DNA of 64,000 nt. Origin: Thiohalophilus sp. (lineage in GTDB: Bacteria > Pseudomonadota > Gammaproteobacteria > UBA6429 > Thiohalophilaceae). The stretch lies in assembly GCF_034522235.1 (NCBI RefSeq), contig NZ_JAXHLN010000002.1, positions 62,001-126,000 of the forward strand, in the 5' to 3' direction. The notes under the pieces were generated by a model. That model ran no database searches. It was given only the letters and a program-made list of their open reading frames with translations, and was not told the origin of the DNA. Shown here one piece after another: positions 1-64,000 of the stretch (position 1 is the first letter of the stretch; every line of letters begins with the position of its first letter). Both the position numbers and the translations under genes were made by a program.

Positions 1-1
1 C

Positions 2-172
2 CTGGTCATGGGTCGCTACCTGGCACCCAGGCTCTACGTCAGTTACGGCGTTGGCATTGTCGAGTCGTTCAATACCCTGAGCGTGCGATATCAGTTATCC
101 GACCGCTGGTATATCAAGGGCGAAAGCGGCGAGCACCAGAGTGCGGATATTCTGTTTACCATCGATCGGTAA
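2..172 (+). CDS. tamB: TamB C-terminal end (partial)
   Basis: The first 56 codons in view form the C-terminus of a protein that starts before the window and ends at a TAA. The segment is rich in alternating beta-strand residues, with LAPRLYVSYGVG near its start and ITDR-like FTIDR at its end. This matches the conserved beta-rich tail of TamB (DUF490), the inner-membrane-anchored protein that works with the outer-membrane protein TamA in envelope biogenesis. It is convergent with the next gene. Only the tail is visible, so the call depends on pattern recognition of a short stretch. Confidence 0.65.
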   Translation: MVMGRYLAPRLYVSYGVGIVESFNTLSVRYQLSDRWYIKGESGEHQSADILFTIDR

Positions 173-260
173 CAGAATGATAAGTTACCAGTTTGTCACC
201 AACGTCACTTATGGAAGAAAACCGGGTCCTGACCTGGATTTAGCGGGACTGGTCTGAAGT

Positions 261-1001
261 TCAGACGGCCCCGGCAGAACGGGACTGTGTGCGTTGCAGC
301 TCGACAAGATGCGGCAGCAGTTCGGAATTTTTCTGGATGTGGAAGATAAAGCGTGGCACATCCTGTTCGGTACTCTGGGCCATGAACGGCTCTCCCCAGA
401 AACTGAGCAGCGCCTCGGTCCCGCCGCTTGATTGACTGTCGGCCAGAATAAACGAGGTCGTCTTGCTCAAGTGGCACCAGCGCGGCTCCTTGACCTTTAA
501 CTGACCGGAGCATTCGGCGATTCGGGGCTGCAAAGTCTGCCACAAATCTTTCTGTGACGCGTCGAGTACAAACTGGATGGATGTTACCAGTGGATTATCG
601 ATAGCCGGTTTGAGTAGTGCATCGAACAGAGGTCGTGGGATATACATGGACAGACAGACATTAAACCAGATCGTCTCCCCGCTCATATTCCGGACGAAAT
701 GTTCATTCACCGGACGCAGATGACGCGGCCCGACCAGCACCACGTCAGGCATCCTGAGCGAGGCCTGGATGCGCTCTACCGCCTGCGCGGTGGACTCGAC
801 CTGCTCGGCGGTCAGTTCATTGTTACGGGTATGGCGCATGAAGTTGATAAACAGCAAACCCAGCAGGGCAAGAAGAATAGGCAGCACTACCGCCTCATCC
901 ACCACATGCAGAAGATGCAGGATAACGGCAATCACTGCGGCGAGGATCCCTGCAATGGCGTCCCATTCATAACCCAGAAATTTTTTCAGTTTCATTGCCA
1001 T
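261..1001 (-). CDS. hypothetical membrane-anchored protein
   Basis: The 246-residue product opens with two hydrophobic segments (about residues 14-30 and 36-54), then a charged stretch with likely coiled-coil character (about 58-82), and a soluble domain of about 160 residues. The soluble part holds motifs such as LVGPRHLRPVNEHF and a hydrophobic FILADS strand. I do not recognise a catalytic motif; the layout suggests a cytoplasmic domain tethered to the inner membrane. It lies about 60 bp downstream of the other small membrane gene on the same strand, so the two may be co-transcribed. A second in-frame ATG two codons in is an equally good start. Confidence 0.55.
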   Translation of the reverse strand: MAMKLKKFLGYEWDAIAGILAAVIAVILHLLHVVDEAVVLPILLALLGLLFINFMRHTRNNELTAEQVESTAQAVERIQASLRMPDVVLVGPRHLRPVNEHFVRNMSGETIWFNVCLSMYIPRPLFDALLKPAIDNPLVTSIQFVLDASQKDLWQTLQPRIAECSGQLKVKEPRWCHLSKTTSFILADSQSSGGTEALLSFWGEPFMAQSTEQDVPRFIFHIQKNSELLPHLVELQRTQSRSAGAV

Positions 1002-1064
1002 AGTATTCGGCTGCTGGTTGGTATGCTGATTAAAGAGCCTGCAATGCGCGGTTTGGCACCGGTC

Positions 1065-1460
1065 TCAAGTCTCTGCTGTTCGGCGGCTCAGCCAGAACAG
1101 ACCAATAAAGAGCAGCAGCCAGGCAGCCGTACGCAATGTCATGGCCCGAAGGCTGTCAATCGCCACGGCCCCGCCCGAGTTGTAAAGCAGCCAGATGGCG
1201 GCAAGGACAAGCAGGTTCAGCACAAAGACAGCTGCAGCCCCGTTTCGCCCAGAATGAACATTACGCCACGCGACAATCCCCACGCCGATGTAAATAAATC
1301 CCATTACCGTGTTGTAGACGAGCAAGGGCAGAAAGACCACATACCCCGGATCGGAGCCGGTCAGGACACGACTGCCCGCAAAGACCGTTACCACCCCAAA
1401 AAGCACCGCGATAAGGGCCAGGCTTTTTCGTATTAGATTGAGGTAGAATGGATGATTCAA
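1065..1460 (-). CDS. small four-helix membrane protein, unknown
   Basis: The product is almost entirely hydrophobic and should form four membrane helices (around ALIAVLFGVVTVFAG, VVFLPLLVYNTVMGF, GAAAVFVLNLLVLAA and AAWLLLFIGLFWLS). I place the start at a TTG at 1460 because a GGAGAG lies just upstream; a TTG at 1472 would add four residues, and no ATG is available. The function is unknown. It is the first gene beyond the last attC site of the integron, so it marks either the chromosomal flank or a terminal cassette that lost its attC. Confidence 0.5.
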   Translation of the reverse strand: MNHPFYLNLIRKSLALIAVLFGVVTVFAGSRVLTGSDPGYVVFLPLLVYNTVMGFIYIGVGIVAWRNVHSGRNGAAAVFVLNLLVLAAIWLLYNSGGAVAIDSLRAMTLRTAAWLLLFIGLFWLSRRTAET

Positions 1461-1560
1461 TTTTCTCTCCAAATCAGTATCAGGCCTTATCCGGCCTGAG
1501 ATCGTTCATGGCGGAATGGCAAAAGGCAAGATCTGGGCCTGATTCCGTAAATTTTGGTAG

Positions 1561-1626
1561 AGCTAACGTTTAAGTTAAAGGGCGCCGCGCTTTTTTGCAG
1601 CGTCCATTTTTGAACACATTGTTATG
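1561..1626 (-). other. attC recombination site 6 (end of NERD cassette)
   Basis: Read on the minus strand, the site begins with ACATAAC a few bases after the stop of the broken NERD gene and ends with GTTAGCT, enclosing imperfect inverted repeats around GGCGCC. This fits the attC plan of an R'' box ending in AAC and an R' box starting with GTT. At 66 bp it is near the short end for attC. It is the distal end of the array; no further attC was seen to the left. Confidence 0.7.
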
Positions 1627-1630
1627 TATT

Positions 1631-2523
1631 TTAATGCATTTCATTACTTAAATAATTAAATATATGCTCTACTTCGTAGTTGTTAAATATTTCATCAAAA
1701 TATTGTATATATCCATTTATCTCGTTTAAGGTTAAGACTTTAACGTGTTTAAACTCTTCTTTAGGCTTAATTTTTGTCATTACAATAACATTTCTGATCG
1801 GTATTCTTGTGCTGCCCCAATGATGGCGAACCAGATTAATATTTGACTCGCTATTTAACAACACAAATAACGCATAACTAGTTCTTGATATTTGTTTTAC
1901 TGGAGACCTTAGGTCTAGATTGTTTATTGATTTTTTGCTTCAATTCTTGGTTTCAAGAAGAAAAATTCCCGATTTGCTAATTAATAGGTGATCTATTTGA
2001 ATACTAAATATTCTGTCGTTTTCTCTTTTGTTATAAATAGGTGGATTAAATTCCATTGAAAAGTCATTGATCAAATAATAGTCATTTGAAAGCTTTTCTA
2101 ATTCTTTTACAGTAGAATTTTCTCCAACCGCTCCGACTATTAACGTATAGAGTCCGTCGACTACTTCTTTTGTATAATCTAGTTTTTTAATTGATTCAGC
2201 ACATCTGACATATAGAACTTTTTCATAATTATTTTCTAGTTTTGATCTTTTGTGGCTTAATGATTTTATTTTAAAAAAATAGACTATTTTGTTAAATAAG
2301 TTTTTATTGCTTTTTTCTACAGCCTTTTTATTTTTTCGTCTAATTCTTTTATTTCCTGATTTAGTGTGATCTTAGTGATTTTAGGTATTTCTTCCTTTTC
2401 TGATTCATAATTCTTTAAAAAATCATTAGTTTCACCAATAGAATTAAATCTGGTTATACCATTGTCATTTAATACCGATTTCAATTTCTTGAGAGGCTCT
2501 ATTTTCCCTACAACAATAGCCAT
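1631..2523 (-). pseudogene. NERD-domain protein, inactivated cassette gene
   Basis: Joining three minus-strand segments gives one protein of about 297 residues. The first part (2317-2523) is open for 68 codons and then hits a stop; a one-base shift in an A-rich run near 2313-2335 restores a frame running through IDHLLISKSGIFLLETKN to a TGA at 1940-1942, after which the frame continues with SKKSINNLDL to the end at 1631. The NERD (nuclease-related domain) family has ETKNWS at this place, so the TGA is most simply a TGG mutated to a stop. The gene is much more AT-rich than its surroundings, as is common for integron cassettes. Sequencing error at the A run cannot be excluded, but two lesions make decay more likely. 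Confidence 0.75.
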
Positions 2524-2587
2524 AATTAACCATAAATTAATTTGTTTATGAAGCTATGCCATCAAAATAGGTCAGTTCGCTAATTAC

Positions 2588-2647
2588 ACATAACGATTGT
2601 ATTAAACCGCACCGCTTTTCGGTGTCGGTTTGAATGACTTGTTATGC
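2588..2647 (-). other. attC recombination site 5 (end of TagO/VasI-like cassette)
   Basis: On the minus strand the site starts with GCATAAC two bases after the stop of the upstream cassette gene and ends with GTTATGT. The inner arms AAACCGACACC and GGTGCGGTTT pair around a short AAAAG-type loop, giving the long imperfect hairpin expected of a single-stranded attC substrate. Its length of 60 bp matches the shortest known attC class. Confidence 0.75.
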
Positions 2648-2648
2648 A

Positions 2649-3257
2649 TTACCAACTACAAGTTTCTCTTAGTGGTTTAATGGCATTTTCTAGCCCTGCG
2701 GTATTAAAAACTGCGGTCACAGGACTTTCGTTGTATGGTGTAACTTGAGCAACCAATTTTGCTGAAGTCAGCATCTCTTTTAAGAATGGGATTGGCTTGC
2801 GGTGAAATGTTGCCTTTTTGTCAGTGGATAGACTCCACCTTTGAGTCATTGCCTTATTATCACCTACTCTGGTTAGAACATCGGCTTCGCTACCAAGATA
2901 ATCGTTCCAGCCAATATATAGGTCAGTCGTATTGCTCTTGCACCTTGCAACCAGATAAACAGCCTTCCCCCATTTGTTTTTTCCAGAATCTGCATGTAGA
3001 ACCAATGTAACTGTTTTAGAGTCATCCACGGGGTTTACATCAACAGAAACCTGCCATTTACCTCTTCCTGTTATAGATGTTGGTTGATTCTGACGACCAT
3101 CCAGATTTTTAGATTTTGCTAGCCTGTCAAAACATTCAAGCCGAGCCAAATCACCCTCAATAACTGCACATTTAGCATATTCTTTTTCGTCTATAGCAGC
3201 GTATGAGTTTACAGCCAAAAGAAGTGAGGCTGCCAAGAATGTAAATTTCTTAATCAT
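2649..3257 (-). CDS. secreted TagO/VasI-like protein (integron cassette gene)
   Basis: The 202-residue product has a signal peptide (about residues 1-20, ending SYA-A). A mature part follows with CAVIEGDLARLECFDRLA near its N-terminus and a beta-rich domain carrying GKWQVSVD, LVARCKSN and TFHRKPIPF. This pattern fits the VasI/TagO family, periplasmic proteins often found with type VI secretion systems and also in phage and cassette contexts. Four cysteines in the mature part could form two disulfides. An AAGGAG lies nine bases before the ATG. No type VI genes are nearby; the gene stands alone between two attC sites, so its role here is open. Confidence 0.65.
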   Translation of the reverse strand: MIKKFTFLAASLLLAVNSYAAIDEKEYAKCAVIEGDLARLECFDRLAKSKNLDGRQNQPTSITGRGKWQVSVDVNPVDDSKTVTLVLHADSGKNKWGKAVYLVARCKSNTTDLYIGWNDYLGSEADVLTRVGDNKAMTQRWSLSTDKKATFHRKPIPFLKEMLTSAKLVAQVTPYNESPVTAVFNTAGLENAIKPLRETCSW

Positions 3258-3277
3258 GCTTCGATTTCTCCTTGTGA

Positions 3278-3351
3278 GGCTTAACGATGTTGCTCAGCCG
3301 CGCTGAAACCGCATAGCGGTTTTGGCGTCGGTTGCAGCACCTAGTTAGCTG
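3278..3351 (-). other. attC recombination site 4
   Basis: On the minus strand the site runs from AGCTAAC, just after the stop of the upstream cassette gene, to GTTAAGC, which fits the GTTRRRY consensus exactly. Inner arms TGCAACCGACGCC and the GGCTGAGCAAC side pair imperfectly, with a nested AAACCGC/GCGGTTT hairpin between them. Length is about 74 bp. Confidence 0.75.
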
Positions 3352-3357
3352 TACTTA

Positions 3358-4245
3358 CTACGTGCGGATACCATATTCCACCGTGTTACCTACTTGTATT
3401 GTCTCGTCGTTAAGCTCGATTGCATATCGGGGTTCCGGCTGTCTTACAACCACACTTCTCCGCCTAAGAGCTACCCAGTACGGGGTTCGTGTGCCCGGTT
3501 GCGTGTCTTTATGGATAAGGCAGTCATTCCAAATCAGAAGAACGACATTGACCGATGTGTTCTTGCCGGCAATGGCCTTTTCCGCTAGTGCAATGTGTTC
3601 CTTGACACGATTGGGGATATCATCCGAAAAGTCTGTCGGATTATTTATGCGATCGGATATGTCTAGCGCAGCTATACCGAATGCACGCTGATCCATATAC
3701 TTTATTTGCTTATTCGCTTTCTGAATGACCTTGGCAATCCGCTGGTCATTGGATTTTTCGTCAATACGCTTACAATCCACGATTATTGGGTCATTGATTT
3801 CGTGATTGCATATCCGAAAGTCAGCTGCGGAGGGCTGCTCGTACGCCTCCACATAATCGCCGTGTGATATATGCCAAGCTGCATATGCAATCTCCGACAT
3901 CACGGAAAGAAATCCGCCGTGGTTCTTAATTTCGCCCCGTAACCTAGCCAATACTGAGTCGTCTCCCAAGTTCGCGAGATCAGCGATTGTTAGCTTCTGC
4001 ACGTTACCTTGGGTCGCTTGGATGATAAGAGCATTATCCAGAATGACCTCAGCGATAGCGTGGAGCTTCGGTTCATCGTCGGGCAACCGGAGATTACCAT
4101 CCTTCTCAAGGAGATCCTTGCACAAAGACCAACGCACGTAGGCCGGATGGCCTTGTCTAGACGCGTGCGCAACGTGGAACCACTCTTTGCCGAAAAGGCT
4201 TTCCAAGATGTTCTTTTGCGCCGCGAAGAATGCCGTTTGGTCCAT
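3358..4245 (-). CDS. putative PD-(D/E)XK nuclease-like cassette protein
   Basis: The 295-residue protein has no signal peptide or membrane segment. Its centre (about residues 138-165) reads EQPSAADFRI, then a short spacer, then IIVDCKRID, which resembles the D...(D/E)XK core of the restriction-endonuclease fold, followed by a helix rich in lysine and glutamine. The rest (helical N-terminal 120 residues, C-terminal strand-rich 60 residues) is not recognised. A nuclease role is inferred from one motif only. No good ribosome-binding site precedes the ATG. It is the whole payload of its cassette, so a solo activity rather than a restriction-modification pair is implied. Confidence 0.5.
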   Translation of the reverse strand: MDQTAFFAAQKNILESLFGKEWFHVAHASRQGHPAYVRWSLCKDLLEKDGNLRLPDDEPKLHAIAEVILDNALIIQATQGNVQKLTIADLANLGDDSVLARLRGEIKNHGGFLSVMSEIAYAAWHISHGDYVEAYEQPSAADFRICNHEINDPIIVDCKRIDEKSNDQRIAKVIQKANKQIKYMDQRAFGIAALDISDRINNPTDFSDDIPNRVKEHIALAEKAIAGKNTSVNVVLLIWNDCLIHKDTQPGTRTPYWVALRRRSVVVRQPEPRYAIELNDETIQVGNTVEYGIRT

Positions 4246-4267
4246 GGTCGACAGCCCATCCTGTATT

Positions 4268-4373
4268 GGCTAACGCCCGGCTCACCGAGCAAATTTTTGT
4301 TGGCGGTATTTTTGCGTGTTCTTGCAAAAATGGTGACAGCGGAAATTTGTCCGGTGCAGCCGCTTGTTAGATC
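4268..4373 (-). other. attC recombination site 3
   Basis: On the minus strand the site runs from ATCTAAC (exact match to RYYYAAC), three bases after the upstream stop codon, to GTTAGCC. At about 106 bp it is the longest in the array, with a nested inverted repeat around GCAAAAATAC / TTTTTGCAAG near its middle. The length difference from its neighbours suggests cassettes of different origin. Confidence 0.75.
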
Positions 4374-4376
4374 ACT

Positions 4377-4895
4377 TTACCAGTCACTTTTGCTTTTACT
4401 GGAATTGATCGACGCCAGAATCTCATCACCAAACTTTAGCAAGGCTGGCTTGATTTTATCCATATCTCCTTGAGAGTTGACAGGGCCATCATATGCGGGG
4501 CTTGAAATACCTGAACTATATGATGCTGGCCAAGATAATTTAATGTTTGAAAAGCTGATCTTGAATTTCTGATCTTTCATGTCAACTCGCATTGTGAATG
4601 GGACTTTCCAGTCACTCTTAGCTAAACAACCCATCCCGCTACATGGGTATTGAATTATCCCATTACCAATTATTATGCCGTCTTCTTTTGAATCTAGTTC
4701 GATGACAGATTTTGCAGATTTAAAGTTTTCTGCGATCCATATCTTGGTTGAGGTGTATATCTGGTCTTTTGTATGATTGGGAACCTCGACTACCCTTTCA
4801 AAAGTTCTATCGGCTTCGGCAACAGGCTGCATACCGGCGCAGCCTCCCAGGACCAAGGCCACTCCAAATATTGCAATAAAATTTCTGAACTTCAT
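4377..4895 (-). CDS. DUF4468-like lipoprotein (integron cassette gene)
   Basis: The 172-residue product has a lipoprotein signal with VLGGCAG, so Cys19 should be lipidated. The mature part contains RTFERVVEVPNHTKDQIY, then TKIWIAENFKSAKSVIE and a GIIIGNG strand, which is the hallmark of DUF4468, a TBP-like fold found in many small envelope lipoproteins. GGGGAG lies before the ATG. The biochemical role of the family is not known. Its start is only 22 bases from the preceding attC, the usual compact cassette layout. Confidence 0.7.
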   Translation of the reverse strand: MKFRNFIAIFGVALVLGGCAGMQPVAEADRTFERVVEVPNHTKDQIYTSTKIWIAENFKSAKSVIELDSKEDGIIIGNGIIQYPCSGMGCLAKSDWKVPFTMRVDMKDQKFKISFSNIKLSWPASYSSGISSPAYDGPVNSQGDMDKIKPALLKFGDEILASINSSKSKSDW

Positions 4896-4917
4896 ATAGC
4901 TCCCCTTTTTGTGATTG

Positions 4918-5000
4918 ATCTAACGTTTGGCATGTGGGGCTGGAAACCGCAAAGCGAAGCGGCGCGGTTGACAGTCCCGTACGATGCCATTGTTAGTTGC
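4918..5000 (-). other. attC recombination site 2
   Basis: On the minus strand the site runs from CAACTAAC, shortly after the stop of the BamE-like gene, to GTTAGAT (exact GTTRRRY). Internal arms CCGCGCCGC and GCGGTTTCC pair imperfectly around the GCTTCGCTT stretch. Length is about 81 bp. Confidence 0.75.
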
Positions 5001-5004
5001 TTTT

Positions 5005-5370
5005 TTATTGGACATTAACTGACGGCACTGGACTTTCAGTATATGCAAAATTAACTACAACGTCATCTTTAACTAAAATATCTAGGGTTTTCTGCATCCC
5101 GGTAGTTTTTACATCCATTGTAAAAACATAGCTTTGAGCTGTGCTTGTGCCGCTAGAATGCATATACATCCATTTTTCTTCATTAGCAGAAATTACTGTT
5201 TTCGAAAATGGTTGGCCAAATAAATTAGCTAAATCTGCTGTAGTGGTTTTTCCTTTTACGATTTTATTTACATTTTCACTAGGAAACGGGTTACCCACAG
5301 AATAATTCGATGTGGCACATCCAGATATTAAAGATAGAGTGAAAAGAAATGCGATTATTGTAGTTTTCAT
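5005..5370 (-). CDS. BamE/OmlA-like small lipoprotein (integron cassette gene)
   Basis: The 121-residue product has a lipoprotein signal ending SLISGCAT (lipidated Cys18). The mature domain has VNKIVKGKTTTADLANLFG followed by a GQPFSK turn and EEKWMYMHS, the pattern of the SmpA/OmlA (BamE-like) fold. BamE itself stabilises the outer-membrane assembly machine; this cassette copy is more likely a divergent relative with an unknown partner. A GGAGAG precedes the ATG. Strongly AT-rich compared with the chromosomal genes to the right. Confidence 0.7.
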   Translation of the reverse strand: MKTTIIAFLFTLSLISGCATSNYSVGNPFPSENVNKIVKGKTTTADLANLFGQPFSKTVISANEEKWMYMHSSGTSTAQSYVFTMDVKTTGMQKTLDILVKDDVVVNFAYTESPVPSVNVQ

Positions 5371-5390
5371 GTATCTCTCCCTTTTGATAG

Positions 5391-5479
5391 CAACTAACGC
5401 CTCACATCACCTGCAGCAAAAAGCAGAGCGACGAAGGAGCGGCGCCTTTTGCTATCCGAGTGTATGTGATTGTTAGCGC
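5391..5479 (-). other. attC recombination site 1 (attI-proximal cassette)
   Basis: On the minus strand the site begins with CGCTAAC directly after the TGA of the first cassette gene and ends with GTTAGTT. Inner arms AGCAAAA and TTTTGCT pair, flanking a GGCGCCGCTCC core. Length is about 88 bp. It closes the cassette next to the integrase, which is usually the most recently acquired one. Confidence 0.75.
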
Positions 5480-6358
5480 TCATTTCTTTGATGGCATCTT
5501 TTCCTTATATGCGGCTTCTAGTTTTGCCTCACAATCAGCATGCTTATCGTTGCCTGAACAAACCTGCTTCTTGATTGAACAGAATTTACTCATATTTTCA
5601 TCCAGTTCTTTCACTCTTTGGCATATTTCCGCACCAATACAATAATCATGAGAAGCATCTGAGTTCGAGCATTCCATTAACGATTCTTTAGCTCCTGGAT
5701 ATTTTGACAGCTTGTCCAGTTCTTTAATATAGTGTTTGACGGACAACGCGGTATAGCCTATATCATATTGTCCGAACACGCCCATGAATGCGCTTCGAAT
5801 ATCTCCACAGTTTTTTGAATATAGTTCCTCAAACTCTTCCTTGTCACCATCCAGAGCGATAGTAGAATCTAGCGATATTAACTTTTTAATCTCTCCATCA
5901 ATTTCCAACCAGACATCCCCCGTAATACCCTTTTCTTCATTATTTACAGCCACTTCGGCATAAAAAGGCCGTGCCGACCCATAAACTGCCATAGCATTCT
6001 GGGCTGAATATTGGCCACATAGGGTCGCAAACTCTAACTCCTTCTCTGGCGCTACACTAATGCCATGATCGTTAAGTACGCGCATATATTCATAGTTCGT
6101 ATTCCGAAACCTTACACTTTCAGGAAACTTGAAAAGCTGTGAAAGGCTATGCTCCATAATTTTTCTTAGGTCAGTTTCTCGTTGATTAGATTGACTCTTT
6201 GAATCCTCGCTCAAATCAATTTCTTCTGAGGACTTGTATCCAGTTTCACTGGATGTTGGCGTCTGTAATATGCCTATGTTCATACCCATGATGATGACAA
6301 TAGCCGACAATAGTGCGATTTTTATAAACTCAATAGCTATTTTCACGATTTCCTCCAT
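5480..6358 (-). CDS. membrane-anchored unknown protein, first integron cassette
   Basis: The 292-residue product has one N-terminal membrane helix (about residues 9-27) and a long soluble part, presumably periplasmic. The soluble part has an acidic linker, a domain with VRFRNTNYEYMRV, and a C-terminal Cys-rich helical tail (Cys in MECSNSD, YCIGAEICQ, FCSIKKQVCSG and ADCEAK). The paired cysteines suggest disulfide-bonded helical hairpins. I use the ATG at 6358; an upstream TTG at 6364 is possible. The start is only about 13 bases from the recombination point, so expression must depend on a promoter in the attI/intI region. Function unknown. Confidence 0.65.
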   Translation of the reverse strand: MEEIVKIAIEFIKIALLSAIVIIMGMNIGILQTPTSSETGYKSSEEIDLSEDSKSQSNQRETDLRKIMEHSLSQLFKFPESVRFRNTNYEYMRVLNDHGISVAPEKELEFATLCGQYSAQNAMAVYGSARPFYAEVAVNNEEKGITGDVWLEIDGEIKKLISLDSTIALDGDKEEFEELYSKNCGDIRSAFMGVFGQYDIGYTALSVKHYIKELDKLSKYPGAKESLMECSNSDASHDYCIGAEICQRVKELDENMSKFCSIKKQVCSGNDKHADCEAKLEAAYKEKMPSKK

Positions 6359-6370
6359 GTCCAATTTTGA

Positions 6371-6440
6371 GCGCTAACAGTGATTTAGACAGAATCTGTA
6401 TTTTCCCGGATATAGACAGAATCTGCCTATTCCGTTTGAA
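6371..6440 (-). other. candidate attI site with 13-bp direct repeats
   Basis: The junction between the first cassette and the integrase side reads GTTAGCGC on the minus strand (6371-6378), the expected core for insertion. Beside it two perfect copies of TAGACAGAATCTG lie at 6386-6398 and 6413-6425, 27 bases apart. Class 1 attI also carries direct repeats that bind extra integrase, so these are good candidates for accessory sites. I saw no LexA-like operator here. Confidence 0.55.
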
Positions 6441-6517
6441 ATTTCTTGAATTATTTCCCATAATCCTAGCAGGCAATTGGACTGCCTGCATCCAATAACA
6501 GCTAAAGGAGTAGCGCT

Positions 6518-7924
6518 ATGGACAACCCTTCCGTATCCCGGTTCTGGGATAATTATATCGAAAAAACAAAAACTTATAACATCAAGCCGAAGGTGGCGCG
6601 ATGGTACGTGCGCCATGCGGAGCAGTACATCAAGGCGCACCCCAATCAGCGTCTGGGGAGCCACACCCCGCGCGAAGTCGAGGAATATCTGCGGGACAAA
6701 GGCAGAAATGCACCCCTGGAAGACTGGCAGTTTCGCCAGATCGTGGACGCGCTCAAGATTCTATTTGTGGAGATGGTCCAGCCTGCCTGGGCAGGGGACT
6801 TTTCATGGCAGGATTGGTCCATGGCAGCGCAGTCCCTGCGCGACAATCATGCTACTGTCGCCCGGGATTATCAGGCCGATGGTGGGCACGATCCTGAAGC
6901 CCATGCCGCCGGACTGGATGAAAAAGATTCGGTTCTTTACAAGCATGTTTTCAAGCGATATCCCGAACATGTTAAAGCCTTTGTGGCGGCGATACGCACC
7001 AGGCAATATTCGATTCGCACTGAACGATCCTACATTGGCTGGTTTTTGAGATATATCAGGTACCATGATATGACTGATCCGGCGAGATTGTCAGAGCAAC
7101 ACATCGGTCAGTTCCTCGATTATCTGGTTTTGAATCGCAATGTAGCCGCCAGCACCCAGAGTCAAGCATTGAATGCATTGATATTTTTTTACAAGCAGGT
7201 ATTGCAGCGTGAGATGAATGAAAAGATTTCATTTGCACATTCAAAAAAACCGCGACGGCTTCCTGTTGTTCTTACGCGCGATGAGGTCAGGAAGTTGATG
7301 GAGAAAATTGACGGAGAAACGCAACAGTTAATGGCAAATCTCTTGTATGGATGTGGAATGCGACTGATGGAGTGCGTCAGACTGCGGGTTCTGGATGTGG
7401 ATTTCGGCTATCGACAGATACTCGTACGTGAAGCAAAAGGGAAGAAAGACCGGGTTGTACCGATTCCCAACAAATTGATCGATTGCTTGCAGGAGCAGGT
7501 CGACAAGATCAGGGCTTTACATAAAGAAGATCTGGAAAATGGTTTTGGCAGGGTGTATATCCCCGGGGCATTGGCAAGAAAATACCCTAACGCGGAAAAA
7601 GAGTTTCGCTGGCAATATGTTTTTCCCTCATCCAGAGTCTCAACCGACCCGCGAACAGGCGTTGTTCGTCGGCATCATATTCATGAAAACGGGTTGCAAA
7701 AGTATATCAAGCGGGCAGCGGAACAGGCCAGCATCACCAAGAAAGTGAACTGTCATGCCTTGCGCCATTCATTTGCTACCCATTTACTGGAGTCGGGTTA
7801 CGATATTCGTACGGTACAGGAATTACTTGGGCATGCCGATGTCTCGACGACCATGATCTATACACATGTACTGAATATGCCCGGGGTGAGCGTGGTCAGT
7901 CCGCTGGATATGCTGGAACGGTAG
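6518..7924 (+). CDS. intI: integron integrase (IntI family) with long N-terminal extension
   Basis: A 468-residue tyrosine recombinase. Catalytic residues are Arg282 (GCGMRLME), Lys307 (EAKGKK), His413 and Arg416 (HALRHS), His439 (LLGHAD) and Tyr448 (MIYTH). The IntI-specific insertion that sets these enzymes apart from XerCD is present at about 351-371 ([19 protein letters not shown]). The six catalytic positions equal those known for class 1 IntI (146, 171, 277, 280, 303, 312) plus exactly 136, so the core is colinear and about 135 extra residues sit in front. An AAAGGAG lies seven bases before the ATG. The gene is transcribed away from the cassette array, the standard integron arrangement. 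It should insert and excise cassettes at attI and attC. No frameshift is seen, so it is likely active. Confidence 0.93.
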
Positions 7925-8016
7925 TCCTTCTGCTGCGACGCAGGCCAGGCAGTATGGCTGGTTGGATTAATGCATGTTGTTGCAATTATCTTGCATGTAC
8001 CCTGAGTGCGTTTATA

Positions 8017-8295
8017 TCAATCGGTACCGGTTCGATGTGTCGATTTGAGTTTATAGTCAGGCCGTAGTTTTTGATAAAGAAATTCTGGTGCGAAATCCGC
8101 ACCGTTCGGCCAGGTGATTGTGTCGAGTTCCGCATTCAGCTCAAATTTTTTAAACCGGTCTTTATCTTTCAGGGGCTCAAATATTTCACCCCATAGTTCG
8201 CCGAAAAGGTCGATTTCGCCTTCTACGCCGTCAGTAAAGCTTAGCCAGATGCGGTAGTCACCCCGGTATTTGGCTTCTTTAAGTCTTGGTAGCAT
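8017..8295 (-). CDS. DUF2442 domain protein
   Basis: The 92-residue protein matches the DUF2442 pattern: YRIWLSFTDGVEGEIDL, a GEIFEPLKD turn, and a C-terminal LDTITWPNGADFAPEFL. It starts four bases after the stop of the DUF4160 gene, so the two form an operon. DUF2442 and DUF4160 genes are often paired, which has led to the idea of a toxin-antitoxin-like unit; nothing in this sequence proves that. The C-terminal 12 residues past the family domain are not conserved in my reading. Confidence 0.8.
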   Translation of the reverse strand: MLPRLKEAKYRGDYRIWLSFTDGVEGEIDLFGELWGEIFEPLKDKDRFKKFELNAELDTITWPNGADFAPEFLYQKLRPDYKLKSTHRTGTD

Positions 8296-8299
8296 TGTT

Positions 8300-8560
8300 T
8301 TACACCAGTGGCTCGATTTTCTTCAGGGCCTTTCTTTCACGGGCAAGATTCCAGTCCTCCATGAGTTCGGCTCTGTGGTATTCGCACCATTCCTGTACCA
8401 GGCCCAGGACTCGCGGAGGTAAGGTGCCGCCCACAACCTCCCCCGTATCAATTGCGACAACGGCCTCGAGATCGCCATATTTCGCATGAAAATGTGGAGG
8501 CGCATGATCGTTGTAGTACATCGCGATGATAATTCCCAGAAAGCGGCTAATCTCGGGCAC
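8300..8560 (-). CDS. DUF4160 domain protein
   Basis: The 86-residue product carries the DUF4160 signature PPHFHAKYGD preceded by IIIAMYYNDH, and ends with an LVQEWCEYHRAELMEDW helix. I start it at the GTG at 8560 because AAGGAGAG lies five bases upstream and the family begins with PEISRF; an earlier start at 8644 would add 28 residues with no family match. It is the first gene of a two-gene unit with DUF2442. Function unknown; small paired proteins of this kind are candidate toxin-antitoxin or regulatory modules. Confidence 0.8.
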   Translation of the reverse strand: MPEISRFLGIIIAMYYNDHAPPHFHAKYGDLEAVVAIDTGEVVGGTLPPRVLGLVQEWCEYHRAELMEDWNLARERKALKKIEPLV

Positions 8561-8717
8561 GGTATCTCTCCTTTTAATCGTGCCAATGATGTTGTGGGGA
8601 TACTGACCGGCGTTCCAGACAGTCAGATTATTCAAAGTCCCCATGATAAAAATAGCCGTTTTTTATCGGATTGCCAGGTAATTACCTAACCAGGCAGGTT
8701 CGAAGGGGATGCTGTGG

Positions 8718-10055
8718 TTAGTCGACCGGCACCCCGATTAAATCATGCTCGGTGGCCGCGACGATCTTCACCTCCATGAACTGCCCCGGCTGTACCTCGT
8801 CTTCGACCTGGTCCAGGATCACGGCACCGTCGATCTCGGGGGCGTCGGCACTGGAGCGGCCGAGCAGGAGGTTTTCCTCGCTGAAGCCGTCGACAATGAC
8901 TTGCATCGTCTGGCCGATCTTCTGTTGCAGTTTTTCGGCGCTGATCTCGGCCTGGCGTTGCATGAAGCGTTCGAGGCGTTCCTGGCGCAGTTCTTCGGGG
9001 ACGGGATCGGGCAGGTCGTTGGCGCTGGCACCTTCCACCGGCGAGTAGGCGAAGGCGCCGACCCGATCCAGTTGCGCCTCGTTTAAAAACTCCAGCAGCT
9101 CCTCGAACTCCTGTTCGGTCTCGCCGGGGAAGCCGACGATGAAGGTGGAGCGTAAAGTGATGTCCGGGCAGATCGCGCGCCAGTCTTCGATGCGGCGCAG
9201 GGTTTTTTCGATGTTGCCGGGGCGTTTCATTAATTTGAGAATGCGCGGCGCGGCGTGCTGAAACGGCACATCCAGGTAGGGCAGGATCAACCCCTCGGCC
9301 ATCAGCGGGATGACCTCGTCCACGTGCGGATAGGGATAGACATAATGCAATCGCACCCAGGCGCCGTACTCGCGCGCCAGCTTGCCCAGCGCGGCGGCCA
9401 GTTCGGTCATGCGGGTTTTCAGCGGGCGTCCGCCCCAGAATTCGGTGCGGTATTTGACATCCACGCCGTAGGCGCTGGTGTCCTGCGAGATGACCAGTAA
9501 CTCTTTGACGCCGCTTTTGAACAGGTTTTCCGCCTCCTGCATCACCTCGCCGATCGGCCGGCTGACCAGATCGCCGCGCATGGCGGGAATGATGCAGAAG
9601 CTGCAGCGATGGTTGCAGCCTTCGGAGATTTTCAAATAGGCATAATGCTTCGGCGTCAGCTTGAGGCCCTCGGCCGGGATCAGATCGGTATAGGGATCGT
9701 GCGGTTTGGGCAGATGCTGGTGTACATGATCCATGACCTCCTGCAGGGCGTGCGGGCCGGTCACCGCCAGCACCTGCGGGTGGGTCTGCTGCACGATGTC
9801 GCCCTTGGCGCCCAGGCAGCCGGTGACGATCACCTTGCCGTTTTCATCCAGCGCCTCGCCGATGGCCTCCAGGGATTCTTCCACCGCGCTGTCGATAAAG
9901 CCACAGGTGTTGACCAGCACCAGCTGGGCATCGTCATAATCGGAGACGATGTCGTAGCCCTCGGCGCGCAGCCGGGTGAGGATCTGTTCCGAATCGACCA
10001 GCGCCTTGGGGCAGCCGAGGCTGATAAAACCGACTCTGGGTGCGGGGTTTGACAT
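8718..10055 (-). CDS. rimO: ribosomal protein S12 methylthiotransferase RimO
   Basis: The 445-residue protein has the three-part methylthiotransferase layout. The N-terminal UPF0004 domain has Cys15, Cys51 and Cys80 holding an auxiliary 4Fe-4S cluster. The radical SAM domain has CNHRCSFC (Cys147, 151, 154). A C-terminal TRAM domain begins near [28 protein letters not shown] near the N-terminus separates RimO from MiaB. It adds a methylthio group to the conserved aspartate of ribosomal protein S12. Length matches the family. A repeat-rich spacer of about 350 bp precedes it. Confidence 0.95.
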
Positions 10056-10110
10056 AGGGGTATTCGGGTTGTGGTTGCGAGGGGCGGGAGTATATCACTT
10101 ATCAACACAG

Positions 10111-10428
10111 GGCCGAGGGACGAGTTACGAGGGACGAGGAAAATCTTCAACCACGAAGGCACAAAGACACGAAGGTTAAAAAGATTAACTCATTGTATTG
10201 GGGACATTGCGGCGCAGACTGGGTGTAGGCCGGACATAGCAACGCGGTGTCCGGCAGCCGGAGAATTGCCCGATACCGCTTTGCTATATCGGGCCTATCC
10301 CCTGTCTAGCATGGATTCCGGCCTGCGCCGGAATGACGCCAATGTAATGAATGATTTCTTCATGAACTTCGTGTCTTGGTGTCTTCGTGGTTCAGTTTTT
10401 TTTACTCGTTACTCGTCCCTCGGCCCTC
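10111..10428. repeat. nested inverted repeats A (words V1 and V2)
   Basis: The gap between rimO and the methyltransferase gene is filled by repeats. Outer arms at 10111-10140 and 10403-10428 are inverted copies of the word built from ACGAGGGACGAGTTACGAGG (V1). Inner arms at 10150-10175 and 10367-10392 are inverted copies of ACCACGAAGGCACAAAGACA-type sequence (V2). The centre holds a REP-like hairpin, GATTCCGGCC/CGCCGGAATGAC, near 10315-10337 and a second GGCCGGACA/TGTCCGGC element near 10230. No gene is seen between 10056 and 10401. Transcribed RNA would fold into one long hairpin. Confidence 0.85.
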
Positions 10429-11172
10429 TTGCTTGCGACCAGCAAGCAAGTGGATTGGCCACTGGATCGGTTTGAGTTGTGAGGGATCCGGCCAGTGTTC
10501 GCCAAGCTGTTTTTCGAGTTCGGGTAACGGGTTGTGATTGTGATCGGCGAGGTAGCGTTGGGTGGCGGACCAGGTGGCGAGGTAACCGATGACCTCGGGC
10601 AGGGTCCATTGCGCCTGGATGTGAAAGGCCGGGGTGTCGAGTTGTGCAAAGGGAAAGGGTAAACCGGTGTAGCCTGCCTCGATCCAGTGGCGTTCGGCAG
10701 GCCAGTAATCTTTCAGTGTGTTGGCGTAATAGTCGTTGACCAGCGCATCGATCGCCGGGGCGATGGAAAACAGGCCGTAGCCCCAGACGGCCAGCACGCC
10801 GCCGGGTTTGAGCAGGCGAGTGGCCTCGGCATTGAAGCGGGCGTGGTCGAACCAGTGCGCGGCCTGGGCGACGCTGATCAGATCAAAGGTCTCATCGGGA
10901 AACGGCAGTTGCTCGGCGGTGCTGCAAAGATACTCGATGGTGTGTTGCTTTTGCGCGTTGCGCAGTTGTGCCAGGCTCGGTTCGCAACCGATGACCTGGG
11001 CAAAGTATCCGCCCAGGGCGACGGCGGCCTGGCCGTTGCCGGTGGCCACATCCAGCGCCCGGTCATGCTGCGGACACAGCGAGGCCAGATAATCAAACAG
11101 CTCGGGCGGATAGTGGGGCCGGTAGCGGGTGTAGTCCGCCGCCTGAGTCGAGAAGTGATCGGCGAAGGCCAT
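10402..11172 (-). CDS. class I SAM-dependent methyltransferase
   Basis: The 256-residue protein has the Methyltransf_11 fold. Motif I is LDVATGNGQAA (about 41-51), the acidic end of strand 2 is IGCEPS, motif II lies near TFDLISVAQAAHWF, and post-motif is LKPGGVLAVW. The acceptor is unknown; relatives are often annotated as trans-aconitate- or ubiquinone-type methyltransferases without proof. It ends in GRGTSNE and a TAA that lie inside the right arm of repeat A, so the repeat has replaced or extended the original C-terminus. It starts four bases from the cca stop, so the pair is probably co-transcribed. Confidence 0.85.
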   Translation of the reverse strand: MAFADHFSTQAADYTRYRPHYPPELFDYLASLCPQHDRALDVATGNGQAAVALGGYFAQVIGCEPSLAQLRNAQKQHTIEYLCSTAEQLPFPDETFDLISVAQAAHWFDHARFNAEATRLLKPGGVLAVWGYGLFSIAPAIDALVNDYYANTLKDYWPAERHWIEAGYTGLPFPFAQLDTPAFHIQAQWTLPEVIGYLATWSATQRYLADHNHNPLPELEKQLGEHWPDPSQLKPIQWPIHLLAGRKQEGRGTSNE

Positions 11173-11175
11173 GCA

Positions 11176-12399
11176 TCAGGCAGCGCGCCGGACCTGTTTG
11201 ATCGCGGTCAGGCGGGCCTTGTGCATCGCCTCGGCGATCTCCTGACCCTGCAGGCCCTGTTCGACGAACGGTCTGGCCTCGATGGCGCTTGCGGCGGCGA
11301 AGGCCTCCCGCATGATGCGCGGCTGATCGAAGGTCCGATCTTCGTAACCGGGACGCCCGCGCGAGTCGGCCTCGCAGGCCAGCAGGAACTGTTCATAGCG
11401 TTCGGGACGGCGAAAGGCGTCCAGTGCTTCCAGGGTTTTTAATAACGTCGTGTCCTTGAGCTCGCCGGCGCGGTGGTAGTGCAGATGATAGCGGGTCACC
11501 ATGATCGCCAACTCGCGAAACTCGTTGGGGATTTTGTAGCGATCGCACAGCGCCTCGACCAGCGGCACGCCGCGTTCTTCGTGATCGATGTGCGAGGGCA
11601 GCTCTTCGGCCGGCGTGGTGCCTTTGCCCAGATCGTGGACCAGCGCGGCGAAACGCACTGCCGGATCCTTTGACAACTTCACCGCCTGTTGCAGCACCAG
11701 CATGGTGTGCACGCCGGTGTCGATCTCCGGGTGATGCTGTTCCGGTTGTGGCACGCCATACAGGCGATCGACTTCGGGAAACAGTCTGGCCAGCGCGCCG
11801 CACTCGCGCAGTACTTCGAAGAAGGTTTCCGGGTGATTCTCCTGCAGGGCGCGCAGGGTTTCCTGCCAGACCCGTTCGGGCACCAGCGCGTCGACCTCGC
11901 CGTTGTCGACCATCTGCTGCATCAGTGTTTGGGTCTCGTCGGCCACCCGAAAGCCGAACCCGGCAAACCGGGCGGTGAAGCGCGCCACTCGCAGGATGCG
12001 CACCGGGTCCTCGACAAAGGCCGGCGAGACATGGCGCAGCAGGCGATCCTTGAGGTCCTGCTGGCCACCGAAGGGGTCGATGATCTCGCCGGTGTCGGTT
12101 TCGGCCATGGCGTTGATGGTCAGATCGCGGCGGGCCAGATCGGCTTCCAGGGTGACATCGGGGGCGGCGTGAAAGGTGAAGCCGGTATAGCCGGGGCCGG
12201 TCTTGCGCTCGGTGCGGGCCAGGGCATGTTCTTCCCGGGTCTCGGGGTGCAAAAAGACGGGAAAGTCCTTGCCCACCGGGCGATAGCCGGTCTCGCGCAT
12301 CTCCTCTGGCGTGCTGCCGACCACCACCCAGTCGTGGTCCTTGACCGGCAGGCCGAGCAGTTTGTCGCGGACGCAGCCGCCTACGTGATACTTTTCCAT
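11176..12399 (-). CDS. cca: CCA-adding enzyme with HD domain (tRNA nucleotidyltransferase)
   Basis: The 407-residue product matches the multifunctional gammaproteobacterial Cca. It opens with YHVGGCVRDKLLG and the metal-binding DHD of the polymerase-beta-like head, continues through the RRDLTINAMA motif, and carries a C-terminal HD phosphohydrolase domain with LVHDLGKG (about residue 255). The enzyme rebuilds the CCA end of tRNA; the HD part gives phosphodiesterase and phosphatase activity. It is the upstream gene of the pair with the methyltransferase. Its start is followed on the left by repeat B. Confidence 0.95.
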   Translation of the reverse strand: MEKYHVGGCVRDKLLGLPVKDHDWVVVGSTPEEMRETGYRPVGKDFPVFLHPETREEHALARTERKTGPGYTGFTFHAAPDVTLEADLARRDLTINAMAETDTGEIIDPFGGQQDLKDRLLRHVSPAFVEDPVRILRVARFTARFAGFGFRVADETQTLMQQMVDNGEVDALVPERVWQETLRALQENHPETFFEVLRECGALARLFPEVDRLYGVPQPEQHHPEIDTGVHTMLVLQQAVKLSKDPAVRFAALVHDLGKGTTPAEELPSHIDHEERGVPLVEALCDRYKIPNEFRELAIMVTRYHLHYHRAGELKDTTLLKTLEALDAFRRPERYEQFLLACEADSRGRPGYEDRTFDQPRIMREAFAAASAIEARPFVEQGLQGQEIAEAMHKARLTAIKQVRRAA

Positions 12400-12426
12400 G
12401 CTGCGATCATACTCCCGCCAGGGGCG

Positions 12427-12558
12427 ATGTTGAATTTTGAATGCTGAATTTTGAATGTTTAATGTCGGCGAAGGAGGTGACAGTGCCGATCCTGAAACAA
12501 CATTGTCAATGATTTCGGGTCCGGTAAACAGATAATTTAAAATTCAACATTCAACATT
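12427..12558. repeat. nested inverted repeat B (word V3)
   Basis: Two inverted arms of an AT-rich word built on TTGAATGTTGAATTTTGAAT (V3) lie at 12427-12464 and 12534-12558, separated by about 70 bases. The element fills most of the gap between cca and the epimerase-like gene, both on the minus strand. The left arm starts 28 bases upstream of the cca start codon, so it may also affect the cca promoter. Confidence 0.8.
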
Positions 12559-12586
12559 GCTCAACCCGACCATGTGTCGAGGATTG

Positions 12587-13552
12587 TTACTCCCGCCGCG
12601 CCTTGCGCCGGAAGATCTGATAGCGATCCCGGTAGGTCTTGTGCCGCAGATATTGCGGTATAACGGCTTCCAGTGCGGCCGGCTCGATCCCGAATACCTC
12701 ACGCAGCACCTTGTCGCTTTCGGGGCAGACGCTGTCCATCTGCAGCGAACGGTAGTTATCGCGGGAGAAAGGCTTGCCGGGCGCGTATTCGAGCAGGTTG
12801 GCCTGCAGGGTGGAACCGATACGGCCCAGCGGAATAATACGGCGGTTGATGTCGAGGGTATCGATGATGCGTTCAACAATCTGCCGCAGGGTATATTCGT
12901 GGGGGCCGCACAGATTGTAACGCTGGCCGTAGGTGGCTGGATCGTTGAGACTTTGGGTGAAGGCGGTGGCCACATCGCCCACATAGACCGGCGCAAAGCG
13001 GGCATCGGGGCAGGCCAGGGGAAACAGCCAGGGTGTTTTTTTCAGTAGCGAGGCGAAGCGGTTGATGAAGCTGTCTTCGGGGCCGAAGATCACCGAAGGA
13101 CGGAATGAGGTAACATTGAGATCGGTGGTGGCATGGACACGGTGTTCAGCTTCGCCCTTGCTGCGCAGATAATAGCTGCTGCCGGTGCCCGGATCGGCGT
13201 TGAGCGCGCTCATGTGCAGCAGCCGCTGTATACCGTGGGCGCGACAGACCTTGATAACCTTATCGCTCAGTTCGACATGGGCACGATAGAAACCCTTGCC
13301 GTTGTCGCGGGTCTCGTTGAGTATACCGACCAGATTGATAACCGCATCCTGATCGGCGAAAAATCGACTCAGGGTCTTTTCATCGTGCACATCGGCATCG
13401 AAGACTTCCACGGTCGGCATCACCAGCAGTTCCCGATGCGCCTCGCGGCGTCGGGTCAGGACCCGTATGCTGTGACCCTCTCTGACCAGATGGTTGATCA
13501 AATGCGTTCCGACAAAGCCGGTCCCGCCGAGGATGCAGATGCGTCGTCTCAT
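12587..13552 (-). CDS. NAD(P)-binding epimerase-like protein (NDUFA9 family)
   Basis: The 321-residue protein is an atypical short-chain dehydrogenase. It begins with RRRICILGGTGFVGTHL, a GxxGxxG nucleotide-binding loop, continues with DAVINLVG and LLHMSALNAD, and has a degenerate catalytic region (YLRSKGEAE, the YxxxK equivalent). This is typical of the NDUFA9-like group, whose members bind NADPH and are linked with quinone biosynthesis or complex I assembly. I use the ATG at 13552, eight bases after AGGTGA, not the upstream start that would add 19 residues. It diverges from the aldehyde dehydrogenase gene. Confidence 0.85.
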   Translation of the reverse strand: MRRRICILGGTGFVGTHLINHLVREGHSIRVLTRRREAHRELLVMPTVEVFDADVHDEKTLSRFFADQDAVINLVGILNETRDNGKGFYRAHVELSDKVIKVCRAHGIQRLLHMSALNADPGTGSSYYLRSKGEAEHRVHATTDLNVTSFRPSVIFGPEDSFINRFASLLKKTPWLFPLACPDARFAPVYVGDVATAFTQSLNDPATYGQRYNLCGPHEYTLRQIVERIIDTLDINRRIIPLGRIGSTLQANLLEYAPGKPFSRDNYRSLQMDSVCPESDKVLREVFGIEPAALEAVIPQYLRHKTYRDRYQIFRRKARRE

Positions 13553-13716
13553 GGATGTTTCACCTTTTTGTCCGGTTGCATTGTCATTATTTGTCCCTAT
13601 TATAGGCATGGCAATGGTTCAAATGCGAGAGCCCGTAAAATCAGAGCCTGGGCGAAAATATGACGTCTATACTTTAATATGTATGAACGACAGACGCGAA
13701 CGATAAAGGAGTCCGC

Positions 13717-15084
13717 ATGAGTTTCGAAGTCATCAACCCGGCAACTGGTGAAAAGGAAGGCGAATTTCCGGCCTGGGAGGACGCCCGGATTGATCAGGCG
13801 CTGGAACAGGCGGCCGAGGTCGCACCGCAATGGCGCGCCCTGACCATTAGCGAGCGCTGTGAACTGATGCGCGGGGTCGCGAAGGTCCTGCGTGACAACA
13901 AGGAGCAATACGCCGCGCTGATTACCCGGGAGATGGGGAAACTGATCAACGAGGCCCGGGGCGAGCTCGAAAAATGTGCCTGGGTTTGTGAATATTATGC
14001 GGATAAGGCCCCAGAGTTCCTGCACGACGAGCCGATCGAGAGCGATGCAGGCAAAAGCTATGTGGCCTATCAGCCGCTGGGCACCGTGCTGGCGGTAATG
14101 CCGTGGAATTTTCCCTTCTGGCAGGTGTTTCGTTTCGCGGCGCCGGCGTTATGCGCCGGTAACACCGGACTGTTGAAGCACGCCTCCAATGTGCCGCAGT
14201 GCGCGCAGGCAATCGAAGCGATATTTCGTGAAGCGGGCTTTCCCGATGGTGTATTCACCACATTGATGATCCGCGCCTCGCAGGTGCAAAAAGTGATCGA
14301 GGATCCCAGGGTGCAGGCCGTTACCCTGACCGGCAGCGAACCGGCCGGACGCCAGGTGGCCGCGGTGGCAGGATCGGTATTGAAAAAGAGCGTGCTGGAG
14401 CTGGGCGGATCCGACGCCTTTGTGGTGCTGGAGGACGCGGATCTGGACGAGGCGGTCAAAAGTGCAGTGGCCTCCCGCTTTCTCAATGCCGGACAGAGTT
14501 GTATCGCGGCCAAGCGCTTTATTGTGGTGGATGCGATTGCCGAGGATTTTGTTGCCCGCTTCAAGGCCGGGGTCGAAAGCCTGCAGCCCGGCGATCCGCT
14601 GGATGAAAACACCAGCCTGGCGCCGATGGCACGCAGCGATTTACGCGAGGAGCTGCACAAGCAGGTGGTCGACAGCCTGGCCGCGGGCGCGGTCAATGTC
14701 ACCGGCTGCGATCTCTATGAGGATATGCCCGGGGCGTATTATAAAGCGTCGATTCTGGACCAGGTCGGTCCCGGCATGCGCGCCTATAGCGAGGAGTTAT
14801 TCGGTCCGGTGGCGATCGTGATCCGGGCGAGGGACGAGGCCGATGCACTGCGGATTGCCAATGACACCACCTTCGGACTGGGGGGGAATGTCTGGACCCG
14901 GGACAGTGATCGGGGCGAGCGACTGGCCCGACAACTGGACTGTGGTTGTGCCTTCGTTAACAGCTTTGTCAAAAGCGATCCGCGTCTGCCCTTTGGCGGG
15001 ATCAAACTCTCCGGTTACGGCCGCGAACTGTCCCATCACGGCATCCACGAATTCGTCAACGCCAAGACCGTGTGGATTAAGTAA
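13717..15084 (+). CDS. NAD(P)-dependent succinate-semialdehyde dehydrogenase family protein
   Basis: The 455-residue protein is an aldehyde dehydrogenase with PWNFPFWQ (about 129-136), the catalytic glutamate in LELGGSDAF (about 228-236), and the nucleophile in NAGQSCIAAKRF (Cys about 262). The sequence SFEVINPATGE and the absence of an N-terminal extension fit the Sad/GabD-like class that oxidises succinate semialdehyde to succinate, feeding the TCA cycle. Specificity cannot be fixed from sequence. AAAGGAG lies six bases before the ATG. The stop codon abuts repeat C directly. Confidence 0.85.
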   Translation: MSFEVINPATGEKEGEFPAWEDARIDQALEQAAEVAPQWRALTISERCELMRGVAKVLRDNKEQYAALITREMGKLINEARGELEKCAWVCEYYADKAPEFLHDEPIESDAGKSYVAYQPLGTVLAVMPWNFPFWQVFRFAAPALCAGNTGLLKHASNVPQCAQAIEAIFREAGFPDGVFTTLMIRASQVQKVIEDPRVQAVTLTGSEPAGRQVAAVAGSVLKKSVLELGGSDAFVVLEDADLDEAVKSAVASRFLNAGQSCIAAKRFIVVDAIAEDFVARFKAGVESLQPGDPLDENTSLAPMARSDLREELHKQVVDSLAAGAVNVTGCDLYEDMPGAYYKASILDQVGPGMRAYSEELFGPVAIVIRARDEADALRIANDTTFGLGGNVWTRDSDRGERLARQLDCGCAFVNSFVKSDPRLPFGGIKLSGYGRELSHHGIHEFVNAKTVWIK

Positions 15085-15180
15085 TTTTGAATTTTCAATT
15101 TTGAATGTTGAATGGAAGGAAAGGGCCGGCTCAGGTTACTAAATAGTTAATTTAAAATTCAGAATTGAACATTCAACATT
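15085..15180. repeat. nested inverted repeat C (word V3)
   Basis: Inverted V3 arms at 15085-15114 and 15149-15180 lie between two convergent genes. The first arm begins at the base after the TAA of the dehydrogenase gene; the second ends seven bases before the stop codon of the GGDEF-EAL gene. There is no T-run typical of an intrinsic terminator, but the position is right for a bidirectional one. Confidence 0.8.
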
Positions 15181-15187
15181 GCCTTTA

Positions 15188-16876
15188 TTATATGTCAAAC
15201 CGCTCGTGGAGGATTCGTGGTTTGCCGAAGTAATAACCCTGCCCCCAGTTGACGCCGATTTCGCGTAAAGTTTCCAGGGTTTGCTGATTTTCGATAAATT
15301 CACCAATGGTGATCAGATCCAGGTCATTGGCAATACTTTGAATGCCCTTGATGATGGCGCGTATCCGGCTTTCGGTGGCGACACGTTGTACCAGCTGGCC
15401 GTCTATCTTGAGAAAAGAGACCGGCAAGTCGGCCAGGTAGTTGAGTGACGAATAACCGACGCCAAAATCATCGATTGCCAGGCGCAGGCCGAAATCCAGA
15501 AACGGCGCAAGAATCTCTCGCGTATCGTCAAGGTTGTGCAGCAAAGCCTGTTCGGTGATTTCGATGACCAGAGGTTTTTCATTACCTAGCTGGTCACTGC
15601 ATGCCTGGCACTCCCGCAGGGCGGTATCCAGTATGCCCTGGACCAGCTCCGGATGTCGGAGCAGTTCCGCGGATATGTTGACAAAATGAGGCTGAGGCGG
15701 GTTGTTCTGGCGAATACTCTCACTGCAGTACAGGATAGCCTGCCGGGTCACCTCGAAATCGATCCGGTGCACCAGCTGCAGATGGACGGCAGCATCGATG
15801 AATTGTCCGGCGGGGATGGGTTCGCTGCCGGGGACGATGATCCGGGCCAGCGCTTCGTCGGCGACCACCTGGCCGGTTTGCAAGTCAACAATGGGCTGGT
15901 AGGCCGGTATGACTCGGTTTTCCTGCAGTGCATTTTCCAGCCGGGTCGCAATACTCAAAAACGAGCCGCGATTTTCCTGACTGCTGGCGACGCGGTTTCG
16001 TCCGGCTCGTTTGGCTTCGTACAGTGCTGCATCCGCCGTCCTTAAAATGTCAGAAACGGTTTTGCCATCATGCGGGTAACTCGCGACCCCGATGCTACAG
16101 GTGGTGAAAATTTCTCTCTGCCGGGACGTGATGGAAAACCCGGCAATGCTCGCGCGTATCTGTTTGGCAGTTTTAAGCCCGGCCTGAATATCCGTTTGCG
16201 GAAGAATGCATAAAAACTCTTCGCCGCTCCAGCGACCGATCAGCTCCTGTTGTGTGGCCAGCTGTTGTATGTGGCCGGCGAGGTGTTGTAGCAACGTATC
16301 GCCTACCGGATGCCCGTAGCTGTCATTGATTAGTTTAAAACGATCCAGATCGATCAACAGAACAGTGTAAGGCGTCTTGCTTTTCTTGTGTTGCTCGTGC
16401 AGCTGAATCAGGGTTTGTTGAATCGCATCGCGATTGGCAAGATGGGTCAGTGGGTCATAGTTGGACTGATCGATCTGGATGTAATGGTTCTCGCCGGTAT
16501 GGCTGAGATCATGAAATATGATTGCAGCAGTATTCTTATCAAGTGGGGTTATGCTGTAGTCCACCAGCAGAGTCTGATCGTCGACTGTTTTTATTCGTTG
16601 AGAGGTAAAGGCGATAGACGGTTGTGTGTCCGCCAGGAACTGCTGGATAAAAGCAGGGTCCAGAGGCTGGTTGTCGGGCAGGGGCTGGAAAAGAGCGCCA
16701 AGCGACTGCCCCGGCGCCTGCTCCCGGCTTTGATTTAGCCAGCGCGAGGCGGCCTGATTAATGAAAGTAACACGGCCTTCACGATCAACCCCGATAACCC
16801 CGTCGCTGAGATTATTCAGCAGTTGTTCGCCACTGATATAGGGGGGTACGGCTTTGTCTCGAACGCTGTTCGACAC
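15188..16876 (-). CDS. PAS-GGDEF-EAL cyclic-di-GMP signalling protein
   Basis: The 562-residue soluble protein has a PAS domain (about 15-125, with GVIGVDREGRVTFINQAA), a GGDEF domain (about 145-300) and an EAL domain (about 310-560). The GGDEF signature is SGEEF, a small change from GGEEF that may reduce cyclase activity. The EAL domain keeps EALAR, the EITE glutamate, the DDFGVGYSSL metal site and FLKID, so phosphodiesterase activity is likely. No membrane segment is seen, so the PAS domain would sense a cytosolic signal. It diverges from the APC permease remnant. Confidence 0.9.
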   Translation of the reverse strand: MSNSVRDKAVPPYISGEQLLNNLSDGVIGVDREGRVTFINQAASRWLNQSREQAPGQSLGALFQPLPDNQPLDPAFIQQFLADTQPSIAFTSQRIKTVDDQTLLVDYSITPLDKNTAAIIFHDLSHTGENHYIQIDQSNYDPLTHLANRDAIQQTLIQLHEQHKKSKTPYTVLLIDLDRFKLINDSYGHPVGDTLLQHLAGHIQQLATQQELIGRWSGEEFLCILPQTDIQAGLKTAKQIRASIAGFSITSRQREIFTTCSIGVASYPHDGKTVSDILRTADAALYEAKRAGRNRVASSQENRGSFLSIATRLENALQENRVIPAYQPIVDLQTGQVVADEALARIIVPGSEPIPAGQFIDAAVHLQLVHRIDFEVTRQAILYCSESIRQNNPPQPHFVNISAELLRHPELVQGILDTALRECQACSDQLGNEKPLVIEITEQALLHNLDDTREILAPFLDFGLRLAIDDFGVGYSSLNYLADLPVSFLKIDGQLVQRVATESRIRAIIKGIQSIANDLDLITIGEFIENQQTLETLREIGVNWGQGYYFGKPRILHERFDI

Positions 16877-16981
16877 ATTTACTCTCCAGTGTGACGCATG
16901 CCTGCGCCGGGGTTAAATTCCCAGTAGAAACGTTGGCTATTAGAGATGTGCTACTACTATTTATAAGCATAGAATATCCGT

Positions 16982-17401
16982 ATGAGAAATGACAAACCCC
17001 GCACACAGGAAGTGGCGACGCTCAGGCGCACTCTTTCATTGCCGCTGGTGACATTCTATGGTATCGGCACCATTCTGGGTGCCGGTATTTATGTATTGGT
17101 CGGCAAGGTGGCCGGTGTCGCCGGCATGTTGACGCCGCTGGCCTTCGCTACTCTGATGCACGGTTTTGCGGGTTATTTGAAGGTCTATGTTCAGTTTTCC
17201 GACGGGTTGGTGATTCTGGTCATGCTTTTGATACTGGGCGCAGTGGTAATCTGGGGGATAGCCCAGTCGGTGACGGTTGCGGTGATCATGACACTGTTTG
17301 AAATGGGCGGTCTGTTGCTGATCATCTGGGTGCCGGGCGTCGGGGCGGTGGTCAGTGTGTTGTTTTTGAGCACCCAGATTTACGAATTCGTCATAAACTG
17401 A
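16982..17401 (+). pseudogene. decayed APC-family amino acid permease
   Basis: This 139-codon ORF joins non-adjacent parts of an APC-superfamily transporter. The first 50 residues match transmembrane helix 1 and its substrate loop (LSLPLVTFYGIGTILGAGIY, then VGKVAGVAGMLTPLAF). The sequence then jumps to GFAGYLKVYVQFSD and the next helices, skipping roughly 70 residues, and later ends abruptly at FLSTQIYEFVIN where several more helices should follow. The frame is intact, so a short membrane protein could still be made, but it cannot be a full transporter. The end lies four bases before the sulfite exporter start. Confidence 0.7.
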
Positions 17402-17404
17402 CTC

Positions 17405-18193
17405 ATGGAATATTACCTGCTCTACCTGTTGCTGGGGATGATTGCCGGCATTGCCGCCGGTTTGCTGGGCATTGGTGGCGGTCTGATCATCGTCCCGGTG
17501 CTGGTGTTTATCTTCGAGCGCCAACAGTTTGATCCCGGGGTTATCGTGCATCTGGCGGTAGGCACCTCGCTGGCGACAATCGTCCTGACTTCCCTCTCCT
17601 CGGTGCGCGCGCATCACCGCCATGGTGCCGTGTTATGGCCGGTATTCAGGCGGATGGTGCCGGGGATCATCGCCGGTGCCTTGCTCGGGTCGGTGATTGC
17701 CGACTGGATGCCGACCGGGATACTCAAATGGGTGTTCGGGATTTTCGAACTGACCGTTGCCACCCAGATGATCCTGGCCTACAAGCCGAATCCGCACCGG
17801 GATTTGCCAGGGTTACCGGGATTGACCCTGGCCTCAAGCCTGATCGGCGCCATTTCGGCCATTGTGGGCATTGGCGGCGGGACCATGAGTGTTCCATTTC
17901 TGGTCTGGTGTAATGTCGCTATGCGCAAGGCGGTGGCGACCGCCGCTGCGTGCGGTCTGCCGATTGCCGTGGGCGGGGCGGCGGGCTTTGTGATCAACGG
18001 CTGGACAGAGGCCGGATTACCGGCCCATAGCAGCGGTTATGTCTATTGGCCGGCGTTTATCGGCATCGTGATCGCCAGCGTTTTGTTTGCGCCGTTTGGC
18101 GCGCGCCTGGCGCACCGTTTGCCACAGGCGCAATTGAAGCGAATCTTTGCCCTGTTGTTGTATGCACTGGGTATTCGGATGTTGCTTGGTTAG
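17405..18193 (+). CDS. TSUP family transporter (TauE/SafE sulfite exporter)
   Basis: The 262-residue integral membrane protein has about eight helices in two repeats. Each repeat starts with the TSUP glycine motif: GIAAGLLGIGGGLIIVP (about 15-31) and AISAIVGIGGGTMSVPF (about 145-161). Members move sulfite, sulfonates or other sulfur anions across the inner membrane. In a window with SoeABC and Sat, sulfite or a related anion is a sensible substrate, but this is inferred from context. It follows the APC remnant by four bases and may share its promoter. Confidence 0.88.
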   Translation: MEYYLLYLLLGMIAGIAAGLLGIGGGLIIVPVLVFIFERQQFDPGVIVHLAVGTSLATIVLTSLSSVRAHHRHGAVLWPVFRRMVPGIIAGALLGSVIADWMPTGILKWVFGIFELTVATQMILAYKPNPHRDLPGLPGLTLASSLIGAISAIVGIGGGTMSVPFLVWCNVAMRKAVATAAACGLPIAVGGAAGFVINGWTEAGLPAHSSGYVYWPAFIGIVIASVLFAPFGARLAHRLPQAQLKRIFALLLYALGIRMLLG

Positions 18194-18293
18194 CGTTGGT
18201 AACGGATGCCCCCGAGGTTTGGGAGACTGTAGCGGGAGGAGCCTGAACGGCAGCTGAACGAAAGCGGAAAATTTACGACCGGCCGCGGCCGGA

Positions 18294-18794
18294 TCAGTGC
18301 GGTCGCTGGCGGATGAGCACCCGGGTATAACCGAGTGAGACATAGTCGTTGATTTGTGCCGGCCCGGCGGCGGCGACATTGACATACTCGGGGAAGTCCT
18401 CATCACTCAATCCCCGCCAGCCGGCATAGGTACCGCAGACATACACCGGCACATCGCCATCGGTGAGCGACTGGACCTGGTTGTGTACCGCCTGCTGGCT
18501 GTCGTTGTGGCGGGTTTGCAGGGCGAATTGCTCCTGGCCGTGGGTTACCACCGCAACCGGCAGCTCCGGGAACTGTTCGCGCAACCGCTTGATATAGGAG
18601 CGGGTCAGCGGCAATGCCCACTCCAGCCCCTCGCTATCGGCCGTCACAATCTCGAAGACCACCCCCTCGGGGGCTTCGTTTTGCTGGAGAATATTCGTCA
18701 CGGCCCGTTCGCTGTTGGCCGACAGACTGACGGGAATCAGCAGGATGGCAAGCAATAACCCGTGTCGTAGAGATGGCATGAGGATCTCCGGCAA
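18294..18794 (-). CDS. periplasmic DsrE-like family protein
   Basis: The 166-residue protein has an N-terminal hydrophobic signal (about residues 10-26, ending LSANS). The mature part fits a DsrE/DsrF-like fold: VVFEIVTADSEG, PVAVVTHGQEQFAL, and VPVYVCGTYAGWRGL with a single conserved cysteine near residue 122. Exported DsrE-like proteins are common in sulfur oxidisers, often near redox genes, but their reactions are unproven. It faces the TSUP gene tail to tail. Sulfur-carrier chemistry is suggested by family, not shown. Confidence 0.72.
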   Translation of the reverse strand: MPEILMPSLRHGLLLAILLIPVSLSANSERAVTNILQQNEAPEGVVFEIVTADSEGLEWALPLTRSYIKRLREQFPELPVAVVTHGQEQFALQTRHNDSQQAVHNQVQSLTDGDVPVYVCGTYAGWRGLSDEDFPEYVNVAAAGPAQINDYVSLGYTRVLIRQRPH

Positions 18795-18889
18795 GGCATG
18801 GCAACTCTTGAAGATTAAGGTATACCAGATAAGTCGCCGACGAGCAGAAAAAGTTCAGTAAACCGATTGAATCCGGCGGGAGAGGTAAT

Positions 18890-19144
18890 TCAAGATATTA
18901 GCAATTGCTGAAGAATATTGGCGGCGTGTTGCGGATCCGGTCGGCCGACAGCCCTGATTTTGCCGTTGGCAAGCAGTACTGGAAAACTCTTGATACCGAG
19001 CCTGTCGATCAGTTCCTGACCCTGCTCGTCCTCCACTTCGATGAGCTCCAGTTCAAGCCCTTGCTGTTCACAGACGGATTGCCAGACATCCCGGGCTTCC
19101 AGGCAACTGGGCAATTGTCCCGCTATAAGCAGCTGCAACTTCAT
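18890..19144 (-). CDS. small thioredoxin-fold protein without CxxC
   Basis: The 84-residue protein reads as a minimal thioredoxin fold: LQLLIAGQLPSCLEARDVW, LELELIEVED, then the cis-proline segment IKSFPVLLANGK and a C-terminal helix. The active site has LPSC instead of CxxC, leaving one cysteine (Cys14), so it cannot cycle as a normal dithiol reductase; thiol-carrier or glutaredoxin-like monothiol action is possible. It diverges from dnr, and the DNR-type box at 19212-19225 lies between them. Confidence 0.7.
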   Translation of the reverse strand: MKLQLLIAGQLPSCLEARDVWQSVCEQQGLELELIEVEDEQGQELIDRLGIKSFPVLLANGKIRAVGRPDPQHAANILQQLLIS

Positions 19145-19211
19145 TGTCGTGTCATACCCGCCTGTTAATAAATCGACAAGCTATTCTGCGGCAGATAAGG
19201 TGTGCTAGGCT

Positions 19212-19225
19212 TTGACCCTGATCAA
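19212..19225. promoter_or_regulatory. FNR/DNR-type box between the thioredoxin-like gene and dnr
   Basis: TTGACCCTGATCAA matches the TTGAY-N4-RTCAA consensus at every conserved base. It ends 29 bases before the dnr start, too close for class II activation of dnr and better placed for autorepression. Toward the minus strand its centre lies about 41.5 bases from a possible start near 19177, with a CAGAAT-type -10 between, so it could instead activate the thioredoxin-like gene. Confidence 0.75.
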
Positions 19226-19254
19226 TTCCCGATTGGCGACAGGAGCCCTACCTG

Positions 19255-19938
19255 ATGGAAACGGATCAGGCACTACTCGACGAACTGCACCATGTGTATT
19301 TGTTTGAAGAGCTTGATGACGAGCAATTGACGCGGGTACTGCGTCATTCGCAGCGGGTCAGTCTGCCGGCCAAATCCCTTCTGTTCGAAGCCGGGCAACC
19401 GGCGGATCGCTTCTATCTGGTTCACCAGGGGCAGATCAAGCTTTTCAGTCTTTCCATCGACGGCGATGAGAAGGTCATGGAAATCCTCTATCCGGGCAAT
19501 ACCTTTGCCGAAGCCATTATGTTCATGCAGTCCAGACGCTATCCCGTCTCGGCACAGGCTCTGGTAGACACGGAACTGTACAGTTTCGATATGAAGGGTT
19601 TTCGCAAGATACTGGAAGAGTCGCAACAGACCTGCTTTCGGCTGATGGCCGGGATGAGCCGGCGGCTGCACGCCCGGATCAACGAGATCAGCAATCTCAC
19701 CCTGCACAATGCAACCTACCGGCTGGTTGTGTTTCTGCTCGAGCAACTTCCGGAGGACGCCATCGAACTGGCGGAAATCCATCTCAGTACCCCGAAAAGT
19801 GTCATCGCCTCACGTCTCTCGATACAACCCGAGACCTTCTCGCGCATCCTGACCCGACTCTCCGCCGCGGGTCTGATTCAGGTGAAAGGGAACGATATCA
19901 GCCTGCTGGATGTGCAGGGATTGCGCGATCTGCTCTGA
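19255..19938 (+). CDS. dnr: Crp/Fnr family regulator, Dnr-type
   Basis: The 227-residue protein has a cyclic-nucleotide-binding-like N-terminal domain (about 15-130), a long dimer helix, and a C-terminal helix-turn-helix (about 165-220, with STPKSVIASRLSIQPETFSR). It lacks the N-terminal cysteine cluster of FNR, so it should not carry an oxygen-sensing Fe-S cluster; Dnr-type regulators sense NO through heme. Its location before norCB and the matching boxes at norC and nirS support control of denitrification. The closing LSIQPETFSRILTRL helix is typical of Dnr/NnrR relatives. GGAG precedes the ATG. Confidence 0.85.
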   Translation: METDQALLDELHHVYLFEELDDEQLTRVLRHSQRVSLPAKSLLFEAGQPADRFYLVHQGQIKLFSLSIDGDEKVMEILYPGNTFAEAIMFMQSRRYPVSAQALVDTELYSFDMKGFRKILEESQQTCFRLMAGMSRRLHARINEISNLTLHNATYRLVVFLLEQLPEDAIELAEIHLSTPKSVIASRLSIQPETFSRILTRLSAAGLIQVKGNDISLLDVQGLRDLL

Positions 19939-19995
19939 TTCTCATTATTTGGTTGTTTTTCATACGGATTTGTTAACCCGAACGGCAATTTCGGT

Positions 19996-20038
19996 TTGAC
20001 GTAGATCAAGGTTGTTGACTATACCCTACAGGTATAAA
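19996..20038 (+). promoter_or_regulatory. DNR-activated norC promoter
   Basis: TTGACGTAGATCAA at 19996-20009 is a full FNR/DNR consensus. A TATAAA at 20033-20038 makes a good -10, placing transcription near 20044 and the box centre at about -41.5, the class II activator position. The norC start follows at 20074. This is the best-formed promoter in the window. Confidence 0.85.
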
Positions 20039-20073
20039 TACAACCGCCACTCAATGGAGGAAGGGGATAAACC

Positions 20074-21911
<1,838 letters not shown>

Positions 21912-21930
21912 GGTCGGGCAAGTCCTGAAA

Positions 21931-21964
21931 AGACAGGGCCCGGCCGGTTGGCCGGGCCCTGTCT
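21931..21964 (+). terminator. strong hairpin terminator after norCB
   Basis: A perfect 15-base-pair stem (AGACAGGGCCCGGCC and its complement) with a GGTT loop is followed by a short T-rich run. It sits between norB and norE, so norEFQ and later genes are either read through at reduced level or have their own promoter. Confidence 0.85.
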
Positions 21965-21979
21965 TTCTCCAAACGGGCT

Positions 21980-22567
21980 ATGCAACAAACAACGGCATTG
22001 ACAGCAGGTAAAGAGGATTATCCGCCGGGCGATTTTGTGATCTGGATTGTCATTTACGCTGAATTGCTGGCCTTCGGTATCTTCTTTTTATCCTATGCGT
22101 TTGCCCGCAGTCAGAATGTCGAACTCTTTAATGTTTCCCAGCTGCAACTGAACCGTACCGCCGGCGCGATCAATACGCTGGTGCTGATTACCAGCAGCTA
22201 TTTTGTGGTTCGCTCTATCGCGGCAATTCGTGAGAGCCTGCAAAAACAGGCGAGTTACTGGATGTGGGCGGCGATCGGGCTGGGCAGTATCTTTATCATC
22301 ATAAAACTTTTCGAGTTTTATGCCAAATACGAGCAAGGTATTACCCTCAGCAGTAATACGTTCTACATGTTTTATCTGTCCATGACCTTTTTCCATTTTA
22401 TGCACGTTATACTGGGAGTGGTTATTCTCACCATTATGGCGGTCAAAATTCGTAATGGCGATTATACCGCGCAGGAGCATGATGGAATGGAAACCGGCGC
22501 CAGTTACTGGCATATGGTGGATCTGGTCTGGATTATTCTGTTTCCGCTGGTTTATGTGATCCGTTGA
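21980..22567 (+). CDS. norE: cytochrome c oxidase subunit III-like protein NorE
   Basis: The 195-residue protein has five membrane helices and belongs to the COX3 family (for example FVIWIVIYAELLAFGIFFLS, then FYMFYLSMTFFHFMHV and ETGASYWHMVDLVWI). COX3-like genes next to norCB are called norE. NorE is not part of the purified reductase and seems to help full NO reductase activity. It lies just after the norCB terminator and seven bases before the next small membrane gene. Confidence 0.85.
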   Translation: MQQTTALTAGKEDYPPGDFVIWIVIYAELLAFGIFFLSYAFARSQNVELFNVSQLQLNRTAGAINTLVLITSSYFVVRSIAAIRESLQKQASYWMWAAIGLGSIFIIIKLFEFYAKYEQGITLSSNTFYMFYLSMTFFHFMHVILGVVILTIMAVKIRNGDYTAQEHDGMETGASYWHMVDLVWIILFPLVYVIR

Positions 22568-22573
22568 GCTGCG

Positions 22574-22885
22574 ATGATGGACGCCCGTACTCACAATGAA
22601 ACGACCGTCGGCAAAAAAACCGGTGTATTGGTGCGGCCGTGCACCCGGGTCTGGCTGGCGCTGGTCGGGCTGACTCTCGCGATGCTGGTGGTGGGCGAGA
22701 TGGGACTTTCTGGCGGCATCGTGGTGACATTGCTGCTGGTTGCCACCCTGCTCAAGACCCGGCTGGTGGCCGACAGGTTCATGGGATTGAGACAAAGCCG
22801 GCTGTTATGGCGCATGATAGTCACGGTCTATCTGGTCGTCGTGATTGGTCTGATCGGGCTGGCCTGGTGGCTGGGAAACCTATAG
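22574..22885 (+). CDS. norF: small membrane protein, cytochrome oxidase subunit IV-like (NorF)
   Basis: The 103-residue protein has three hydrophobic helices: VWLALVGLTLAMLVVGEM, GIVVTLLLVATLLKT and IVTVYLVVVIGLIGL. This is the plan of the subunit IV-like partner usually paired with NorE and called NorF. In other denitrifiers norEF loss slows NO reduction. The name rests on position and topology more than on residue identity. norQ follows after ten bases. Confidence 0.7.
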   Translation: MMDARTHNETTVGKKTGVLVRPCTRVWLALVGLTLAMLVVGEMGLSGGIVVTLLLVATLLKTRLVADRFMGLRQSRLLWRMIVTVYLVVVIGLIGLAWWLGNL

Positions 22886-22895
22886 GAGAGGCGAT

Positions 22896-23714
22896 ATGAG
22901 TGAATTTGCAAAACAGATGGCCGGGCAGGGTGAGGGGGATGCGCCTTTTTATTTGCCCACCGCCAACGAGATCGCCCTGTTCGAGCATGCCTGGAAGAAC
23001 AGGCTGCCGGTGCTGATCAAGGGGCCGACCGGTTGCGGCAAGACCCGCTTTATCAGCTATATGGCGGCACAGCTGGGTCGGCCGTTATACACGGTCTCCT
23101 GCCATGACGATCTGACCTCGGCCGATCTGGTCGGCCGGCATCTGATCGGTGACGGCTCGACTTACTGGGTGGATGGTCCGCTGACCCGTGCGGTGCGCGA
23201 GGGGGGCATCTGCTATCTGGATGAGGTGGTCGAGGCGCGCAAGGATACCACGGTCGTATTGCATCCCCTGTCCGATGACCGGCGCATCCTGCCTATCGAG
23301 CGTACCGGCGAGGAGTTACAGGCGCCGCCGGAGTTCATGCTGGTGATCTCCTATAACCCCGGCTACCAGAACCTGCTCAAGGGCATGAAGCCGAGCACCC
23401 GCCAGCGATTTATCTCCATGCGTTTCGATTACCCGCCGTTTGAACAGGAACAGCAGATCGTCATGCAGGAAAGCGGGGTGGACGAATTCAATGCCAAACG
23501 GCTGGTGTCGCTGGGCCAGTCCCTGCGCAAGTTAAAAGAACACGATCTGGAAGAGAGTGCCAGCACGCGCCTGCTGCTCTATACCGCCATTCTGATTCAA
23601 AGCGGTTTCGAGCCGGCCGAGGCCTGCCGTGCCGCGTTGATTGAACCGTTGACCGATGACGAAGAGACCGTCGAAGCGTTAATGGAAGTGGTTTATGCAA
23701 CCTACGGACAATGA
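22896..23714 (+). CDS. norQ: MoxR-type AAA+ ATPase NorQ
   Basis: The 272-residue protein has Walker A GPTGCGKT (43-50), Walker B ICYLDEVVEA (about 106-115) and an arginine-finger region near KPSTRQRFISMRF. NorQ, with NorD, inserts the non-heme iron into NorB. ATAGGAGAGG lies before the ATG. The 3' end overlaps the next small gene by 20 bases. Confidence 0.95.
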   Translation: MSEFAKQMAGQGEGDAPFYLPTANEIALFEHAWKNRLPVLIKGPTGCGKTRFISYMAAQLGRPLYTVSCHDDLTSADLVGRHLIGDGSTYWVDGPLTRAVREGGICYLDEVVEARKDTTVVLHPLSDDRRILPIERTGEELQAPPEFMLVISYNPGYQNLLKGMKPSTRQRFISMRFDYPPFEQEQQIVMQESGVDEFNAKRLVSLGQSLRKLKEHDLEESASTRLLLYTAILIQSGFEPAEACRAALIEPLTDDEETVEALMEVVYATYGQ

Positions 23715-24096
23715 ACAACCTCCACCGGGGCAGTCGCTGGCCGTTGTCGCCGAAGCCCTCTATCTGGTGAACCTGCTGCTGTTGCCGGGGTTCGCGTTTA
23801 TCGCGCTGCTGGTGCTTTACTGGCGGCACGTCGACCAGAGTTCGCCGCTGGCCCGCTGTCATCTGGAGCAGACGCTGTTCGCCAGCCTCTGGGCCGGCGT
23901 CCTGTTGATTCTGGCCAACATCGCCATCCTGTTACTCGGGGGCTATGACGCCGCCTATACCTGGGTGGTGCTGGTGCTCTATTTCACCGTCGCGCATACC
24001 ACGCTGGTGATTCTGGGCACCATCGGCCTGGCCAGGGCCATGGCCGGCAAACCGTTTGAATACCCGTTGATCGGTAAAAAGTGTCATGGATTGTAG
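23695..24096 (+). CDS. three-helix membrane protein in the nor cluster
   Basis: The 133-residue product has three membrane helices: about 24-43 (LLLPGFAFIALLVLYWR), 58-79 (FASLWAGVLLILANIAILLL) and 86-112. A conserved-looking C-terminal FEYPLIGKKCHG follows. It overlaps norQ by 20 bases and the Fe-S protein gene by 11, so the three are translationally coupled. I do not recognise a family with confidence; it resembles small DUF4870-type membrane proteins. Its lock-in between norQ and norD suggests a role in NorB assembly or in electron supply to the Fe-S protein. Confidence 0.65.
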   Translation: MQPTDNEQPPPGQSLAVVAEALYLVNLLLLPGFAFIALLVLYWRHVDQSSPLARCHLEQTLFASLWAGVLLILANIAILLLGGYDAAYTWVVLVLYFTVAHTTLVILGTIGLARAMAGKPFEYPLIGKKCHGL

Positions 24097-25129
24097 AGTG
24101 AAAAATCAGGGCGAGACGCAGTTTGTGCAGTTCGACGCACTGAATCGCGACGGCCATTACTCGCGCGTGCAGCGCAAGCGTCGGCTGTATCAGGTCGGTT
24201 TCTTCGTGCTGTTTATCCTGGCGCCGGTATTCGACATTTTTCGTATCGACCTGACCCTGGGGCATTTGATCCTGTTCGGCCAGGACTGGACCCTCGGACT
24301 GGCGGGCTGGCAAAGCGGTGAACTGAGCACCGCCCAGGCCACCTGGAATCTGGTCTGGCGTGGCTTGCTGCCCCTGGTATTGCTGGTTGGGGCGTTTATC
24401 TATACGGCCTGGAAATACGGTCGACTCTACTGTGGCTGGTTGTGTCCCCATTTTTCGGTGGTGGAAACCATCAATAACCTGATGCGTCGCGCCAGCGGCA
24501 AGTTCAGCCTCTGGGACAGACAAAAGTCCGACGAACTGCGTCCCGATGGTCGGTATATTCCCGCCCGGCGCAGTCTCTGGCCGCTGGTCTGGCTGGCGGC
24601 GATCGGTTTTGCCTTTTTATGGGCGGTGGTGTTTCTCACTTACCTGTTGCCGCCGGCGCAAGTCTACTCGCACCTGATCGGTTTCGAACTGACCCGCAAC
24701 GAAACCATTTTTCTGAGCGCGGCGACGATCGCCCTGAGTATCGAGTTTCTGTTCGCCCGGCATCTGTTCTGTCGCTTCGCCTGCGCCGTGGGCGTATTTC
24801 AGAGTATCGCCTGGATGGCCAACAAGAAGGCCATGGTGGTCGGTTTCGATCGCAGCCGCGCGGCCGATTGCCGCAGCTGCAACGCCGCCTGTGAGCAGGC
24901 CTGCCCGATGCGCCTCAAACCGCGCGATATCAAACGCCACATGTTTACCTGCACCGAATGCGCCCAGTGCCTGGAAGCCTGCGAACAGGTCCAGGCCGGC
25001 GGCCCGGGCAACAGCGGCAAGATCCAGACACCCCTGCTGCAATGGATCCAGGACGAATGCGCGCGGGACACCTCCGAGCGGGACTTCGGCATCAAACCCG
25101 ACGTGCCGACAGGGTGCTATCGGCGATGA
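24086..25129 (+). CDS. membrane 4Fe-4S protein, CcoG/NapH-like, in nor cluster
   Basis: The 347-residue protein has four or five membrane helices. A first cysteine pair is in LYCGWLCPHFSVVE (about 112-125) and a second in FCRFACAVGVFQ. Two 4Fe-4S ferredoxin motifs lie in the C-terminal part: CRSCNAACEQACP and CTECAQCLEACEQ. The layout resembles CcoG/RdxA, which helps mature copper oxidases, and NapH/NosR-type electron carriers. Placement between norQ and norD suggests it supplies electrons or assists metal insertion for NO reductase. The exact family is uncertain. There is no clear ribosome-binding site; coupling to the upstream gene is likely. Confidence 0.8.
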   Translation: MDCRVKNQGETQFVQFDALNRDGHYSRVQRKRRLYQVGFFVLFILAPVFDIFRIDLTLGHLILFGQDWTLGLAGWQSGELSTAQATWNLVWRGLLPLVLLVGAFIYTAWKYGRLYCGWLCPHFSVVETINNLMRRASGKFSLWDRQKSDELRPDGRYIPARRSLWPLVWLAAIGFAFLWAVVFLTYLLPPAQVYSHLIGFELTRNETIFLSAATIALSIEFLFARHLFCRFACAVGVFQSIAWMANKKAMVVGFDRSRAADCRSCNAACEQACPMRLKPRDIKRHMFTCTECAQCLEACEQVQAGGPGNSGKIQTPLLQWIQDECARDTSERDFGIKPDVPTGCYRR

Positions 25130-25139
25130 AAAGAGCATT

Positions 25140-25260
25140 AACGCAGAGGGCGCAATGCAATTTTGAATTCTTAATGTTGAATTTTGAATGAGATATACAA
25201 CCGCAATTCAAAATTTAAAATTCAACATTCAAAATTATATCTTTTAGTCTCTGCGGTGAG
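25140..25260. repeat. nested inverted repeat D (words V4 and V3)
   Basis: Outer arms AACGCAGAGGG (from 25140) and CTCTGCGG (about 25249-25256) enclose inner V3 arms at 25158-25190 and 25204-25236. The element fills the gap between the Fe-S protein gene and norD. The GGTGAGG at the end of the right arm lies 11 bases before the norD start and is the only visible ribosome-binding site, so folding of the hairpin could reduce norD translation. Confidence 0.85.
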
Positions 25261-25270
25261 GCTTTAAAAA

Positions 25271-27118
25271 ATGGAAGAATTTGTTGGCAAATTGTGGCAT
25301 CGCTTCATCACCCGTTCGGCGCAGCGCAGTTATCCCGAACAGGCGGTGACGCTGGCCGAGGTCAGCAAGACCATCGGTATTCTGTTCCGCGCCGCCGGCG
25401 GCGAGGGCGGGTTGCGTATCGAGGCGACCAGTGCCAGCGAACACGAGGGCCGGCGCAGTTTGCTGGAGCGTATCGCCGGCAGCGGCGACAAGATCGAGCT
25501 GTGCTGGCGCACCGAGGAGTCGCTGTTTTTGCCGGCCCGGGTCGACGCTTATCCTGAACGCCATCTGAACCGGGATCTGTATCTCTGGCTGGCGGCCCTG
25601 GCGGCCGAATACCGGCCGACCGAGGAGGCCTGGTTTACCTATAGCCAGTGGCTGACCCGCCAGGTTCTGCAGCGTTATCCGGGCCTGGCGGCCCGTTATC
25701 GGCGGCTGGTGGAGGCGGAGCTGGCCCGACGCCCTGAGCCTTCCAGCCTGCCGCGTGACGAGGCGGCCCGCGAGCAGGCGATTCGCACCGCGCTGAGCAA
25801 TCCCGGCGAGCTCGCGGATCTGCCCGAGGCCGGCAAGTCGCCGCAGCCGGTCCTGTTATGGCTGCATCCGGCGCCGCCGCGGGCGCCGGATCGGCGCAGC
25901 GGACAACAGCCGGCGCAGGACGATCTGCCCGAGGCCGAGGGGGAGGTCGAGCAACTGGACGACGAGCGCCGGCATCGGGCCGAACAGGTCGACATGCCGG
26001 ACGGGGACAAGGGACTGGTGCTGGACCGGTTCGAGAATATTCTCAGCTGGGCGGAATACGTCAAGGTGGATCGCAGCACCGAGGAGGATGACGACATCGA
26101 CAGCGCACAACAGACCCTGGATGATATGGAAGTGGTGAGTGTCGCCCGGGACAGCAAAAGCACCGCCAAGCGGCTGCGCTTCGATCTGGATCTGCCGGGC
26201 GAGGACGATGACGATCGGGCGATTGGCGAAGGGATACGGCTGCCCGAATGGGACTACCGCAAACAGGAATGGCTGGCGGATCACTGCTGTGTATTGCCGA
26301 TGATCGCCGCTGATGCCCCGGCCTGCGAGTTGCCCGAACATCTTCTCACCACCGCGCGGCGGTTAAAAAAACAGTTCGAGTCGCTGGTGCCGCAACGTGT
26401 CTGGTTCAACCAGCAAAGCGATGGCAGCGAGATCGATCTGCACGCCTATCTGGAATATTCCAGCGAGCGCCTGCGCGGCCAGGCCATGGCCGAACAGCGG
26501 CTGTATCGCGATTTTCGCGGCGGGCGTCGGGATCTCTCCTGCCTGCTGCTGGCCGATCTCTCCCTCTCCACCGATACCTGGGTCAACAATGAATCGCGGG
26601 TGATCGATATTATTCGCGACAGCCTGATGCTGTTTTCCGAAGCGCTCTCCGCCAGCGGCGATCGGTTCGCCATTTACGGCTTCTCCTCCCGTTACCGGGA
26701 TCATGTCCGTTTTCATACGATCAAGACCTTCGCCGAGAAGCACAACGCCGCGATACGGGGCCGCATCAACGTCATCAAGCCGGGATTCTACACCCGCATG
26801 GGCACGGCGATTCGTCAGGCCACCCGAACCCTGGGAAAACAGGTCGCGCACGATCAATTATTACTGATTCTGACCGACGGCAAGCCCAACGACCTGGATC
26901 ACTACGAAGGGCGCTTCGGCATCGAGGATACCCGCATGGCCATCGTCGAAGCACGCAAGCAGGGTATTCAGCCGTTTTGCGTGACCATCGACGAGAAAGG
27001 GAATGACTACCTGCCCTATATCTTCGGTAACGACGCGTTCGTGGTGATCCGCAAACCGGCCGAACTGCCTCGCGACCTGCCGCTGCTCTACGCCCGCATC
27101 ACCCAGCACAGTGTGTAA
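25271..27118 (+). CDS. norD: nitric oxide reductase activation protein NorD
   Basis: The 615-residue protein has a variable, acidic central region (about 200-320, rich in E and D) and a C-terminal von Willebrand A domain. Its MIDAS motif is DLSLSTDTW (about 421-429), with LTDGKPNDLDHYEG later. NorD works with NorQ to activate NorB. Length is in the family range. It is separated from norQ by two accessory genes and repeat D, unlike the usual direct norQ-norD order. Confidence 0.95.
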   Translation: MEEFVGKLWHRFITRSAQRSYPEQAVTLAEVSKTIGILFRAAGGEGGLRIEATSASEHEGRRSLLERIAGSGDKIELCWRTEESLFLPARVDAYPERHLNRDLYLWLAALAAEYRPTEEAWFTYSQWLTRQVLQRYPGLAARYRRLVEAELARRPEPSSLPRDEAAREQAIRTALSNPGELADLPEAGKSPQPVLLWLHPAPPRAPDRRSGQQPAQDDLPEAEGEVEQLDDERRHRAEQVDMPDGDKGLVLDRFENILSWAEYVKVDRSTEEDDDIDSAQQTLDDMEVVSVARDSKSTAKRLRFDLDLPGEDDDDRAIGEGIRLPEWDYRKQEWLADHCCVLPMIAADAPACELPEHLLTTARRLKKQFESLVPQRVWFNQQSDGSEIDLHAYLEYSSERLRGQAMAEQRLYRDFRGGRRDLSCLLLADLSLSTDTWVNNESRVIDIIRDSLMLFSEALSASGDRFAIYGFSSRYRDHVRFHTIKTFAEKHNAAIRGRINVIKPGFYTRMGTAIRQATRTLGKQVAHDQLLLILTDGKPNDLDHYEGRFGIEDTRMAIVEARKQGIQPFCVTIDEKGNDYLPYIFGNDAFVVIRKPAELPRDLPLLYARITQHSV

Positions 27119-27133
27119 GAAAAAAATAGTTTT

Positions 27134-27256
27134 ACCGCAGAGGCGCAGAGGCGCAGAGAACGCAAAGATGATAGACATAATTATGAATGTTGAATTTTAA
27201 ATTTTGAATTGCGGATATGCTTTAATTCAACATTCAACATTCAAAATTCAAAATTA
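27134..27256. repeat. nested inverted repeat E (words V4 and V3)
   Basis: A V4 run (CGCAGAGGCGCAGAGGCGCA, 27134-27165) is followed by inverted V3 arms at 27183-27210 and 27223-27256. It begins 15 bases after the norD stop and ends about ten bases before the start region of the NosR-like gene. The second V4 arm seen in element D is missing, so this may be a truncated copy. Confidence 0.82.
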
Positions 27257-27266
27257 CCTGGGGGCA

Positions 27267-28796
27267 GTGTTGCTGGCAGTGATAAAACAAATAGTTGTCG
27301 CCTGTCTGCTGCTGCTTGTCGTTGGGCCGCTGGCGGCGGACAGCGCGGAGTTTGATCTATCGCAGGTACGGGAATTCTTCCCGGTCGCCGACCGGCTTGA
27401 GGAAGCCGGGGAGAAACCGCCGGTTACACGGATCTATCGGGGCAATGTCTTGCTGGGTTATGCCTTTGTTACCAGCGATATTGTTTCCATCCCGGCCTAT
27501 TCCGGTGAGCCGATTCATACTCTGGTGACAATCGATACGGCGGGCACGATTACCGGGGTTCGGATACTCGCGCACGAGGAGCCGATCCTGGTGGTCGGGA
27601 TCACGGATGACGATCTGCAACAGTTTATCGACCAGTACGTCGGAAAACGTATCGGGGAAACGCTGAAGATAGGCGGCCGTCCCAGGCAGGGTTCGACGGT
27701 ACTCGATGGCATCAGTGGCGCGACGATCACGGTGATGGTGCTCAATGCCGGTATCACGCGCTCCCTGGAAGAGGTGAGCAAGTCTCTGACCCTCTCGGAC
27801 GGGGTGAGTCCCTCTGACAAGGCGGGCGCAGCCGGGACAACGCCGGGGGATTATGCGCCTATCTGGGTACAGGTCTGGCAGGAGCGTATTTTTCAAATCG
27901 TGGTGCTGGCGCTGGGACTGTTTGTTTTGCTGTTTATTCTGATTATGCAGGACTGGTTGGCACGCCATCCTCGCCTGCTGCAGCGCCTGCGCACCGGATT
28001 TTTGATTTATACTGTGTTGTTCATCGGCTGGTATTCCCTTGCCCAGCTGTCCATTGTCAATGTGCTGACCTTCCTGCGCTCCCTGTTCCGGGAGTTCAGC
28101 TGGGAAAGTTTTCTCATCGATCCGGCGATGTTCATTCTCTGGTCGTTTGTGGCCGTCACCATCGTATTGTGGGGACGCGGAGTGTATTGCGGCTGGTTAT
28201 GTCCCTACGGTGCTCTGCAGGAGTTTGTCTTTCGGCTGGGACGCTATTTGAAGATCCCCTCGTTCGAATTCCCGGAGGTGGTGCATGAACGCTTATGGGC
28301 CATCAAGTACATCATCCTGCTGGGACTGTTCGGCCTGTCACTGCATTCGATGAGTCTGGCCGAGACCTATGCCGAGGTGGAGCCGTTCAAGACCGCCATT
28401 ACCCTGCGCTTTCAGCGCGAATGGGGCTTCGTGTTTTACGCCTTGCTGATGCTGCTGGCCAGTCTGTTTATTCGCAAGTTCTTTTGTCGCTATGTCTGTC
28501 CGCTCGGGGCGGCGTTGACCTTTCCGGCCCGGTTCCGGATTTTCGACTGGCTGCGTCGGCGCAAGGAGTGCGGGCATCCCTGTCAGATCTGTCGCAACGA
28601 ATGTGAGGTGGGATCGATTCGCGGCACCGGCGAGATCATCGAAACCGAGTGCCACTATTGCCTCGCTTGCCAAATAACCTACTGGAATACTCAGAAATGT
28701 CCGCCGCTGATCGACAAGCGCCGCCGCCAGGAGCGCCATCAGAAACAGTCGGGAAAGGTGGCGGACAAGGCGTCGCCTGTCGATCCCCCGACCTGA
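27267..28796 (+). CDS. NosR/NirI-like membrane flavoprotein with 4Fe-4S clusters
   Basis: The protein of about 509 residues has a signal helix, then a periplasmic FMN-binding domain whose DGISGATIT motif should hold covalent FMN on threonine. About five membrane helices follow, with YCGWLCPYGALQEF and FCRYVCPLGAALTF, and a C-terminal ferredoxin-like region with CGHPCQICRNEC and CHYCLACQ. This is the NosR/NirI plan, but shorter than the usual 700-plus residues because the periplasmic part is reduced. NosR supports N2O reductase and NirI supports nitrite reductase; lying directly before nirS, it may be a NirI. There is no ATG. Candidate starts are GTG 27267, TTG 27270 and GTG 27279, immediately after repeat E. 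Confidence 0.85.
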   Translation: MLLAVIKQIVVACLLLLVVGPLAADSAEFDLSQVREFFPVADRLEEAGEKPPVTRIYRGNVLLGYAFVTSDIVSIPAYSGEPIHTLVTIDTAGTITGVRILAHEEPILVVGITDDDLQQFIDQYVGKRIGETLKIGGRPRQGSTVLDGISGATITVMVLNAGITRSLEEVSKSLTLSDGVSPSDKAGAAGTTPGDYAPIWVQVWQERIFQIVVLALGLFVLLFILIMQDWLARHPRLLQRLRTGFLIYTVLFIGWYSLAQLSIVNVLTFLRSLFREFSWESFLIDPAMFILWSFVAVTIVLWGRGVYCGWLCPYGALQEFVFRLGRYLKIPSFEFPEVVHERLWAIKYIILLGLFGLSLHSMSLAETYAEVEPFKTAITLRFQREWGFVFYALLMLLASLFIRKFFCRYVCPLGAALTFPARFRIFDWLRRRKECGHPCQICRNECEVGSIRGTGEIIETECHYCLACQITYWNTQKCPPLIDKRRRQERHQKQSGKVADKASPVDPPT

Positions 28797-28968
28797 CCCC
28801 GGTTTGGCGCAGGAACAGAGTCACGGAGGATGTGGTTGCGGGTTTGTGACCTGTTTGGCAGCAGAGGACTCGCCCGGTGATTAATGAATTTAATCAAGAC
28901 TTGAAAACCATCAATACCCGACTAGCCTTGATCGGAACAAGAAGCAGAGACAATAGAAATTCCACAGT

Positions 28969-30784
<1,816 letters not shown>

Positions 30785-30794
30785 AGCTGTATCG

Positions 30795-30821
30795 GCAGGC
30801 AGAGCCGGGAGCTCTGCCTGC
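30795..30821 (+). terminator. hairpin after nirS
   Basis: An 11-base-pair stem GCAGGCAGAGC with a CGGGA loop and a pyrimidine-rich tail (TCTCTTT) follows the nirS stop by 10 bases. It probably sets a high nirS to nirE transcript ratio, as structural and biosynthetic genes need different levels. Confidence 0.75.
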
Positions 30822-30848
30822 TCTCTTTACAGAAATTGCAGTTCGGGG

Positions 30849-30862
30849 TTCATCCCCGTCAA
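30849..30862 (+). promoter_or_regulatory. possible weak DNR box before nirE
   Basis: TTCATCCCCGTCAA differs from the TTGAT-N4-GTCAA form at one conserved base. It lies 56 bases before the nirE start and just after the nirS terminator, so it could start a separate transcript for the heme d1 genes. No clear -10 follows. Confidence 0.4.
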
Positions 30863-30917
30863 ACGGCCTGAATCCCGACCTGCAAGGTTTGTAAGAAACA
30901 CCAAAGGCTGGTGCGTC

Positions 30918-31709
30918 ATGAAAAACAAGTCCTGTGTGTATCTGGTCGGTACCGGGCCCGGCGATCCGGACCTGCTGACGGTCAAGGCACTGCGTCTGAT
31001 CAAACAGGCCGATGTGATCGTCTATGACCGGCTGGTCTCCGGATCGATTCTCGAACTGATCCCCGCCGGCAGCAGCCGCATCTTTGTCGGCAAGGCCACG
31101 GATCATCACACCCTTCCGCAGGACGAGATCAACGCCCTGCTGGTCAAGATGGCCCACAAGGCGAGAACGATTATCCGCCTCAAGGGCGGCGACCCGCTGG
31201 TGTTCGGTCGCGGCAGCGAGGAAGCCACCTATCTTGCCAGGCACAATATTGATTTTGAGATCGTGCCCGGCGTGACGGCGGCCACTGCGGCCACGACCTA
31301 TGCCGGTATCCCGATGACCCATCGGGGTCTTGCCACCGGTGTACAGATCATTACCGGCCACTCCCGTAACAATCTTGATTTGCAACACGATTGGCAAAAG
31401 CTGGCCAACGAAGATACCACACTCGTGGTGTATATGGGGCTGGCCAATATTCACTATATTACCCGCAAGCTGATGGAAGCCGGTCTGCCGGCCGAGACCC
31501 CGGCGGCGGCTATTCAGGACGGGGCGACACCCCGGCAGCGCCGCTTGATTGCCACGCTCGCCGATCTGGCGGAGCAAACAGAGCGACAGGCCTTCAGACC
31601 GCCGGTCCTGTTTGTGCTCGGCAAGGTGGTGGCGCTGGCCGAGCAGATGGACTGGTATCAGCCCCGGCAGGTATCGCCGGTTGCGGAGGAAAAATATCAT
31701 GTTTCCTAG
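30918..31709 (+). CDS. nirE: uroporphyrinogen-III C-methyltransferase NirE
   Basis: The 263-residue SUMT-family enzyme has YLVGTGPGDPDLLTVKAL (about 6-23), the GGDPLVFGRGSEE motif (about 91-103) and VPGVTAA near 118. It methylates uroporphyrinogen III at C2 and C7 to precorrin-2, the entry step to heme d1 (and siroheme). Placement between nirS and nirC supports the NirE name over CobA or CysG; there is no CysG-type dehydrogenase domain. It is the first gene of the nirECFDLGHJN run. Confidence 0.92.
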   Translation: MKNKSCVYLVGTGPGDPDLLTVKALRLIKQADVIVYDRLVSGSILELIPAGSSRIFVGKATDHHTLPQDEINALLVKMAHKARTIIRLKGGDPLVFGRGSEEATYLARHNIDFEIVPGVTAATAATTYAGIPMTHRGLATGVQIITGHSRNNLDLQHDWQKLANEDTTLVVYMGLANIHYITRKLMEAGLPAETPAAAIQDGATPRQRRLIATLADLAEQTERQAFRPPVLFVLGKVVALAEQMDWYQPRQVSPVAEEKYHVS

Positions 31710-32034
31710 AGTCCTGCTCGGCGTGTTGCTGGTTGTCGGCATGTTCAGTCTGACAACCACCGGCTGGAGCGCGGAGTCGATCACCGACAAGCGCGCGGCT
31801 GAACTGCGCCACCTGGTCAGGCAGGATTGTGGTTCGTGCCACGGCCTGACCCTCAAGGGCGGGCTGGGACCGGCCCTGACACCCGCTGCCCTGGGTGACA
31901 AGCCGAAAGACGCCATGCTCGCAACCGTGCTGCATGGCCGACCCGGCACACCGATGCCGCCCTGGTCCAACCTGTTGAGCCGGGAGGAAGCCCGCTGGAT
32001 TATTGAATTGCTGTATCGGGGAGTTGAGCAATGA
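31699..32034 (+). CDS. nirC: cytochrome c55x NirC
   Basis: The 111-residue protein has a signal peptide (about 1-25, ending GWSA) and a single c-type heme site CGSCH at 44-48, with a likely methionine ligand in GTPMPPWSN. I use the ATG at 31699, preceded by GGAGGAA; it overlaps nirE by 11 bases. NirC is a small periplasmic cytochrome encoded with nirS that can pass electrons in heme d1 maturation or to NirS. The end overlaps nirF by four bases. Confidence 0.92.
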   Translation: MFPRVLLGVLLVVGMFSLTTTGWSAESITDKRAAELRHLVRQDCGSCHGLTLKGGLGPALTPAALGDKPKDAMLATVLHGRPGTPMPPWSNLLSREEARWIIELLYRGVEQ

Positions 32035-33218
32035 GCCGGAGAGTTTCCCGCTATTTTGCTTATCTTGTGGTGCTGGTGACCCTGTTACTGACGGGATGTC
32101 AGAGTCTGGCACCGCGGGCGACCGGCGATCTCGGTCTGGTGATCGAGCGGGCCTCGGGCAGTGTGCAGATCATCGACACCAGCAGCCGGACCGCGCTGGC
32201 CCGGATCGAGGGGCTGGGCGATCTCTCTCACGCCTCGGTGGTCTATTCGCGGGACGAGCGTTATGCCTATGTGTTCGGCCGCGATGGCGGGCTGAGCAAG
32301 GTGGATATGCTGTTGCAACGGGTCGACAAGCGCATTATCCAGTCCGGCAACAGTATCGGCGGCGCCATCTCCCAGGATGGCGCGCTGATTGCCGTCTCCA
32401 ATTACGAGCCCGGTGGGGTCAAGATCTTCGATGCGCAAACGCTGGAGCTCGTGGCCGACATTCCGGCGAACGGCGCAAACGGCAAACGCTCCAAGGTTGT
32501 GGGACTGGTGGATGCGCCGCAAAAACGGTTTGTCTTCAGTCTGTATGAGTCCGATGAAATCTGGATCGCCGACATGAGTCAGCCGGACGAACCCGATATC
32601 ACCCGTTACCGGGATGTGGGCAAACAACCGTATGACGCGCTGATCTCCGGCGAAGGGCGCTATTACATCGCCGGCCTGTTTGGCGAGGATGGCCTGGCGC
32701 TATTCGATCTCTGGCAGCCGCAGCTTGGCGTCAAACGGATTCTGGGCGACTACGGGCGTGGTGAAGAAAAACTGCCTGTTTACAAGATGCCGCATCTGGA
32801 AGGCTGGGCCATGGCCGGTGATTATGCCCTGGTGCCGGCGGTGGGGAGCCATGAAGTACTGGTCATCGATCGATCAAACTGGGAACTGGTCAGGCGTATA
32901 CCGGTGCACAGTCAACCGGTCTTTGTCATGGCCAGTCCGGATCAGCGTCATGTCTGGGTCAATTTTGCCCACCCGGACAACGACACGATTCAGGTGATCG
33001 ATGTCGCCAGCCTGGAAGTGATCGATACGCTCAAGCCGGGCCCGGCTGTATTGCATATGGAGTTTACCCCTCGCGGGCATGAAGTCTGGGTTTCGGTGCG
33101 CGACGCCAATCGGGTCCGCGTGTATGACGCCTATACCCGGCGCGAGATTACCTCGCTGGAAATGACCTCGCCCAGCGGGATTTTCTTTACCAACCGGGCA
33201 CATCGGATAGGCTTATGA
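32031..33218 (+). CDS. nirF: heme d1 biosynthesis lipoprotein NirF
   Basis: The 395-residue protein has a lipoprotein signal with LLLTGCQS (Cys23) and a d1-type propeller domain without the cytochrome c domain of NirS. Typical pieces are GSVQIIDTSSRTALARI, EGWAMAGDYALVPAVG and GHEVWVSVRDANRV. NirF is needed for a late heme d1 step and binds d1-like tetrapyrroles in the periplasm. ATGA overlaps link it to nirC and nirD, so translation is coupled. Confidence 0.94.
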   Translation: MSRRVSRYFAYLVVLVTLLLTGCQSLAPRATGDLGLVIERASGSVQIIDTSSRTALARIEGLGDLSHASVVYSRDERYAYVFGRDGGLSKVDMLLQRVDKRIIQSGNSIGGAISQDGALIAVSNYEPGGVKIFDAQTLELVADIPANGANGKRSKVVGLVDAPQKRFVFSLYESDEIWIADMSQPDEPDITRYRDVGKQPYDALISGEGRYYIAGLFGEDGLALFDLWQPQLGVKRILGDYGRGEEKLPVYKMPHLEGWAMAGDYALVPAVGSHEVLVIDRSNWELVRRIPVHSQPVFVMASPDQRHVWVNFAHPDNDTIQVIDVASLEVIDTLKPGPAVLHMEFTPRGHEVWVSVRDANRVRVYDAYTRREITSLEMTSPSGIFFTNRAHRIGL

Positions 33219-33682
33219 GCGGCGAACGGCAACTGAGTGAACTGGAACGCCATCTGCTGAACGACTATCAGCATGGTTTTCCGTTGTCGCCGACACCCTA
33301 TGCCGACATGGCCGAACAGCTCGGGGTCAGCGAACAGCAGGTACTCGATAGCCTGGAGAGGCTGCAGCGCGAGGGCCTGGTCAGCCGGGTCGGTGCGGTA
33401 TTTCGGCCCAACCGGGTGGGCGCCAGCACCCTGGCGGCGATGTCGGTCGCCGAGGAGGAACTGGAGTCGGTGGCTAAAATTATCAACAGCTATCCGCATG
33501 TCAATCACAATTACGAACGCGAACACGAGTTCAATCTGTGGTTTGTTGCTACGGCCGCCAGTGAGGCTGAGTTGTGTTCTGTCCTCGGGGAGATGGAAGA
33601 GAGAACCAGCCATACCATCCTTGCACTTCCGCTCCTCGAGGACTTCCATATTGATCTGGGATTTGATTTGCAATGGACATGA
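33215..33682 (+). CDS. nirD: siroheme decarboxylase subunit NirD
   Basis: The 155-residue Lrp/AsnC-like protein has an N-terminal winged helix (LNDYQHGFPLSPTPYADMAEQLG) and an AsnC ligand-binding-type domain with NHNYEREHEFNLWFVATA. The NirDLGH proteins decarboxylate siroheme to didecarboxysiroheme. In this cluster the four genes are separate, and each pair (D and L, G and H) alternates the two sequence types. The stop overlaps nirL by ten bases. Confidence 0.9.
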   Translation: MSGERQLSELERHLLNDYQHGFPLSPTPYADMAEQLGVSEQQVLDSLERLQREGLVSRVGAVFRPNRVGASTLAAMSVAEEELESVAKIINSYPHVNHNYEREHEFNLWFVATAASEAELCSVLGEMEERTSHTILALPLLEDFHIDLGFDLQWT

Positions 33683-34251
33683 AAACGCTCAGTCAACAGC
33701 TGCAAAGCATCAACCGGCATCTGGCCGAACTGGATGCGGTGGATGATGCGATGATCCGTGCCATCGAGAACGGCCTGCCGCTGTGTTCGCGCCCTTATGC
33801 GCAGATTGCCGATCAGCTGGGAATTGACGAGCCGGAGGTTCTGGCCCGCCTGGCCGCCTTGCAGCAACAGGGCGTGATCAAGCGCATGGGCGTTGTCGTC
33901 CGTCACCGCGAGCTGGGTTACCGGGCCAACGCCATGCTGGTTTGGGATGTGCCCGATGATCGGGTCGGGGAACTGGGACGCTGCCTGAGTCAGTATGATT
34001 TTATTACGCTATGTTATCGCCGTCCCCGGGTCATGCCAGACTGGCCGTATAACCTGTTTTGCATGATTCATGGCAAATCCCGTGAGGATGTGCTGCAACG
34101 TATTGACTGGCTGATCGAACAGTGTCATCTGGAATCATTACCACACCATGTTCTGTTCAGTCGGCGCCGCTTCAAACAGCGCGGCGCGGTGTATCGCTCT
34201 GACCGAAAGGGTGATGAGCCGGTGATACAGGACAAACGCTATGCAACTTGA
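33673..34251 (+). CDS. nirL: siroheme decarboxylase subunit NirL
   Basis: The 192-residue member of the NirDLGH family has the winged helix with ENGLPLCSRPYAQIADQLG and the second-type AsnC domain (VVVRHRELGYRANAMLVWDV, then CYRRPRVMPDWPYNLFCMIH). The CYRRPR segment marks the L/H type and contains residues likely to contact the tetrapyrrole. A C-terminal basic tail of about 20 residues is longer than in NirH. Overlaps nirD and nirG by ten and eleven bases. Confidence 0.88.
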   Translation: MDMKTLSQQLQSINRHLAELDAVDDAMIRAIENGLPLCSRPYAQIADQLGIDEPEVLARLAALQQQGVIKRMGVVVRHRELGYRANAMLVWDVPDDRVGELGRCLSQYDFITLCYRRPRVMPDWPYNLFCMIHGKSREDVLQRIDWLIEQCHLESLPHHVLFSRRRFKQRGAVYRSDRKGDEPVIQDKRYAT

Positions 34252-34690
34252 TCAGATTGACCGGCAGATTATCAATTCCCTGCAGGAAGGTTTTCCGATC
34301 ACCGAGCAGCCTTATGCGGAAGTGGCGGAACAGCTGTCACTGAGTGAAAATGAACTGATCGCGCGTCTTGAAAGGCTCCTGGCCGACAGGGTGCTTACCC
34401 GTTTCGGACCGATGTTTCAGGCGGAAAAGCTGGGGGGCGCATTCACGCTGGTGGCCATGAGTGTTCGGGAGGACGACTTTGAGCGAGTCGCGGAGATCGT
34501 TAACAGTTTTCCGGAGGTCGCGCATAATTACGAGCGCGAACACCACTTTAATATGTGGTTTGTCGTGGCCACGGATGACCCGAAGCGTATTGATGCCGTA
34601 TTGACCGAAATTGAGTTGGACAGCGGTTATAGTTGTTACAACATGCCCAAGCAGGATGAATATTTCGTCAAACTGAAGCTCGTGGTTTGA
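34241..34690 (+). CDS. nirG: siroheme decarboxylase subunit NirG
   Basis: The 149-residue protein is of the same type as NirD: winged helix with LQEGFPITEQPYAEVAEQL, then an AsnC-like domain with AHNYEREHHFNMWFVVAT. The HNYEREH segment with its histidines is the family hallmark of the D/G type. It should pair with NirH in the decarboxylase complex. Eight bases separate it from nirH. Confidence 0.88.
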   Translation: MQLDQIDRQIINSLQEGFPITEQPYAEVAEQLSLSENELIARLERLLADRVLTRFGPMFQAEKLGGAFTLVAMSVREDDFERVAEIVNSFPEVAHNYEREHHFNMWFVVATDDPKRIDAVLTEIELDSGYSCYNMPKQDEYFVKLKLVV

Positions 34691-34697
34691 ACAGGAA

Positions 34698-35213
34698 ATG
34701 AAATCGATGCAGGCAATAAAGCCAAAAGACACGGCAATGCTTGATGAGACCGATCGTCGTCTCATTCTGACCACCCAGGAAGGGCTGCCGCTGGCTCCCA
34801 AACCCTATGCGGCGGTTGCGCAGGAACTCGGGATCAGTGCCGAGGAAGTCATGCAGCGCCTGCAACGTATGCTGAATACCGGCATCATTCGGCGTATCGC
34901 AGCTGTCCCGAACCATTACCAGCTGGGTTATACCGCCAACGCCATGAGTGTCTGGAATGTGCCGGATGAGTCTATAGAGAAACTGGGAAAACGGATCGGG
35001 GCGCTGGAATTTGTCAGTCATTGCTATCGTCGGCCCCGTCACCTGCCCGCCTGGCCCTATAACCTGTTTGCCATGGTCCATGCCACCAGTCGCGACGAGG
35101 CGCTGGAAAAGGTGGCCGAGATCGCCCGTCTGCTGGGTGAAAATAATCGCGGTCACGACATATTATTCAGTCGTCGCATTCTGAAAAAGACCGGAATGCG
35201 GCTGATATCCTAG
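34698..35213 (+). CDS. nirH: siroheme decarboxylase subunit NirH
   Basis: The 171-residue protein is of the L/H type: TQEGLPLAPKPYAAVAQELG in the winged helix, then GYTANAMSVWNV and CYRRPRHLPAWPYNLFAMVH. The matching CYRRPR in NirL shows the two arose by duplication. A second ATG at codon 4 is possible as the start. nirJ begins ten bases later after AGGAGAAC. Confidence 0.88.
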   Translation: MKSMQAIKPKDTAMLDETDRRLILTTQEGLPLAPKPYAAVAQELGISAEEVMQRLQRMLNTGIIRRIAAVPNHYQLGYTANAMSVWNVPDESIEKLGKRIGALEFVSHCYRRPRHLPAWPYNLFAMVHATSRDEALEKVAEIARLLGENNRGHDILFSRRILKKTGMRLIS

Positions 35214-35222
35214 GAGAACATT

Positions 35223-36446
35223 ATGTTCAGAATAACCCAGTACATGAAAGAGCTGGACAAGCTTGTGAAGGGTGCCGATGCTATATTGCCTCCCAAACGT
35301 CAGCCGCCGGGACCTGTCGTTATCTGGAATCTGATTCGGCGCTGCAACCTGACCTGCAAACATTGCTATTCCATATCGGCAGACAAAGACTTTCCCGGTG
35401 AACTGGATACGCAACAGGTTTATGGCGTGATGGACGATCTGAAACAGTACGGCGTGCCGGTTTTAATTCTCTCTGGCGGCGAGCCACTGATGCGCAAGGA
35501 TATTTTCGATATCTCACATCGCGCTAAAGCCATGGGTTTTTACGTAGGCCTGTCCACCAACGGTACCATGATTGGCGAAGAGAATATCGAGCAGATCGCC
35601 GAAGTGGGCTATGACTATGTCGGCATCAGTGTCGACGGTGTTAAAGAGACACATGATTATTTTCGACGCAAAGAAGGTGCTTTTGAGGAGGCGATGAACG
35701 GGATCCGCCTGTGCCGTGATCATGGCATCAAGGTCGGTCTGCGGTTCACGTTGACCATGGATAACGCCACCGAGCTTCCTGATCTCCTGGAGCTGATGGA
35801 ACAGGAAAACATCGACAAGTTTTATCTATCGCATCTCAACTATGCCGGTCGTGGTAACAAGAACCGCAAGGATGATGTTGTGCATCAGTTGACCCGCGAT
35901 GCCATGGATCTGTTGTTTGAAACCTGCTGGGATAATATTCAAAACGGTGTTGAGCGCGAATTTGTGACCGGTAACAATGATGCCGACGGCGTCTACCTGT
36001 TGTTCTGGATTGCGCGCAATTTCCCGCAGCATCTGGAATACATGCAGGCACGTCTGGAACAGTGGGGCGGTAATGCCACGGGCGTCAATATTGCCAACAT
36101 CGACAACCTGGGCAACGTGCATCCCGATACTTTCTGGTGGGATTACACGCTGGGCAATGTCAAACAGCGGCCTTTCTCGCAAATCTGGGAAGATACCAGC
36201 GACCCGTTGATGGCCGGTCTCAAGGCCGAACAACGTCCGCTCAAGGGTCGTTGCGCCCAGTGCAAACACCTGGCCGTGTGTGGCGGCAATACCCGGGTAC
36301 GTGCCTGGCAGTTGAGTGGCGATCCCTGGCAGGAGGATCCGGCCTGCTATCTCACCGATGAAGAAATCGGTTATACCGGCCTGCATGAGCGCTTACAGCT
36401 CTACCCCTATTCCCGCCATCGTAAGGTTGCACAGCACAAACCCTGA
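35223..36446 (+). CDS. nirJ: heme d1 biosynthesis radical SAM protein NirJ
   Basis: The 407-residue protein has the radical SAM cysteines in CNLTCKHCYS (Cys41, 45, 48), a SAM-binding SGGEPLMRKDIF, and a C-terminal SPASM-like cluster region with CAQCKHLAVCGGNTR and the later CY. NirJ replaces two propionate side chains of didecarboxysiroheme by oxo groups. A strong AGGAGAAC precedes the ATG. Length matches the family. Confidence 0.95.
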   Translation: MFRITQYMKELDKLVKGADAILPPKRQPPGPVVIWNLIRRCNLTCKHCYSISADKDFPGELDTQQVYGVMDDLKQYGVPVLILSGGEPLMRKDIFDISHRAKAMGFYVGLSTNGTMIGEENIEQIAEVGYDYVGISVDGVKETHDYFRRKEGAFEEAMNGIRLCRDHGIKVGLRFTLTMDNATELPDLLELMEQENIDKFYLSHLNYAGRGNKNRKDDVVHQLTRDAMDLLFETCWDNIQNGVEREFVTGNNDADGVYLLFWIARNFPQHLEYMQARLEQWGGNATGVNIANIDNLGNVHPDTFWWDYTLGNVKQRPFSQIWEDTSDPLMAGLKAEQRPLKGRCAQCKHLAVCGGNTRVRAWQLSGDPWQEDPACYLTDEEIGYTGLHERLQLYPYSRHRKVAQHKP

Positions 36447-36504
36447 ACACATTGAATTGAACGTATTGTGCGGGCTGGATCCAGTGGTTCAAAAGGATAA
36501 GTGC

Positions 36505-38070
36505 ATGTCAAAGTTGTTTGGTCCTGTCACAGATCGTCGGGTTGGATCTATCATATTATTGATGTTGTTGTCCTTCGCAGTTACGGCGAGTCCCGAAAAG
36601 CTTTACCAGAAAAATTGCGCCAGCTGTCATGCTCCAAACCGTCTTGGCGCTATGGGACCTGCTTTGTTGCCAGGCAATCTCAAGCGTTTGAAAAAGAACG
36701 AGGCGATGGACGTCATCCGCCAGGGGCGGCTGGCCACGCAAATGCCGGGCTTTGCCGACAAACTCACTGATGAGCAGGTTGCCGCACTGGTCGAGTATAT
36801 CTATACCCCCTTGCCGGAATCGCCTTCATGGGGTGAGGTGGAGATAACCGCCTCGCATAAACTTCATTATCGGCAGTCCGAACTCTCTGATACACCGGTT
36901 TTCGAAGCCGACCCGCTCAACCTCTTCATTGTGGTGGAACTCGGGGATCATCATGCCACCGTGCTGGATGGTGACAGGTTTGAACCCATTCATCGTTTCG
37001 AGACCCATTTCGCCCTGCATGGTGGGCCCAAGTATTCGCCGGGCGGGCGTTATGTATATTTTGCCTCGCGCGATGGCTGGATCAGCAAGTTCGATATGTA
37101 CAACCTCAAGACCGTGGCCGAGGTACGCGCCGGGATCAATACCCGCAATCTGGCCGTCTCCGCCGACGGGCGTTATGTCATGGTTGGCAACTACCTGCCA
37201 CACACCCTGGTGCTGTTCGATGCCCGTGATCTTTCATTGATCAAAATCTTCGATGTCAAAGATAAGTCTGGCCGTTCTTCCCGGGTCAGTGCCGTGTATA
37301 CGGCGCCGCCACGGGGCAGCTTTGTCGCCGCGCTGAAAGACGTCAAGGAAGTCTGGGAGATCAGCTATCTGGATGAGCCGGAGCCGGTGGCCACCGGCTA
37401 TATGCATGATTATCGCTATGAAGAGGGCTATATGGATCGTGGTCCTTTTCCCTTGCGACGGATCGTGCTGGACGACTATCTGGATGACTTCTTTTTCGAT
37501 CAGGATTACAAACATTTGATCGGTGCGGCACGCAATGCCAACAACGGTCAGGTGGTGAATCTGATCGTGGGACGCAAGATTGCCGAGATCGACCTGCAGG
37601 GACTGCCGCATCTGGGATCGGGGATCAGCTGGGAGTACCAGGGTCGTCGAGTGCTGGCGACACCGAACCTGAAAAAGGGTGAAGTCAGCATCATCGACAT
37701 GCAGAACTGGAAGACCATCAAACGGATAAAAACCGGTGGCCCCGGGTTTTTCATGCGCAGTCACAAAAACAGCCCCTACGCCTGGGTCGATGTCTTCTTC
37801 GGCCCGAATCATGACCAGGTGCACATCATCGACAAAGCCACGCTGGAGATCGTCAAGACCCTGAAGCCGGCCCCGGGCAAAACCGCCGCCCATGTCGAAT
37901 TCGACCGCGACGGCCAACACGCCCTGCTGAGCATCTGGGACGAGGAAGGTTATGTGATCGTCTACGATGCAAAGACCCTCGAAGAGGTCAAGCGCCTGCC
38001 CATGAACAAGCCATCGGGCAAATACAACGTCTACAACAAGACCCGCTACACGGAAGGCACTAGTCACTAG
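36505..38070 (+). CDS. nirN: dihydro-heme d1 dehydrogenase NirN
   Basis: The 521-residue protein resembles NirS in layout, with a signal peptide (about 10-29), a cytochrome c domain with CASCH at 38-42, and a d1-type propeller. NirN introduces the acrylate double bond in the last heme d1 step and can hand the cofactor to NirS. I use the ATG at 36505, since the longer upstream frame overlaps nirJ and lacks a signal peptide. The last three residues and TAG (ACTAGTCACTAG) lie in a CTAG-type repeat word. Confidence 0.9.
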   Translation: MSKLFGPVTDRRVGSIILLMLLSFAVTASPEKLYQKNCASCHAPNRLGAMGPALLPGNLKRLKKNEAMDVIRQGRLATQMPGFADKLTDEQVAALVEYIYTPLPESPSWGEVEITASHKLHYRQSELSDTPVFEADPLNLFIVVELGDHHATVLDGDRFEPIHRFETHFALHGGPKYSPGGRYVYFASRDGWISKFDMYNLKTVAEVRAGINTRNLAVSADGRYVMVGNYLPHTLVLFDARDLSLIKIFDVKDKSGRSSRVSAVYTAPPRGSFVAALKDVKEVWEISYLDEPEPVATGYMHDYRYEEGYMDRGPFPLRRIVLDDYLDDFFFDQDYKHLIGAARNANNGQVVNLIVGRKIAEIDLQGLPHLGSGISWEYQGRRVLATPNLKKGEVSIIDMQNWKTIKRIKTGGPGFFMRSHKNSPYAWVDVFFGPNHDQVHIIDKATLEIVKTLKPAPGKTAAHVEFDRDGQHALLSIWDEEGYVIVYDAKTLEEVKRLPMNKPSGKYNVYNKTRYTEGTSH

Positions 38071-38495
38071 TCTCTAGATGCTAGAAAGATATTTCACCAC
38101 CAAGACACCAAGACACTAAGTGTTAATAAAATAATTTCGTGTTTTTGAGACTTCGTGGTTCAATAATTTACCTGGTACCTGTGGCGTCAGCCACCAGTGG
38201 GAGGCGATTCCATCGGCGACTTGCCGGGATGCGAGAGGTCGCGGCTGAAAGCCCCTCCCACTAGAAATAGTCGCTAGGTCCTAGGTCCTGGGTACCAGGC
38301 CCTGGCAGGGTGTGTTCAATACGCCCTATGCGTTGACGTCATCCGGTACATTTTAACCACGAAGACTCGAAGCCACGAAGATCGTTGTTGTTATCCAGGT
38401 TTACCTTCGTGACCACTTCGTGTCTTGGTGTCTTCGTGGTTAGATTTTAGTACCTGGTATCTACTAGCCCCTGGCCCCTAGCCCCTGGCCCCTAG
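38059..38495. repeat. repeat-filled intergenic region F between nirN and moaA
   Basis: This convergent gap holds several stacked elements. A CTAG-word run (ACTAGTCACTAGTCTCTAGA and on) is at 38059-38084. Inverted V2 arms are at 38095-38120 and 38136-38160. A long REP-like hairpin, GTGGGAGGCGATTCC to AAGCCCCTCCCAC, spans about 38195-38262. A CTAGGTCCTAGGTCCTGG word is at 38270-38305. Inverted V2 arms recur at 38355-38380 and 38404-38441. A CTAGCCCCTGGCCCCTAG run is at 38461-38495. No gene or intrinsic terminator with a T-run is seen. Confidence 0.85.
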
Positions 38496-38506
38496 AGACT
38501 GCGGCG

Positions 38507-39487
38507 TCAGCCGCCGGTCATGGACATGAAGCGCAACACCTGTTCCGGTTTTTCGTTGAACTCGTGGCGCTCGGGTTTGAGGGCGATGGCCCTGACGATG
38601 TGCTGTTCCAGTTCGGCATCGCTGATCCCGGCGCGCAGCAGTTCGCGCAGCGGGTAGCGCTCTTCCTGGCCCAGGCACATGTACAGCGTACCGTCGACCG
38701 ACAGGCGCACCCGGTTGCAGGTCTCGCAGAAGTGCTGGGAGATGGGGGTGATAAAGCCGATGCGCAGCTCGGTGCCGGCGACTTGCACATAGCGGGCCGG
38801 GCCGCCGCCGGGCATCATGCCGGGTATCAGCTCGTAATGTTCGGCGAGACGCGCTTTGACATCCTGCAGGTTGATGTACTGATCGGTGGCGGCGCGGCCG
38901 GTTTCGCCCATCGGCATGGTTTCAATAAAGCGCAGGGTGAAGTCGTGCTCGATGCAGAACTCGACCATCTCCTCGACCTCGTCGTCATTGACGCCCTTCA
39001 TGACTACCATATTGATCTTGATGGGATGAAACCCGGCCTGTTTGGCGGCCATCAGGCCGTTGAGCACCTTCTCCAGCTTGCCCTGGGTGATTTCCTTGAA
39101 GCGCTCGGGTTTGAGGGTATCCAGACTGACATTGATACGGCTGATCCCGGCCTCGAACAGCGCCTGGCCGTGGTTGTCGAGGCGGGTGGCATTGGTGCTC
39201 AGCGACAGATCCTCGATACCGGGCAGGGCGGCCAGACGGGCAGCCAGTTCGGGCAGGTTCTTGCGCACCAGGGGCTCACCGCCGGTGATCCGAACCCGGC
39301 GGGTGCCGAGCCGGCCGAAGGCGGCGATGACCCGCTCGATCTCCTCAGGCGTCAGCCAGTGCGCGGGCTCCTCAAAGTCTTTGAATCCTTCGGGCATGCA
39401 GTACTTGCAACGCAGATCACAGCGGTCCGTGACCGAGAGCCGGACATAGTCGATGCGCCTGCCGAAGGGGTCGATGAGATCTGTCAT
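38507..39487 (-). CDS. moaA: GTP 3',8-cyclase MoaA
   Basis: The 326-residue protein has the N-terminal radical SAM cluster motif CDLRCKYC (Cys23, 27, 30), RITGGEPLVRKNL, and the C-terminal second cluster site CETCNRVRLSVDGTLYMC. It ends in the GG needed for activity. MoaA starts molybdenum cofactor synthesis from GTP, which SoeA here needs. Length and the ending fit the family. Convergent with nirN across the repeat region. Confidence 0.95.
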   Translation of the reverse strand: MTDLIDPFGRRIDYVRLSVTDRCDLRCKYCMPEGFKDFEEPAHWLTPEEIERVIAAFGRLGTRRVRITGGEPLVRKNLPELAARLAALPGIEDLSLSTNATRLDNHGQALFEAGISRINVSLDTLKPERFKEITQGKLEKVLNGLMAAKQAGFHPIKINMVVMKGVNDDEVEEMVEFCIEHDFTLRFIETMPMGETGRAATDQYINLQDVKARLAEHYELIPGMMPGGGPARYVQVAGTELRIGFITPISQHFCETCNRVRLSVDGTLYMCLGQEERYPLRELLRAGISDAELEQHIVRAIALKPERHEFNEKPEQVLRFMSMTGG

Positions 39488-39656
39488 AAATACCTGAGCG
39501 TGTTGCGATGGATAGACGAAATTATAGGCGAAAATTAGTAGCTTGTAATGTACTGAAAAATCTTCAAAAAATCCGGTTAATTGGCGCTATTGTGGGCCGA
39601 TCTGACAGAGCCAGTATAGCCGCCGGATGACGGAGTGCAATCCGGCACCGGAGAGT

Positions 39657-39672
39657 AAGTGAGCGCTCACTT
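39657..39672. promoter_or_regulatory. perfect 16-bp operator-like palindrome
   Basis: AAGTGAGCGCTCACTT is a perfect palindrome in the gap between divergent moaA and the diguanylate cyclase gene. The form is like TetR-family operators. No TetR gene is in the window. The rest of 39488-39790 shows no gene and no clear promoter beyond an AT-rich stretch near 39680-39700. Confidence 0.5.
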
Positions 39673-39768
39673 GGAACTAATTCAAATATTCTAAAGTAGT
39701 GATATCCTGTGCCGATACCCTTATTACCTATTTAACTTGGGGTAAACCCTGAATTCGACAAGACTGTT

Positions 39769-39782
39769 CCCCCCGCGGGGGG
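39769..39782 (+). promoter_or_regulatory. G-rich Shine-Dalgarno in a hairpin before the cyclase gene
   Basis: CCCCCCGCGGGGGG, a perfect 14-bp palindrome, ends eight bases before the ATG. The GGGGGG half is the only visible ribosome-binding site, so pairing with the C half would block translation unless opened. This may be a simple translational brake. Confidence 0.5.
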
Positions 39783-39790
39783 CGATTCAA

Positions 39791-41053
39791 ATGCGATACT
39801 CCTTACGAAAGCGAATGCTGTTCGGTACCGGCCTGATGCTGGTGCCCTTGCTGTTACTGGGCATTATCGGCTATCTATTTTATCTGCAAACCATTGATTC
39901 GTTTGAGGCGGTGATTCAGGAAAGCCTGCCGGTGGGCCTGCCGGTCAGCGAGCTCCATCGTGACATCCTGCAGCTTGATATGCCGCTGGACAGATACCTG
40001 CTCAGCGGCAGCCAGCGCGAGCGTCAGCGGTTCAGCAAACAGACCCGGGATATCGATCGCCAATTCACCGCCTTGCTGAACAATTCAGGCTTGCAGCGGG
40101 AATATCGCAGGGACATCAGCCGCGCGGCGGCAAGCTGGCGCGAACTGGTCATGCTGGGCGAGGCGATTATCGAGCGGGACCGCACCGGTCACACCGTTCC
40201 GTTGGCGAATATTACCCACTTCGAAAAGCAGCAGCAGAAAACCAGCCGGATGCTGGATGAGGTCTATATCACCCTGCAGTCCGAGATCCGCAGCAATTAT
40301 CAAGATGCCCTGCATAACCAGCAACAGATCCAGGTATTGCTGCTGGTGGTATTCATCGCGGGGGTACTGGTGGCAGTCAGTATCGGCAACCGGCTGGCTC
40401 GCCAGGTGCTCAGGCCGCTCGCCGTGTTAAGCGAGGGCACCGAGCGTTTCGGTAATGGCGATTTGAGCCACCGGATTCAACTGGGGGACCGAGACGAATT
40501 TGGCCGGCTGGCAAAGACCTTCAATGAAATGGCCGATCAGCTCGAATTTCTGGCCGCCTATGACAGCCTGACCGGCCTGCTGAACAAACGCGAGTTCGAG
40601 ATACGCCTTAACGATGAGGTGCGCCGCGCCCGGCGGGCCCGGCATCCCTTCGTGCTGTTGCTGCTGGACCTGGATGATTTCAAACTGGTCAACGATACTC
40701 ACGGGCATCAGGCGGGCGATCAGGTTCTGCAAAAGCTGGCCGCCCTGTTGAAAACGCAGGTCAGGGACGCCGATTATATCGGTCGGTACGGCGGCGAGGA
40801 ATTCGGCATCATCCTCACCGATAGCTCCGAACAGGATGGCAGTGAAACCGCGGAGCGGATTCGCCAGGTAGTGGAAGCGGAACAATTCGTTGTTAACGAG
40901 GACATTGATATCCGTATCACCATGAGCATCGGGCTCGCCTGCTATCCCGATGATGCCGCCAACGCCGACATGTTAATTGGCTGTGCCGACGAGGCGCTTT
41001 ACAAAGCCAAGGACACCGGCCGCAATCGCGTGATCGCCTTCAGCGGCAGCTGA
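39791..41053 (+). CDS. membrane diguanylate cyclase (sensor-HAMP-GGDEF)
   Basis: The 420-residue protein has two membrane helices (about 10-33 and 177-199) around a helical periplasmic sensor like the four-helix-bundle type, then a HAMP domain (about 200-250, HRIQLGDRDEFGRLAKTFNEM) and a GGDEF domain (about 258-420). The active-site loop is RYGGEEFGI, a functional form, and the preceding LDLDDFKLVND gives metal-binding aspartates. It should make cyclic di-GMP in response to a periplasmic signal. The gene ends close to repeat G and is convergent with the FixJ-type gene. Confidence 0.92.
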   Translation: MRYSLRKRMLFGTGLMLVPLLLLGIIGYLFYLQTIDSFEAVIQESLPVGLPVSELHRDILQLDMPLDRYLLSGSQRERQRFSKQTRDIDRQFTALLNNSGLQREYRRDISRAAASWRELVMLGEAIIERDRTGHTVPLANITHFEKQQQKTSRMLDEVYITLQSEIRSNYQDALHNQQQIQVLLLVVFIAGVLVAVSIGNRLARQVLRPLAVLSEGTERFGNGDLSHRIQLGDRDEFGRLAKTFNEMADQLEFLAAYDSLTGLLNKREFEIRLNDEVRRARRARHPFVLLLLDLDDFKLVNDTHGHQAGDQVLQKLAALLKTQVRDADYIGRYGGEEFGIILTDSSEQDGSETAERIRQVVEAEQFVVNEDIDIRITMSIGLACYPDDAANADMLIGCADEALYKAKDTGRNRVIAFSGS

Positions 41054-41068
41054 ATAGAGAAAAGAGAA

Positions 41069-41203
41069 TAACGCAGAGGCGCAGAGATATAATTTTGGAT
41101 GTTGAATTTTAAATTTTAAATTTTGAATTTCGGTTGTGCACCCAATTCAAAATTCAACATTAAGAATTCAAAATTGCATTACTCTGCGTCTCTGCGGTGA
41201 AAA
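41069..41203. repeat. nested inverted repeat G (words V4 and V3)
   Basis: V4 arms (ACGCAGAGGCGCAGAG at 41069-41086 and its inverse CTCTGCGTCTCTGCGG at 41181-41203) enclose V3 arms at 41091-41130 and 41143-41175. It lies between convergent genes, starting 15 bases after one stop and ending four bases before the other. This is the most complete copy of the same two-layer design as elements D and E. Confidence 0.88.
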
Positions 41204-41207
41204 ATAT

Positions 41208-41837
41208 TTATCGGCTGGTTTTGCCGTTGCCGGCTTCGCGCATCATCATGGCCATTTTGACCAGGTCGGCGATGGAGCGGGCCCGCATTTTTTCCATGAC
41301 CTTGGCGCGGTGCACTTCCACGGTCTTGACGCTGATGCCCAGTTCCTCACCCACATCCCGGTTGGGCTTGCCGGTGACCACCCGGTCCATGACTTCCTGT
41401 TCGCGGGTGGTGAGGTTGTCATAGCGGGCCTGCAAATTCTCCAGTTCGGCGCGTTGTTTGAGTCGGTTGCGATGCTTCTGCACGGCGGCCTGGATCGTAT
41501 CCAGCAAGACCTGGTCGTTGAACGGCTTTTCGATGAAATCGATCGCACCGTTTTTCAGCGCGCGTACCGCCATCGGTACATCGCCGTGGCCGGTGACGAA
41601 GACGATAGGCAGGTCAATGCCCCGCTCGGTGAGAATGTGTTGTAAATCCAGACCGCTGATGCCGGGCATGCGCACATCCAGAATCAGACAACCGAGGGAA
41701 TCCTCGGTGTAGTTATCCAGAAATTCGTTGGCCGAACCGTAGGTCCGGATGTTCAGACCGACCGACTCGATTAACCATTCAATGGACTCGCGTACGGCCT
41801 GATCGTCATCGACTACGTGGATGGTCGCTTTTTTCAT
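41208..41837 (-). CDS. FixJ/TtrR-type response regulator, orphan
   Basis: The 209-residue protein has a receiver domain with DDD at 10-12, the phospho-acceptor Asp54 in LILDVRMPG, the Thr of VFVTGHGD and Lys of IEKPF. A LuxR-type helix-turn-helix follows (about 140-200, LTTREQEVMDRVVTG then GISVKTVEVHRAKVMEKM). The LuxR part has the FixJ family look. The ATG at 41837 has no good ribosome site; a GTG at 41864 would add nine residues. No sensor kinase is adjacent. It lies upstream of and in the same orientation as nothing else, but near soeABC, whose control it might serve. Confidence 0.88.
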   Translation of the reverse strand: MKKATIHVVDDDQAVRESIEWLIESVGLNIRTYGSANEFLDNYTEDSLGCLILDVRMPGISGLDLQHILTERGIDLPIVFVTGHGDVPMAVRALKNGAIDFIEKPFNDQVLLDTIQAAVQKHRNRLKQRAELENLQARYDNLTTREQEVMDRVVTGKPNRDVGEELGISVKTVEVHRAKVMEKMRARSIADLVKMAMMMREAGNGKTSR

Positions 41838-42228
41838 TATTGTACTAACTGTCTGGTCCTCCACCGGTGTCGTTGCCCCTGAAACCGGTTGGCGGGTTTA
41901 CCCTTGAATAGTCCATTTGCCGGGCGCTGTGATGCGGGTTCGAAACAGCCCCGTCGGACGCTTTGCTGCGGCCAGCCCGGGCACTTCCGGAAACCTCGCA
42001 TTTTCCACGTGGTTATCGGCAATGTGATGCAGTTCTCAAATTTTTTCTTAGTGTAAGAGGTGATTTCATCACGGGCTAAATATCCCTTTTTAGATAATGC
42101 TCTTTTCGTCATCCAGCATATAGGAGGCGGTCAGGGGAACGTTATTGGGGATTACCCTAATTTTGCCCGGAAGGCGAAAAAAAGCGCATCGGAGGATGCG
42201 CTTTTGGCAGTGCGTTGCCGGTTGGCAA
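41838..42228. other. intergenic region with bidirectional terminator (42178-42207)
   Basis: Between the FixJ-type gene and soeC the only clear element is a hairpin AAAAGCGCATC/GATGCGCTTTT with a GGAG loop and A/T runs on both sides, which should end the soeABC transcript on the minus strand. The rest contains the FixJ gene promoter region; I see no gene or repeat word in it. Confidence 0.75.
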
Positions 42229-43197
42229 TCAGATGGTCTGATAGTAGAGGTTCTGCGGATGATTGGCCTGGGCGAAGAAAAACCAGCGCTCGAACAGCAG
42301 GCCGATGTACTGCACCACGAACGCGACGGCCAGAACCTGGACACTGGCGGCGCTGAGGCCGGCCCACAGCAGGATCAGCGGCACGGGGAACACCAGGACC
42401 AGGAAAATGTACTTGATCGACCGGAACCAGGCCGCGCTGGCGCCGTGGAAATATTCCCGGGTGTTATAGGAGCCGCCCATCATGCCCATGGCTTTTTGTA
42501 CCACGGTGCTGTGGCGCATGCCGATGGCGGTCTGGACGGTTGACTTGTACTTGATCCGGGCGTTGCGATACAGCGAGGCAGCGCGGGTGATCAGGCTGAC
42601 CAGCGTCAGGATCACCGCCCAGCTACCGTAGAAGCCGGTCAGGCCGGCGCCCTGCCAGGCCGCCAGCGCGGTGGCCAGGGTGAACCCGGAGGCGGCGCCC
42701 AGCAAGGTGTAGTTAATCACGGTCAGGACACTGGCCCATTCCTGCAGGAACTTGATGCTGGCGTAGATCATGGCGGTGGCGATATACAACACGAACACGG
42801 CCAGGGTCGTGATCGCCCCGACGATCAGTGCCGGCTGATTGGGCATGCCGTTACCGAACCAGTCGGGTTGCCAGCCGCTGAAGTGCAGCACGCCGTAGAC
42901 GAACACCAGGCCCATGACCGCCGGCAGGATGATGACTTCCCGCGACAGCCAGGAGGTGCGCCACTGGCTCGCGGCACGCCAGGCCCGCTCCGGCCGCCCC
43001 AGATGAAGGAAGGACGCAGCCAGGCCACCGACCATCAACACCAGGGCGATGATACTGCCGGTGATATAGAAACCGCTGCTCTGTGCCGGCAGCAGGTTGA
43101 CGGCGGAATACAACTGGCCACTGAACAGCGCCAGAAACAGCCCCTGACCGGCACCGATCAGCGTAGTGAGAAAAATAACCGAAAATGCAGGATGCAT
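42229..43197 (-). CDS. soeC: SoeC-like membrane anchor of sulfite dehydrogenase
   Basis: The 322-residue protein has about eight membrane helices and belongs to the DmsC-type anchors (FSVIFLTTLIGAGQGLFLAL at the start, then GGLAASFLHLGRPERAWRA, whose HLGRPERAWRA loop is a DmsC family signature). It passes electrons from the Fe-S subunit to the quinone pool. With the two upstream genes it forms a SoeABC set. A V1 repeat separates it from soeB, which is unusual inside an operon of this type. Confidence 0.85.
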   Translation of the reverse strand: MHPAFSVIFLTTLIGAGQGLFLALFSGQLYSAVNLLPAQSSGFYITGSIIALVLMVGGLAASFLHLGRPERAWRAASQWRTSWLSREVIILPAVMGLVFVYGVLHFSGWQPDWFGNGMPNQPALIVGAITTLAVFVLYIATAMIYASIKFLQEWASVLTVINYTLLGAASGFTLATALAAWQGAGLTGFYGSWAVILTLVSLITRAASLYRNARIKYKSTVQTAIGMRHSTVVQKAMGMMGGSYNTREYFHGASAAWFRSIKYIFLVLVFPVPLILLWAGLSAASVQVLAVAFVVQYIGLLFERWFFFAQANHPQNLYYQTI

Positions 43198-43216
43198 AGC
43201 AAATTCTCCGAATTTG

Positions 43217-43303
43217 AGTTACGAGGGACGAGGGCCGAGTTACGAGGAACAGCGAATCGAGGTATATCTTTTTTCCTCGTCACTCGTAACTCGGCCCTCG
43301 TCA
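43217..43303. repeat. inverted repeat H (word V1) inside the soe operon
   Basis: Inverted V1 arms at 43217-43247 and 43274-43303 fill the gap between soeB and soeC. The arms pair almost perfectly over about 28 bases with a 26-base loop. Since both genes are needed for one complex, the element either does not stop transcription fully or sets lower soeC expression. Confidence 0.85.
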
Positions 43304-43310
43304 CTTTGTT

Positions 43311-44036
43311 TTAGAGTAGCCAGTCGTCCAGGGTGACATCCTTGGTGGTCTTGTGCCGGATATCCTCTTTCTTGAGCGGATTGTCCACGCGCACCAGCTC
43401 GTCTTCATGGATGTGCATCTTGGTCTTGCGCCGCGGCAGGTAATGGTTGGCCGGCTTGGTGCCCCATTCGGGCATCAGCTGGTAACCGCCCTGTTCGCGA
43501 ATCGCGACCGACACTTCCGAGTCAGGATCGTGGACGTCACCGAACAGCCGGGCGTTGGTCGGGCAGGCCATGACGCAGGCCGGTTTGCGCTCGGCTTCGG
43601 GCAGGGATTCGTCGTAGATACGATCCACGCACAGGGTGCACTTGGTCATCACCTGTTCTTTCTCGTCCAGCTCGCGCGCGCCATAGGGGCAGGCCCAGGA
43701 GCAGTATTTGCAGCCGATGCATTTGTCATAGTCTACCAGCACAATGCCGTCGTTCTCGCGCTTGTAGCTGGCGCCGGTCGGGCAGACCGGCACGCAGGGC
43801 GCGTCCTCGCAATGCAGGCAGCTCTTCGGGAAGTGGATGGTTTCCGTGTTCGGGAAATTGCCCACCTCATAGGTCTGCACCCGGTTGAAGAAGGTCCCGG
43901 TGGGGTCCTTGCCATACGGATTCTCGTCGAACAGCGGGCCGGCGGCACCGGAAGTATTCCACTGCTTGCAGCTGGTGACGCAGGCGTGGCAACCCACGCA
44001 AACATTCAGATCGATAACGAGGGCTAACTGGGACAT
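43311..44036 (-). CDS. soeB: SoeB-like iron-sulfur subunit of sulfite dehydrogenase
   Basis: The 241-residue protein holds four 4Fe-4S motifs in the DmsB/NrfC pattern: CVGCHACVTSC (about 12-22), CLHCEDAPCVPVCP, CIGCKYCSWACP and CTLCVDRI with later CVMACP. It moves electrons from the molybdenum subunit to the membrane anchor. The start overlaps the soeA stop by one base (TAATG), which couples translation. No signal peptide, so the complex faces the cytoplasm. Confidence 0.9.
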   Translation of the reverse strand: MSQLALVIDLNVCVGCHACVTSCKQWNTSGAAGPLFDENPYGKDPTGTFFNRVQTYEVGNFPNTETIHFPKSCLHCEDAPCVPVCPTGASYKRENDGIVLVDYDKCIGCKYCSWACPYGARELDEKEQVMTKCTLCVDRIYDESLPEAERKPACVMACPTNARLFGDVHDPDSEVSVAIREQGGYQLMPEWGTKPANHYLPRRKTKMHIHEDELVRVDNPLKKEDIRHKTTKDVTLDDWLL

Positions 44037-46945
44037 TATTTAGCTCCTTTGCTGAACTTGCCAGCGAAGTACTGCAGCCATTTGCGGCGCGGTGTCGTTC
44101 CCGGCACAGCATGCATCTCTTTGTATTGCGGGGAGGTGACCGGTTCATCGTCTTCGCTCGCCGGATAGATCCGAACCCGCACGTCATACCAGCCGGCCTG
44201 GCCGGTGACCGGATCCGAGTTGGAAATATGCTCGCCGGCAGGGTTGGACGGCAACTCCTCGCTGATTACGTGGTTCAACAGGAAGCCCTGCTGGGATTCG
44301 TTGGCGTTCTTGTCCAGGTTCCAGGCGCCGCTGGCCTTGCCGATGGCGTTCCAGGTCCAGATGGTGCCCGGCTCGACCGCCTCACTGTAACGACTCAGGC
44401 AGCGCACCTTGCCGTGCATGGACTCGATCCACATCCAGGATTCGTCCTCGATACCGGCCGCTTTCGCGGTCTGCGGATGCAGGTGCAGGTAGTTGTAGGC
44501 ATGGATCTGGCGCAGCCAGGCGTTCTGCGAGTCCCAGCTGTGGTACATGGCCATCGGCCGCTGGGTGATCGCGTTGAGCGGGTACTTGTGTTTGTCGGTC
44601 AGCTGCGACTCCAGCGGCTCGTAGTAGAACGGCAGTGGATCGAAGAAAGTCTCGATGCGCTTGCGCAGATGCCTGGGCGGCACCCGACCGCCGGGGTTCT
44701 TGTCCTGCGCGGCCAGGCGGAACTTCTGCAGCACTTCGGAGTAGATGTGGCAGTTGATTGGCTCGGCATAGCGGGTCAGGGCGTTGCCCTGGGCCCACTG
44801 CAGGTAACCCTGGTTCCAGTTACGCATGTACTGGTAGGACTTGGGCAGCTCGTAATGGAACACGCAGTTGTTCTTCTCGTACATCTTCCACTGATCCGGG
44901 TTGGGCTCGCCACGCATGGACTTCTCGCCGCCCTTGCCGCGCCAGCCGGCCAGAAAGCCGATGCCGGAGCCCGGGGCGGTCTCGAAGTTGGTGACAAAGT
45001 CCGGATAGTCGCGGAACTTGCGGTTGCCGTCTTCATCCACGAAGGCCGGCAGCTTCAGCCGCGAGCCCAGTTCAATGAGCACTTCCTGGAACGGCTTGCA
45101 CTCGCCAGTCGGCGGCACCACGGGGATACGCACCGAGTCGACCGGACCGTCGTACTCGGAGATCGGCCGATCCAGCATGGACATCACGTCATGGCGTTCC
45201 AGATAGGTGGTATCCGGCAGCACCAGATCGGCGTAGGCGACGGTTTCCGACTGGAAGGCGTCGGCCACGACCAGAAACGGGATCTTGTACTCACCGTTGT
45301 CGTCCTTGTCGTTGAGCATCTTGCGCACTTCATCGGTGTTCATGGTGGAGTTCCACGCCATATTGGCCATGAACAGGAGCAGGGTGTCGATGTTGTAGGG
45401 ATCGCCGCGGTGGGCGTTGGTGATCACATTGTGCATCAGACCGTGCACCGACAGCGGATGCTCCCAGGAGAAGGCCTTGTCGATCCGCACCGGCTCGCCC
45501 TGGTCGTCGACGAACAGATCGTCGGGGTCCGCCGGCCAGCCCAGCGGCATGCCGTTGAGCGGGGTATTCGGCTGTACGTCGTCCGGCGAGGTCGGGTTCT
45601 TCGGGCAGGGCGGAATCGGGCGCGGGAAGGGCGCCTTGTGGCGGAAGCCGCCGGGCCGGTCGATGGTGCCCAGAATCGACATCAGGATGCTCATGGCGCG
45701 GATGGTCTGGAAGCCGTTGGAATGGGCGGCCAGACCGCGCATGGCATGGAAGGCCACCGGGTTGCCGGTGACCGACTCGTGTTCGTTGTCCCACACGTCG
45801 GTCCAGGCGATCGGCAGCTCGATCTTCTCGTCGCGGGCGGTGATACCCATTTCATAGGCCAGGCGACGGATGGTCTCGGCCGGAATGCCGGTGATGTTCT
45901 CGGCCCATTCGGGGGTGTACTGCTGCACCCGTTCGGTCAGCATCTGGAAGGCCGGTTTGACCGGGGTGCCGTCGGGCAAGGTGAAATTACCCAGCAGATA
46001 CGGATCGGCACCCGGGGTATGGGTGGAAATCGGTTTGTTCAGATCCCGATCCCACCACAGCTTGTTCTGGGGATCGAAGCAGCCTTCCTCTTCGGGGACT
46101 TCGAAACGCACGAACATGCCGTATTCGGTGCTCTCTTCGTCCAGGTTCACCAGCTCGGCGGAGTTGGTGTAGTTGACCAGAAAATCCCGGTCGAACAGCC
46201 CCTGCTTGATAATCTCATGGGTCAGGGCCAGCAGCAGCGCGCCGTCGGTGCCGGGTTTGATCGGCACCCATTCGTCGGCAATGGCGGAGTAGCCGGTGCG
46301 CACCGGGTTGATGGAGATAAAGCGGCCGCCGTTGCGCTTGAACCTGGACAGTTCCATCTTCAGCGGGTTGGAGTGATGGTCCTCGGCGGTGCCGATCATC
46401 ACGAACAGTTTGGCGCGTTCCAGATCCGGGCCCCCGAATTCCCAGAACGAGCCGCCGATGGTGTAGATCATGCCCGCAGCCATGTTGACCGAGCAGAAGC
46501 CGCCATGGGCCGCGTAGTTGGGCGTGCCGTACTGTTTGGCGAACAACCCGGTCAGCGCCTGCATCTGATCGCGGCCGGTGAACAGCGCGAATTTCTTCGG
46601 ATCGGTGGCGCGGATGTTGCCCAGGCGCTCCTCGAGCAGGTCGAAAACCTGATCCCAGCTGATCTCCTCGAACTGCGCATCACCGCGGTCGGCGCCGGGC
46701 TTGCGCATCAGCGGCCTGGTCAGCCGCGCCGGGGAGTACTGTTTCATAATCCCCGAGGAACCCTTGGCACAGATGATGCCCTTGTTCAGCGGATGATCGG
46801 GATTGCCCTGGATATAGCGCACCTCCCCGTCACGCACGGTCACGCGGATGCCGCAGCGGCAGGCACACATGTAACAGGTGGTGTTCTTGGTTTCAGTGCG
46901 CCCCGCGGGCTTCTGAATCGGGTCGTGTATTACTGCCATCGTCAA
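44036..46945 (-). CDS. soeA: SoeA-like molybdopterin subunit, cytoplasmic sulfite dehydrogenase
   Basis: The 969-residue protein is a DMSO reductase-family molybdoenzyme. Its N-terminal 4Fe-4S site has Cys24, 27, 31 and 59 (CYMCACRC, then IICAKG). The molybdopterin domain follows and a molydop-binding domain closes the chain (about 800-940). There is no twin-arginine signal, as in SoeA, which acts in the cytoplasm and oxidises sulfite to sulfate with quinone as acceptor. Related tetrathionate, thiosulfate or polysulfide enzymes are exported, so the lack of a signal favours SoeA. The gene is GC-rich and has an open antisense frame that I judge to be a shadow. Confidence 0.85.
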   Translation of the reverse strand: MTMAVIHDPIQKPAGRTETKNTTCYMCACRCGIRVTVRDGEVRYIQGNPDHPLNKGIICAKGSSGIMKQYSPARLTRPLMRKPGADRGDAQFEEISWDQVFDLLEERLGNIRATDPKKFALFTGRDQMQALTGLFAKQYGTPNYAAHGGFCSVNMAAGMIYTIGGSFWEFGGPDLERAKLFVMIGTAEDHHSNPLKMELSRFKRNGGRFISINPVRTGYSAIADEWVPIKPGTDGALLLALTHEIIKQGLFDRDFLVNYTNSAELVNLDEESTEYGMFVRFEVPEEEGCFDPQNKLWWDRDLNKPISTHTPGADPYLLGNFTLPDGTPVKPAFQMLTERVQQYTPEWAENITGIPAETIRRLAYEMGITARDEKIELPIAWTDVWDNEHESVTGNPVAFHAMRGLAAHSNGFQTIRAMSILMSILGTIDRPGGFRHKAPFPRPIPPCPKNPTSPDDVQPNTPLNGMPLGWPADPDDLFVDDQGEPVRIDKAFSWEHPLSVHGLMHNVITNAHRGDPYNIDTLLLFMANMAWNSTMNTDEVRKMLNDKDDNGEYKIPFLVVADAFQSETVAYADLVLPDTTYLERHDVMSMLDRPISEYDGPVDSVRIPVVPPTGECKPFQEVLIELGSRLKLPAFVDEDGNRKFRDYPDFVTNFETAPGSGIGFLAGWRGKGGEKSMRGEPNPDQWKMYEKNNCVFHYELPKSYQYMRNWNQGYLQWAQGNALTRYAEPINCHIYSEVLQKFRLAAQDKNPGGRVPPRHLRKRIETFFDPLPFYYEPLESQLTDKHKYPLNAITQRPMAMYHSWDSQNAWLRQIHAYNYLHLHPQTAKAAGIEDESWMWIESMHGKVRCLSRYSEAVEPGTIWTWNAIGKASGAWNLDKNANESQQGFLLNHVISEELPSNPAGEHISNSDPVTGQAGWYDVRVRIYPASEDDEPVTSPQYKEMHAVPGTTPRRKWLQYFAGKFSKGAK

Positions 46946-47259
46946 CCTGGCCTTTTTAATGGGGTGCGCGATTATAGGTAGCTCGTCGCACAGTGACTAA
47001 TCAGCGTTATTAAAAGGTTATAGAATCATTATATACTAAAATGATTATATGATAACCGTATCCAGACGGAGATAGTGACCGGGCCCGCTCCCTATCCGAA
47101 GAGAGATAGCCATAGCCCGACTAAACATCTGTTTTTACGGGAGTTTTGAGCTTGCAGGTGAGGTCGGCCAAACTATAGCCGATCACGAGCAAATTTAAAC
47201 CCCGTGCACCTCGAAGGACAGAAATAAAATTCACTTATATTTAGATCAGGTATAAGTCC

Positions 47260-47283
47260 CGCCGAAACGGTCCCGTTTCGGCG
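47260..47283. terminator. hairpin in the soeA upstream gap
   Basis: A 10-bp stem (CGCCGAAACG and its complement) with a GTCC loop is followed by CCATTTTCATT. It may end leftover transcription or form a leader structure. From 46946 to 47259 I see only AT-rich promoter-like sequence (TATATACTAAAATGATTATA near 47031-47050) before soeA and no gene. Confidence 0.5.
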
Positions 47284-47387
47284 CCATTTTCATTCCGCCC
47301 AATCGGATACAACAAATCCAGTTTAAGCCGTCCCGGCGGGACAGGATCGTCATCACCCGGCCAAGCGCCCGTCACATACCATTAATA

Positions 47388-47500
47388 TAAGGAGTGCCCG
47401 GGGCGAATCTGTCGCGACTTCCCGCAACGGTGCGGTCAGAATCCTCTCAAGCCGGGATCGTGCTGAAGAGAGGCCGGCTTTGCTGAGGGGACAGCACAAG
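47388..47500 (+). ncRNA. cobalamin-riboswitch-like leader RNA
   Basis: Key pieces of the B12-riboswitch consensus appear in order: GGGCGAATC (47401-47409, compare GGTGCGAATCC), CCCGCAACGGT (47421-47431, compare CCCGCAACTGT) and AAGCCGGGATCG (47449-47460, compare AAGCCAGGAGACC). Spacing between the last two is short, as in compact variants without the long P7-P9 arm. No B12-related gene follows; the next gene on this strand is the small Fn3-like membrane protein at 47715. It may be degenerate or serve another ligand. Confidence 0.42.
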
Positions 47501-47714
47501 TCCATGGTGTGACTGAGTCATCGAGGTTGTGTGGTCCGGGACGGGTTGCCCTGGCTGGTAATAAGTGACTCTTTTAACTAGACTTTTGGGGCAATGTGAA
47601 TTTTATTGCCACTCATGGCAAAATAGATAACAAATTTCGTTGCACATTCAAGGCAGCTGTCATTGTCCGGACATCCCCAGGGCCATGTTGCAATGAAGAT
47701 AATGGACTAATTCA

Positions 47715-48242
47715 TTGAATTCTTCTGAGTCAACAAGCCGTACAGCCCGTCGGGCCAGGCTTCTATCATCGTCTGATGGTGGTTCCGTTCGCAAGTCCCT
47801 GCGCGAACGGTTGACTGTTCTCATTTTTATTCCGTTGTTTTTCGCCACCTCGATCTGCAGCGCCGTGGAGCTGGAGTCGGATACCGACGTGGCGACGGCC
47901 GGCTATTACCAGCTGAAGTGGCAGAATGCCGATAAAAATGTCCGCTTTGAGATCGAAGAAGCCGATAACCTTGCGTTTGACGATGCCCGCCGGCTTTATC
48001 AGGGCCGGGATCGTGCGACGGTTATCACCGGCCGCCCGGACGGGATTTATTATTACCGGGCCAGAATCGCCGCTGTGGACGGGCCAACGGGCAGCTGGTC
48101 TGATACCGTGAAGGTAGAGGTCGATCATCATCCCCTGTCACGCGCCCTGGGGTTTTTCAGCATCGGCGCGATTGTGTTCATTGCGATTCTGGTGGCCATT
48201 CTGATCGGCAACCGCCGCTATCATATCAAGGAGTCTGTGTGA
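47715..48242 (+). CDS. secreted or membrane Fn3-like protein heading the carbamoyl operon
   Basis: The product has a hydrophobic signal segment (LTVLIFIPLFFATSICSA), a beta-sandwich domain of about 80 residues that looks fibronectin III-like (YYQLKWQNADKNVRFEIEEA, then GIYYYRARI and GSWSDTVKVEV), and a C-terminal membrane helix (about 148-168) with a short basic tail. No ATG is available. A TTG at 47715 opens the frame; a TTG at 47811 would start right at the signal peptide and is more natural. The 3' end overlaps the M20 gene by four bases, tying it to the operon. Function unknown; a surface-exposed accessory to the symporter is possible. Confidence 0.6.
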   Translation: MNSSESTSRTARRARLLSSSDGGSVRKSLRERLTVLIFIPLFFATSICSAVELESDTDVATAGYYQLKWQNADKNVRFEIEEADNLAFDDARRLYQGRDRATVITGRPDGIYYYRARIAAVDGPTGSWSDTVKVEVDHHPLSRALGFFSIGAIVFIAILVAILIGNRRYHIKESV

Positions 48243-49483
48243 CCTTATCGATTAATACCGCCCGCCTGCAGCAGGATATTGAAACGCTCTCGGCCATCGG
48301 TCGTCGGGAGGATCATGGCCTGTACCGTATGGCCTTTACCGAAGGCGATATGGAAGGCCGTGCCTGGTTCAAGGAGCAGCTTGAGGCGGCGGGACTGGCG
48401 GTCTATGAGGATGGTGCGGCCAACATTCATGGCCGGCTGAACTGGGATGATGAGACCCCGGCTGTGGTGACCGGCTCGCACCTGGATACCGTTCCCAGCG
48501 CCGGGCATCTGGATGGCGCGCTCGGCGTGCTGGTGGGACTGGAGTGCCTGCGCTGTATCAAGGAGCAGAATCTGCCGCTGCGCTACCCGCTGGAAGTGAT
48601 CTCCTTTACGGATGAAGAGGGCCGCTTCGGCGGCATGGTCGGTTCCCAGGCGATCGCCGGTCGGTTGACCCCCGAATCGATCCATCAGGCCGTCGATCTC
48701 GATGGCGTGACATTGGCCGAGGCGATGCAACAAAACGGCTATGATGCCATGCATGCATTACACGCCCGTTATCGGCCGGAAGCGATTCATGCCTTTCTGG
48801 AACTGCATATCGAACAGGGACCGATTCTGGATCAAATGGGCCTGAGCGTCGGTGTCGTCGATGCCATCGCGGGCCTGTTCAAGTGGGAAGTGAGTCTGAT
48901 CGGTACGGCCAACCATGCCGGCACCACGCCCATGCACATGCGTAACGATGCGTTTCAGGGGCTGGCGGAATTTTCCAACGAGATTCAGCGCATCCTGGAA
49001 GAGAACGGCTCGGCACGCAGTGTCGCCACCATCGGCCGGGTGGATACCAGGCCGGGTGCTCCCAACGTGGTGCCGGGACGGGTAGATTTTTCATTGGAGG
49101 CGCGTGATACCGACGAGCATACGTTGGAGGATCTGCAACACGCGTTTCGCAAAGCCTTGTCCGCCATCGCCCGGCGCCGCAATCTGATGTTCGAGTTCAA
49201 GATTCTGAGCGAACTCGCGCCGGTCAAATGCGATCTGGGTCTGGTCAATGATCTGGAAGAGGTGGCCAAACAGTTGAAACAGGAACCATTGGTGATGGCC
49301 AGTGGTGCCGCTCATGATACCCAGATGATGGCCCGCATCGCCCGTGCCGCGATGGTGTTTGTGCCGAGCAAGGGCGGACGCAGTCACTCGTCGGCCGAAT
49401 GGACCGAGCTGGTGGATATCGAGCGCGGTGCCAATGTGATGCTCAATGCCCTGTATAAATTAGCCGGAGAACAGCAGGTATGA
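48239..49483 (+). CDS. M20-family N-carbamoyl-L-amino-acid hydrolase
   Basis: The 414-residue protein is a di-zinc amidase of the hydantoinase/carbamoylase (AtzF-independent, M20) group. Metal ligands are His81 (GSHLDTVP), Asp92 (HLDGALGV), Glu127 (FTDEEGRFGG), His190 (ELHIEQGP) and a late His in GRSHSSAEW; the lid domain has GTANHAGTTPMHMR. The group includes N-carbamoyl-L-amino-acid hydrolase, beta-ureidopropionase and allantoate amidohydrolase. It releases CO2 and ammonia from a ureido group. Start is a GTG after AAGGAG, overlapping the upstream stop by four bases; it overlaps the next gene by four bases as well. In this setting a carbamoyl amino acid is the likely substrate. Confidence 0.88.
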   Translation: MTLSINTARLQQDIETLSAIGRREDHGLYRMAFTEGDMEGRAWFKEQLEAAGLAVYEDGAANIHGRLNWDDETPAVVTGSHLDTVPSAGHLDGALGVLVGLECLRCIKEQNLPLRYPLEVISFTDEEGRFGGMVGSQAIAGRLTPESIHQAVDLDGVTLAEAMQQNGYDAMHALHARYRPEAIHAFLELHIEQGPILDQMGLSVGVVDAIAGLFKWEVSLIGTANHAGTTPMHMRNDAFQGLAEFSNEIQRILEENGSARSVATIGRVDTRPGAPNVVPGRVDFSLEARDTDEHTLEDLQHAFRKALSAIARRRNLMFEFKILSELAPVKCDLGLVNDLEEVAKQLKQEPLVMASGAAHDTQMMARIARAAMVFVPSKGGRSHSSAEWTELVDIERGANVMLNALYKLAGEQQV

Positions 49484-50232
49484 CCGACGAGACATATGAT
49501 CTCAGTGAAGATCTGGATCTGAATCCGGAGTTTCTGGAGGTCGACCCGCTTGAGGAAAAATACCGCAAATCGATCACCCCGGTACAGGCGATCCAGCAGT
49601 CGCTGGAGGAGCACCATACCGCCCTGCTGGTGATCGATCTGCAATATCTGGATGCCGCACGGGGTTACGGCGTATTCGCCAACGTGGATCGGGAACAGAT
49701 GCCGCACGAGGCCGAAGAGTTTTATTTCGATTCGCTGGAAAACACGGTGCTGCCCAATGTGCGGCGTCTGCAGGACAGCTTTCGAGCCAACAAACTGGAA
49801 GTGATCCATATTCGTATCCAGTCCCTGACCCGGGATGGCCGCGATCGTAGTCCCGGCCACAAGCGTCTCGGTCTGCATGCGGCTCCCGACTCAAAGGAAG
49901 CGGAGTTCCTGCCCGAAGTGGCGCCGGTTGGCGACGAGATCGTGATTAACAAGAGCGCCAGCGGTGTATTCAATGTCACCAATCTGGAATATGTACTGCG
50001 CAACATGGGCGTCACCGGCCTGTTTGTCTGCGGTGTCTATACCAACGAGTGTGTTTCCACCACCATCCGCGATGCCAGTGATCTCGGGTTCTATACCACA
50101 TTGATCGCGGATGGCTGCACCACGGTGACCCCCGAGTTGCATACGGCGACGATTCGTACGGTCAAGGATCGCTACTCACGGGTCATGACCACCGATGAAG
50201 CCATCAAGGAGATCAACAAGGTCGTGGCATGA
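49480..50232 (+). CDS. isochorismatase-family cysteine amidohydrolase
   Basis: The 250-residue protein has the Asp-Lys-Cys triad of the family: Asp53 (LLVIDLQ), Lys158 (VINKSASGVF) and Cys191 (YTNECVSTT), and a cis-peptide VCGVYTNE before the cysteine. An acidic N-terminal extension of about 40 residues precedes the fold. Family members include nicotinamidase, N-carbamoylsarcosine amidase and ureidoacrylate amidohydrolase, all of which cleave amide or carbamoyl C-N bonds. Here it may remove a primary amide or a carbamoyl group. Overlaps of four bases join it to both neighbours. Confidence 0.88.
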   Translation: MTDETYDLSEDLDLNPEFLEVDPLEEKYRKSITPVQAIQQSLEEHHTALLVIDLQYLDAARGYGVFANVDREQMPHEAEEFYFDSLENTVLPNVRRLQDSFRANKLEVIHIRIQSLTRDGRDRSPGHKRLGLHAAPDSKEAEFLPEVAPVGDEIVINKSASGVFNVTNLEYVLRNMGVTGLFVCGVYTNECVSTTIRDASDLGFYTTLIADGCTTVTPELHTATIRTVKDRYSRVMTTDEAIKEINKVVA

Positions 50233-51671
50233 ATAGCGTCAACTCCGCGATACTCGACCCCAATGTCGGCTGGCTGATCCTCGCGATCTTCAGCGTCATC
50301 TGGGTCTGGCTGGGCTGGTTCTGGGGCCGCAAGGCCAAGGCGCTGGACGACTACATGCTGGCCGGCCGTCGGGTGGGGATCGCGCTGGGTACCGCCACGG
50401 CCATGGCCACCTGGGTCACCAGCAACACCACCATGGTGGCGCCGCAACTGGCTTTCCAACTGGGCATTTGGGGCATGCTCGGTTATTCGCTGGGTTCGGT
50501 GGGACTGATGCTGTTCGCTCCGCTGGCCCGGCGTATTCGCCAGCTGCTGCCTTTCGGTTATACCAGCGGTGACTTTATTCGCCTGCGCTACGGGATCTGG
50601 ACCTGGCGGGTCTTTCTGGTGATCTCGCTTTGCTACGCCATCGGCTGGCTGATCAGCCTGGGCATGGCCGGCGGGGTGCTAATCCATGCCCTGACCGGGA
50701 TCGATTACCAGCTCGGGATGACGGTCATCCTGACTATTTGCGTGTTGTACACCCTGCTGGGCGGCTTGCGCGCGGTCATCGGTACCGACTTTATCCAGAC
50801 CCTGTTAATCATCGGCGGCGTGGTGGCGCTGGCCATCCTGACCATTAACAAGATCGGCTTTGATGCCATGCATGAAAGCCTGCTGGCCGAGCGACCGGAA
50901 CTGCTCAATCTGCTGATGCCGGCCGCGGTCATGTTTTTGTTCAACAATCTTTTATTCGGCGTCGGCGAGATATTCCATTCCAATGTCTGGTGGTCTCGCG
51001 CCTTCGCCTTTCGCAAGGACGTCGGCTTTCGCGCCTACCTGCTGGCGGGAATCATCTGGGTGCCGATCCCGATCGTCGCCGGGTTTGTGGCTCTGGCCGC
51101 GCCGGCGTTGGGTCTAAATGTGCCCGCTGCGGACATGGTGGGGCCGATGGTTGCCGCGGAGCTGCTTGGCTTTGGCGGCGCGGTGCTGGTGTTTATTATT
51201 GTTTTCTCGGCACTGGCTTCCAGCCTCGATTCCCTGTTGGCGGCGACCGGCGATCTGGTTTTGCAGGATATCTATCGGGGGCATCTCAACCCACAGGCCA
51301 GTGATGAAAAACTGCGAATCATGGCCAAGCGTATCGTGATCATGCTGGGTATTATTACCTGGTTGATCTGTCTGCCGCGTATCACCACCCTGGCCAGTCT
51401 GTTGCATTATCTGGGGGCATTTGTGGCCAGCACCATCTGGCCGGTCGTGGCTGGACTATACTGGAGACGGACCACCGCCAGTGGTGCCCTGCTGGCGATG
51501 GTACTGGGGATTACCACCGGCCTGCTGGCCTATCACTTCATTGGCTTTTATGTGGCGGCGCTGGTGTCCGCCGTGGTTTCCATGTCGGTGGTATTGATCA
51601 ACACCGCCCTGTCGCAAAGCCGGTTCGACTGGGAACAGTTGCGCCAGAGTGAGGAGGGCAGCCCGTCATGA
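50229..51671 (+). CDS. sodium:solute symporter (SSS family)
   Basis: The 480-residue protein has about 13 membrane helices with the SSS pattern (AKALDDYMLAGRRVG, TWVTSNTTMVAPQLAFQLG, FALASSLDSLLAATGDLV-like motif ALASSLDSLLAATGDLVL with the sodium-site serines). SSS proteins import sugars, amino acids, proline or osmolytes with sodium. Its place within the carbamoyl/amidase genes suggests uptake of a ureido or amide compound. The stop overlaps the ATG of a 40-codon membrane ORF (ATGA). Confidence 0.9.
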   Translation: MNSVNSAILDPNVGWLILAIFSVIWVWLGWFWGRKAKALDDYMLAGRRVGIALGTATAMATWVTSNTTMVAPQLAFQLGIWGMLGYSLGSVGLMLFAPLARRIRQLLPFGYTSGDFIRLRYGIWTWRVFLVISLCYAIGWLISLGMAGGVLIHALTGIDYQLGMTVILTICVLYTLLGGLRAVIGTDFIQTLLIIGGVVALAILTINKIGFDAMHESLLAERPELLNLLMPAAVMFLFNNLLFGVGEIFHSNVWWSRAFAFRKDVGFRAYLLAGIIWVPIPIVAGFVALAAPALGLNVPAADMVGPMVAAELLGFGGAVLVFIIVFSALASSLDSLLAATGDLVLQDIYRGHLNPQASDEKLRIMAKRIVIMLGIITWLICLPRITTLASLLHYLGAFVASTIWPVVAGLYWRRTTASGALLAMVLGITTGLLAYHFIGFYVAALVSAVVSMSVVLINTALSQSRFDWEQLRQSEEGSPS

Positions 51672-51790
51672 CAGCAAGTGTGACGTTTCTCGCAGTGGTG
51701 GTGACCGCCGCCGTGGCCATGTCCGCGGTGACACCGCTGATACTGATTTATTTATGGATAAGAGACTGGATAAAAGAGCAGTTATGGTAG
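51668..51790 (+). CDS. 40-residue membrane peptide, likely symporter companion
   Basis: The frame starts with ATG at 51668, sharing ATGA with the symporter stop, and ends with TAG at 51788-51790, seven bases inside the carbamoyltransferase coding region. It encodes 40 residues with one hydrophobic helix (FLAVVVTAAVAMSAVTPLIL) and a charged end IRDWIKEQLW. The coupling at both ends argues that it is translated. Small one- or two-helix partners are known for some SSS transporters (for example YhdT with PanF and YjcH with ActP), so a subunit role is inferred. Confidence 0.65.
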   Translation: MTASVTFLAVVVTAAVAMSAVTPLILIYLWIRDWIKEQLW

Positions 51791-52833
51791 ATAAAACACA
51801 TCCCAAACTTGATGAACGTATCGAGCCTGCCAACTGGACGGACGGGCTGGATATGCCGATGTCGCTGATGGATCAGATCCCGGAGGACCCGGCCGCCCTG
51901 GCCGATCTGGCCAATCGCTCGGTGGTCTCCGGCAAACAGTTCACCCGCGGGCAGGCGATCCAGCTGTGTCGGCTGGCGGCCAAGTTCGAGACCACCCAGA
52001 CCATGGGCCAGTTTCCGCTCACGGGCAAAATCCTGATCAGTGCGTTTTATGAGCCGAGTACCCGGACCCGGCTCTCCTTCGAAAGCGTCTGGCATCGCCT
52101 CGGCGGCGACGTGATCTCCATCACCGATCCGTCGACCACCGGCGTGGCCAAGGGCGAGTCATTGCACGATGTGGCCGAGATGATGAGCCATTACGGCGAT
52201 GTGGTGGTCCTGCGTGATTCCAACGAGGAAGCCATCTACGAGATGCTGGACGTATTGCGCATCCCGATCATCAATGCCGGTAACGGCACCGATGAGCATC
52301 CGACCCAGGCGCTGGCGGATATCTACGCGATTGCCAAGTGGCGGCCGGAATTCCTGATGGATAATCCGCCGGCGGACAAGAAGATTCGCGTCTGTGTAAT
52401 CGGCGTACCGGGTCGCATGCGCACCGTGCGCAGTCTGTTGTCTTTTCTGGCGCTGTTCAGCCCGGCGATCAAGGAAGTGGTTATCATCTGCAATGCCGAT
52501 CAGCCCTTCTCCAGCGGGCAGAAGGAGGAACTGGAGGAAGCCGGGCTCAAGTTGCGCGTGACCGCCGATCTTGACGCCCAGCTACCGGATACGGATGTGG
52601 TGTATATCAATGCTATCGCCTGGGTCGGTGACAGCTATGAAGAGCTGGGTACCGAATACCGGCTGGACAGTCACTCACCGTTAAAAGAAGGATCGATCAT
52701 CCTGCACCCGCTGGCGCGCGGCGAAGAGCTGGCAACCGATCTGGATAACACAGAACACAACTGGTACTTCGCCCAGGCACGTGGCGCCGTCTATGTGCGT
52801 ATGGCCATTATGAACAGCCTGGTGAGATTCTAG
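51784..52833 (+). CDS. ATCase-family carbamoyltransferase with altered acceptor site
   Basis: The 349-residue protein keeps the carbamoyl-phosphate site of aspartate carbamoyltransferase: STRTR (92-96), Lys123 (AKGES), Arg144 (VVLRD), HPTQ (172-175), Arg213 (RMRTVRSL) and HPLAR (308-312). The C-terminus (WYFAQARGAVYVRMAIMN) is ATCase-like. The loop that should read TRVQKER and bind aspartate is replaced by NAIAWVGDSYEELG (276-289), so aspartate is unlikely to be the acceptor. I use the ATG at 51784; an ATG at 51754 would add ten residues. It begins inside the small membrane ORF. It may carbamoylate the amino group of another amino acid, such as glutamine. A PyrB role is less likely. Confidence 0.85.
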   Translation: MVDKTHPKLDERIEPANWTDGLDMPMSLMDQIPEDPAALADLANRSVVSGKQFTRGQAIQLCRLAAKFETTQTMGQFPLTGKILISAFYEPSTRTRLSFESVWHRLGGDVISITDPSTTGVAKGESLHDVAEMMSHYGDVVVLRDSNEEAIYEMLDVLRIPIINAGNGTDEHPTQALADIYAIAKWRPEFLMDNPPADKKIRVCVIGVPGRMRTVRSLLSFLALFSPAIKEVVIICNADQPFSSGQKEELEEAGLKLRVTADLDAQLPDTDVVYINAIAWVGDSYEELGTEYRLDSHSPLKEGSIILHPLARGEELATDLDNTEHNWYFAQARGAVYVRMAIMNSLVRF

Positions 52834-52917
52834 GTGCCAGGTGCCAGGTGCCAGGTGCCAGGTGCCAGGTGCCAGGTGCCAGGTGCCAGGTGCCAGGTGC
52901 CAGGTGCCAGGTGCCAG
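52833..52917. repeat. 12-copy 7-bp tandem repeat (GGTGCCA)
   Basis: Twelve uninterrupted GGTGCCA units begin at the last base of the carbamoyltransferase TAG stop codon. Each unit pairs partly with itself (GGTGCC/GGCACC share ends), so slippage and hairpins are likely. Copy number is probably variable between strains. Confidence 0.95.
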
Positions 52918-53145
52918 AGGCGTAGGTCAGGTTCCGCGCAGCGCTACCTGACGTTTTCCGTATCGGCGGGGTTGTCACGCAGGCTAACGCCAGCGTGACC
53001 TACATGACTAGTAAGGTTCTAGATTCTAGGTGCGAGGGTGTAAGGCAGCGAGTGCGAGAAATTGTAAGAGTGAGAGGTTGTGAGGAGTAAGATCACAAGC
53101 ACACTCTGACGACTGACGATTCAGGACTTAAGACTCACGATTTAA
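52918..53145. repeat. further word-like repeats before asnB
   Basis: This stretch continues the intergenic repeat landscape. It holds GTAGGTCAGGTTCCGCGCAG and a facing CGCTACCTGAC arm (about 52923-52952), a hairpin GTCACGCAGG/CCAGCGTGAC near 52974-53000, a CTAG word, and a purine-rich run (GTGCGAGAAATTGTAAGAGTG) facing a CTGACGACTGACGATTCAGG run. No gene is seen. The asnB promoter must lie within it or transcription reads through from the carbamoyltransferase. Confidence 0.65.
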
Positions 53146-53166
53146 CAGAGGTTAACTAAATAGATT

Positions 53167-55185
53167 ATGTGTGGCATAGCCGGAATATTTCACGCCAATC
53201 CCGAACAGAAAATCGATCCGCAGTTGCTGGTCAATATGGCGGCAATTCAGCACCATCGCGGCCCGGACGGATTCGGTTACAAGACACTGGACACGCAGGG
53301 GGTGGGATTCTCCCATGCGCGCCTGTCAATTATCGACCTCAACGAAGAGCGTGCCCGCCAGCCTTTTTTGTCACAGGACAATAACCTGTTGCTGGCGCAT
53401 AACGGCGAGTTTTACGACTACAAACGGATTCGCGCCGAACTGACCCTCAAAGGTGCGCGCTTCAAGGCCAAGAGCGACTCGGAGATGGTGTTGCATCTCT
53501 ATCCGCGTCTGGGGCTGGAAGACATGCTGCCGCACCTGCGCGGCGAGTTTGCCTTTGCCCTGTATGACAAACAGCACGATCGGCTGATGCTGGTACGCGA
53601 TCGTTTCGGGGTCAAGCCGCTCTACTGGAGCGATACCGGTGACAAGATCGTGTTTGGCTCCGAGCTCAAGGTGCTGTTTGCCCATCCCGATGTCCCGCGC
53701 CGTTTCAATGCCAAGGGGGTATTTCATCAGTTGATGCAGACCACCGTGCCGGGGCATACCGCGTTCGATAATATCAACCAGGTCAAACCCGGCCATGTGG
53801 TCATCATCGAACGCAAGCACGGCAAGTTCCAGGTGACCGACCAGAAATACTGGGACATGGATTTTCCGTTGCAGAGCGAACGCGAGAAAAACGATCGCGA
53901 TGATGAAGAGTATTACATCGAAGGCGTGCGCAAGCATCTGTTGCATGCACTTCAACTGCGCCTGGAAGCCGACGTGCCGGTCGCCTGCTACCTGTCGGGC
54001 GGGATCGACTCCTGTTCCACACTGGGGATGGCGGCGGCCAGTCAGCAATCACCGGTCAAGGCCTTCACCATCGGTTTTGATGATGCCGATTATGACGAAA
54101 CCCCGATTGCCACCGAGATGGCCGAGTCGGTCGGGGCCGATCAGGATGTGATGCTGCTTAACGCCGGTCATCTGTACGAGAACTTCGAGGAAACGCTCTG
54201 GCATACCGAGCGCACGATTTATAACACCCTGGGCGTGGCCAAGCTGCTGATGAGCCGACACGTCAACAAAGCCGGTTATAAAGTGGTCGTCACCGGCGAA
54301 GGTTCCGACGAACTGTTCGGCGGTTATCCGGCCTTTCGCCGCGACATGTTCCTGCACGGCATGGATACCCTGTCGCCGGCGGAGCGGGCCGAATGGGAGA
54401 GCATCCTGGCCGAGGCCAACAAGCTGTTCAAAGGCGCGATGCTGGCCGAGGATGAGGTCAGCGACCCGGCACTGAATGATCTGGTCGGCTTTACGCCCAG
54501 CTGCCTGCAACCCTGGCTGGCCTCGGCGGTGCATGTGCCCGGCTTGCTGTCTTCAGAGCTGCGCGAGGAGGTCGAAGGTTATGCGCCCGGTCAGGCCATC
54601 GCCGAGGCGCTGGACGGTGACATGCTGGAAGGACGCCACCCGCTCGACAAGGCCCAGTACGTCTGGATCAAGACCATGCTGGAAGGCCAGATCCTCACCT
54701 GGGGCGGCGACCGGGTCGACATGGCCAACTCTATGGAGTCCCGGCCGCCGTTTCTGGATCATCACCTGGCCGAGTATTGCGCCCAGTTGCCGCCCTCCAT
54801 GCGCATCAAGGGGCGCACCGAGAAATACGTGTTGCGTGAGGCGATGAAGGGCATTTTGCCCACGACGTTGTACGAACGGGAGAAGTTCGCCTTCATGGCG
54901 CCCCCCGCGCATACCGATCCGGAAAAATGGGCCGCTCTCAAGGTCCTCTCCGACAACTACCTTTCCGATGAGGCGATCGAGCAGGCCGGGATTCTGGATA
55001 AAGCCGGGGTCAAGGCGTTGTTCGATCTGCACGAGTCCGAGGACACTACCGCCTCGACGCAGGTGAAGCTCGATGCGGTGATCAACCATATGGTCGGCGT
55101 ACAGATCCTGCACAAGCATTTCGTTGCCACAGACGTGCCCGCGCTGGCCCGGCAAAAGGCGGACGAGTACGGCTGGCATATGTGA
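53167..55185 (+). CDS. asnB: glutamine-dependent asparagine-synthetase-family amidotransferase
   Basis: The 672-residue protein starts with the Cys2 nucleophile (MCGIAGIF) of a class II glutaminase, followed by RGPDGFG and LAHNGEFYD. The synthetase domain has the PP-loop SGGIDS (277-282), GEGSDELFGGYP, and SRPPFLDHHLAEY. It activates a carboxylate with ATP and transfers ammonia from glutamine to form an amide. Asparagine synthesis is the default call. The family also makes other amides, for example in N-acetylglutaminylglutamine amide synthesis. Its place after the altered carbamoyltransferase suggests amidation of a carbamoylated amino acid. Confidence 0.88.
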   Translation: MCGIAGIFHANPEQKIDPQLLVNMAAIQHHRGPDGFGYKTLDTQGVGFSHARLSIIDLNEERARQPFLSQDNNLLLAHNGEFYDYKRIRAELTLKGARFKAKSDSEMVLHLYPRLGLEDMLPHLRGEFAFALYDKQHDRLMLVRDRFGVKPLYWSDTGDKIVFGSELKVLFAHPDVPRRFNAKGVFHQLMQTTVPGHTAFDNINQVKPGHVVIIERKHGKFQVTDQKYWDMDFPLQSEREKNDRDDEEYYIEGVRKHLLHALQLRLEADVPVACYLSGGIDSCSTLGMAAASQQSPVKAFTIGFDDADYDETPIATEMAESVGADQDVMLLNAGHLYENFEETLWHTERTIYNTLGVAKLLMSRHVNKAGYKVVVTGEGSDELFGGYPAFRRDMFLHGMDTLSPAERAEWESILAEANKLFKGAMLAEDEVSDPALNDLVGFTPSCLQPWLASAVHVPGLLSSELREEVEGYAPGQAIAEALDGDMLEGRHPLDKAQYVWIKTMLEGQILTWGGDRVDMANSMESRPPFLDHHLAEYCAQLPPSMRIKGRTEKYVLREAMKGILPTTLYEREKFAFMAPPAHTDPEKWAALKVLSDNYLSDEAIEQAGILDKAGVKALFDLHESEDTTASTQVKLDAVINHMVGVQILHKHFVATDVPALARQKADEYGWHM

Positions 55186-55214
55186 GCGGGAGTCCCGAAG
55201 GACAACCATCCAGG

Positions 55215-55238
55215 AAAGGGGCTGCGGCCCCTTTTTTG
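55215..55238 (+). terminator. intrinsic terminator after asnB
   Basis: Stem AAAGGGGC pairs with GCCCCTTT around a short loop and runs into TTTTTT. It lies about 30 bases after the asnB stop and ends the operon. Confidence 0.9.
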
Positions 55239-55426
55239 ATCGGGATTGCTACGTTGTCGGAGAACTGTGTAAGTAAGCAGGAATATTTAAATATAGTAAA
55301 AAAACAACTGTCTGGAATAAAATGATTTTTGTGACGTCCTACACACTATCAATCACGGAACCTGGGGTTAACCCGTAAAGTTGCCGATGATGGAATAAGA
55401 CAAATATCCAGGCGGGAGCTGTCGCA

Positions 55427-56338
55427 ATGAAACATTTTCAATTTTTATGTGTGCTGACCGTATTATTCGGTTTATCAGCTGTAGCCGGTGCCAGTGAGCC
55501 GCAAAACACGGACATAAACTGGGCCGGTTGCGGGATCACCAAAAAAGCCTTCATGGCCGAGCTGGCCAAATCCTATGAAGCCAAGACCGGGATTCATATC
55601 AGTCTCAGCGGTGGCGGGGCGACCAAGGGGATTCGGAACGCGGCCGCGGGGAATATCGATATCGGCGGTGCCTGTCGGACCTCCCTCGACAGTCTCGATA
55701 TAGAGCGCAATGCGCACCAGATTCCGGTCGCCTGGGATGCGCTGGTGGTGGTTACCAACAAAAACAACCTGGTGGACAACATCACCTTCGACCAACTGAA
55801 GCAGGTTTATCTGGGTAATATAACGAACTGGAAGGAACTGGGCGGCAACGATGCGCCGATCGAGCTGTATGTTCGCCGTGGCAAGATGTCCGGTGTCGGT
55901 CGTACCCTGCGTGAACTGGTATTCAACAATTTCGATCAGGAGTTCAAGGCCACCTATGTGGTTAAATCCTCCGGCCCTGTGGAAAAAGGGGTCATGGGAA
56001 ACATTAATGGCCTGGGGGTTACCGGCATCAGCAGCGCCAAGAAACGTGATATCAAGATCCTCAAGCTCAACGACCATGAACCCAGTTACGAGAAGATCCG
56101 AAACGGGGATTATGTGCTGTATCGTCCGTTATACCTGGTGACCAAACGCGGTTCTACCGATCAAAAGATCCGCGACTTCATTCGTTACGCGGTCAGCCAG
56201 GAAGGTCAGGAGATCATTCGCCAACAGGGTACCGTGCCCTATACCGAGGCCATGGCCCTGGTCATGAAACAACTCGACCAGTACGAACGGGCCAGTCGTT
56301 CCGGTGCCTACCGCACCAGCGCGGACAGCCAGATATAA
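55427..56338 (+). CDS. PstS-like periplasmic substrate-binding protein
   Basis: The 303-residue protein has a signal peptide (about 1-22, ending AGAS) and a PBP-like domain of the phosphate-binding type: INWAGCGITKKAFMAELAKSY, ISLSGGGATKGIRNAAAGNIDIGGACR and LYVRRGKMSGVGRTLRE. No PstCAB transporter genes lie nearby, and the anion-binding loop SGGGATKGI only partly matches PstS. Solitary PstS-like proteins may scavenge phosphate or another oxyanion, or serve in signalling. It is followed by a strong terminator. Confidence 0.82.
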   Translation: MKHFQFLCVLTVLFGLSAVAGASEPQNTDINWAGCGITKKAFMAELAKSYEAKTGIHISLSGGGATKGIRNAAAGNIDIGGACRTSLDSLDIERNAHQIPVAWDALVVVTNKNNLVDNITFDQLKQVYLGNITNWKELGGNDAPIELYVRRGKMSGVGRTLRELVFNNFDQEFKATYVVKSSGPVEKGVMGNINGLGVTGISSAKKRDIKILKLNDHEPSYEKIRNGDYVLYRPLYLVTKRGSTDQKIRDFIRYAVSQEGQEIIRQQGTVPYTEAMALVMKQLDQYERASRSGAYRTSADSQI

Positions 56339-56360
56339 CTCCCTGTCCTTACCGGAAATG

Positions 56361-56396
56361 AAAAGAGGCACACCCTTGTGGTGTGCCTCTTTTTTT
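56361..56396 (+). terminator. intrinsic terminator after the PstS-like gene
   Basis: A 10-bp stem AGAGGCACAC with a seven-base loop and a T7 run starts 20 bases after the stop codon. Confidence 0.92.
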
Positions 56397-56410
56397 GTGC
56401 TCTGGAAAGT

Positions 56411-56662
56411 TAACGCGGAGGTCGCGGAGGCGCAAAGACGCAGAGGAAATAATTTATTTGGCAGATCACTTTCCTCTTACCTGTATTCCTGACCAAACCA
56501 CCGAAGCACCGAATACACCGGAATCACTGAAAGCGAACCCATTATGTTCAGAGTAACGGTGCGTAGAACGCACCCTACGGCTGATAACACCGAGCTGGTG
56601 CCTTCGGTATTTTTTATTAGATTATGTTTCTCCGCGCCTCTGCGCCTCCGCGTCCTCCGCGT
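56411..56662. repeat. nested inverted repeat J (word V4 and related)
   Basis: Outer arms are ACGCGGAGGTCGCGGAGGCG-type at 56411-56446 and the inverse CCTCCGCGTCCTCCGCGT-type at 56629-56662. Inside lies a CCACCGAAGCACCGAATACA word (about 56499-56530) and a GTGCGTAGAACGCACCCTAC hairpin (about 56561-56582) common as a dispersed element in Gammaproteobacteria. No gene is seen between 56397 and 56727. Confidence 0.8.
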
Positions 56663-56726
56663 TTATTCTCAGTAACCGTGAATAGTCAATGGATCCTGAT
56701 ATCCCGCCGACGCGCTTGCGAGAGAC

Positions 56727-56757
56727 AAAAAAAGAGGCGCCGGAGCGCCTCTTTTTG
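56727..56757. terminator. bidirectional terminator after sat
   Basis: Stem AAAGAGGCGC/GCGCCTCTTT with a CGGA loop has an A-run on one side and a T-run on the other. It should stop the sat transcript on the minus strand. Confidence 0.9.
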
Positions 56758-56777
56758 CTTAAGGTGGCAGGGCCTGA

Positions 56778-57968
56778 TCAGCCGTCTTTACTGGTGTAGT
56801 AGTCGATCAGGATCTTGGCCACTTCCGGGCGTGAGAATTCTGCCGGCGGGGCTTCGCCGTTGCTCAGCATTTCGCGGACCTTGGTGCCGGAGAGCAGCAC
56901 GAAGTCTTCCTTGGTGTGATCCGGGGCTTCGCACATCATCACGACCTTGTTCAGTTTCTTCGACCAGGCGGTGTGATCGGCCTCGAAGATCTCGATATCC
57001 ATCGCGCCCCTGGGCACTTCGTCATGGAAGATCTTCTGCGCATCGAACGGGCCGTAGTAATCGCCCACGCCGGCATGGTCGCGGCCGATGATAAAGTGGG
57101 TGGCGCCCATGTTCTGGCGGAAATAGGCGTGCAACACGGCCTCGCGCGGGCCGGCATACAGCATGTCGAAGCCGTAGCCGGTGACCATCACGCTGTTGGG
57201 CGGAAAGTAGAGTTCCACCATCTTGCGGATCGCGGCATCGCGCACCGGGGCGGGGATATCCCCGGGCTTGAGCTTGCCCAGCAGCATGTGAATCACCAGG
57301 CCGTCGGCGCCCAGGCGATCCATGGCCATGTGGCACAGCTCTTCATGGGCGAGGTGCATCGGGTTGCGGGTCTGGAAGGCGACGACCTTGTTCCAGCCGT
57401 GTTCCTGGATCTCGTTGCGGATTTCCACGGCGGTGCGGAAGGTATCCGGGAAGTCGGTCAGAAAATAGCTGAAGTTCAGCACCTCGATGGGGCCGGAGAC
57501 GGCGAAACGACCCTGGCTGTTAAAGGCGGCCACACCGGGGTGTTCGGTATCGGTTGTGCCGTAGACCTTCTGGGTCATGGTGGTCATCTGGTCGTCGGAG
57601 ATTTCCTCGATCGCTTCGACATCCATGACTGCCAGTACCGGATTCCCCTCGACATTGGGATCGCGCAGGGCGATGCGCTTGGCGTCTTTGATCTCGTCCA
57701 CGTTCTCCAGCAGGCAGAGAATCGGCACCGGGAAAAAGCTGCCGTCGGTCAGGGTCATTTTCTCGGCGGCGCCCATGGCGTCGGCCACGTTCATGAAGCC
57801 TTTGAGCGGGTTGAAGTAGCCGCCGCCCATCATCACGGCGTTACCGGCGGCCTGGGAACTGATGACCACTGAAGGCAGGGATTGCGCCTCTTTGCTCAAT
57901 GCATCGTGTTTGGTTGAATCGTAGACAAAGCGCGGTTGCAGCTCGTCGCTACCGATAGGTTTAATCAT
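56778..57968 (-). CDS. sat: ATP sulfurylase, dissimilatory type
   Basis: The 396-residue protein has FQTRNPMHLAHEEL (QxRNPxHxxHE, nucleotide site) and GRDHAGVGDYYGPFDA, the signatures of the Sat homo-oligomer used by sulfate reducers and sulfur oxidisers. In oxidisers it runs toward ATP and sulfate from APS and pyrophosphate. The start is the ATG at 57968 after GGAAGGA; upstream codons in frame lack family match. It stands alone; no aprAB is in the window. Confidence 0.95.
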   Translation of the reverse strand: MIKPIGSDELQPRFVYDSTKHDALSKEAQSLPSVVISSQAAGNAVMMGGGYFNPLKGFMNVADAMGAAEKMTLTDGSFFPVPILCLLENVDEIKDAKRIALRDPNVEGNPVLAVMDVEAIEEISDDQMTTMTQKVYGTTDTEHPGVAAFNSQGRFAVSGPIEVLNFSYFLTDFPDTFRTAVEIRNEIQEHGWNKVVAFQTRNPMHLAHEELCHMAMDRLGADGLVIHMLLGKLKPGDIPAPVRDAAIRKMVELYFPPNSVMVTGYGFDMLYAGPREAVLHAYFRQNMGATHFIIGRDHAGVGDYYGPFDAQKIFHDEVPRGAMDIEIFEADHTAWSKKLNKVVMMCEAPDHTKEDFVLLSGTKVREMLSNGEAPPAEFSRPEVAKILIDYYTSKDG

Positions 57969-58156
57969 CCGTCCTTCCTCAAGGTTGGGCCGCGTGGGCA
58001 TTTTTGGTTCGGGCTGCCGTCGTCGGGGAGGGCCCGCAGAGCGGGAATCCGGCTGCGTGCAGCCCGGCGAAATTATTAGACGCCCGACTATACACCACTG
58101 CCTTCGGGGCAGAACAACAGGGATATTTATGAGGGCATTAGAATACAGGGTCAAGT

Positions 58157-58332
58157 GCCGAGGGACGAGGGACGAGTGACGAGGTCCAGCGGGCCGTCAA
58201 ATTCTGGACTTAGTATAAAAAAGAGAGTGTCGGGCTGCGCCACCGTTAATAACGGGCAATAAAAAAGCGCCCAAAAGGCGCTTTAATATAAACGACTCGT
58301 CCCTGACAAAAGGTGTCCCGCAGGGCGCCGGT
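58157..58332. repeat. repeat K: V1 copy and composite hairpin module
   Basis: A V1 run (CGAGGGACGAGGGACGAGTG) lies at 58157-58185. At about 58261-58332 a hairpin AAGCGCCCAAAAGGCGCTT is followed by TTTAATA, then ACTCGTCCCTGACAAAAGG and a second GC-rich hairpin. The same order occurs at 60273-60366. Another hairpin, GCACTAATCACATA to TTTAGTGC, lies at 58355-58389. No gene is seen from 57969 to 58408 apart from the sat leader. Confidence 0.75.
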
Positions 58333-58408
58333 TGTAATCCGGGCTGGCCCGGCAGCACTAATCACATATTTATTATATGTGTTTAGTGCGTAACCAGGTA
58401 CGGTTCGA

Positions 58409-59977
58409 TCAGTCCGCCAGGTGTTTGAAACGGTCGTAGGCTTGTTGCCCCCGGGGATTGCCCATGTCAGCGGCGGTTTTTGCATCGGCAACTGCCGAAT
58501 GCATATCGCCCTTGTGATAGTAGGCGCCGCCACGCTCGACATAGGCAGCATCATCGTCAGGCCGCAGGGCTATATATCTGTCCCAGTATGAGATGATCTG
58601 ATCCCAGTCTTTGCGTTGGGCCAGTATCCAGTCCAGCAACTGGTAATAGCCGAAGCTGTGGGGATCGTATTCTATGGCTAATTTGACATTATCAAGTGCC
58701 GGTTCCAGTTTGTTCAGTTTTATATGGGCTTTTGCCTTACGGTAATAGGCATCAGCCCTGTTCGGATCGAGACTCAATGCCGCAGTGAATTTTTCGATAG
58801 CTGCCCGCTGTTCTCCGGACCTGTTCAATTCATAGCCAAGACGTATCATTTTGTCTGCCAACCAGTCTCTTTCGGAGAGGATATTTTTGTCCCATGGTGC
58901 CAGTAATTTGGCCAGGGCAATATCGGAAACTGCCGAATCGTAATCTTCCAGTTTTGAATGAATCTGAGAGCGCCAATAATAGTATTCAGCATTATCCGTA
59001 TTCAGGCTAATAGCCTTATTCAGATCTTCCAGTGCAGCACGATAATTTTCGCGCTTGTAGCGAGTCTTACCTCGATCCAAGTAGGTTTCGGCTCTGTGAC
59101 CATAACTGAGAGCCTTATTATAGAGTTCCTCGGCCGCACTGTATTTTCTGTCAAGATAGTTCGTATATGCGGCTTCGGTGTAAATACGAGCTTCCAGCAA
59201 ATTCAGTTTTGAATTTTGGTTGACATGTTTCAGTGACTCATTGACGAAGGATTCCATCTGTTCAAAGGACCCACCCCAACGCGGTGTAATAAAGTGGAGA
59301 TATTTGAGCCGTACCCTGTAAGTGGCAGGCTGAATTTCCACAGCTGCTCTGAGTACTTCTCTCATTAGTTGGTTTGGACCGCTTTGGCTCCCGAGGATAC
59401 CAATGAGTATTTCATGCGCAATATATGCCTGGCTGTTGCTCTCCAGCGCTGTTTTGATATCAGTCGCGGCCTTCTCGAAAAAGGCTCTCATACGGTCGAA
59501 CTGTTGCTGTTCAGTTTCGCTTGCAAATTTTCCGCCACGGGCTTGCCAGGCCATTGTGTAAAAATAATTAGCTCTGGCCAGATAAGGCTGATATTGGTTG
59601 CTGTGTTTTTCGACCCACGTGTTAAACAGTGGTTCATAATCAGCGCTTTCTATGTCAAAGGCGCTGTATGCTTTGAACATTTCATCTTCATAAGAAACAT
59701 CTTTTAGGCTGGCTGTCAGGAGCTCGTCCAGCTTTTTATTCAGCTTTGAATATTCCTGATTTTGCAGATAGTTACGCAATTCAAGGTTTAAACTCTCTAA
59801 ATCCGGTTCTTCTGCCTGTGACAGGACAGGCGAGGGCGTCGGCAATGTTTCGTGGGTGGGGGTTTGACTGACCAGCGAGGACTTAGATGCAGGCTGAATT
59901 AAATTTTCATAGGGAATAAAAAGGACTGTAATAATAAGCAGGGCCAGGCCGGTGAATATAAAAAAAATCCTTTTCAT
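58409..59977 (-). CDS. membrane-anchored TPR-repeat protein
   Basis: The 522-residue protein has one N-terminal membrane helix (about 4-22), a proline/serine-rich linker, a helical domain (about 60-270), and at least five tetratricopeptide repeats from about 280 to 515 (for example AEELYNKALSYGHRAETYLDRG and ALEDLNKAISLNTDNAEYYY-like units). Such proteins scaffold complexes at the periplasmic or cytoplasmic face of the membrane. AAGGAG precedes the ATG. It lies between two direct copies of a composite hairpin module. The partner is unknown. Confidence 0.8.
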   Translation of the reverse strand: MKRIFFIFTGLALLIITVLFIPYENLIQPASKSSLVSQTPTHETLPTPSPVLSQAEEPDLESLNLELRNYLQNQEYSKLNKKLDELLTASLKDVSYEDEMFKAYSAFDIESADYEPLFNTWVEKHSNQYQPYLARANYFYTMAWQARGGKFASETEQQQFDRMRAFFEKAATDIKTALESNSQAYIAHEILIGILGSQSGPNQLMREVLRAAVEIQPATYRVRLKYLHFITPRWGGSFEQMESFVNESLKHVNQNSKLNLLEARIYTEAAYTNYLDRKYSAAEELYNKALSYGHRAETYLDRGKTRYKRENYRAALEDLNKAISLNTDNAEYYYWRSQIHSKLEDYDSAVSDIALAKLLAPWDKNILSERDWLADKMIRLGYELNRSGEQRAAIEKFTAALSLDPNRADAYYRKAKAHIKLNKLEPALDNVKLAIEYDPHSFGYYQLLDWILAQRKDWDQIISYWDRYIALRPDDDAAYVERGGAYYHKGDMHSAVADAKTAADMGNPRGQQAYDRFKHLAD

Positions 59978-60272
59978 TAGTTATCTCCTTGTTAATTTGA
60001 TTGCCCTGACGCGGTGAGTTTTTTGAGCGAGTATAAAGTACAGGTGTCTGGTGCTGGAAATGTAGTCCGACAGGACAACTCTGACGGCTTACCTCACTAA
60101 TAAATATTTTCTCTGAAGGATAGTCGTTTCTGATAATCATGCAACAATTTTGTGGTTGTTATTTTGAGGGCTCGCGTCTGACTTTAGCAAACAGAGATGC
60201 AAGGAGTAATGTAGCATCACTGCGCGACAGCGGATCGCATATTCCCGTGCCCGTTGCTTTTCTGCCGACACA

Positions 60273-60366
60273 AAAAAAGCGCCCGAAGGGCGCTTTAATA
60301 ATCAGGACTCGTCCCTCGTCACTCGGACCTCGTCCCTGACAAAAGGCGCCCCAAGGGCGCCTTTTG
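60273..60366. repeat. repeat L: composite hairpin module with V1 and terminators
   Basis: Order: hairpin AAAGCGCCC-GAA-GGGCGCTTT (60276-60296) with TTTAATA, inverted V1 (CTCGTCCCTCGTCACTCGGA, 60306-60339), then CCTGACAAAAGGCGCC with a second hairpin AAAAGGCGCC/GGGCGCCTTTT (60342-60365). The second hairpin should terminate the ABM-like gene on the minus strand. The module resembles that at 58261-58332 in content, order and direction. From 59978 to 60272 I see no gene. Confidence 0.8.
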
Positions 60367-60816
60367 TTATGCCGCGTCTTCCTTGGCCTTGCGGGCCGCT
60401 TTGGCTTCTTCCGGTGAATAGGCGGCACCGGACCAGAGCATTTCGTAGGCAATTTCCTCGTTGCCGTTTTCACACAGCTCCAGGACCTGCTGGAACAGCG
60501 GCTGGAAGGTCTCGGATTTGTGCGAGTCCTCGTGTTCCTCGAAGGTGTTCCAGAAAGTAATAATCAGTGCTTCCTTGCCCTTCAGGGGATCTTCGACCGC
60601 CTGGCCGATGGTGGAACCCTCGTTGGAGACCGCACCGCTGTTCAGGCAGACAAAGCCGCCGACAAAGCCGGTGTCGGAGTGATAGGTCTTGACGTTTTCG
60701 CACAGAAACGCGACGCGCTCCTGCAGATCGTCAATCGTGTATTCGGGTTTCAGAATGACGCGGTTGACAGTCACCACACCATCATGGGGGAAATTCTTGA
60801 TCAGTTCGCCAGCCAT
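60367..60816 (-). CDS. ABM-like dimeric alpha/beta-barrel protein
   Basis: The 149-residue protein has no signal peptide. VVTVNRVILKP begins a beta strand, and ALIITFWNTFEEHEDSHKSE with FQPLFQQVLELCENG matches the strand-helix pattern of antibiotic-biosynthesis-monooxygenase (ABM) proteins. Its cysteines (LCENV, FVCLNSG, LCENG) are not arranged as a known site. ABM-fold proteins include heme-degrading and quinol-type monooxygenases. The substrate here is unknown. I use the ATG at 60816 because GGAGGTG lies six bases before it; a GTG three codons earlier is also possible. Confidence 0.6.
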   Translation of the reverse strand: MAGELIKNFPHDGVVTVNRVILKPEYTIDDLQERVAFLCENVKTYHSDTGFVGGFVCLNSGAVSNEGSTIGQAVEDPLKGKEALIITFWNTFEEHEDSHKSETFQPLFQQVLELCENGNEEIAYEMLWSGAAYSPEEAKAARKAKEDAA

Positions 60817-60999
60817 GTTGCTCACCTCCGTTACAGAGTTAGTTATTTAACACTTACTAATATAGTCGCTCCATAAAATATGTCAAGGTGAACCAATAAA
60901 TCTTTTATAGCCCTGGTAATTATCTCAGTTATTACCCACATAAGGGCCTGGCGCGGGATTTCAATCCCCGCCAGGCAATTGAAAAATAAGAAAAAAGTA

Positions 61000-61386
61000 T
61001 CAGATTTTGTGCCAGATATCGCGGACGGTCCCCGCCAGGGTCATGGGGTCAAAGGGCTTGGTAATGACCCCGACCACCCCCTGGGCGCGCAGCTGCTCCA
61101 GCTCCTGGGGCTGGACCTTGGCGGTCATGAACAGCGCCGGGGTGGTGGCCAGGGCCGGTTTTTTGCGCAGTTCGGCCAGGGTGGCGGGGCCGTCCATACC
61201 GGGCAGCATCACATCCAGGATCAACAGATCCGGCCGATAATCGTCAGCCAGCGCCAGAGCCTCTGCGCCGTTGCTGCAGAGGCACAGATCAAAGCCACCC
61301 ACCTCCTGCAGAGCAAGGCGGGCAATGGTCTGGATGTCCGGTTCGTCCTCCACGTAGAGGATCTTGTGCAGCGTTGGGGTGTTCAT
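61000..61386 (-). CDS. single-domain response regulator (CheY-like)
   Basis: The 128-residue receiver domain has acidic residues EDE at 13-15, phospho-acceptor Asp58 in LLILDVMLPG, Thr in LFMTAKV and Lys in ITKPFDP. There is no output domain. It starts four bases inside the 3' end of the hybrid kinase gene, so the two form a signalling unit in which this receiver is likely the final phosphate acceptor or a shuttle. Confidence 0.92.
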   Translation of the reverse strand: MNTPTLHKILYVEDEPDIQTIARLALQEVGGFDLCLCSNGAEALALADDYRPDLLILDVMLPGMDGPATLAELRKKPALATTPALFMTAKVQPQELEQLRAQGVVGVITKPFDPMTLAGTVRDIWHKI

Positions 61387-64000
61387 CGGTCTTCCTGGTT
61401 ATCGTCAGCCTGGGCGAAGTGGCGGGCGCGCTGTTGCAAACAGGTGGCCAGTGTTTCCAGCAGGGTCTGTTTCGAGGTGGTGCTTTTGCGCAGCGCTGCA
61501 CTGACCTGGCGTATGATATCGGCGTCCGGTTCGTGGTTGGAGAAAATGACCGTCGCCGGCAGCGTCGGGTGTTCCTTGAGGGTCTCCAGCAGGGTCAGGC
61601 CCGAGCCGTCGGGCAGCGAGACATCCAGCAGGAGCAGATCGAAGCGCTGTTTGTCGAGCAATTGGCGGGCCTCCTGCAGGGTCCGGGCGCTGAAAAGCGC
61701 GACCTGATCCTGCAGCATCAGGGTGATCAGCTGTTGCAGATCCGTATCATCATCCACATAGAGCACCCGGGGTTTGTCCGGCAGATGCTGCAGGGCACAG
61801 CGCACCGATTGCAGCAGGCGCGCCTGATCCAGCGGTTTGTCCAGCCAGTCGACGATATCCGCTGCGCCCCCCTCAAGCTGATTGCAGGCGTCATTGGCAA
61901 CAGCTGAGACGACGATAATCGGCAGTTGCCGGGTGGCGGTGGACTCGCGCAGTTGCCGAATCAGATCCAGGCCGTGCTGGTCGGGCAGCAGGATATCCAG
62001 CAGCAGTGCATCATAATGGTGCTGGCCGAGGGCGGTGCGTGTCTGTTCGGCGTTATGGGTAATATCGCTTTGATAGCCGTGGCGGGCCAGCATCAGCTGC
62101 AACAGGCCGGCAATATCGGCATCGTCCTCGCAGATCAGCAGGCGGTGGGGCCGGGGCGGCGTCAGGCTGATGATCTGATCCTTGATACGGGTGATCGACT
62201 GCTGCTGATAAATCGGCATATCGAAATAGAATGTGGTGCCGACCCCCGGCTGGCTGACGAAACTGATCTGGCCGCCATGTTGCTCGATGATGGCGCGGGC
62301 GATACTCAGGCCCAGCCCGGTGCCGCCGGTAATGCGGCTGTCCGAGGCGTCGGCCTGGCCGAAACGCTCGAAGACCTTCTGGTGAAACTCGTCGGCGATG
62401 CCTTTGCCGTGGTCGGTGACACTGATGCGCACAAAGTGTGGCTGAAGCCGTGCGTCGATCTCGACCCGGCTGTGTGCAGGGGAAAATTTTACCGCGTTGG
62501 AGAGCAGGTTGTTCATCACCTGCATCAGGCGGTGTTCATCGGCAAACAGTTCGACGTCGGGGAGTGCGTCGGCCAGCACCAGATCCACATCGAACGGCCG
62601 GGCGTAGGCCAGGTTGTTTTCCGCCGCCTGATTCAGAAAATCGGGCAGCCGCAACGGCTGGTAGTCGAAGGTCATCTCGCCCGATTCGATCTTGTTAATA
62701 TCGAGAATATCGTTGATCAGATGTAGCAGGCGTTCGGCATTGCGGGAGGCGATGTCGATCAACGACAGGGCCTGTTGCGGCAGTTGTTCGCCCAGATTGC
62801 CACTCAACAGACCAAGCGAGCCGCGAATCGAGGTCAGCGGCGTGCGCAGTTCATGACTGACCGTGGAGACAAACTCGTCGCGTATGCGTTCGATGCGCTT
62901 GCGTTCGGTAATGTCGACGCCGATCCCCAGAAAACCGATGCAGTTGCCCGCCTCGTCCGTCATTTCGGTAATTGACAACAGCACCGGCACCCGGCTGCCA
63001 TCACGACAGATATAGGTCCACTCCTGCTCATCCGGCGTGCCTCGTCTGGCCAGGGCGACAAAGGCTTCAAAGCCCGGCTCAATGGTGGTCTCCAGCTCTT
63101 CGCTCAACTCGTGGGCGCGGATTGCGATCTCCTGGGGATCATGGAACAGCATGGGGTTATGGCGGCCGATTACCTCCCTGGCAGCATAGCCCAGCGTCCG
63201 TTCGGCCGCATTGTTAAAGCTCATGATGGTGCCGGCGACATCGGTGGCGATAATAGTGAAGTTGGCGCTGTTGAGAATGGCGTTCTTGATGCCCAGGGTG
63301 TGCGAGAGCATCTCCGCGTTGGCTTTTGACTCGGTGATATCGCGCAGCGACAGCGAGGCCCCCTGCAGGGTCGGGTGGATAGCCACTTCGAGCCATTTGC
63401 CGCTGGCCGGATAAAAACAGTCAAACTGGCAAGAGCGTTCATTGCGCAGAGTGTCGTTGAGGGCCTCGCCCAACAAGGCCAGCAATTCGGGCGCTACCGT
63501 CTGCAGCGGATGGCCGACCAGTTGTTCCGCCTGCAGATTGAGCAGGCTGCGGGTCAGTGAGTTGGCATAAAGAATGGTTTGCTCGCGATCCACGGCCACA
63601 AAGGCTTCGGCAGTACTCTCCAGGATATGGCTGATGGTATTGCGCTGTTCCATCAACTGCTCTTCAAACTGGATATGCGCCAGCTCCATGCTCAGCCACT
63701 GGGCCATCAGTTGCACCAGCTCCTGTTCGGCCTGACTGAAAGGGGTGTCACGGGGCTCGGGATCGGAGAAGCTCAGGGTGCCGTACAGCCGGCCGCCGGT
63801 ATAGATCGGTGTGCCGATATAGCACTCCAACGGGTGTTGCGCATAACAATGCAGATAGCGCCAGTCTGATTCCCCGGCATGGGTTACCGAAGTAATGACC
63901 TGGTGCTTCAGGGTCTGGCTGCAGTAGCTCTCATTCAGCGGATAGGTCCGGCCTTCCTCCAGCTGGTTGGCCGGCGTGCTGGCATACAAAATGGTGATCT
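61383..64000 (-). CDS. hybrid sensor histidine kinase GAF-PAS-PAS-HisKA-HATPase-REC-REC (partial)
   Basis: The visible 868-plus residues open with a GAF-type sensor (about 1-110), then two PAS domains (about 125-220 and 235-360, with the second followed by FLGIGVDITERKR). The HisKA phospho-accepting His lies in FVSTVSHELRTPL (about 388), the HATPase has NLLSNAVKFSP and GTGLGLSIARAI, and two receiver domains follow (DALLLDILLPD and DLLLLDVSLPDG). No stop precedes the window edge, so the N-terminus lies outside. Without membrane helices in the visible part it would sense a cytosolic signal. The two receivers lack an HPt partner in view. Confidence 0.92.
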   Translation of the reverse strand, partial: ITILYASTPANQLEEGRTYPLNESYCSQTLKHQVITSVTHAGESDWRYLHCYAQHPLECYIGTPIYTGGRLYGTLSFSDPEPRDTPFSQAEQELVQLMAQWLSMELAHIQFEEQLMEQRNTISHILESTAEAFVAVDREQTILYANSLTRSLLNLQAEQLVGHPLQTVAPELLALLGEALNDTLRNERSCQFDCFYPASGKWLEVAIHPTLQGASLSLRDITESKANAEMLSHTLGIKNAILNSANFTIIATDVAGTIMSFNNAAERTLGYAAREVIGRHNPMLFHDPQEIAIRAHELSEELETTIEPGFEAFVALARRGTPDEQEWTYICRDGSRVPVLLSITEMTDEAGNCIGFLGIGVDITERKRIERIRDEFVSTVSHELRTPLTSIRGSLGLLSGNLGEQLPQQALSLIDIASRNAERLLHLINDILDINKIESGEMTFDYQPLRLPDFLNQAAENNLAYARPFDVDLVLADALPDVELFADEHRLMQVMNNLLSNAVKFSPAHSRVEIDARLQPHFVRISVTDHGKGIADEFHQKVFERFGQADASDSRITGGTGLGLSIARAIIEQHGGQISFVSQPGVGTTFYFDMPIYQQQSITRIKDQIISLTPPRPHRLLICEDDADIAGLLQLMLARHGYQSDITHNAEQTRTALGQHHYDALLLDILLPDQHGLDLIRQLRESTATRQLPIIVVSAVANDACNQLEGGAADIVDWLDKPLDQARLLQSVRCALQHLPDKPRVLYVDDDTDLQQLITLMLQDQVALFSARTLQEARQLLDKQRFDLLLLDVSLPDGSGLTLLETLKEHPTLPATVIFSNHEPDADIIRQVSAALRKSTTSKQTLLETLATCLQQRARHFAQADDNQEDR

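Follow-up and report, generated by a model that had tools for sequence, protein, structure and literature searches.

A candidate gene cluster for the synthesis, import and recycling of carbamoylglutamine amide in Thiohalophilus and other proteobacteria

Background

A locus of Thiohalophilus sp. raises the question of what an aspartate-carbamoyltransferase-like enzyme (CT) and an AsnB-type amidotransferase might make together, and why genes for two amide-cleaving hydrolases and a sodium symporter should stand beside them. N-alpha-carbamoyl-L-glutamine 1-amide (CGA) is a compatible solute of the purple sulfur bacterium Ectothiorhodospira marismortui, to our knowledge the only known producer. A preliminary description of the locus had suggested that CT carbamoylates glutamine, that AsnB amidates the product to CGA and that the remaining genes import the solute and break it down; a ureide or pyrimidine salvage pathway was named as alternative. 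It had also regarded CGA as a solute with no assigned genes, and in the parts of the literature on the solute that were available we likewise found no assignment. Here, we analyzed the whole 64-kb stretch of DNA around the locus (the window) together with the relatives of CT in named genomes.

Results

Organization of the locus

The features of the cluster are given in Table 1. Six genes (47715 to 52833) are joined in series by overlaps of 4, 4, 4, 4 and 7 bases, in agreement with the overlap-linked set that had been described, and the gene families named there were all recovered. The AsnB gene, in contrast, lies outside the chain, starting 333 bases past the end of CT, and a 12.3-copy AGGTGCC repeat sits between the two; the first frame of the chain, although within the coordinates described, had not been named previously. 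An Rfam scan of the window returned no match at gathering scores, and upstream of the cluster the single match was at chance level. Promoter-like sites numbered 8 (4.7 +/- 2.1 in shuffles) and terminator-like sites 9 (7.4 +/- 2.4 in shuffles).

Table 1 Genes of the cluster, with positions in the window and the basis of each assignment
Feature	Position	Strand	Basis
FN3-like membrane protein, 175 aa	47715..48242	+	No Pfam family; by visual inspection a signal sequence, an FN3-like stretch and a TM helix at the C terminus
M20 N-carbamoyl-L-amino-acid hydrolase, 414 aa	48239..49483	+	TIGR01879
Isochorismatase-fold cysteine hydrolase, 250 aa	49480..50232	+	PF00857
Sodium:solute symporter (SSS family), 480 aa	50229..51671	+	PF00474
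40-aa membrane peptide	51668..51790	+	tblastn co-occurrence with symporter
CT (carbamoyltransferase), 349 aa, ATG at 51784	51784..52833	+	OTCace_N/OTCace
AsnB-type glutamine-dependent amidotransferase, 672 aa	53167..55185	+	TIGR01536

The carbamoyltransferase

Profile searches found the OTCace_N and OTCace domains in CT. The best family model was that of aspartate carbamoyltransferase, TIGR00670, with 185 bits, short of its cut-off of 237; the ornithine carbamoyltransferase model TIGR00658 gave 96.7 bits (cut-off 280.9). The same genome carries argF and a further pyrB (L002) that scores 303 bits with TIGR00670, as the CGA proposal requires. The predicted structure of CT (pLDDT 88.3) had ATCases as its best structural matches, with Z up to 37.8, and in a tree of 24 of the 56 aligned sequences CT formed its own clade, a branch beside aspartate carbamoyltransferase.

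There are 306 relatives of CT in named genomes, of which we used the best 80 (56-97% identical). The alignment consists of the window sequence and 55 of these loci; near-copies and fragments were left out, as was L038, which has a stop inside its translation. CT has the carbamoyl-phosphate site that characterizes the ATCase/OTCase superfamily, with STRTR, the Lys of the KGE motif, Arg105 and HPxQ kept in 56/56 sequences at each position except Q175 (55/56). Arg229 and Gln231 (E. coli numbering), which we take to be the aspartate-binding residues of ATCase, are present in 12/12 PyrB and in 0/56 CT, which makes aspartate an unlikely substrate. The equivalent of Arg167, which in ATCase binds the alpha-carboxylate, is kept in all 56. 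The altered acceptor region is also uniform, N276, I278, W280, N326 and W327 being found in 56/56 CT from proteobacteria to spirochaetes. We propose from these residues that CT is a glutamine carbamoyltransferase, the choice of glutamine resting on the known solute of the producer.

Two variants of this proposal were weighed against the same alignment. In the first the solute would be the same, and either AsnB would form glutaminamide for CT to carbamoylate, or CT would act on glutamate with amidation following. Sequence leaves the order of steps free, and the M20 hydrolase resembles ErtE, an N-carbamyl-L-glutamate hydrolase; the Arg167 equivalent in every CT nevertheless favors an acceptor with a free carboxylate, and glutamate would require two amidations, so that we regard this variant as unlikely. 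In the second, CT would act on another amino acid or amine, outside Ectothiorhodospira or everywhere, and a related ureido-amide would be made. The acceptor is not given by the sequence and identity among the best 80 relatives falls to 56%, but the five acceptor-region residues shared by proteobacteria and spirochaetes speak against such diversity, and we consider this variant improbable as well.

The AsnB-type amidotransferase and its linkage to CT

The best family model for AsnB was TIGR01536 (426 bits, cut-off 267), a broad model that is also passed by the amidotransferases of N-acetylglutaminylglutamine amide (NAGGN) synthesis; the specific NAGGN amidotransferase model, TIGR03104, gave 291 bits and its cut-off of 570 was not reached. 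The N-terminal Cys nucleophile C2 and residues R52, N79, G80, D104, S277 and D281 are kept in 71/71 loci among the best 80 of 306 relatives. CT-linked AsnB proteins form their own clade with support of 99/98, in a tree where no meaning attaches to the position of E. coli AsnB, a fragment covering 18% of the columns. Among the best 80 of 306 relatives, 68 loci have 2.5 kb or more of sequence downstream of CT, and 67 of these carry an AsnB-type gene in the same orientation no more than 6.5 kb away, which argues for a pairing beyond chance; M20 and the amidase are lodged between the two genes in L076, L087 and L094. The sole exception is Thiorhodospira, whose unlinked AsnB falls within the CT-linked clade. 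We propose that AsnB is an N-carbamoylglutamine amidotransferase.

Since the best scores fall on pyrB and asnB models, the pair is easily taken for these genes, and CT could be read as a second aspartate carbamoyltransferase next to a plain asparagine synthetase, adjacent by history. TIGR01536 is indeed passed by AsnB, but CT misses the TIGR00670 cut-off, lacks both aspartate sensors throughout and coexists with pyrB. Asparagine can presumably be obtained from another source in the genomes checked, where AsnB does not appear to be needed to supply it: GatB was found without AsnS above its cut-off in 8/10 genomes, and AsnA in 5/5 genomes of Kangiella and Idiomarinaceae. Together with the near-constant pairing, this makes the reading extremely unlikely.

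Breakdown and transport genes

The M20 protein belongs to the hydantoinase/carbamoylase family (TIGR01879, 388.5 bits, cut-off 204). Its second-ranked model was ErtE, with 390 bits under a cut-off of 520, and its nearest solved structure is 3n5f (E 1.9e-79). Ten of the 11 residues checked are kept in 61/61 loci and N276 in 60/61 (best 80 of 306), and the enzyme probably decarbamoylates N-carbamoylglutamine. Kangiella L085, L089 and L090 have M20 homologues on the opposite strand, 44-46% identical, which were not counted as cluster genes. The isochorismatase-fold hydrolase (PF00857, 114 bits) has cysteine hydrolases, including biuret hydrolase, as nearest solved structures; its top curated model, BiuH, gave just 76 bits against a cut-off of 370. 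D53, K158 and C191 are kept in 61/61 loci (best 80 of 306), and removal of the 1-amide of the solute is its probable role.

The symporter (PF00474, 105.6 bits) is closest among solved structures to the urea symporter DUR3 (E 3.9e-31), and probably takes up the solute. It was found in 69/80 loci, and the 40-aa peptide in 53/80 (tblastn E <= 1e-3), every one with the symporter (best 80 of 306). Sixty of these 80 loci have full flanks and were used for the gene-unit table, the other 20 being left out; among them a homologue of the FN3-like protein was present in 51/51 loci with the symporter and 0/9 without. This co-occurrence points to the FN3-like protein as a probable partner of the symporter and to the peptide as a probable small subunit. 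The breakdown pair (M20 and amidase) and the transport pair (FN3-like protein and symporter) are gained and lost as units, a point in favor of the CGA reading.

The M20, isochorismatase-fold and SSS families are known in ureide and salvage pathways, and a catabolic cluster could run CT in reverse to yield carbamoyl phosphate and ATP. Full-length relatives of carbamate kinase do occur in the window's own genome, in Thiohalophilus and in two Thioalkalivibrio (292-329 bits, below the cut-off of 358), but seven Ectothiorhodospira and Thiorhodospira genomes had no carbamate-kinase match above 36 bits. Moreover, AsnB, which uses ATP and glutamine, nearly always accompanies CT, whereas M20 and amidase are missing from 8 of the 60 full-flank loci. 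This weakens the salvage alternative raised at the outset, and we judge salvage or catabolism very unlikely.

The known producer and the osmotic context

The genome of E. marismortui DSM 4180T is FOUO00000000, according to the part of the report available (PMC8877833). In this strain, the one producer examined, we found the M20, amidase, CT and AsnB genes together (L042, NZ_FOUO01000006.1), as anticipated for the CT-AsnB pair, and its PF02729 proteins are ArgF, PyrB, CT and no more. It also has four further strong AsnB-type proteins, one of them a TIGR03104 NAGGN-type amidotransferase, so a different enzyme could amidate there, which counts against the CGA reading. So does the description of CGA as a minor solute in E. 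marismortui, glycine betaine being the one that Raman shows (portion consulted of PMC3857566). A sucrose synthase gene neighbors the cluster in this organism.

For Thiorhodospira sibirica, the sections available of PMC7824335 report no annotated osmotic stress genes, and its authors had already named CGA as one candidate. Glycine betaine and sucrose, and not CGA, are named in the accessible portions of the Thioalkalivibrio literature. T. versutus AL 2 carries the cluster (L072); in T. versutus D301, Table 2 of PMC9062515, which shows part of 184 genes, lists nitrogen genes including glnA as raised at high salt and names no cluster gene. Both observations count against the CGA reading.

A MarR gene lies inside the fetched flanks of 40/80 loci (best 80 of 306); the same profile found none in the 64-kb window, a further point against the CGA reading. 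Near CT there are BCCT genes in 8/80 loci and an SDMT-like gene in 6/80 (best 80 of 306). Together with the sucrose synthase and MarR genes, these osmotic neighbors speak for the CGA reading; all such counts are without randomized control and inflated by related genomes. BCCT was found in 7/11 genomes with CT and 28/174 without, also in its favor; matches with E > 1e-100 (7 genomes) were excluded in one of two tests, and p = 0.003 when they were included. An association with ectoine was rejected, EctC occurring in 1/11 genomes with CT and 23/174 without, and this too counts against the CGA reading.

Discussion

With the pair present in the producer, a separate pyrB in the genome and the aspartate sensors absent, the original CGA reading is supported, and we consider it likely that the cluster makes, imports and recycles CGA, with CT and AsnB for synthesis, the hydrolases for breakdown and the symporter for uptake. 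CT would act first, an order favored by the conserved alpha-carboxylate arginine, and use carbamoyl phosphate to carbamoylate L-glutamine at its alpha-amino group. AsnB would next activate the 1-carboxylate with ATP and amidate it with ammonia from a second glutamine, so that the product carries no net charge. Uptake of the solute would fall to the Na+ symporter together with the FN3-like protein and the 40-aa peptide; when salt falls, the isochorismatase-fold amidase would strip the 1-amide and the M20 carbamoylase would then yield glutamine, CO2 and ammonia. We infer all substrates, the order of steps, the bond cleaved by each hydrolase, the direction of transport and the control by salt.

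The broader claim, on which we are evenly divided, is that CT represents a new, glutamine-carbamoylating branch of the ATCase/OTCase superfamily, that CT and AsnB are the CGA synthase pair, and that CGA is widespread in marine and haloalkaliphilic proteobacteria and some spirochaetes, where it would be recyclable and importable via a dedicated three-part transporter. If true, CGA is predicted in Thioalkalivibrio, Thiohalophilus, Kangiella, Idiomarinaceae, lucinid symbionts and some spirochaetes; it may be the answer for the missing osmotic stress genes of Thiorhodospira sibirica, as far as the available part of PMC7824335 describes them. A textbook enzyme superfamily would gain a new acceptor, and CGA would be more than the curiosity of one purple bacterium.

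Comparison with known systems

The NAGGN operon consists of asnO, ngg and an M42 peptidase gene, and in Pseudomonas aeruginosa it is accompanied by the MarR regulator PA3458 (consulted part of PMC8070244); Azospirillum L159 is an example. Its logic of AsnB-type enzyme, N-capping ligase, hydrolase and MarR speaks for the CGA reading. There a glutamine compound with a capped N terminus has its terminal carboxylate amidated by an AsnB-type enzyme, and the same is proposed here; each system includes a hydrolase gene and adjoins a MarR gene in some genomes, and the product is a neutral amide osmolyte there and is proposed to be one here. The cap, however, is acetylglutaminyl and added by Ngg in the one, and proposed to be carbamoyl and added by an ATCase-like transferase in the other; the M42 peptidase contrasts with M20 and isochorismatase-fold hydrolases, and the AsnB proteins are separate in clade and in their TIGR03104 scores. 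CT shares with PyrB the fold and the carbamoyl-phosphate residues, and differs in the missing aspartate sensors, the separate clade, about 40 extra N-terminal residues and the missed family cut-off. The M20 protein has the fold and catalytic residues of the N-carbamoyl-L-amino-acid hydrolases (TIGR01879; ErtE), but it scores below the ErtE cut-off and stands among synthesis genes.

Carbamoyltransferase and its gene cluster

The window lies on contig C2 in a genome of 3.06 Mb, and its cluster has seven genes. In order, they encode a membrane protein containing an FN3-like stretch, a carbamoylase of the M20 family, a hydrolase with the isochorismatase fold (ICH), a sodium:solute symporter (SSS), a membrane peptide of 40 amino acids, a carbamoyltransferase resembling ATCase (CT) and an amidotransferase of the AsnB type. 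The preliminary description had proposed these enzyme families, which NCBIfam and Pfam confirmed, and a chain of short gene overlaps, which we found to be 4, 4, 4, 4 and 7 bases across the first six genes; CT and AsnB are separated by 333 bases. The closest named genome is Thiohalophilus thiocyanatoxydans (L015, CT identity 97%). The non-coding stretch upstream of the cluster has no Rfam family. Further upstream, two open frames of more than 950 codons each overlap on opposite strands; the plus-strand frame matches no NCBIfam or Pfam family and probably lies antisense to a genuine gene.

Coordinates of features in the window and in other loci
Locus	Feature	Position	Strand	Remark
Window	Open frame	44111-46981	+	
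Window	Open frame	44036-46945	-	
Window	Long non-coding stretch	46982-47714		
Window	10-pair stem-loop, then T-rich DNA	47260-47283		
Window	Seven-gene cluster	47715-55185	+	
Window	FN3-like protein	47715-48242	+	
Window	SSS and 40-aa peptide	50229-51790	+	
Window	Perfect AGGTGCC tandem repeat	52832-52917		12.3 copies, CT-AsnB interval
L042 (E. marismortui)	Sucrose synthase	4897-7281	-	TIGR02470 1182 bits, cut-off 810; one side of cluster
L042	MarR	7239-7907		Same direction as M20, ICH, CT and AsnB, which follow in this order
L042	PfkB kinase	13256-14170	-	Top-ranked model fructokinase, far under cut-off; other side of cluster
L162 (this genome)	TIGR03104 amidotransferase	6239-8092		
L163 (E. 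marismortui)	TIGR03104 amidotransferase	8807-10579		Neighbouring frame on one side a Cas4g/Cas1g fusion

CT scored 185 bits against the aspartate carbamoyltransferase model TIGR00670, under its cut-off of 237, and the best structural matches of its AlphaFold model (pLDDT 88.3) were ATCases, with Z up to 37.8. We compared active-site residues in an alignment of 56 CT, 12 PyrB and 8 ArgF sequences, in which Arg167, Arg229, Gln231 and Pro268 carry the numbers and roles of E. coli ATCase; a second set of alignments agreed. CT residues S92-R96, K123, R144, H172 and R213 (the equivalent of Arg167) are each present in all 56 CT sequences, and Q175 in 55. The equivalent of Arg229 is Ala in 41, Ser in 10, Thr in 4 and Lys in 1, and that of Gln231 is Ala in 52, Val in 2, Leu in 1 and Ser in 1; all 12 PyrB have Arg and Gln at these positions. 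The Pro268 position is Ala in 56/56 CT. The 24 CT in the tree grouped together (94/94; 92% of 200 bootstrap trees), adjacent to PyrB and separate from ArgF (100/100).

The earlier reading had depended on the genome having another pyrB, and PyrB was found elsewhere (L002, 303 bits), as was ArgF (L001, 393 bits against TIGR00658, cut-off 281). By eye, the former adjoins pyrR-like and pyrC-like frames and the latter an argD-like frame. PF02729 genes number three in each of 12 genomes, counting two adjacent pieces in Thiohalobacter as a single gene; in E. marismortui the three are ArgF, PyrB and CT.

Known producer and distribution

Ectothiorhodospira marismortui is linked to N-carbamoylglutamine amide (CGA) in PMC1224877 and PMC3857566, the latter terming it a minor solute beside glycine betaine; a genome survey of phototroph osmolytes names CGA and, in its available part, gives no genes for it (PMC7824335). 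The genome of strain DSM 4180T is FOUO00000000, according to PMC8877833. A survey of producers had been suggested, and in the one examined the CT-AsnB pair is present, on contig NZ_FOUO01000006.1 (L042), titled E. mobilis strain DSM 4180.

At E <= 1e-60, 11 of 185 gammaproteobacterial genomes have a CT orthologue, as do 12 of 40 within the order, each count including this genome. A scan of named genomes gave 306 CT relatives, the best 80 of which (56-97% identical) were fetched; these came from Thiohalophilus, Ectothiorhodospira, Thiorhodospira, Thioalkalivibrio, Thiohalobacter, Thiogranum, Thiodiazotropha, Aliidiomarina, Pseudidiomarina, Idiomarina and Kangiella, and from spirochaete and unplaced MAGs. 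Among those of the best 80 with at least 2.5 kb downstream, 67/68 have a same-strand AsnB-type gene within 6.5 kb of CT. The exception is Thiorhodospira sibirica, where an unlinked AsnB (L144), 75% identical to that of the window, falls within the CT-linked AsnB clade. Two Leptospiraceae MAGs and one other bacterial MAG (L076, L087, L094) share the order FN3-like-SSS-CT-M20-ICH-AsnB, and their CT cluster together (97/96), which may point to transfer of the set as a unit.

Modules and proposed pathway

Gene content was tabulated for 60 full-flank loci from the best 80 of 306; related genomes among them are not independent, so p-values calculated from this table call for caution. The FN3-like, M20, ICH, SSS and AsnB genes are all present in 43; eight (seven Ectothiorhodospira, one Tenderia MAG) have M20, ICH and AsnB without FN3-like and SSS, and in seven (Kangiella, Idiomarinaceae) M20 and ICH are missing but FN3-like, SSS and AsnB are present. 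One locus (L063) lacks ICH only and one (L040, Thiorhodospira) has CT alone. Presence and absence agree in 60/60 loci for FN3-like and SSS, the former occurring in 51/51 loci with the symporter and 0/9 without, and in 59/60 for M20 and ICH. This co-occurrence indicates a CT-AsnB core with one unit for breakdown and another for transport, which is what would be expected of a single solute that cells synthesise, degrade and import. The FN3-like protein, the symporter and the 40-aa peptide suggest a three-part SSS transporter.

In the proposed pathway, CT would form N-carbamoylglutamine from glutamine and carbamoyl phosphate, and AsnB would use ATP and another glutamine to amidate its 1-carboxylate, yielding CGA. 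We infer glutamine as the acceptor from the solute of one producer, and CT of other lineages might use another. CT could in principle run backwards for energy, and a full-length carbamate-kinase relative, under cut-off, is found in this genome and three others; a reverse reaction is unlikely in Ectothiorhodospira and Thiorhodospira, where no carbamate-kinase match exceeds 36 bits. ICH would remove the 1-amide from CGA, uncovering the carboxylate that M20 carbamoylases bind, and M20 would then decarbamoylate the product to regain glutamine. M20 Arg289, presumably the carboxylate-binding residue, is present in 61/61 loci. The two hydrolase roles could be swapped, since the ICH fold is also found in N-carbamoylsarcosine amidohydrolase. 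The nearest solved relatives are the urea symporter DUR3 for SSS and N-carbamoyl-L-amino acid hydrolase for M20, and include biuret hydrolase for ICH; all are compatible with a ureido-amide substrate and none is proof of it.

Asparagine supply and osmotic context

In 8 of 10 genomes, this one and E. marismortui among them, no asparaginyl-tRNA synthetase (AsnS) scores above its cut-off and GatB is encoded, a combination that allows asparagine to be formed on its tRNA. Kangiella aquimarina and Aliidiomarina soli, the remaining two, have AsnS and lack GatB, but they encode AsnA, which occurs in 5/5 Kangiella and Idiomarinaceae genomes searched. Judged by gene content, the cluster AsnB can thus be free for the proposed amidation, asparagine having other sources.

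BCCT transporters (E < 1e-100) occur in 7/11 genomes with CT versus 28/174 without (one-sided p = 9e-4; p = 0.003 when the genus's second genome is left out; kinship ignored in both). EctC was not associated with CT (1/11 versus 23/174). Among the best 80 of 306 loci, eight have a BCCT family and six carry a family that includes an SDMT-like protein (381 bits, cut-off 550). The literature searched held no salt-expression data for the cluster genes.

A comparison can be made with N-acetylglutaminylglutamine amide (NAGGN). Apart from the cluster AsnB, this genome has a single strong AsnB-type protein, an amidotransferase of the NAGGN type by TIGR03104 (924 bits, cut-off 570). In E. marismortui there are four besides the cluster AsnB, one of them TIGR03104 (985 bits), and none of these adjoins CT. 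Scanned frames adjoining the TIGR03104 genes of both genomes gave no Ngg match. A MarR gene lies in the fetched flanks of 40 of the best 80 of 306 loci (weakest match 210.9 bits, by a profile built from members of these same loci), and the profile found none in the window. All seven Ectothiorhodospira loci have MarR directly ahead of M20, and the repressor of the Pseudomonas aeruginosa NAGGN operon is, according to PMC8070244, the divergent MarR protein PA3458.
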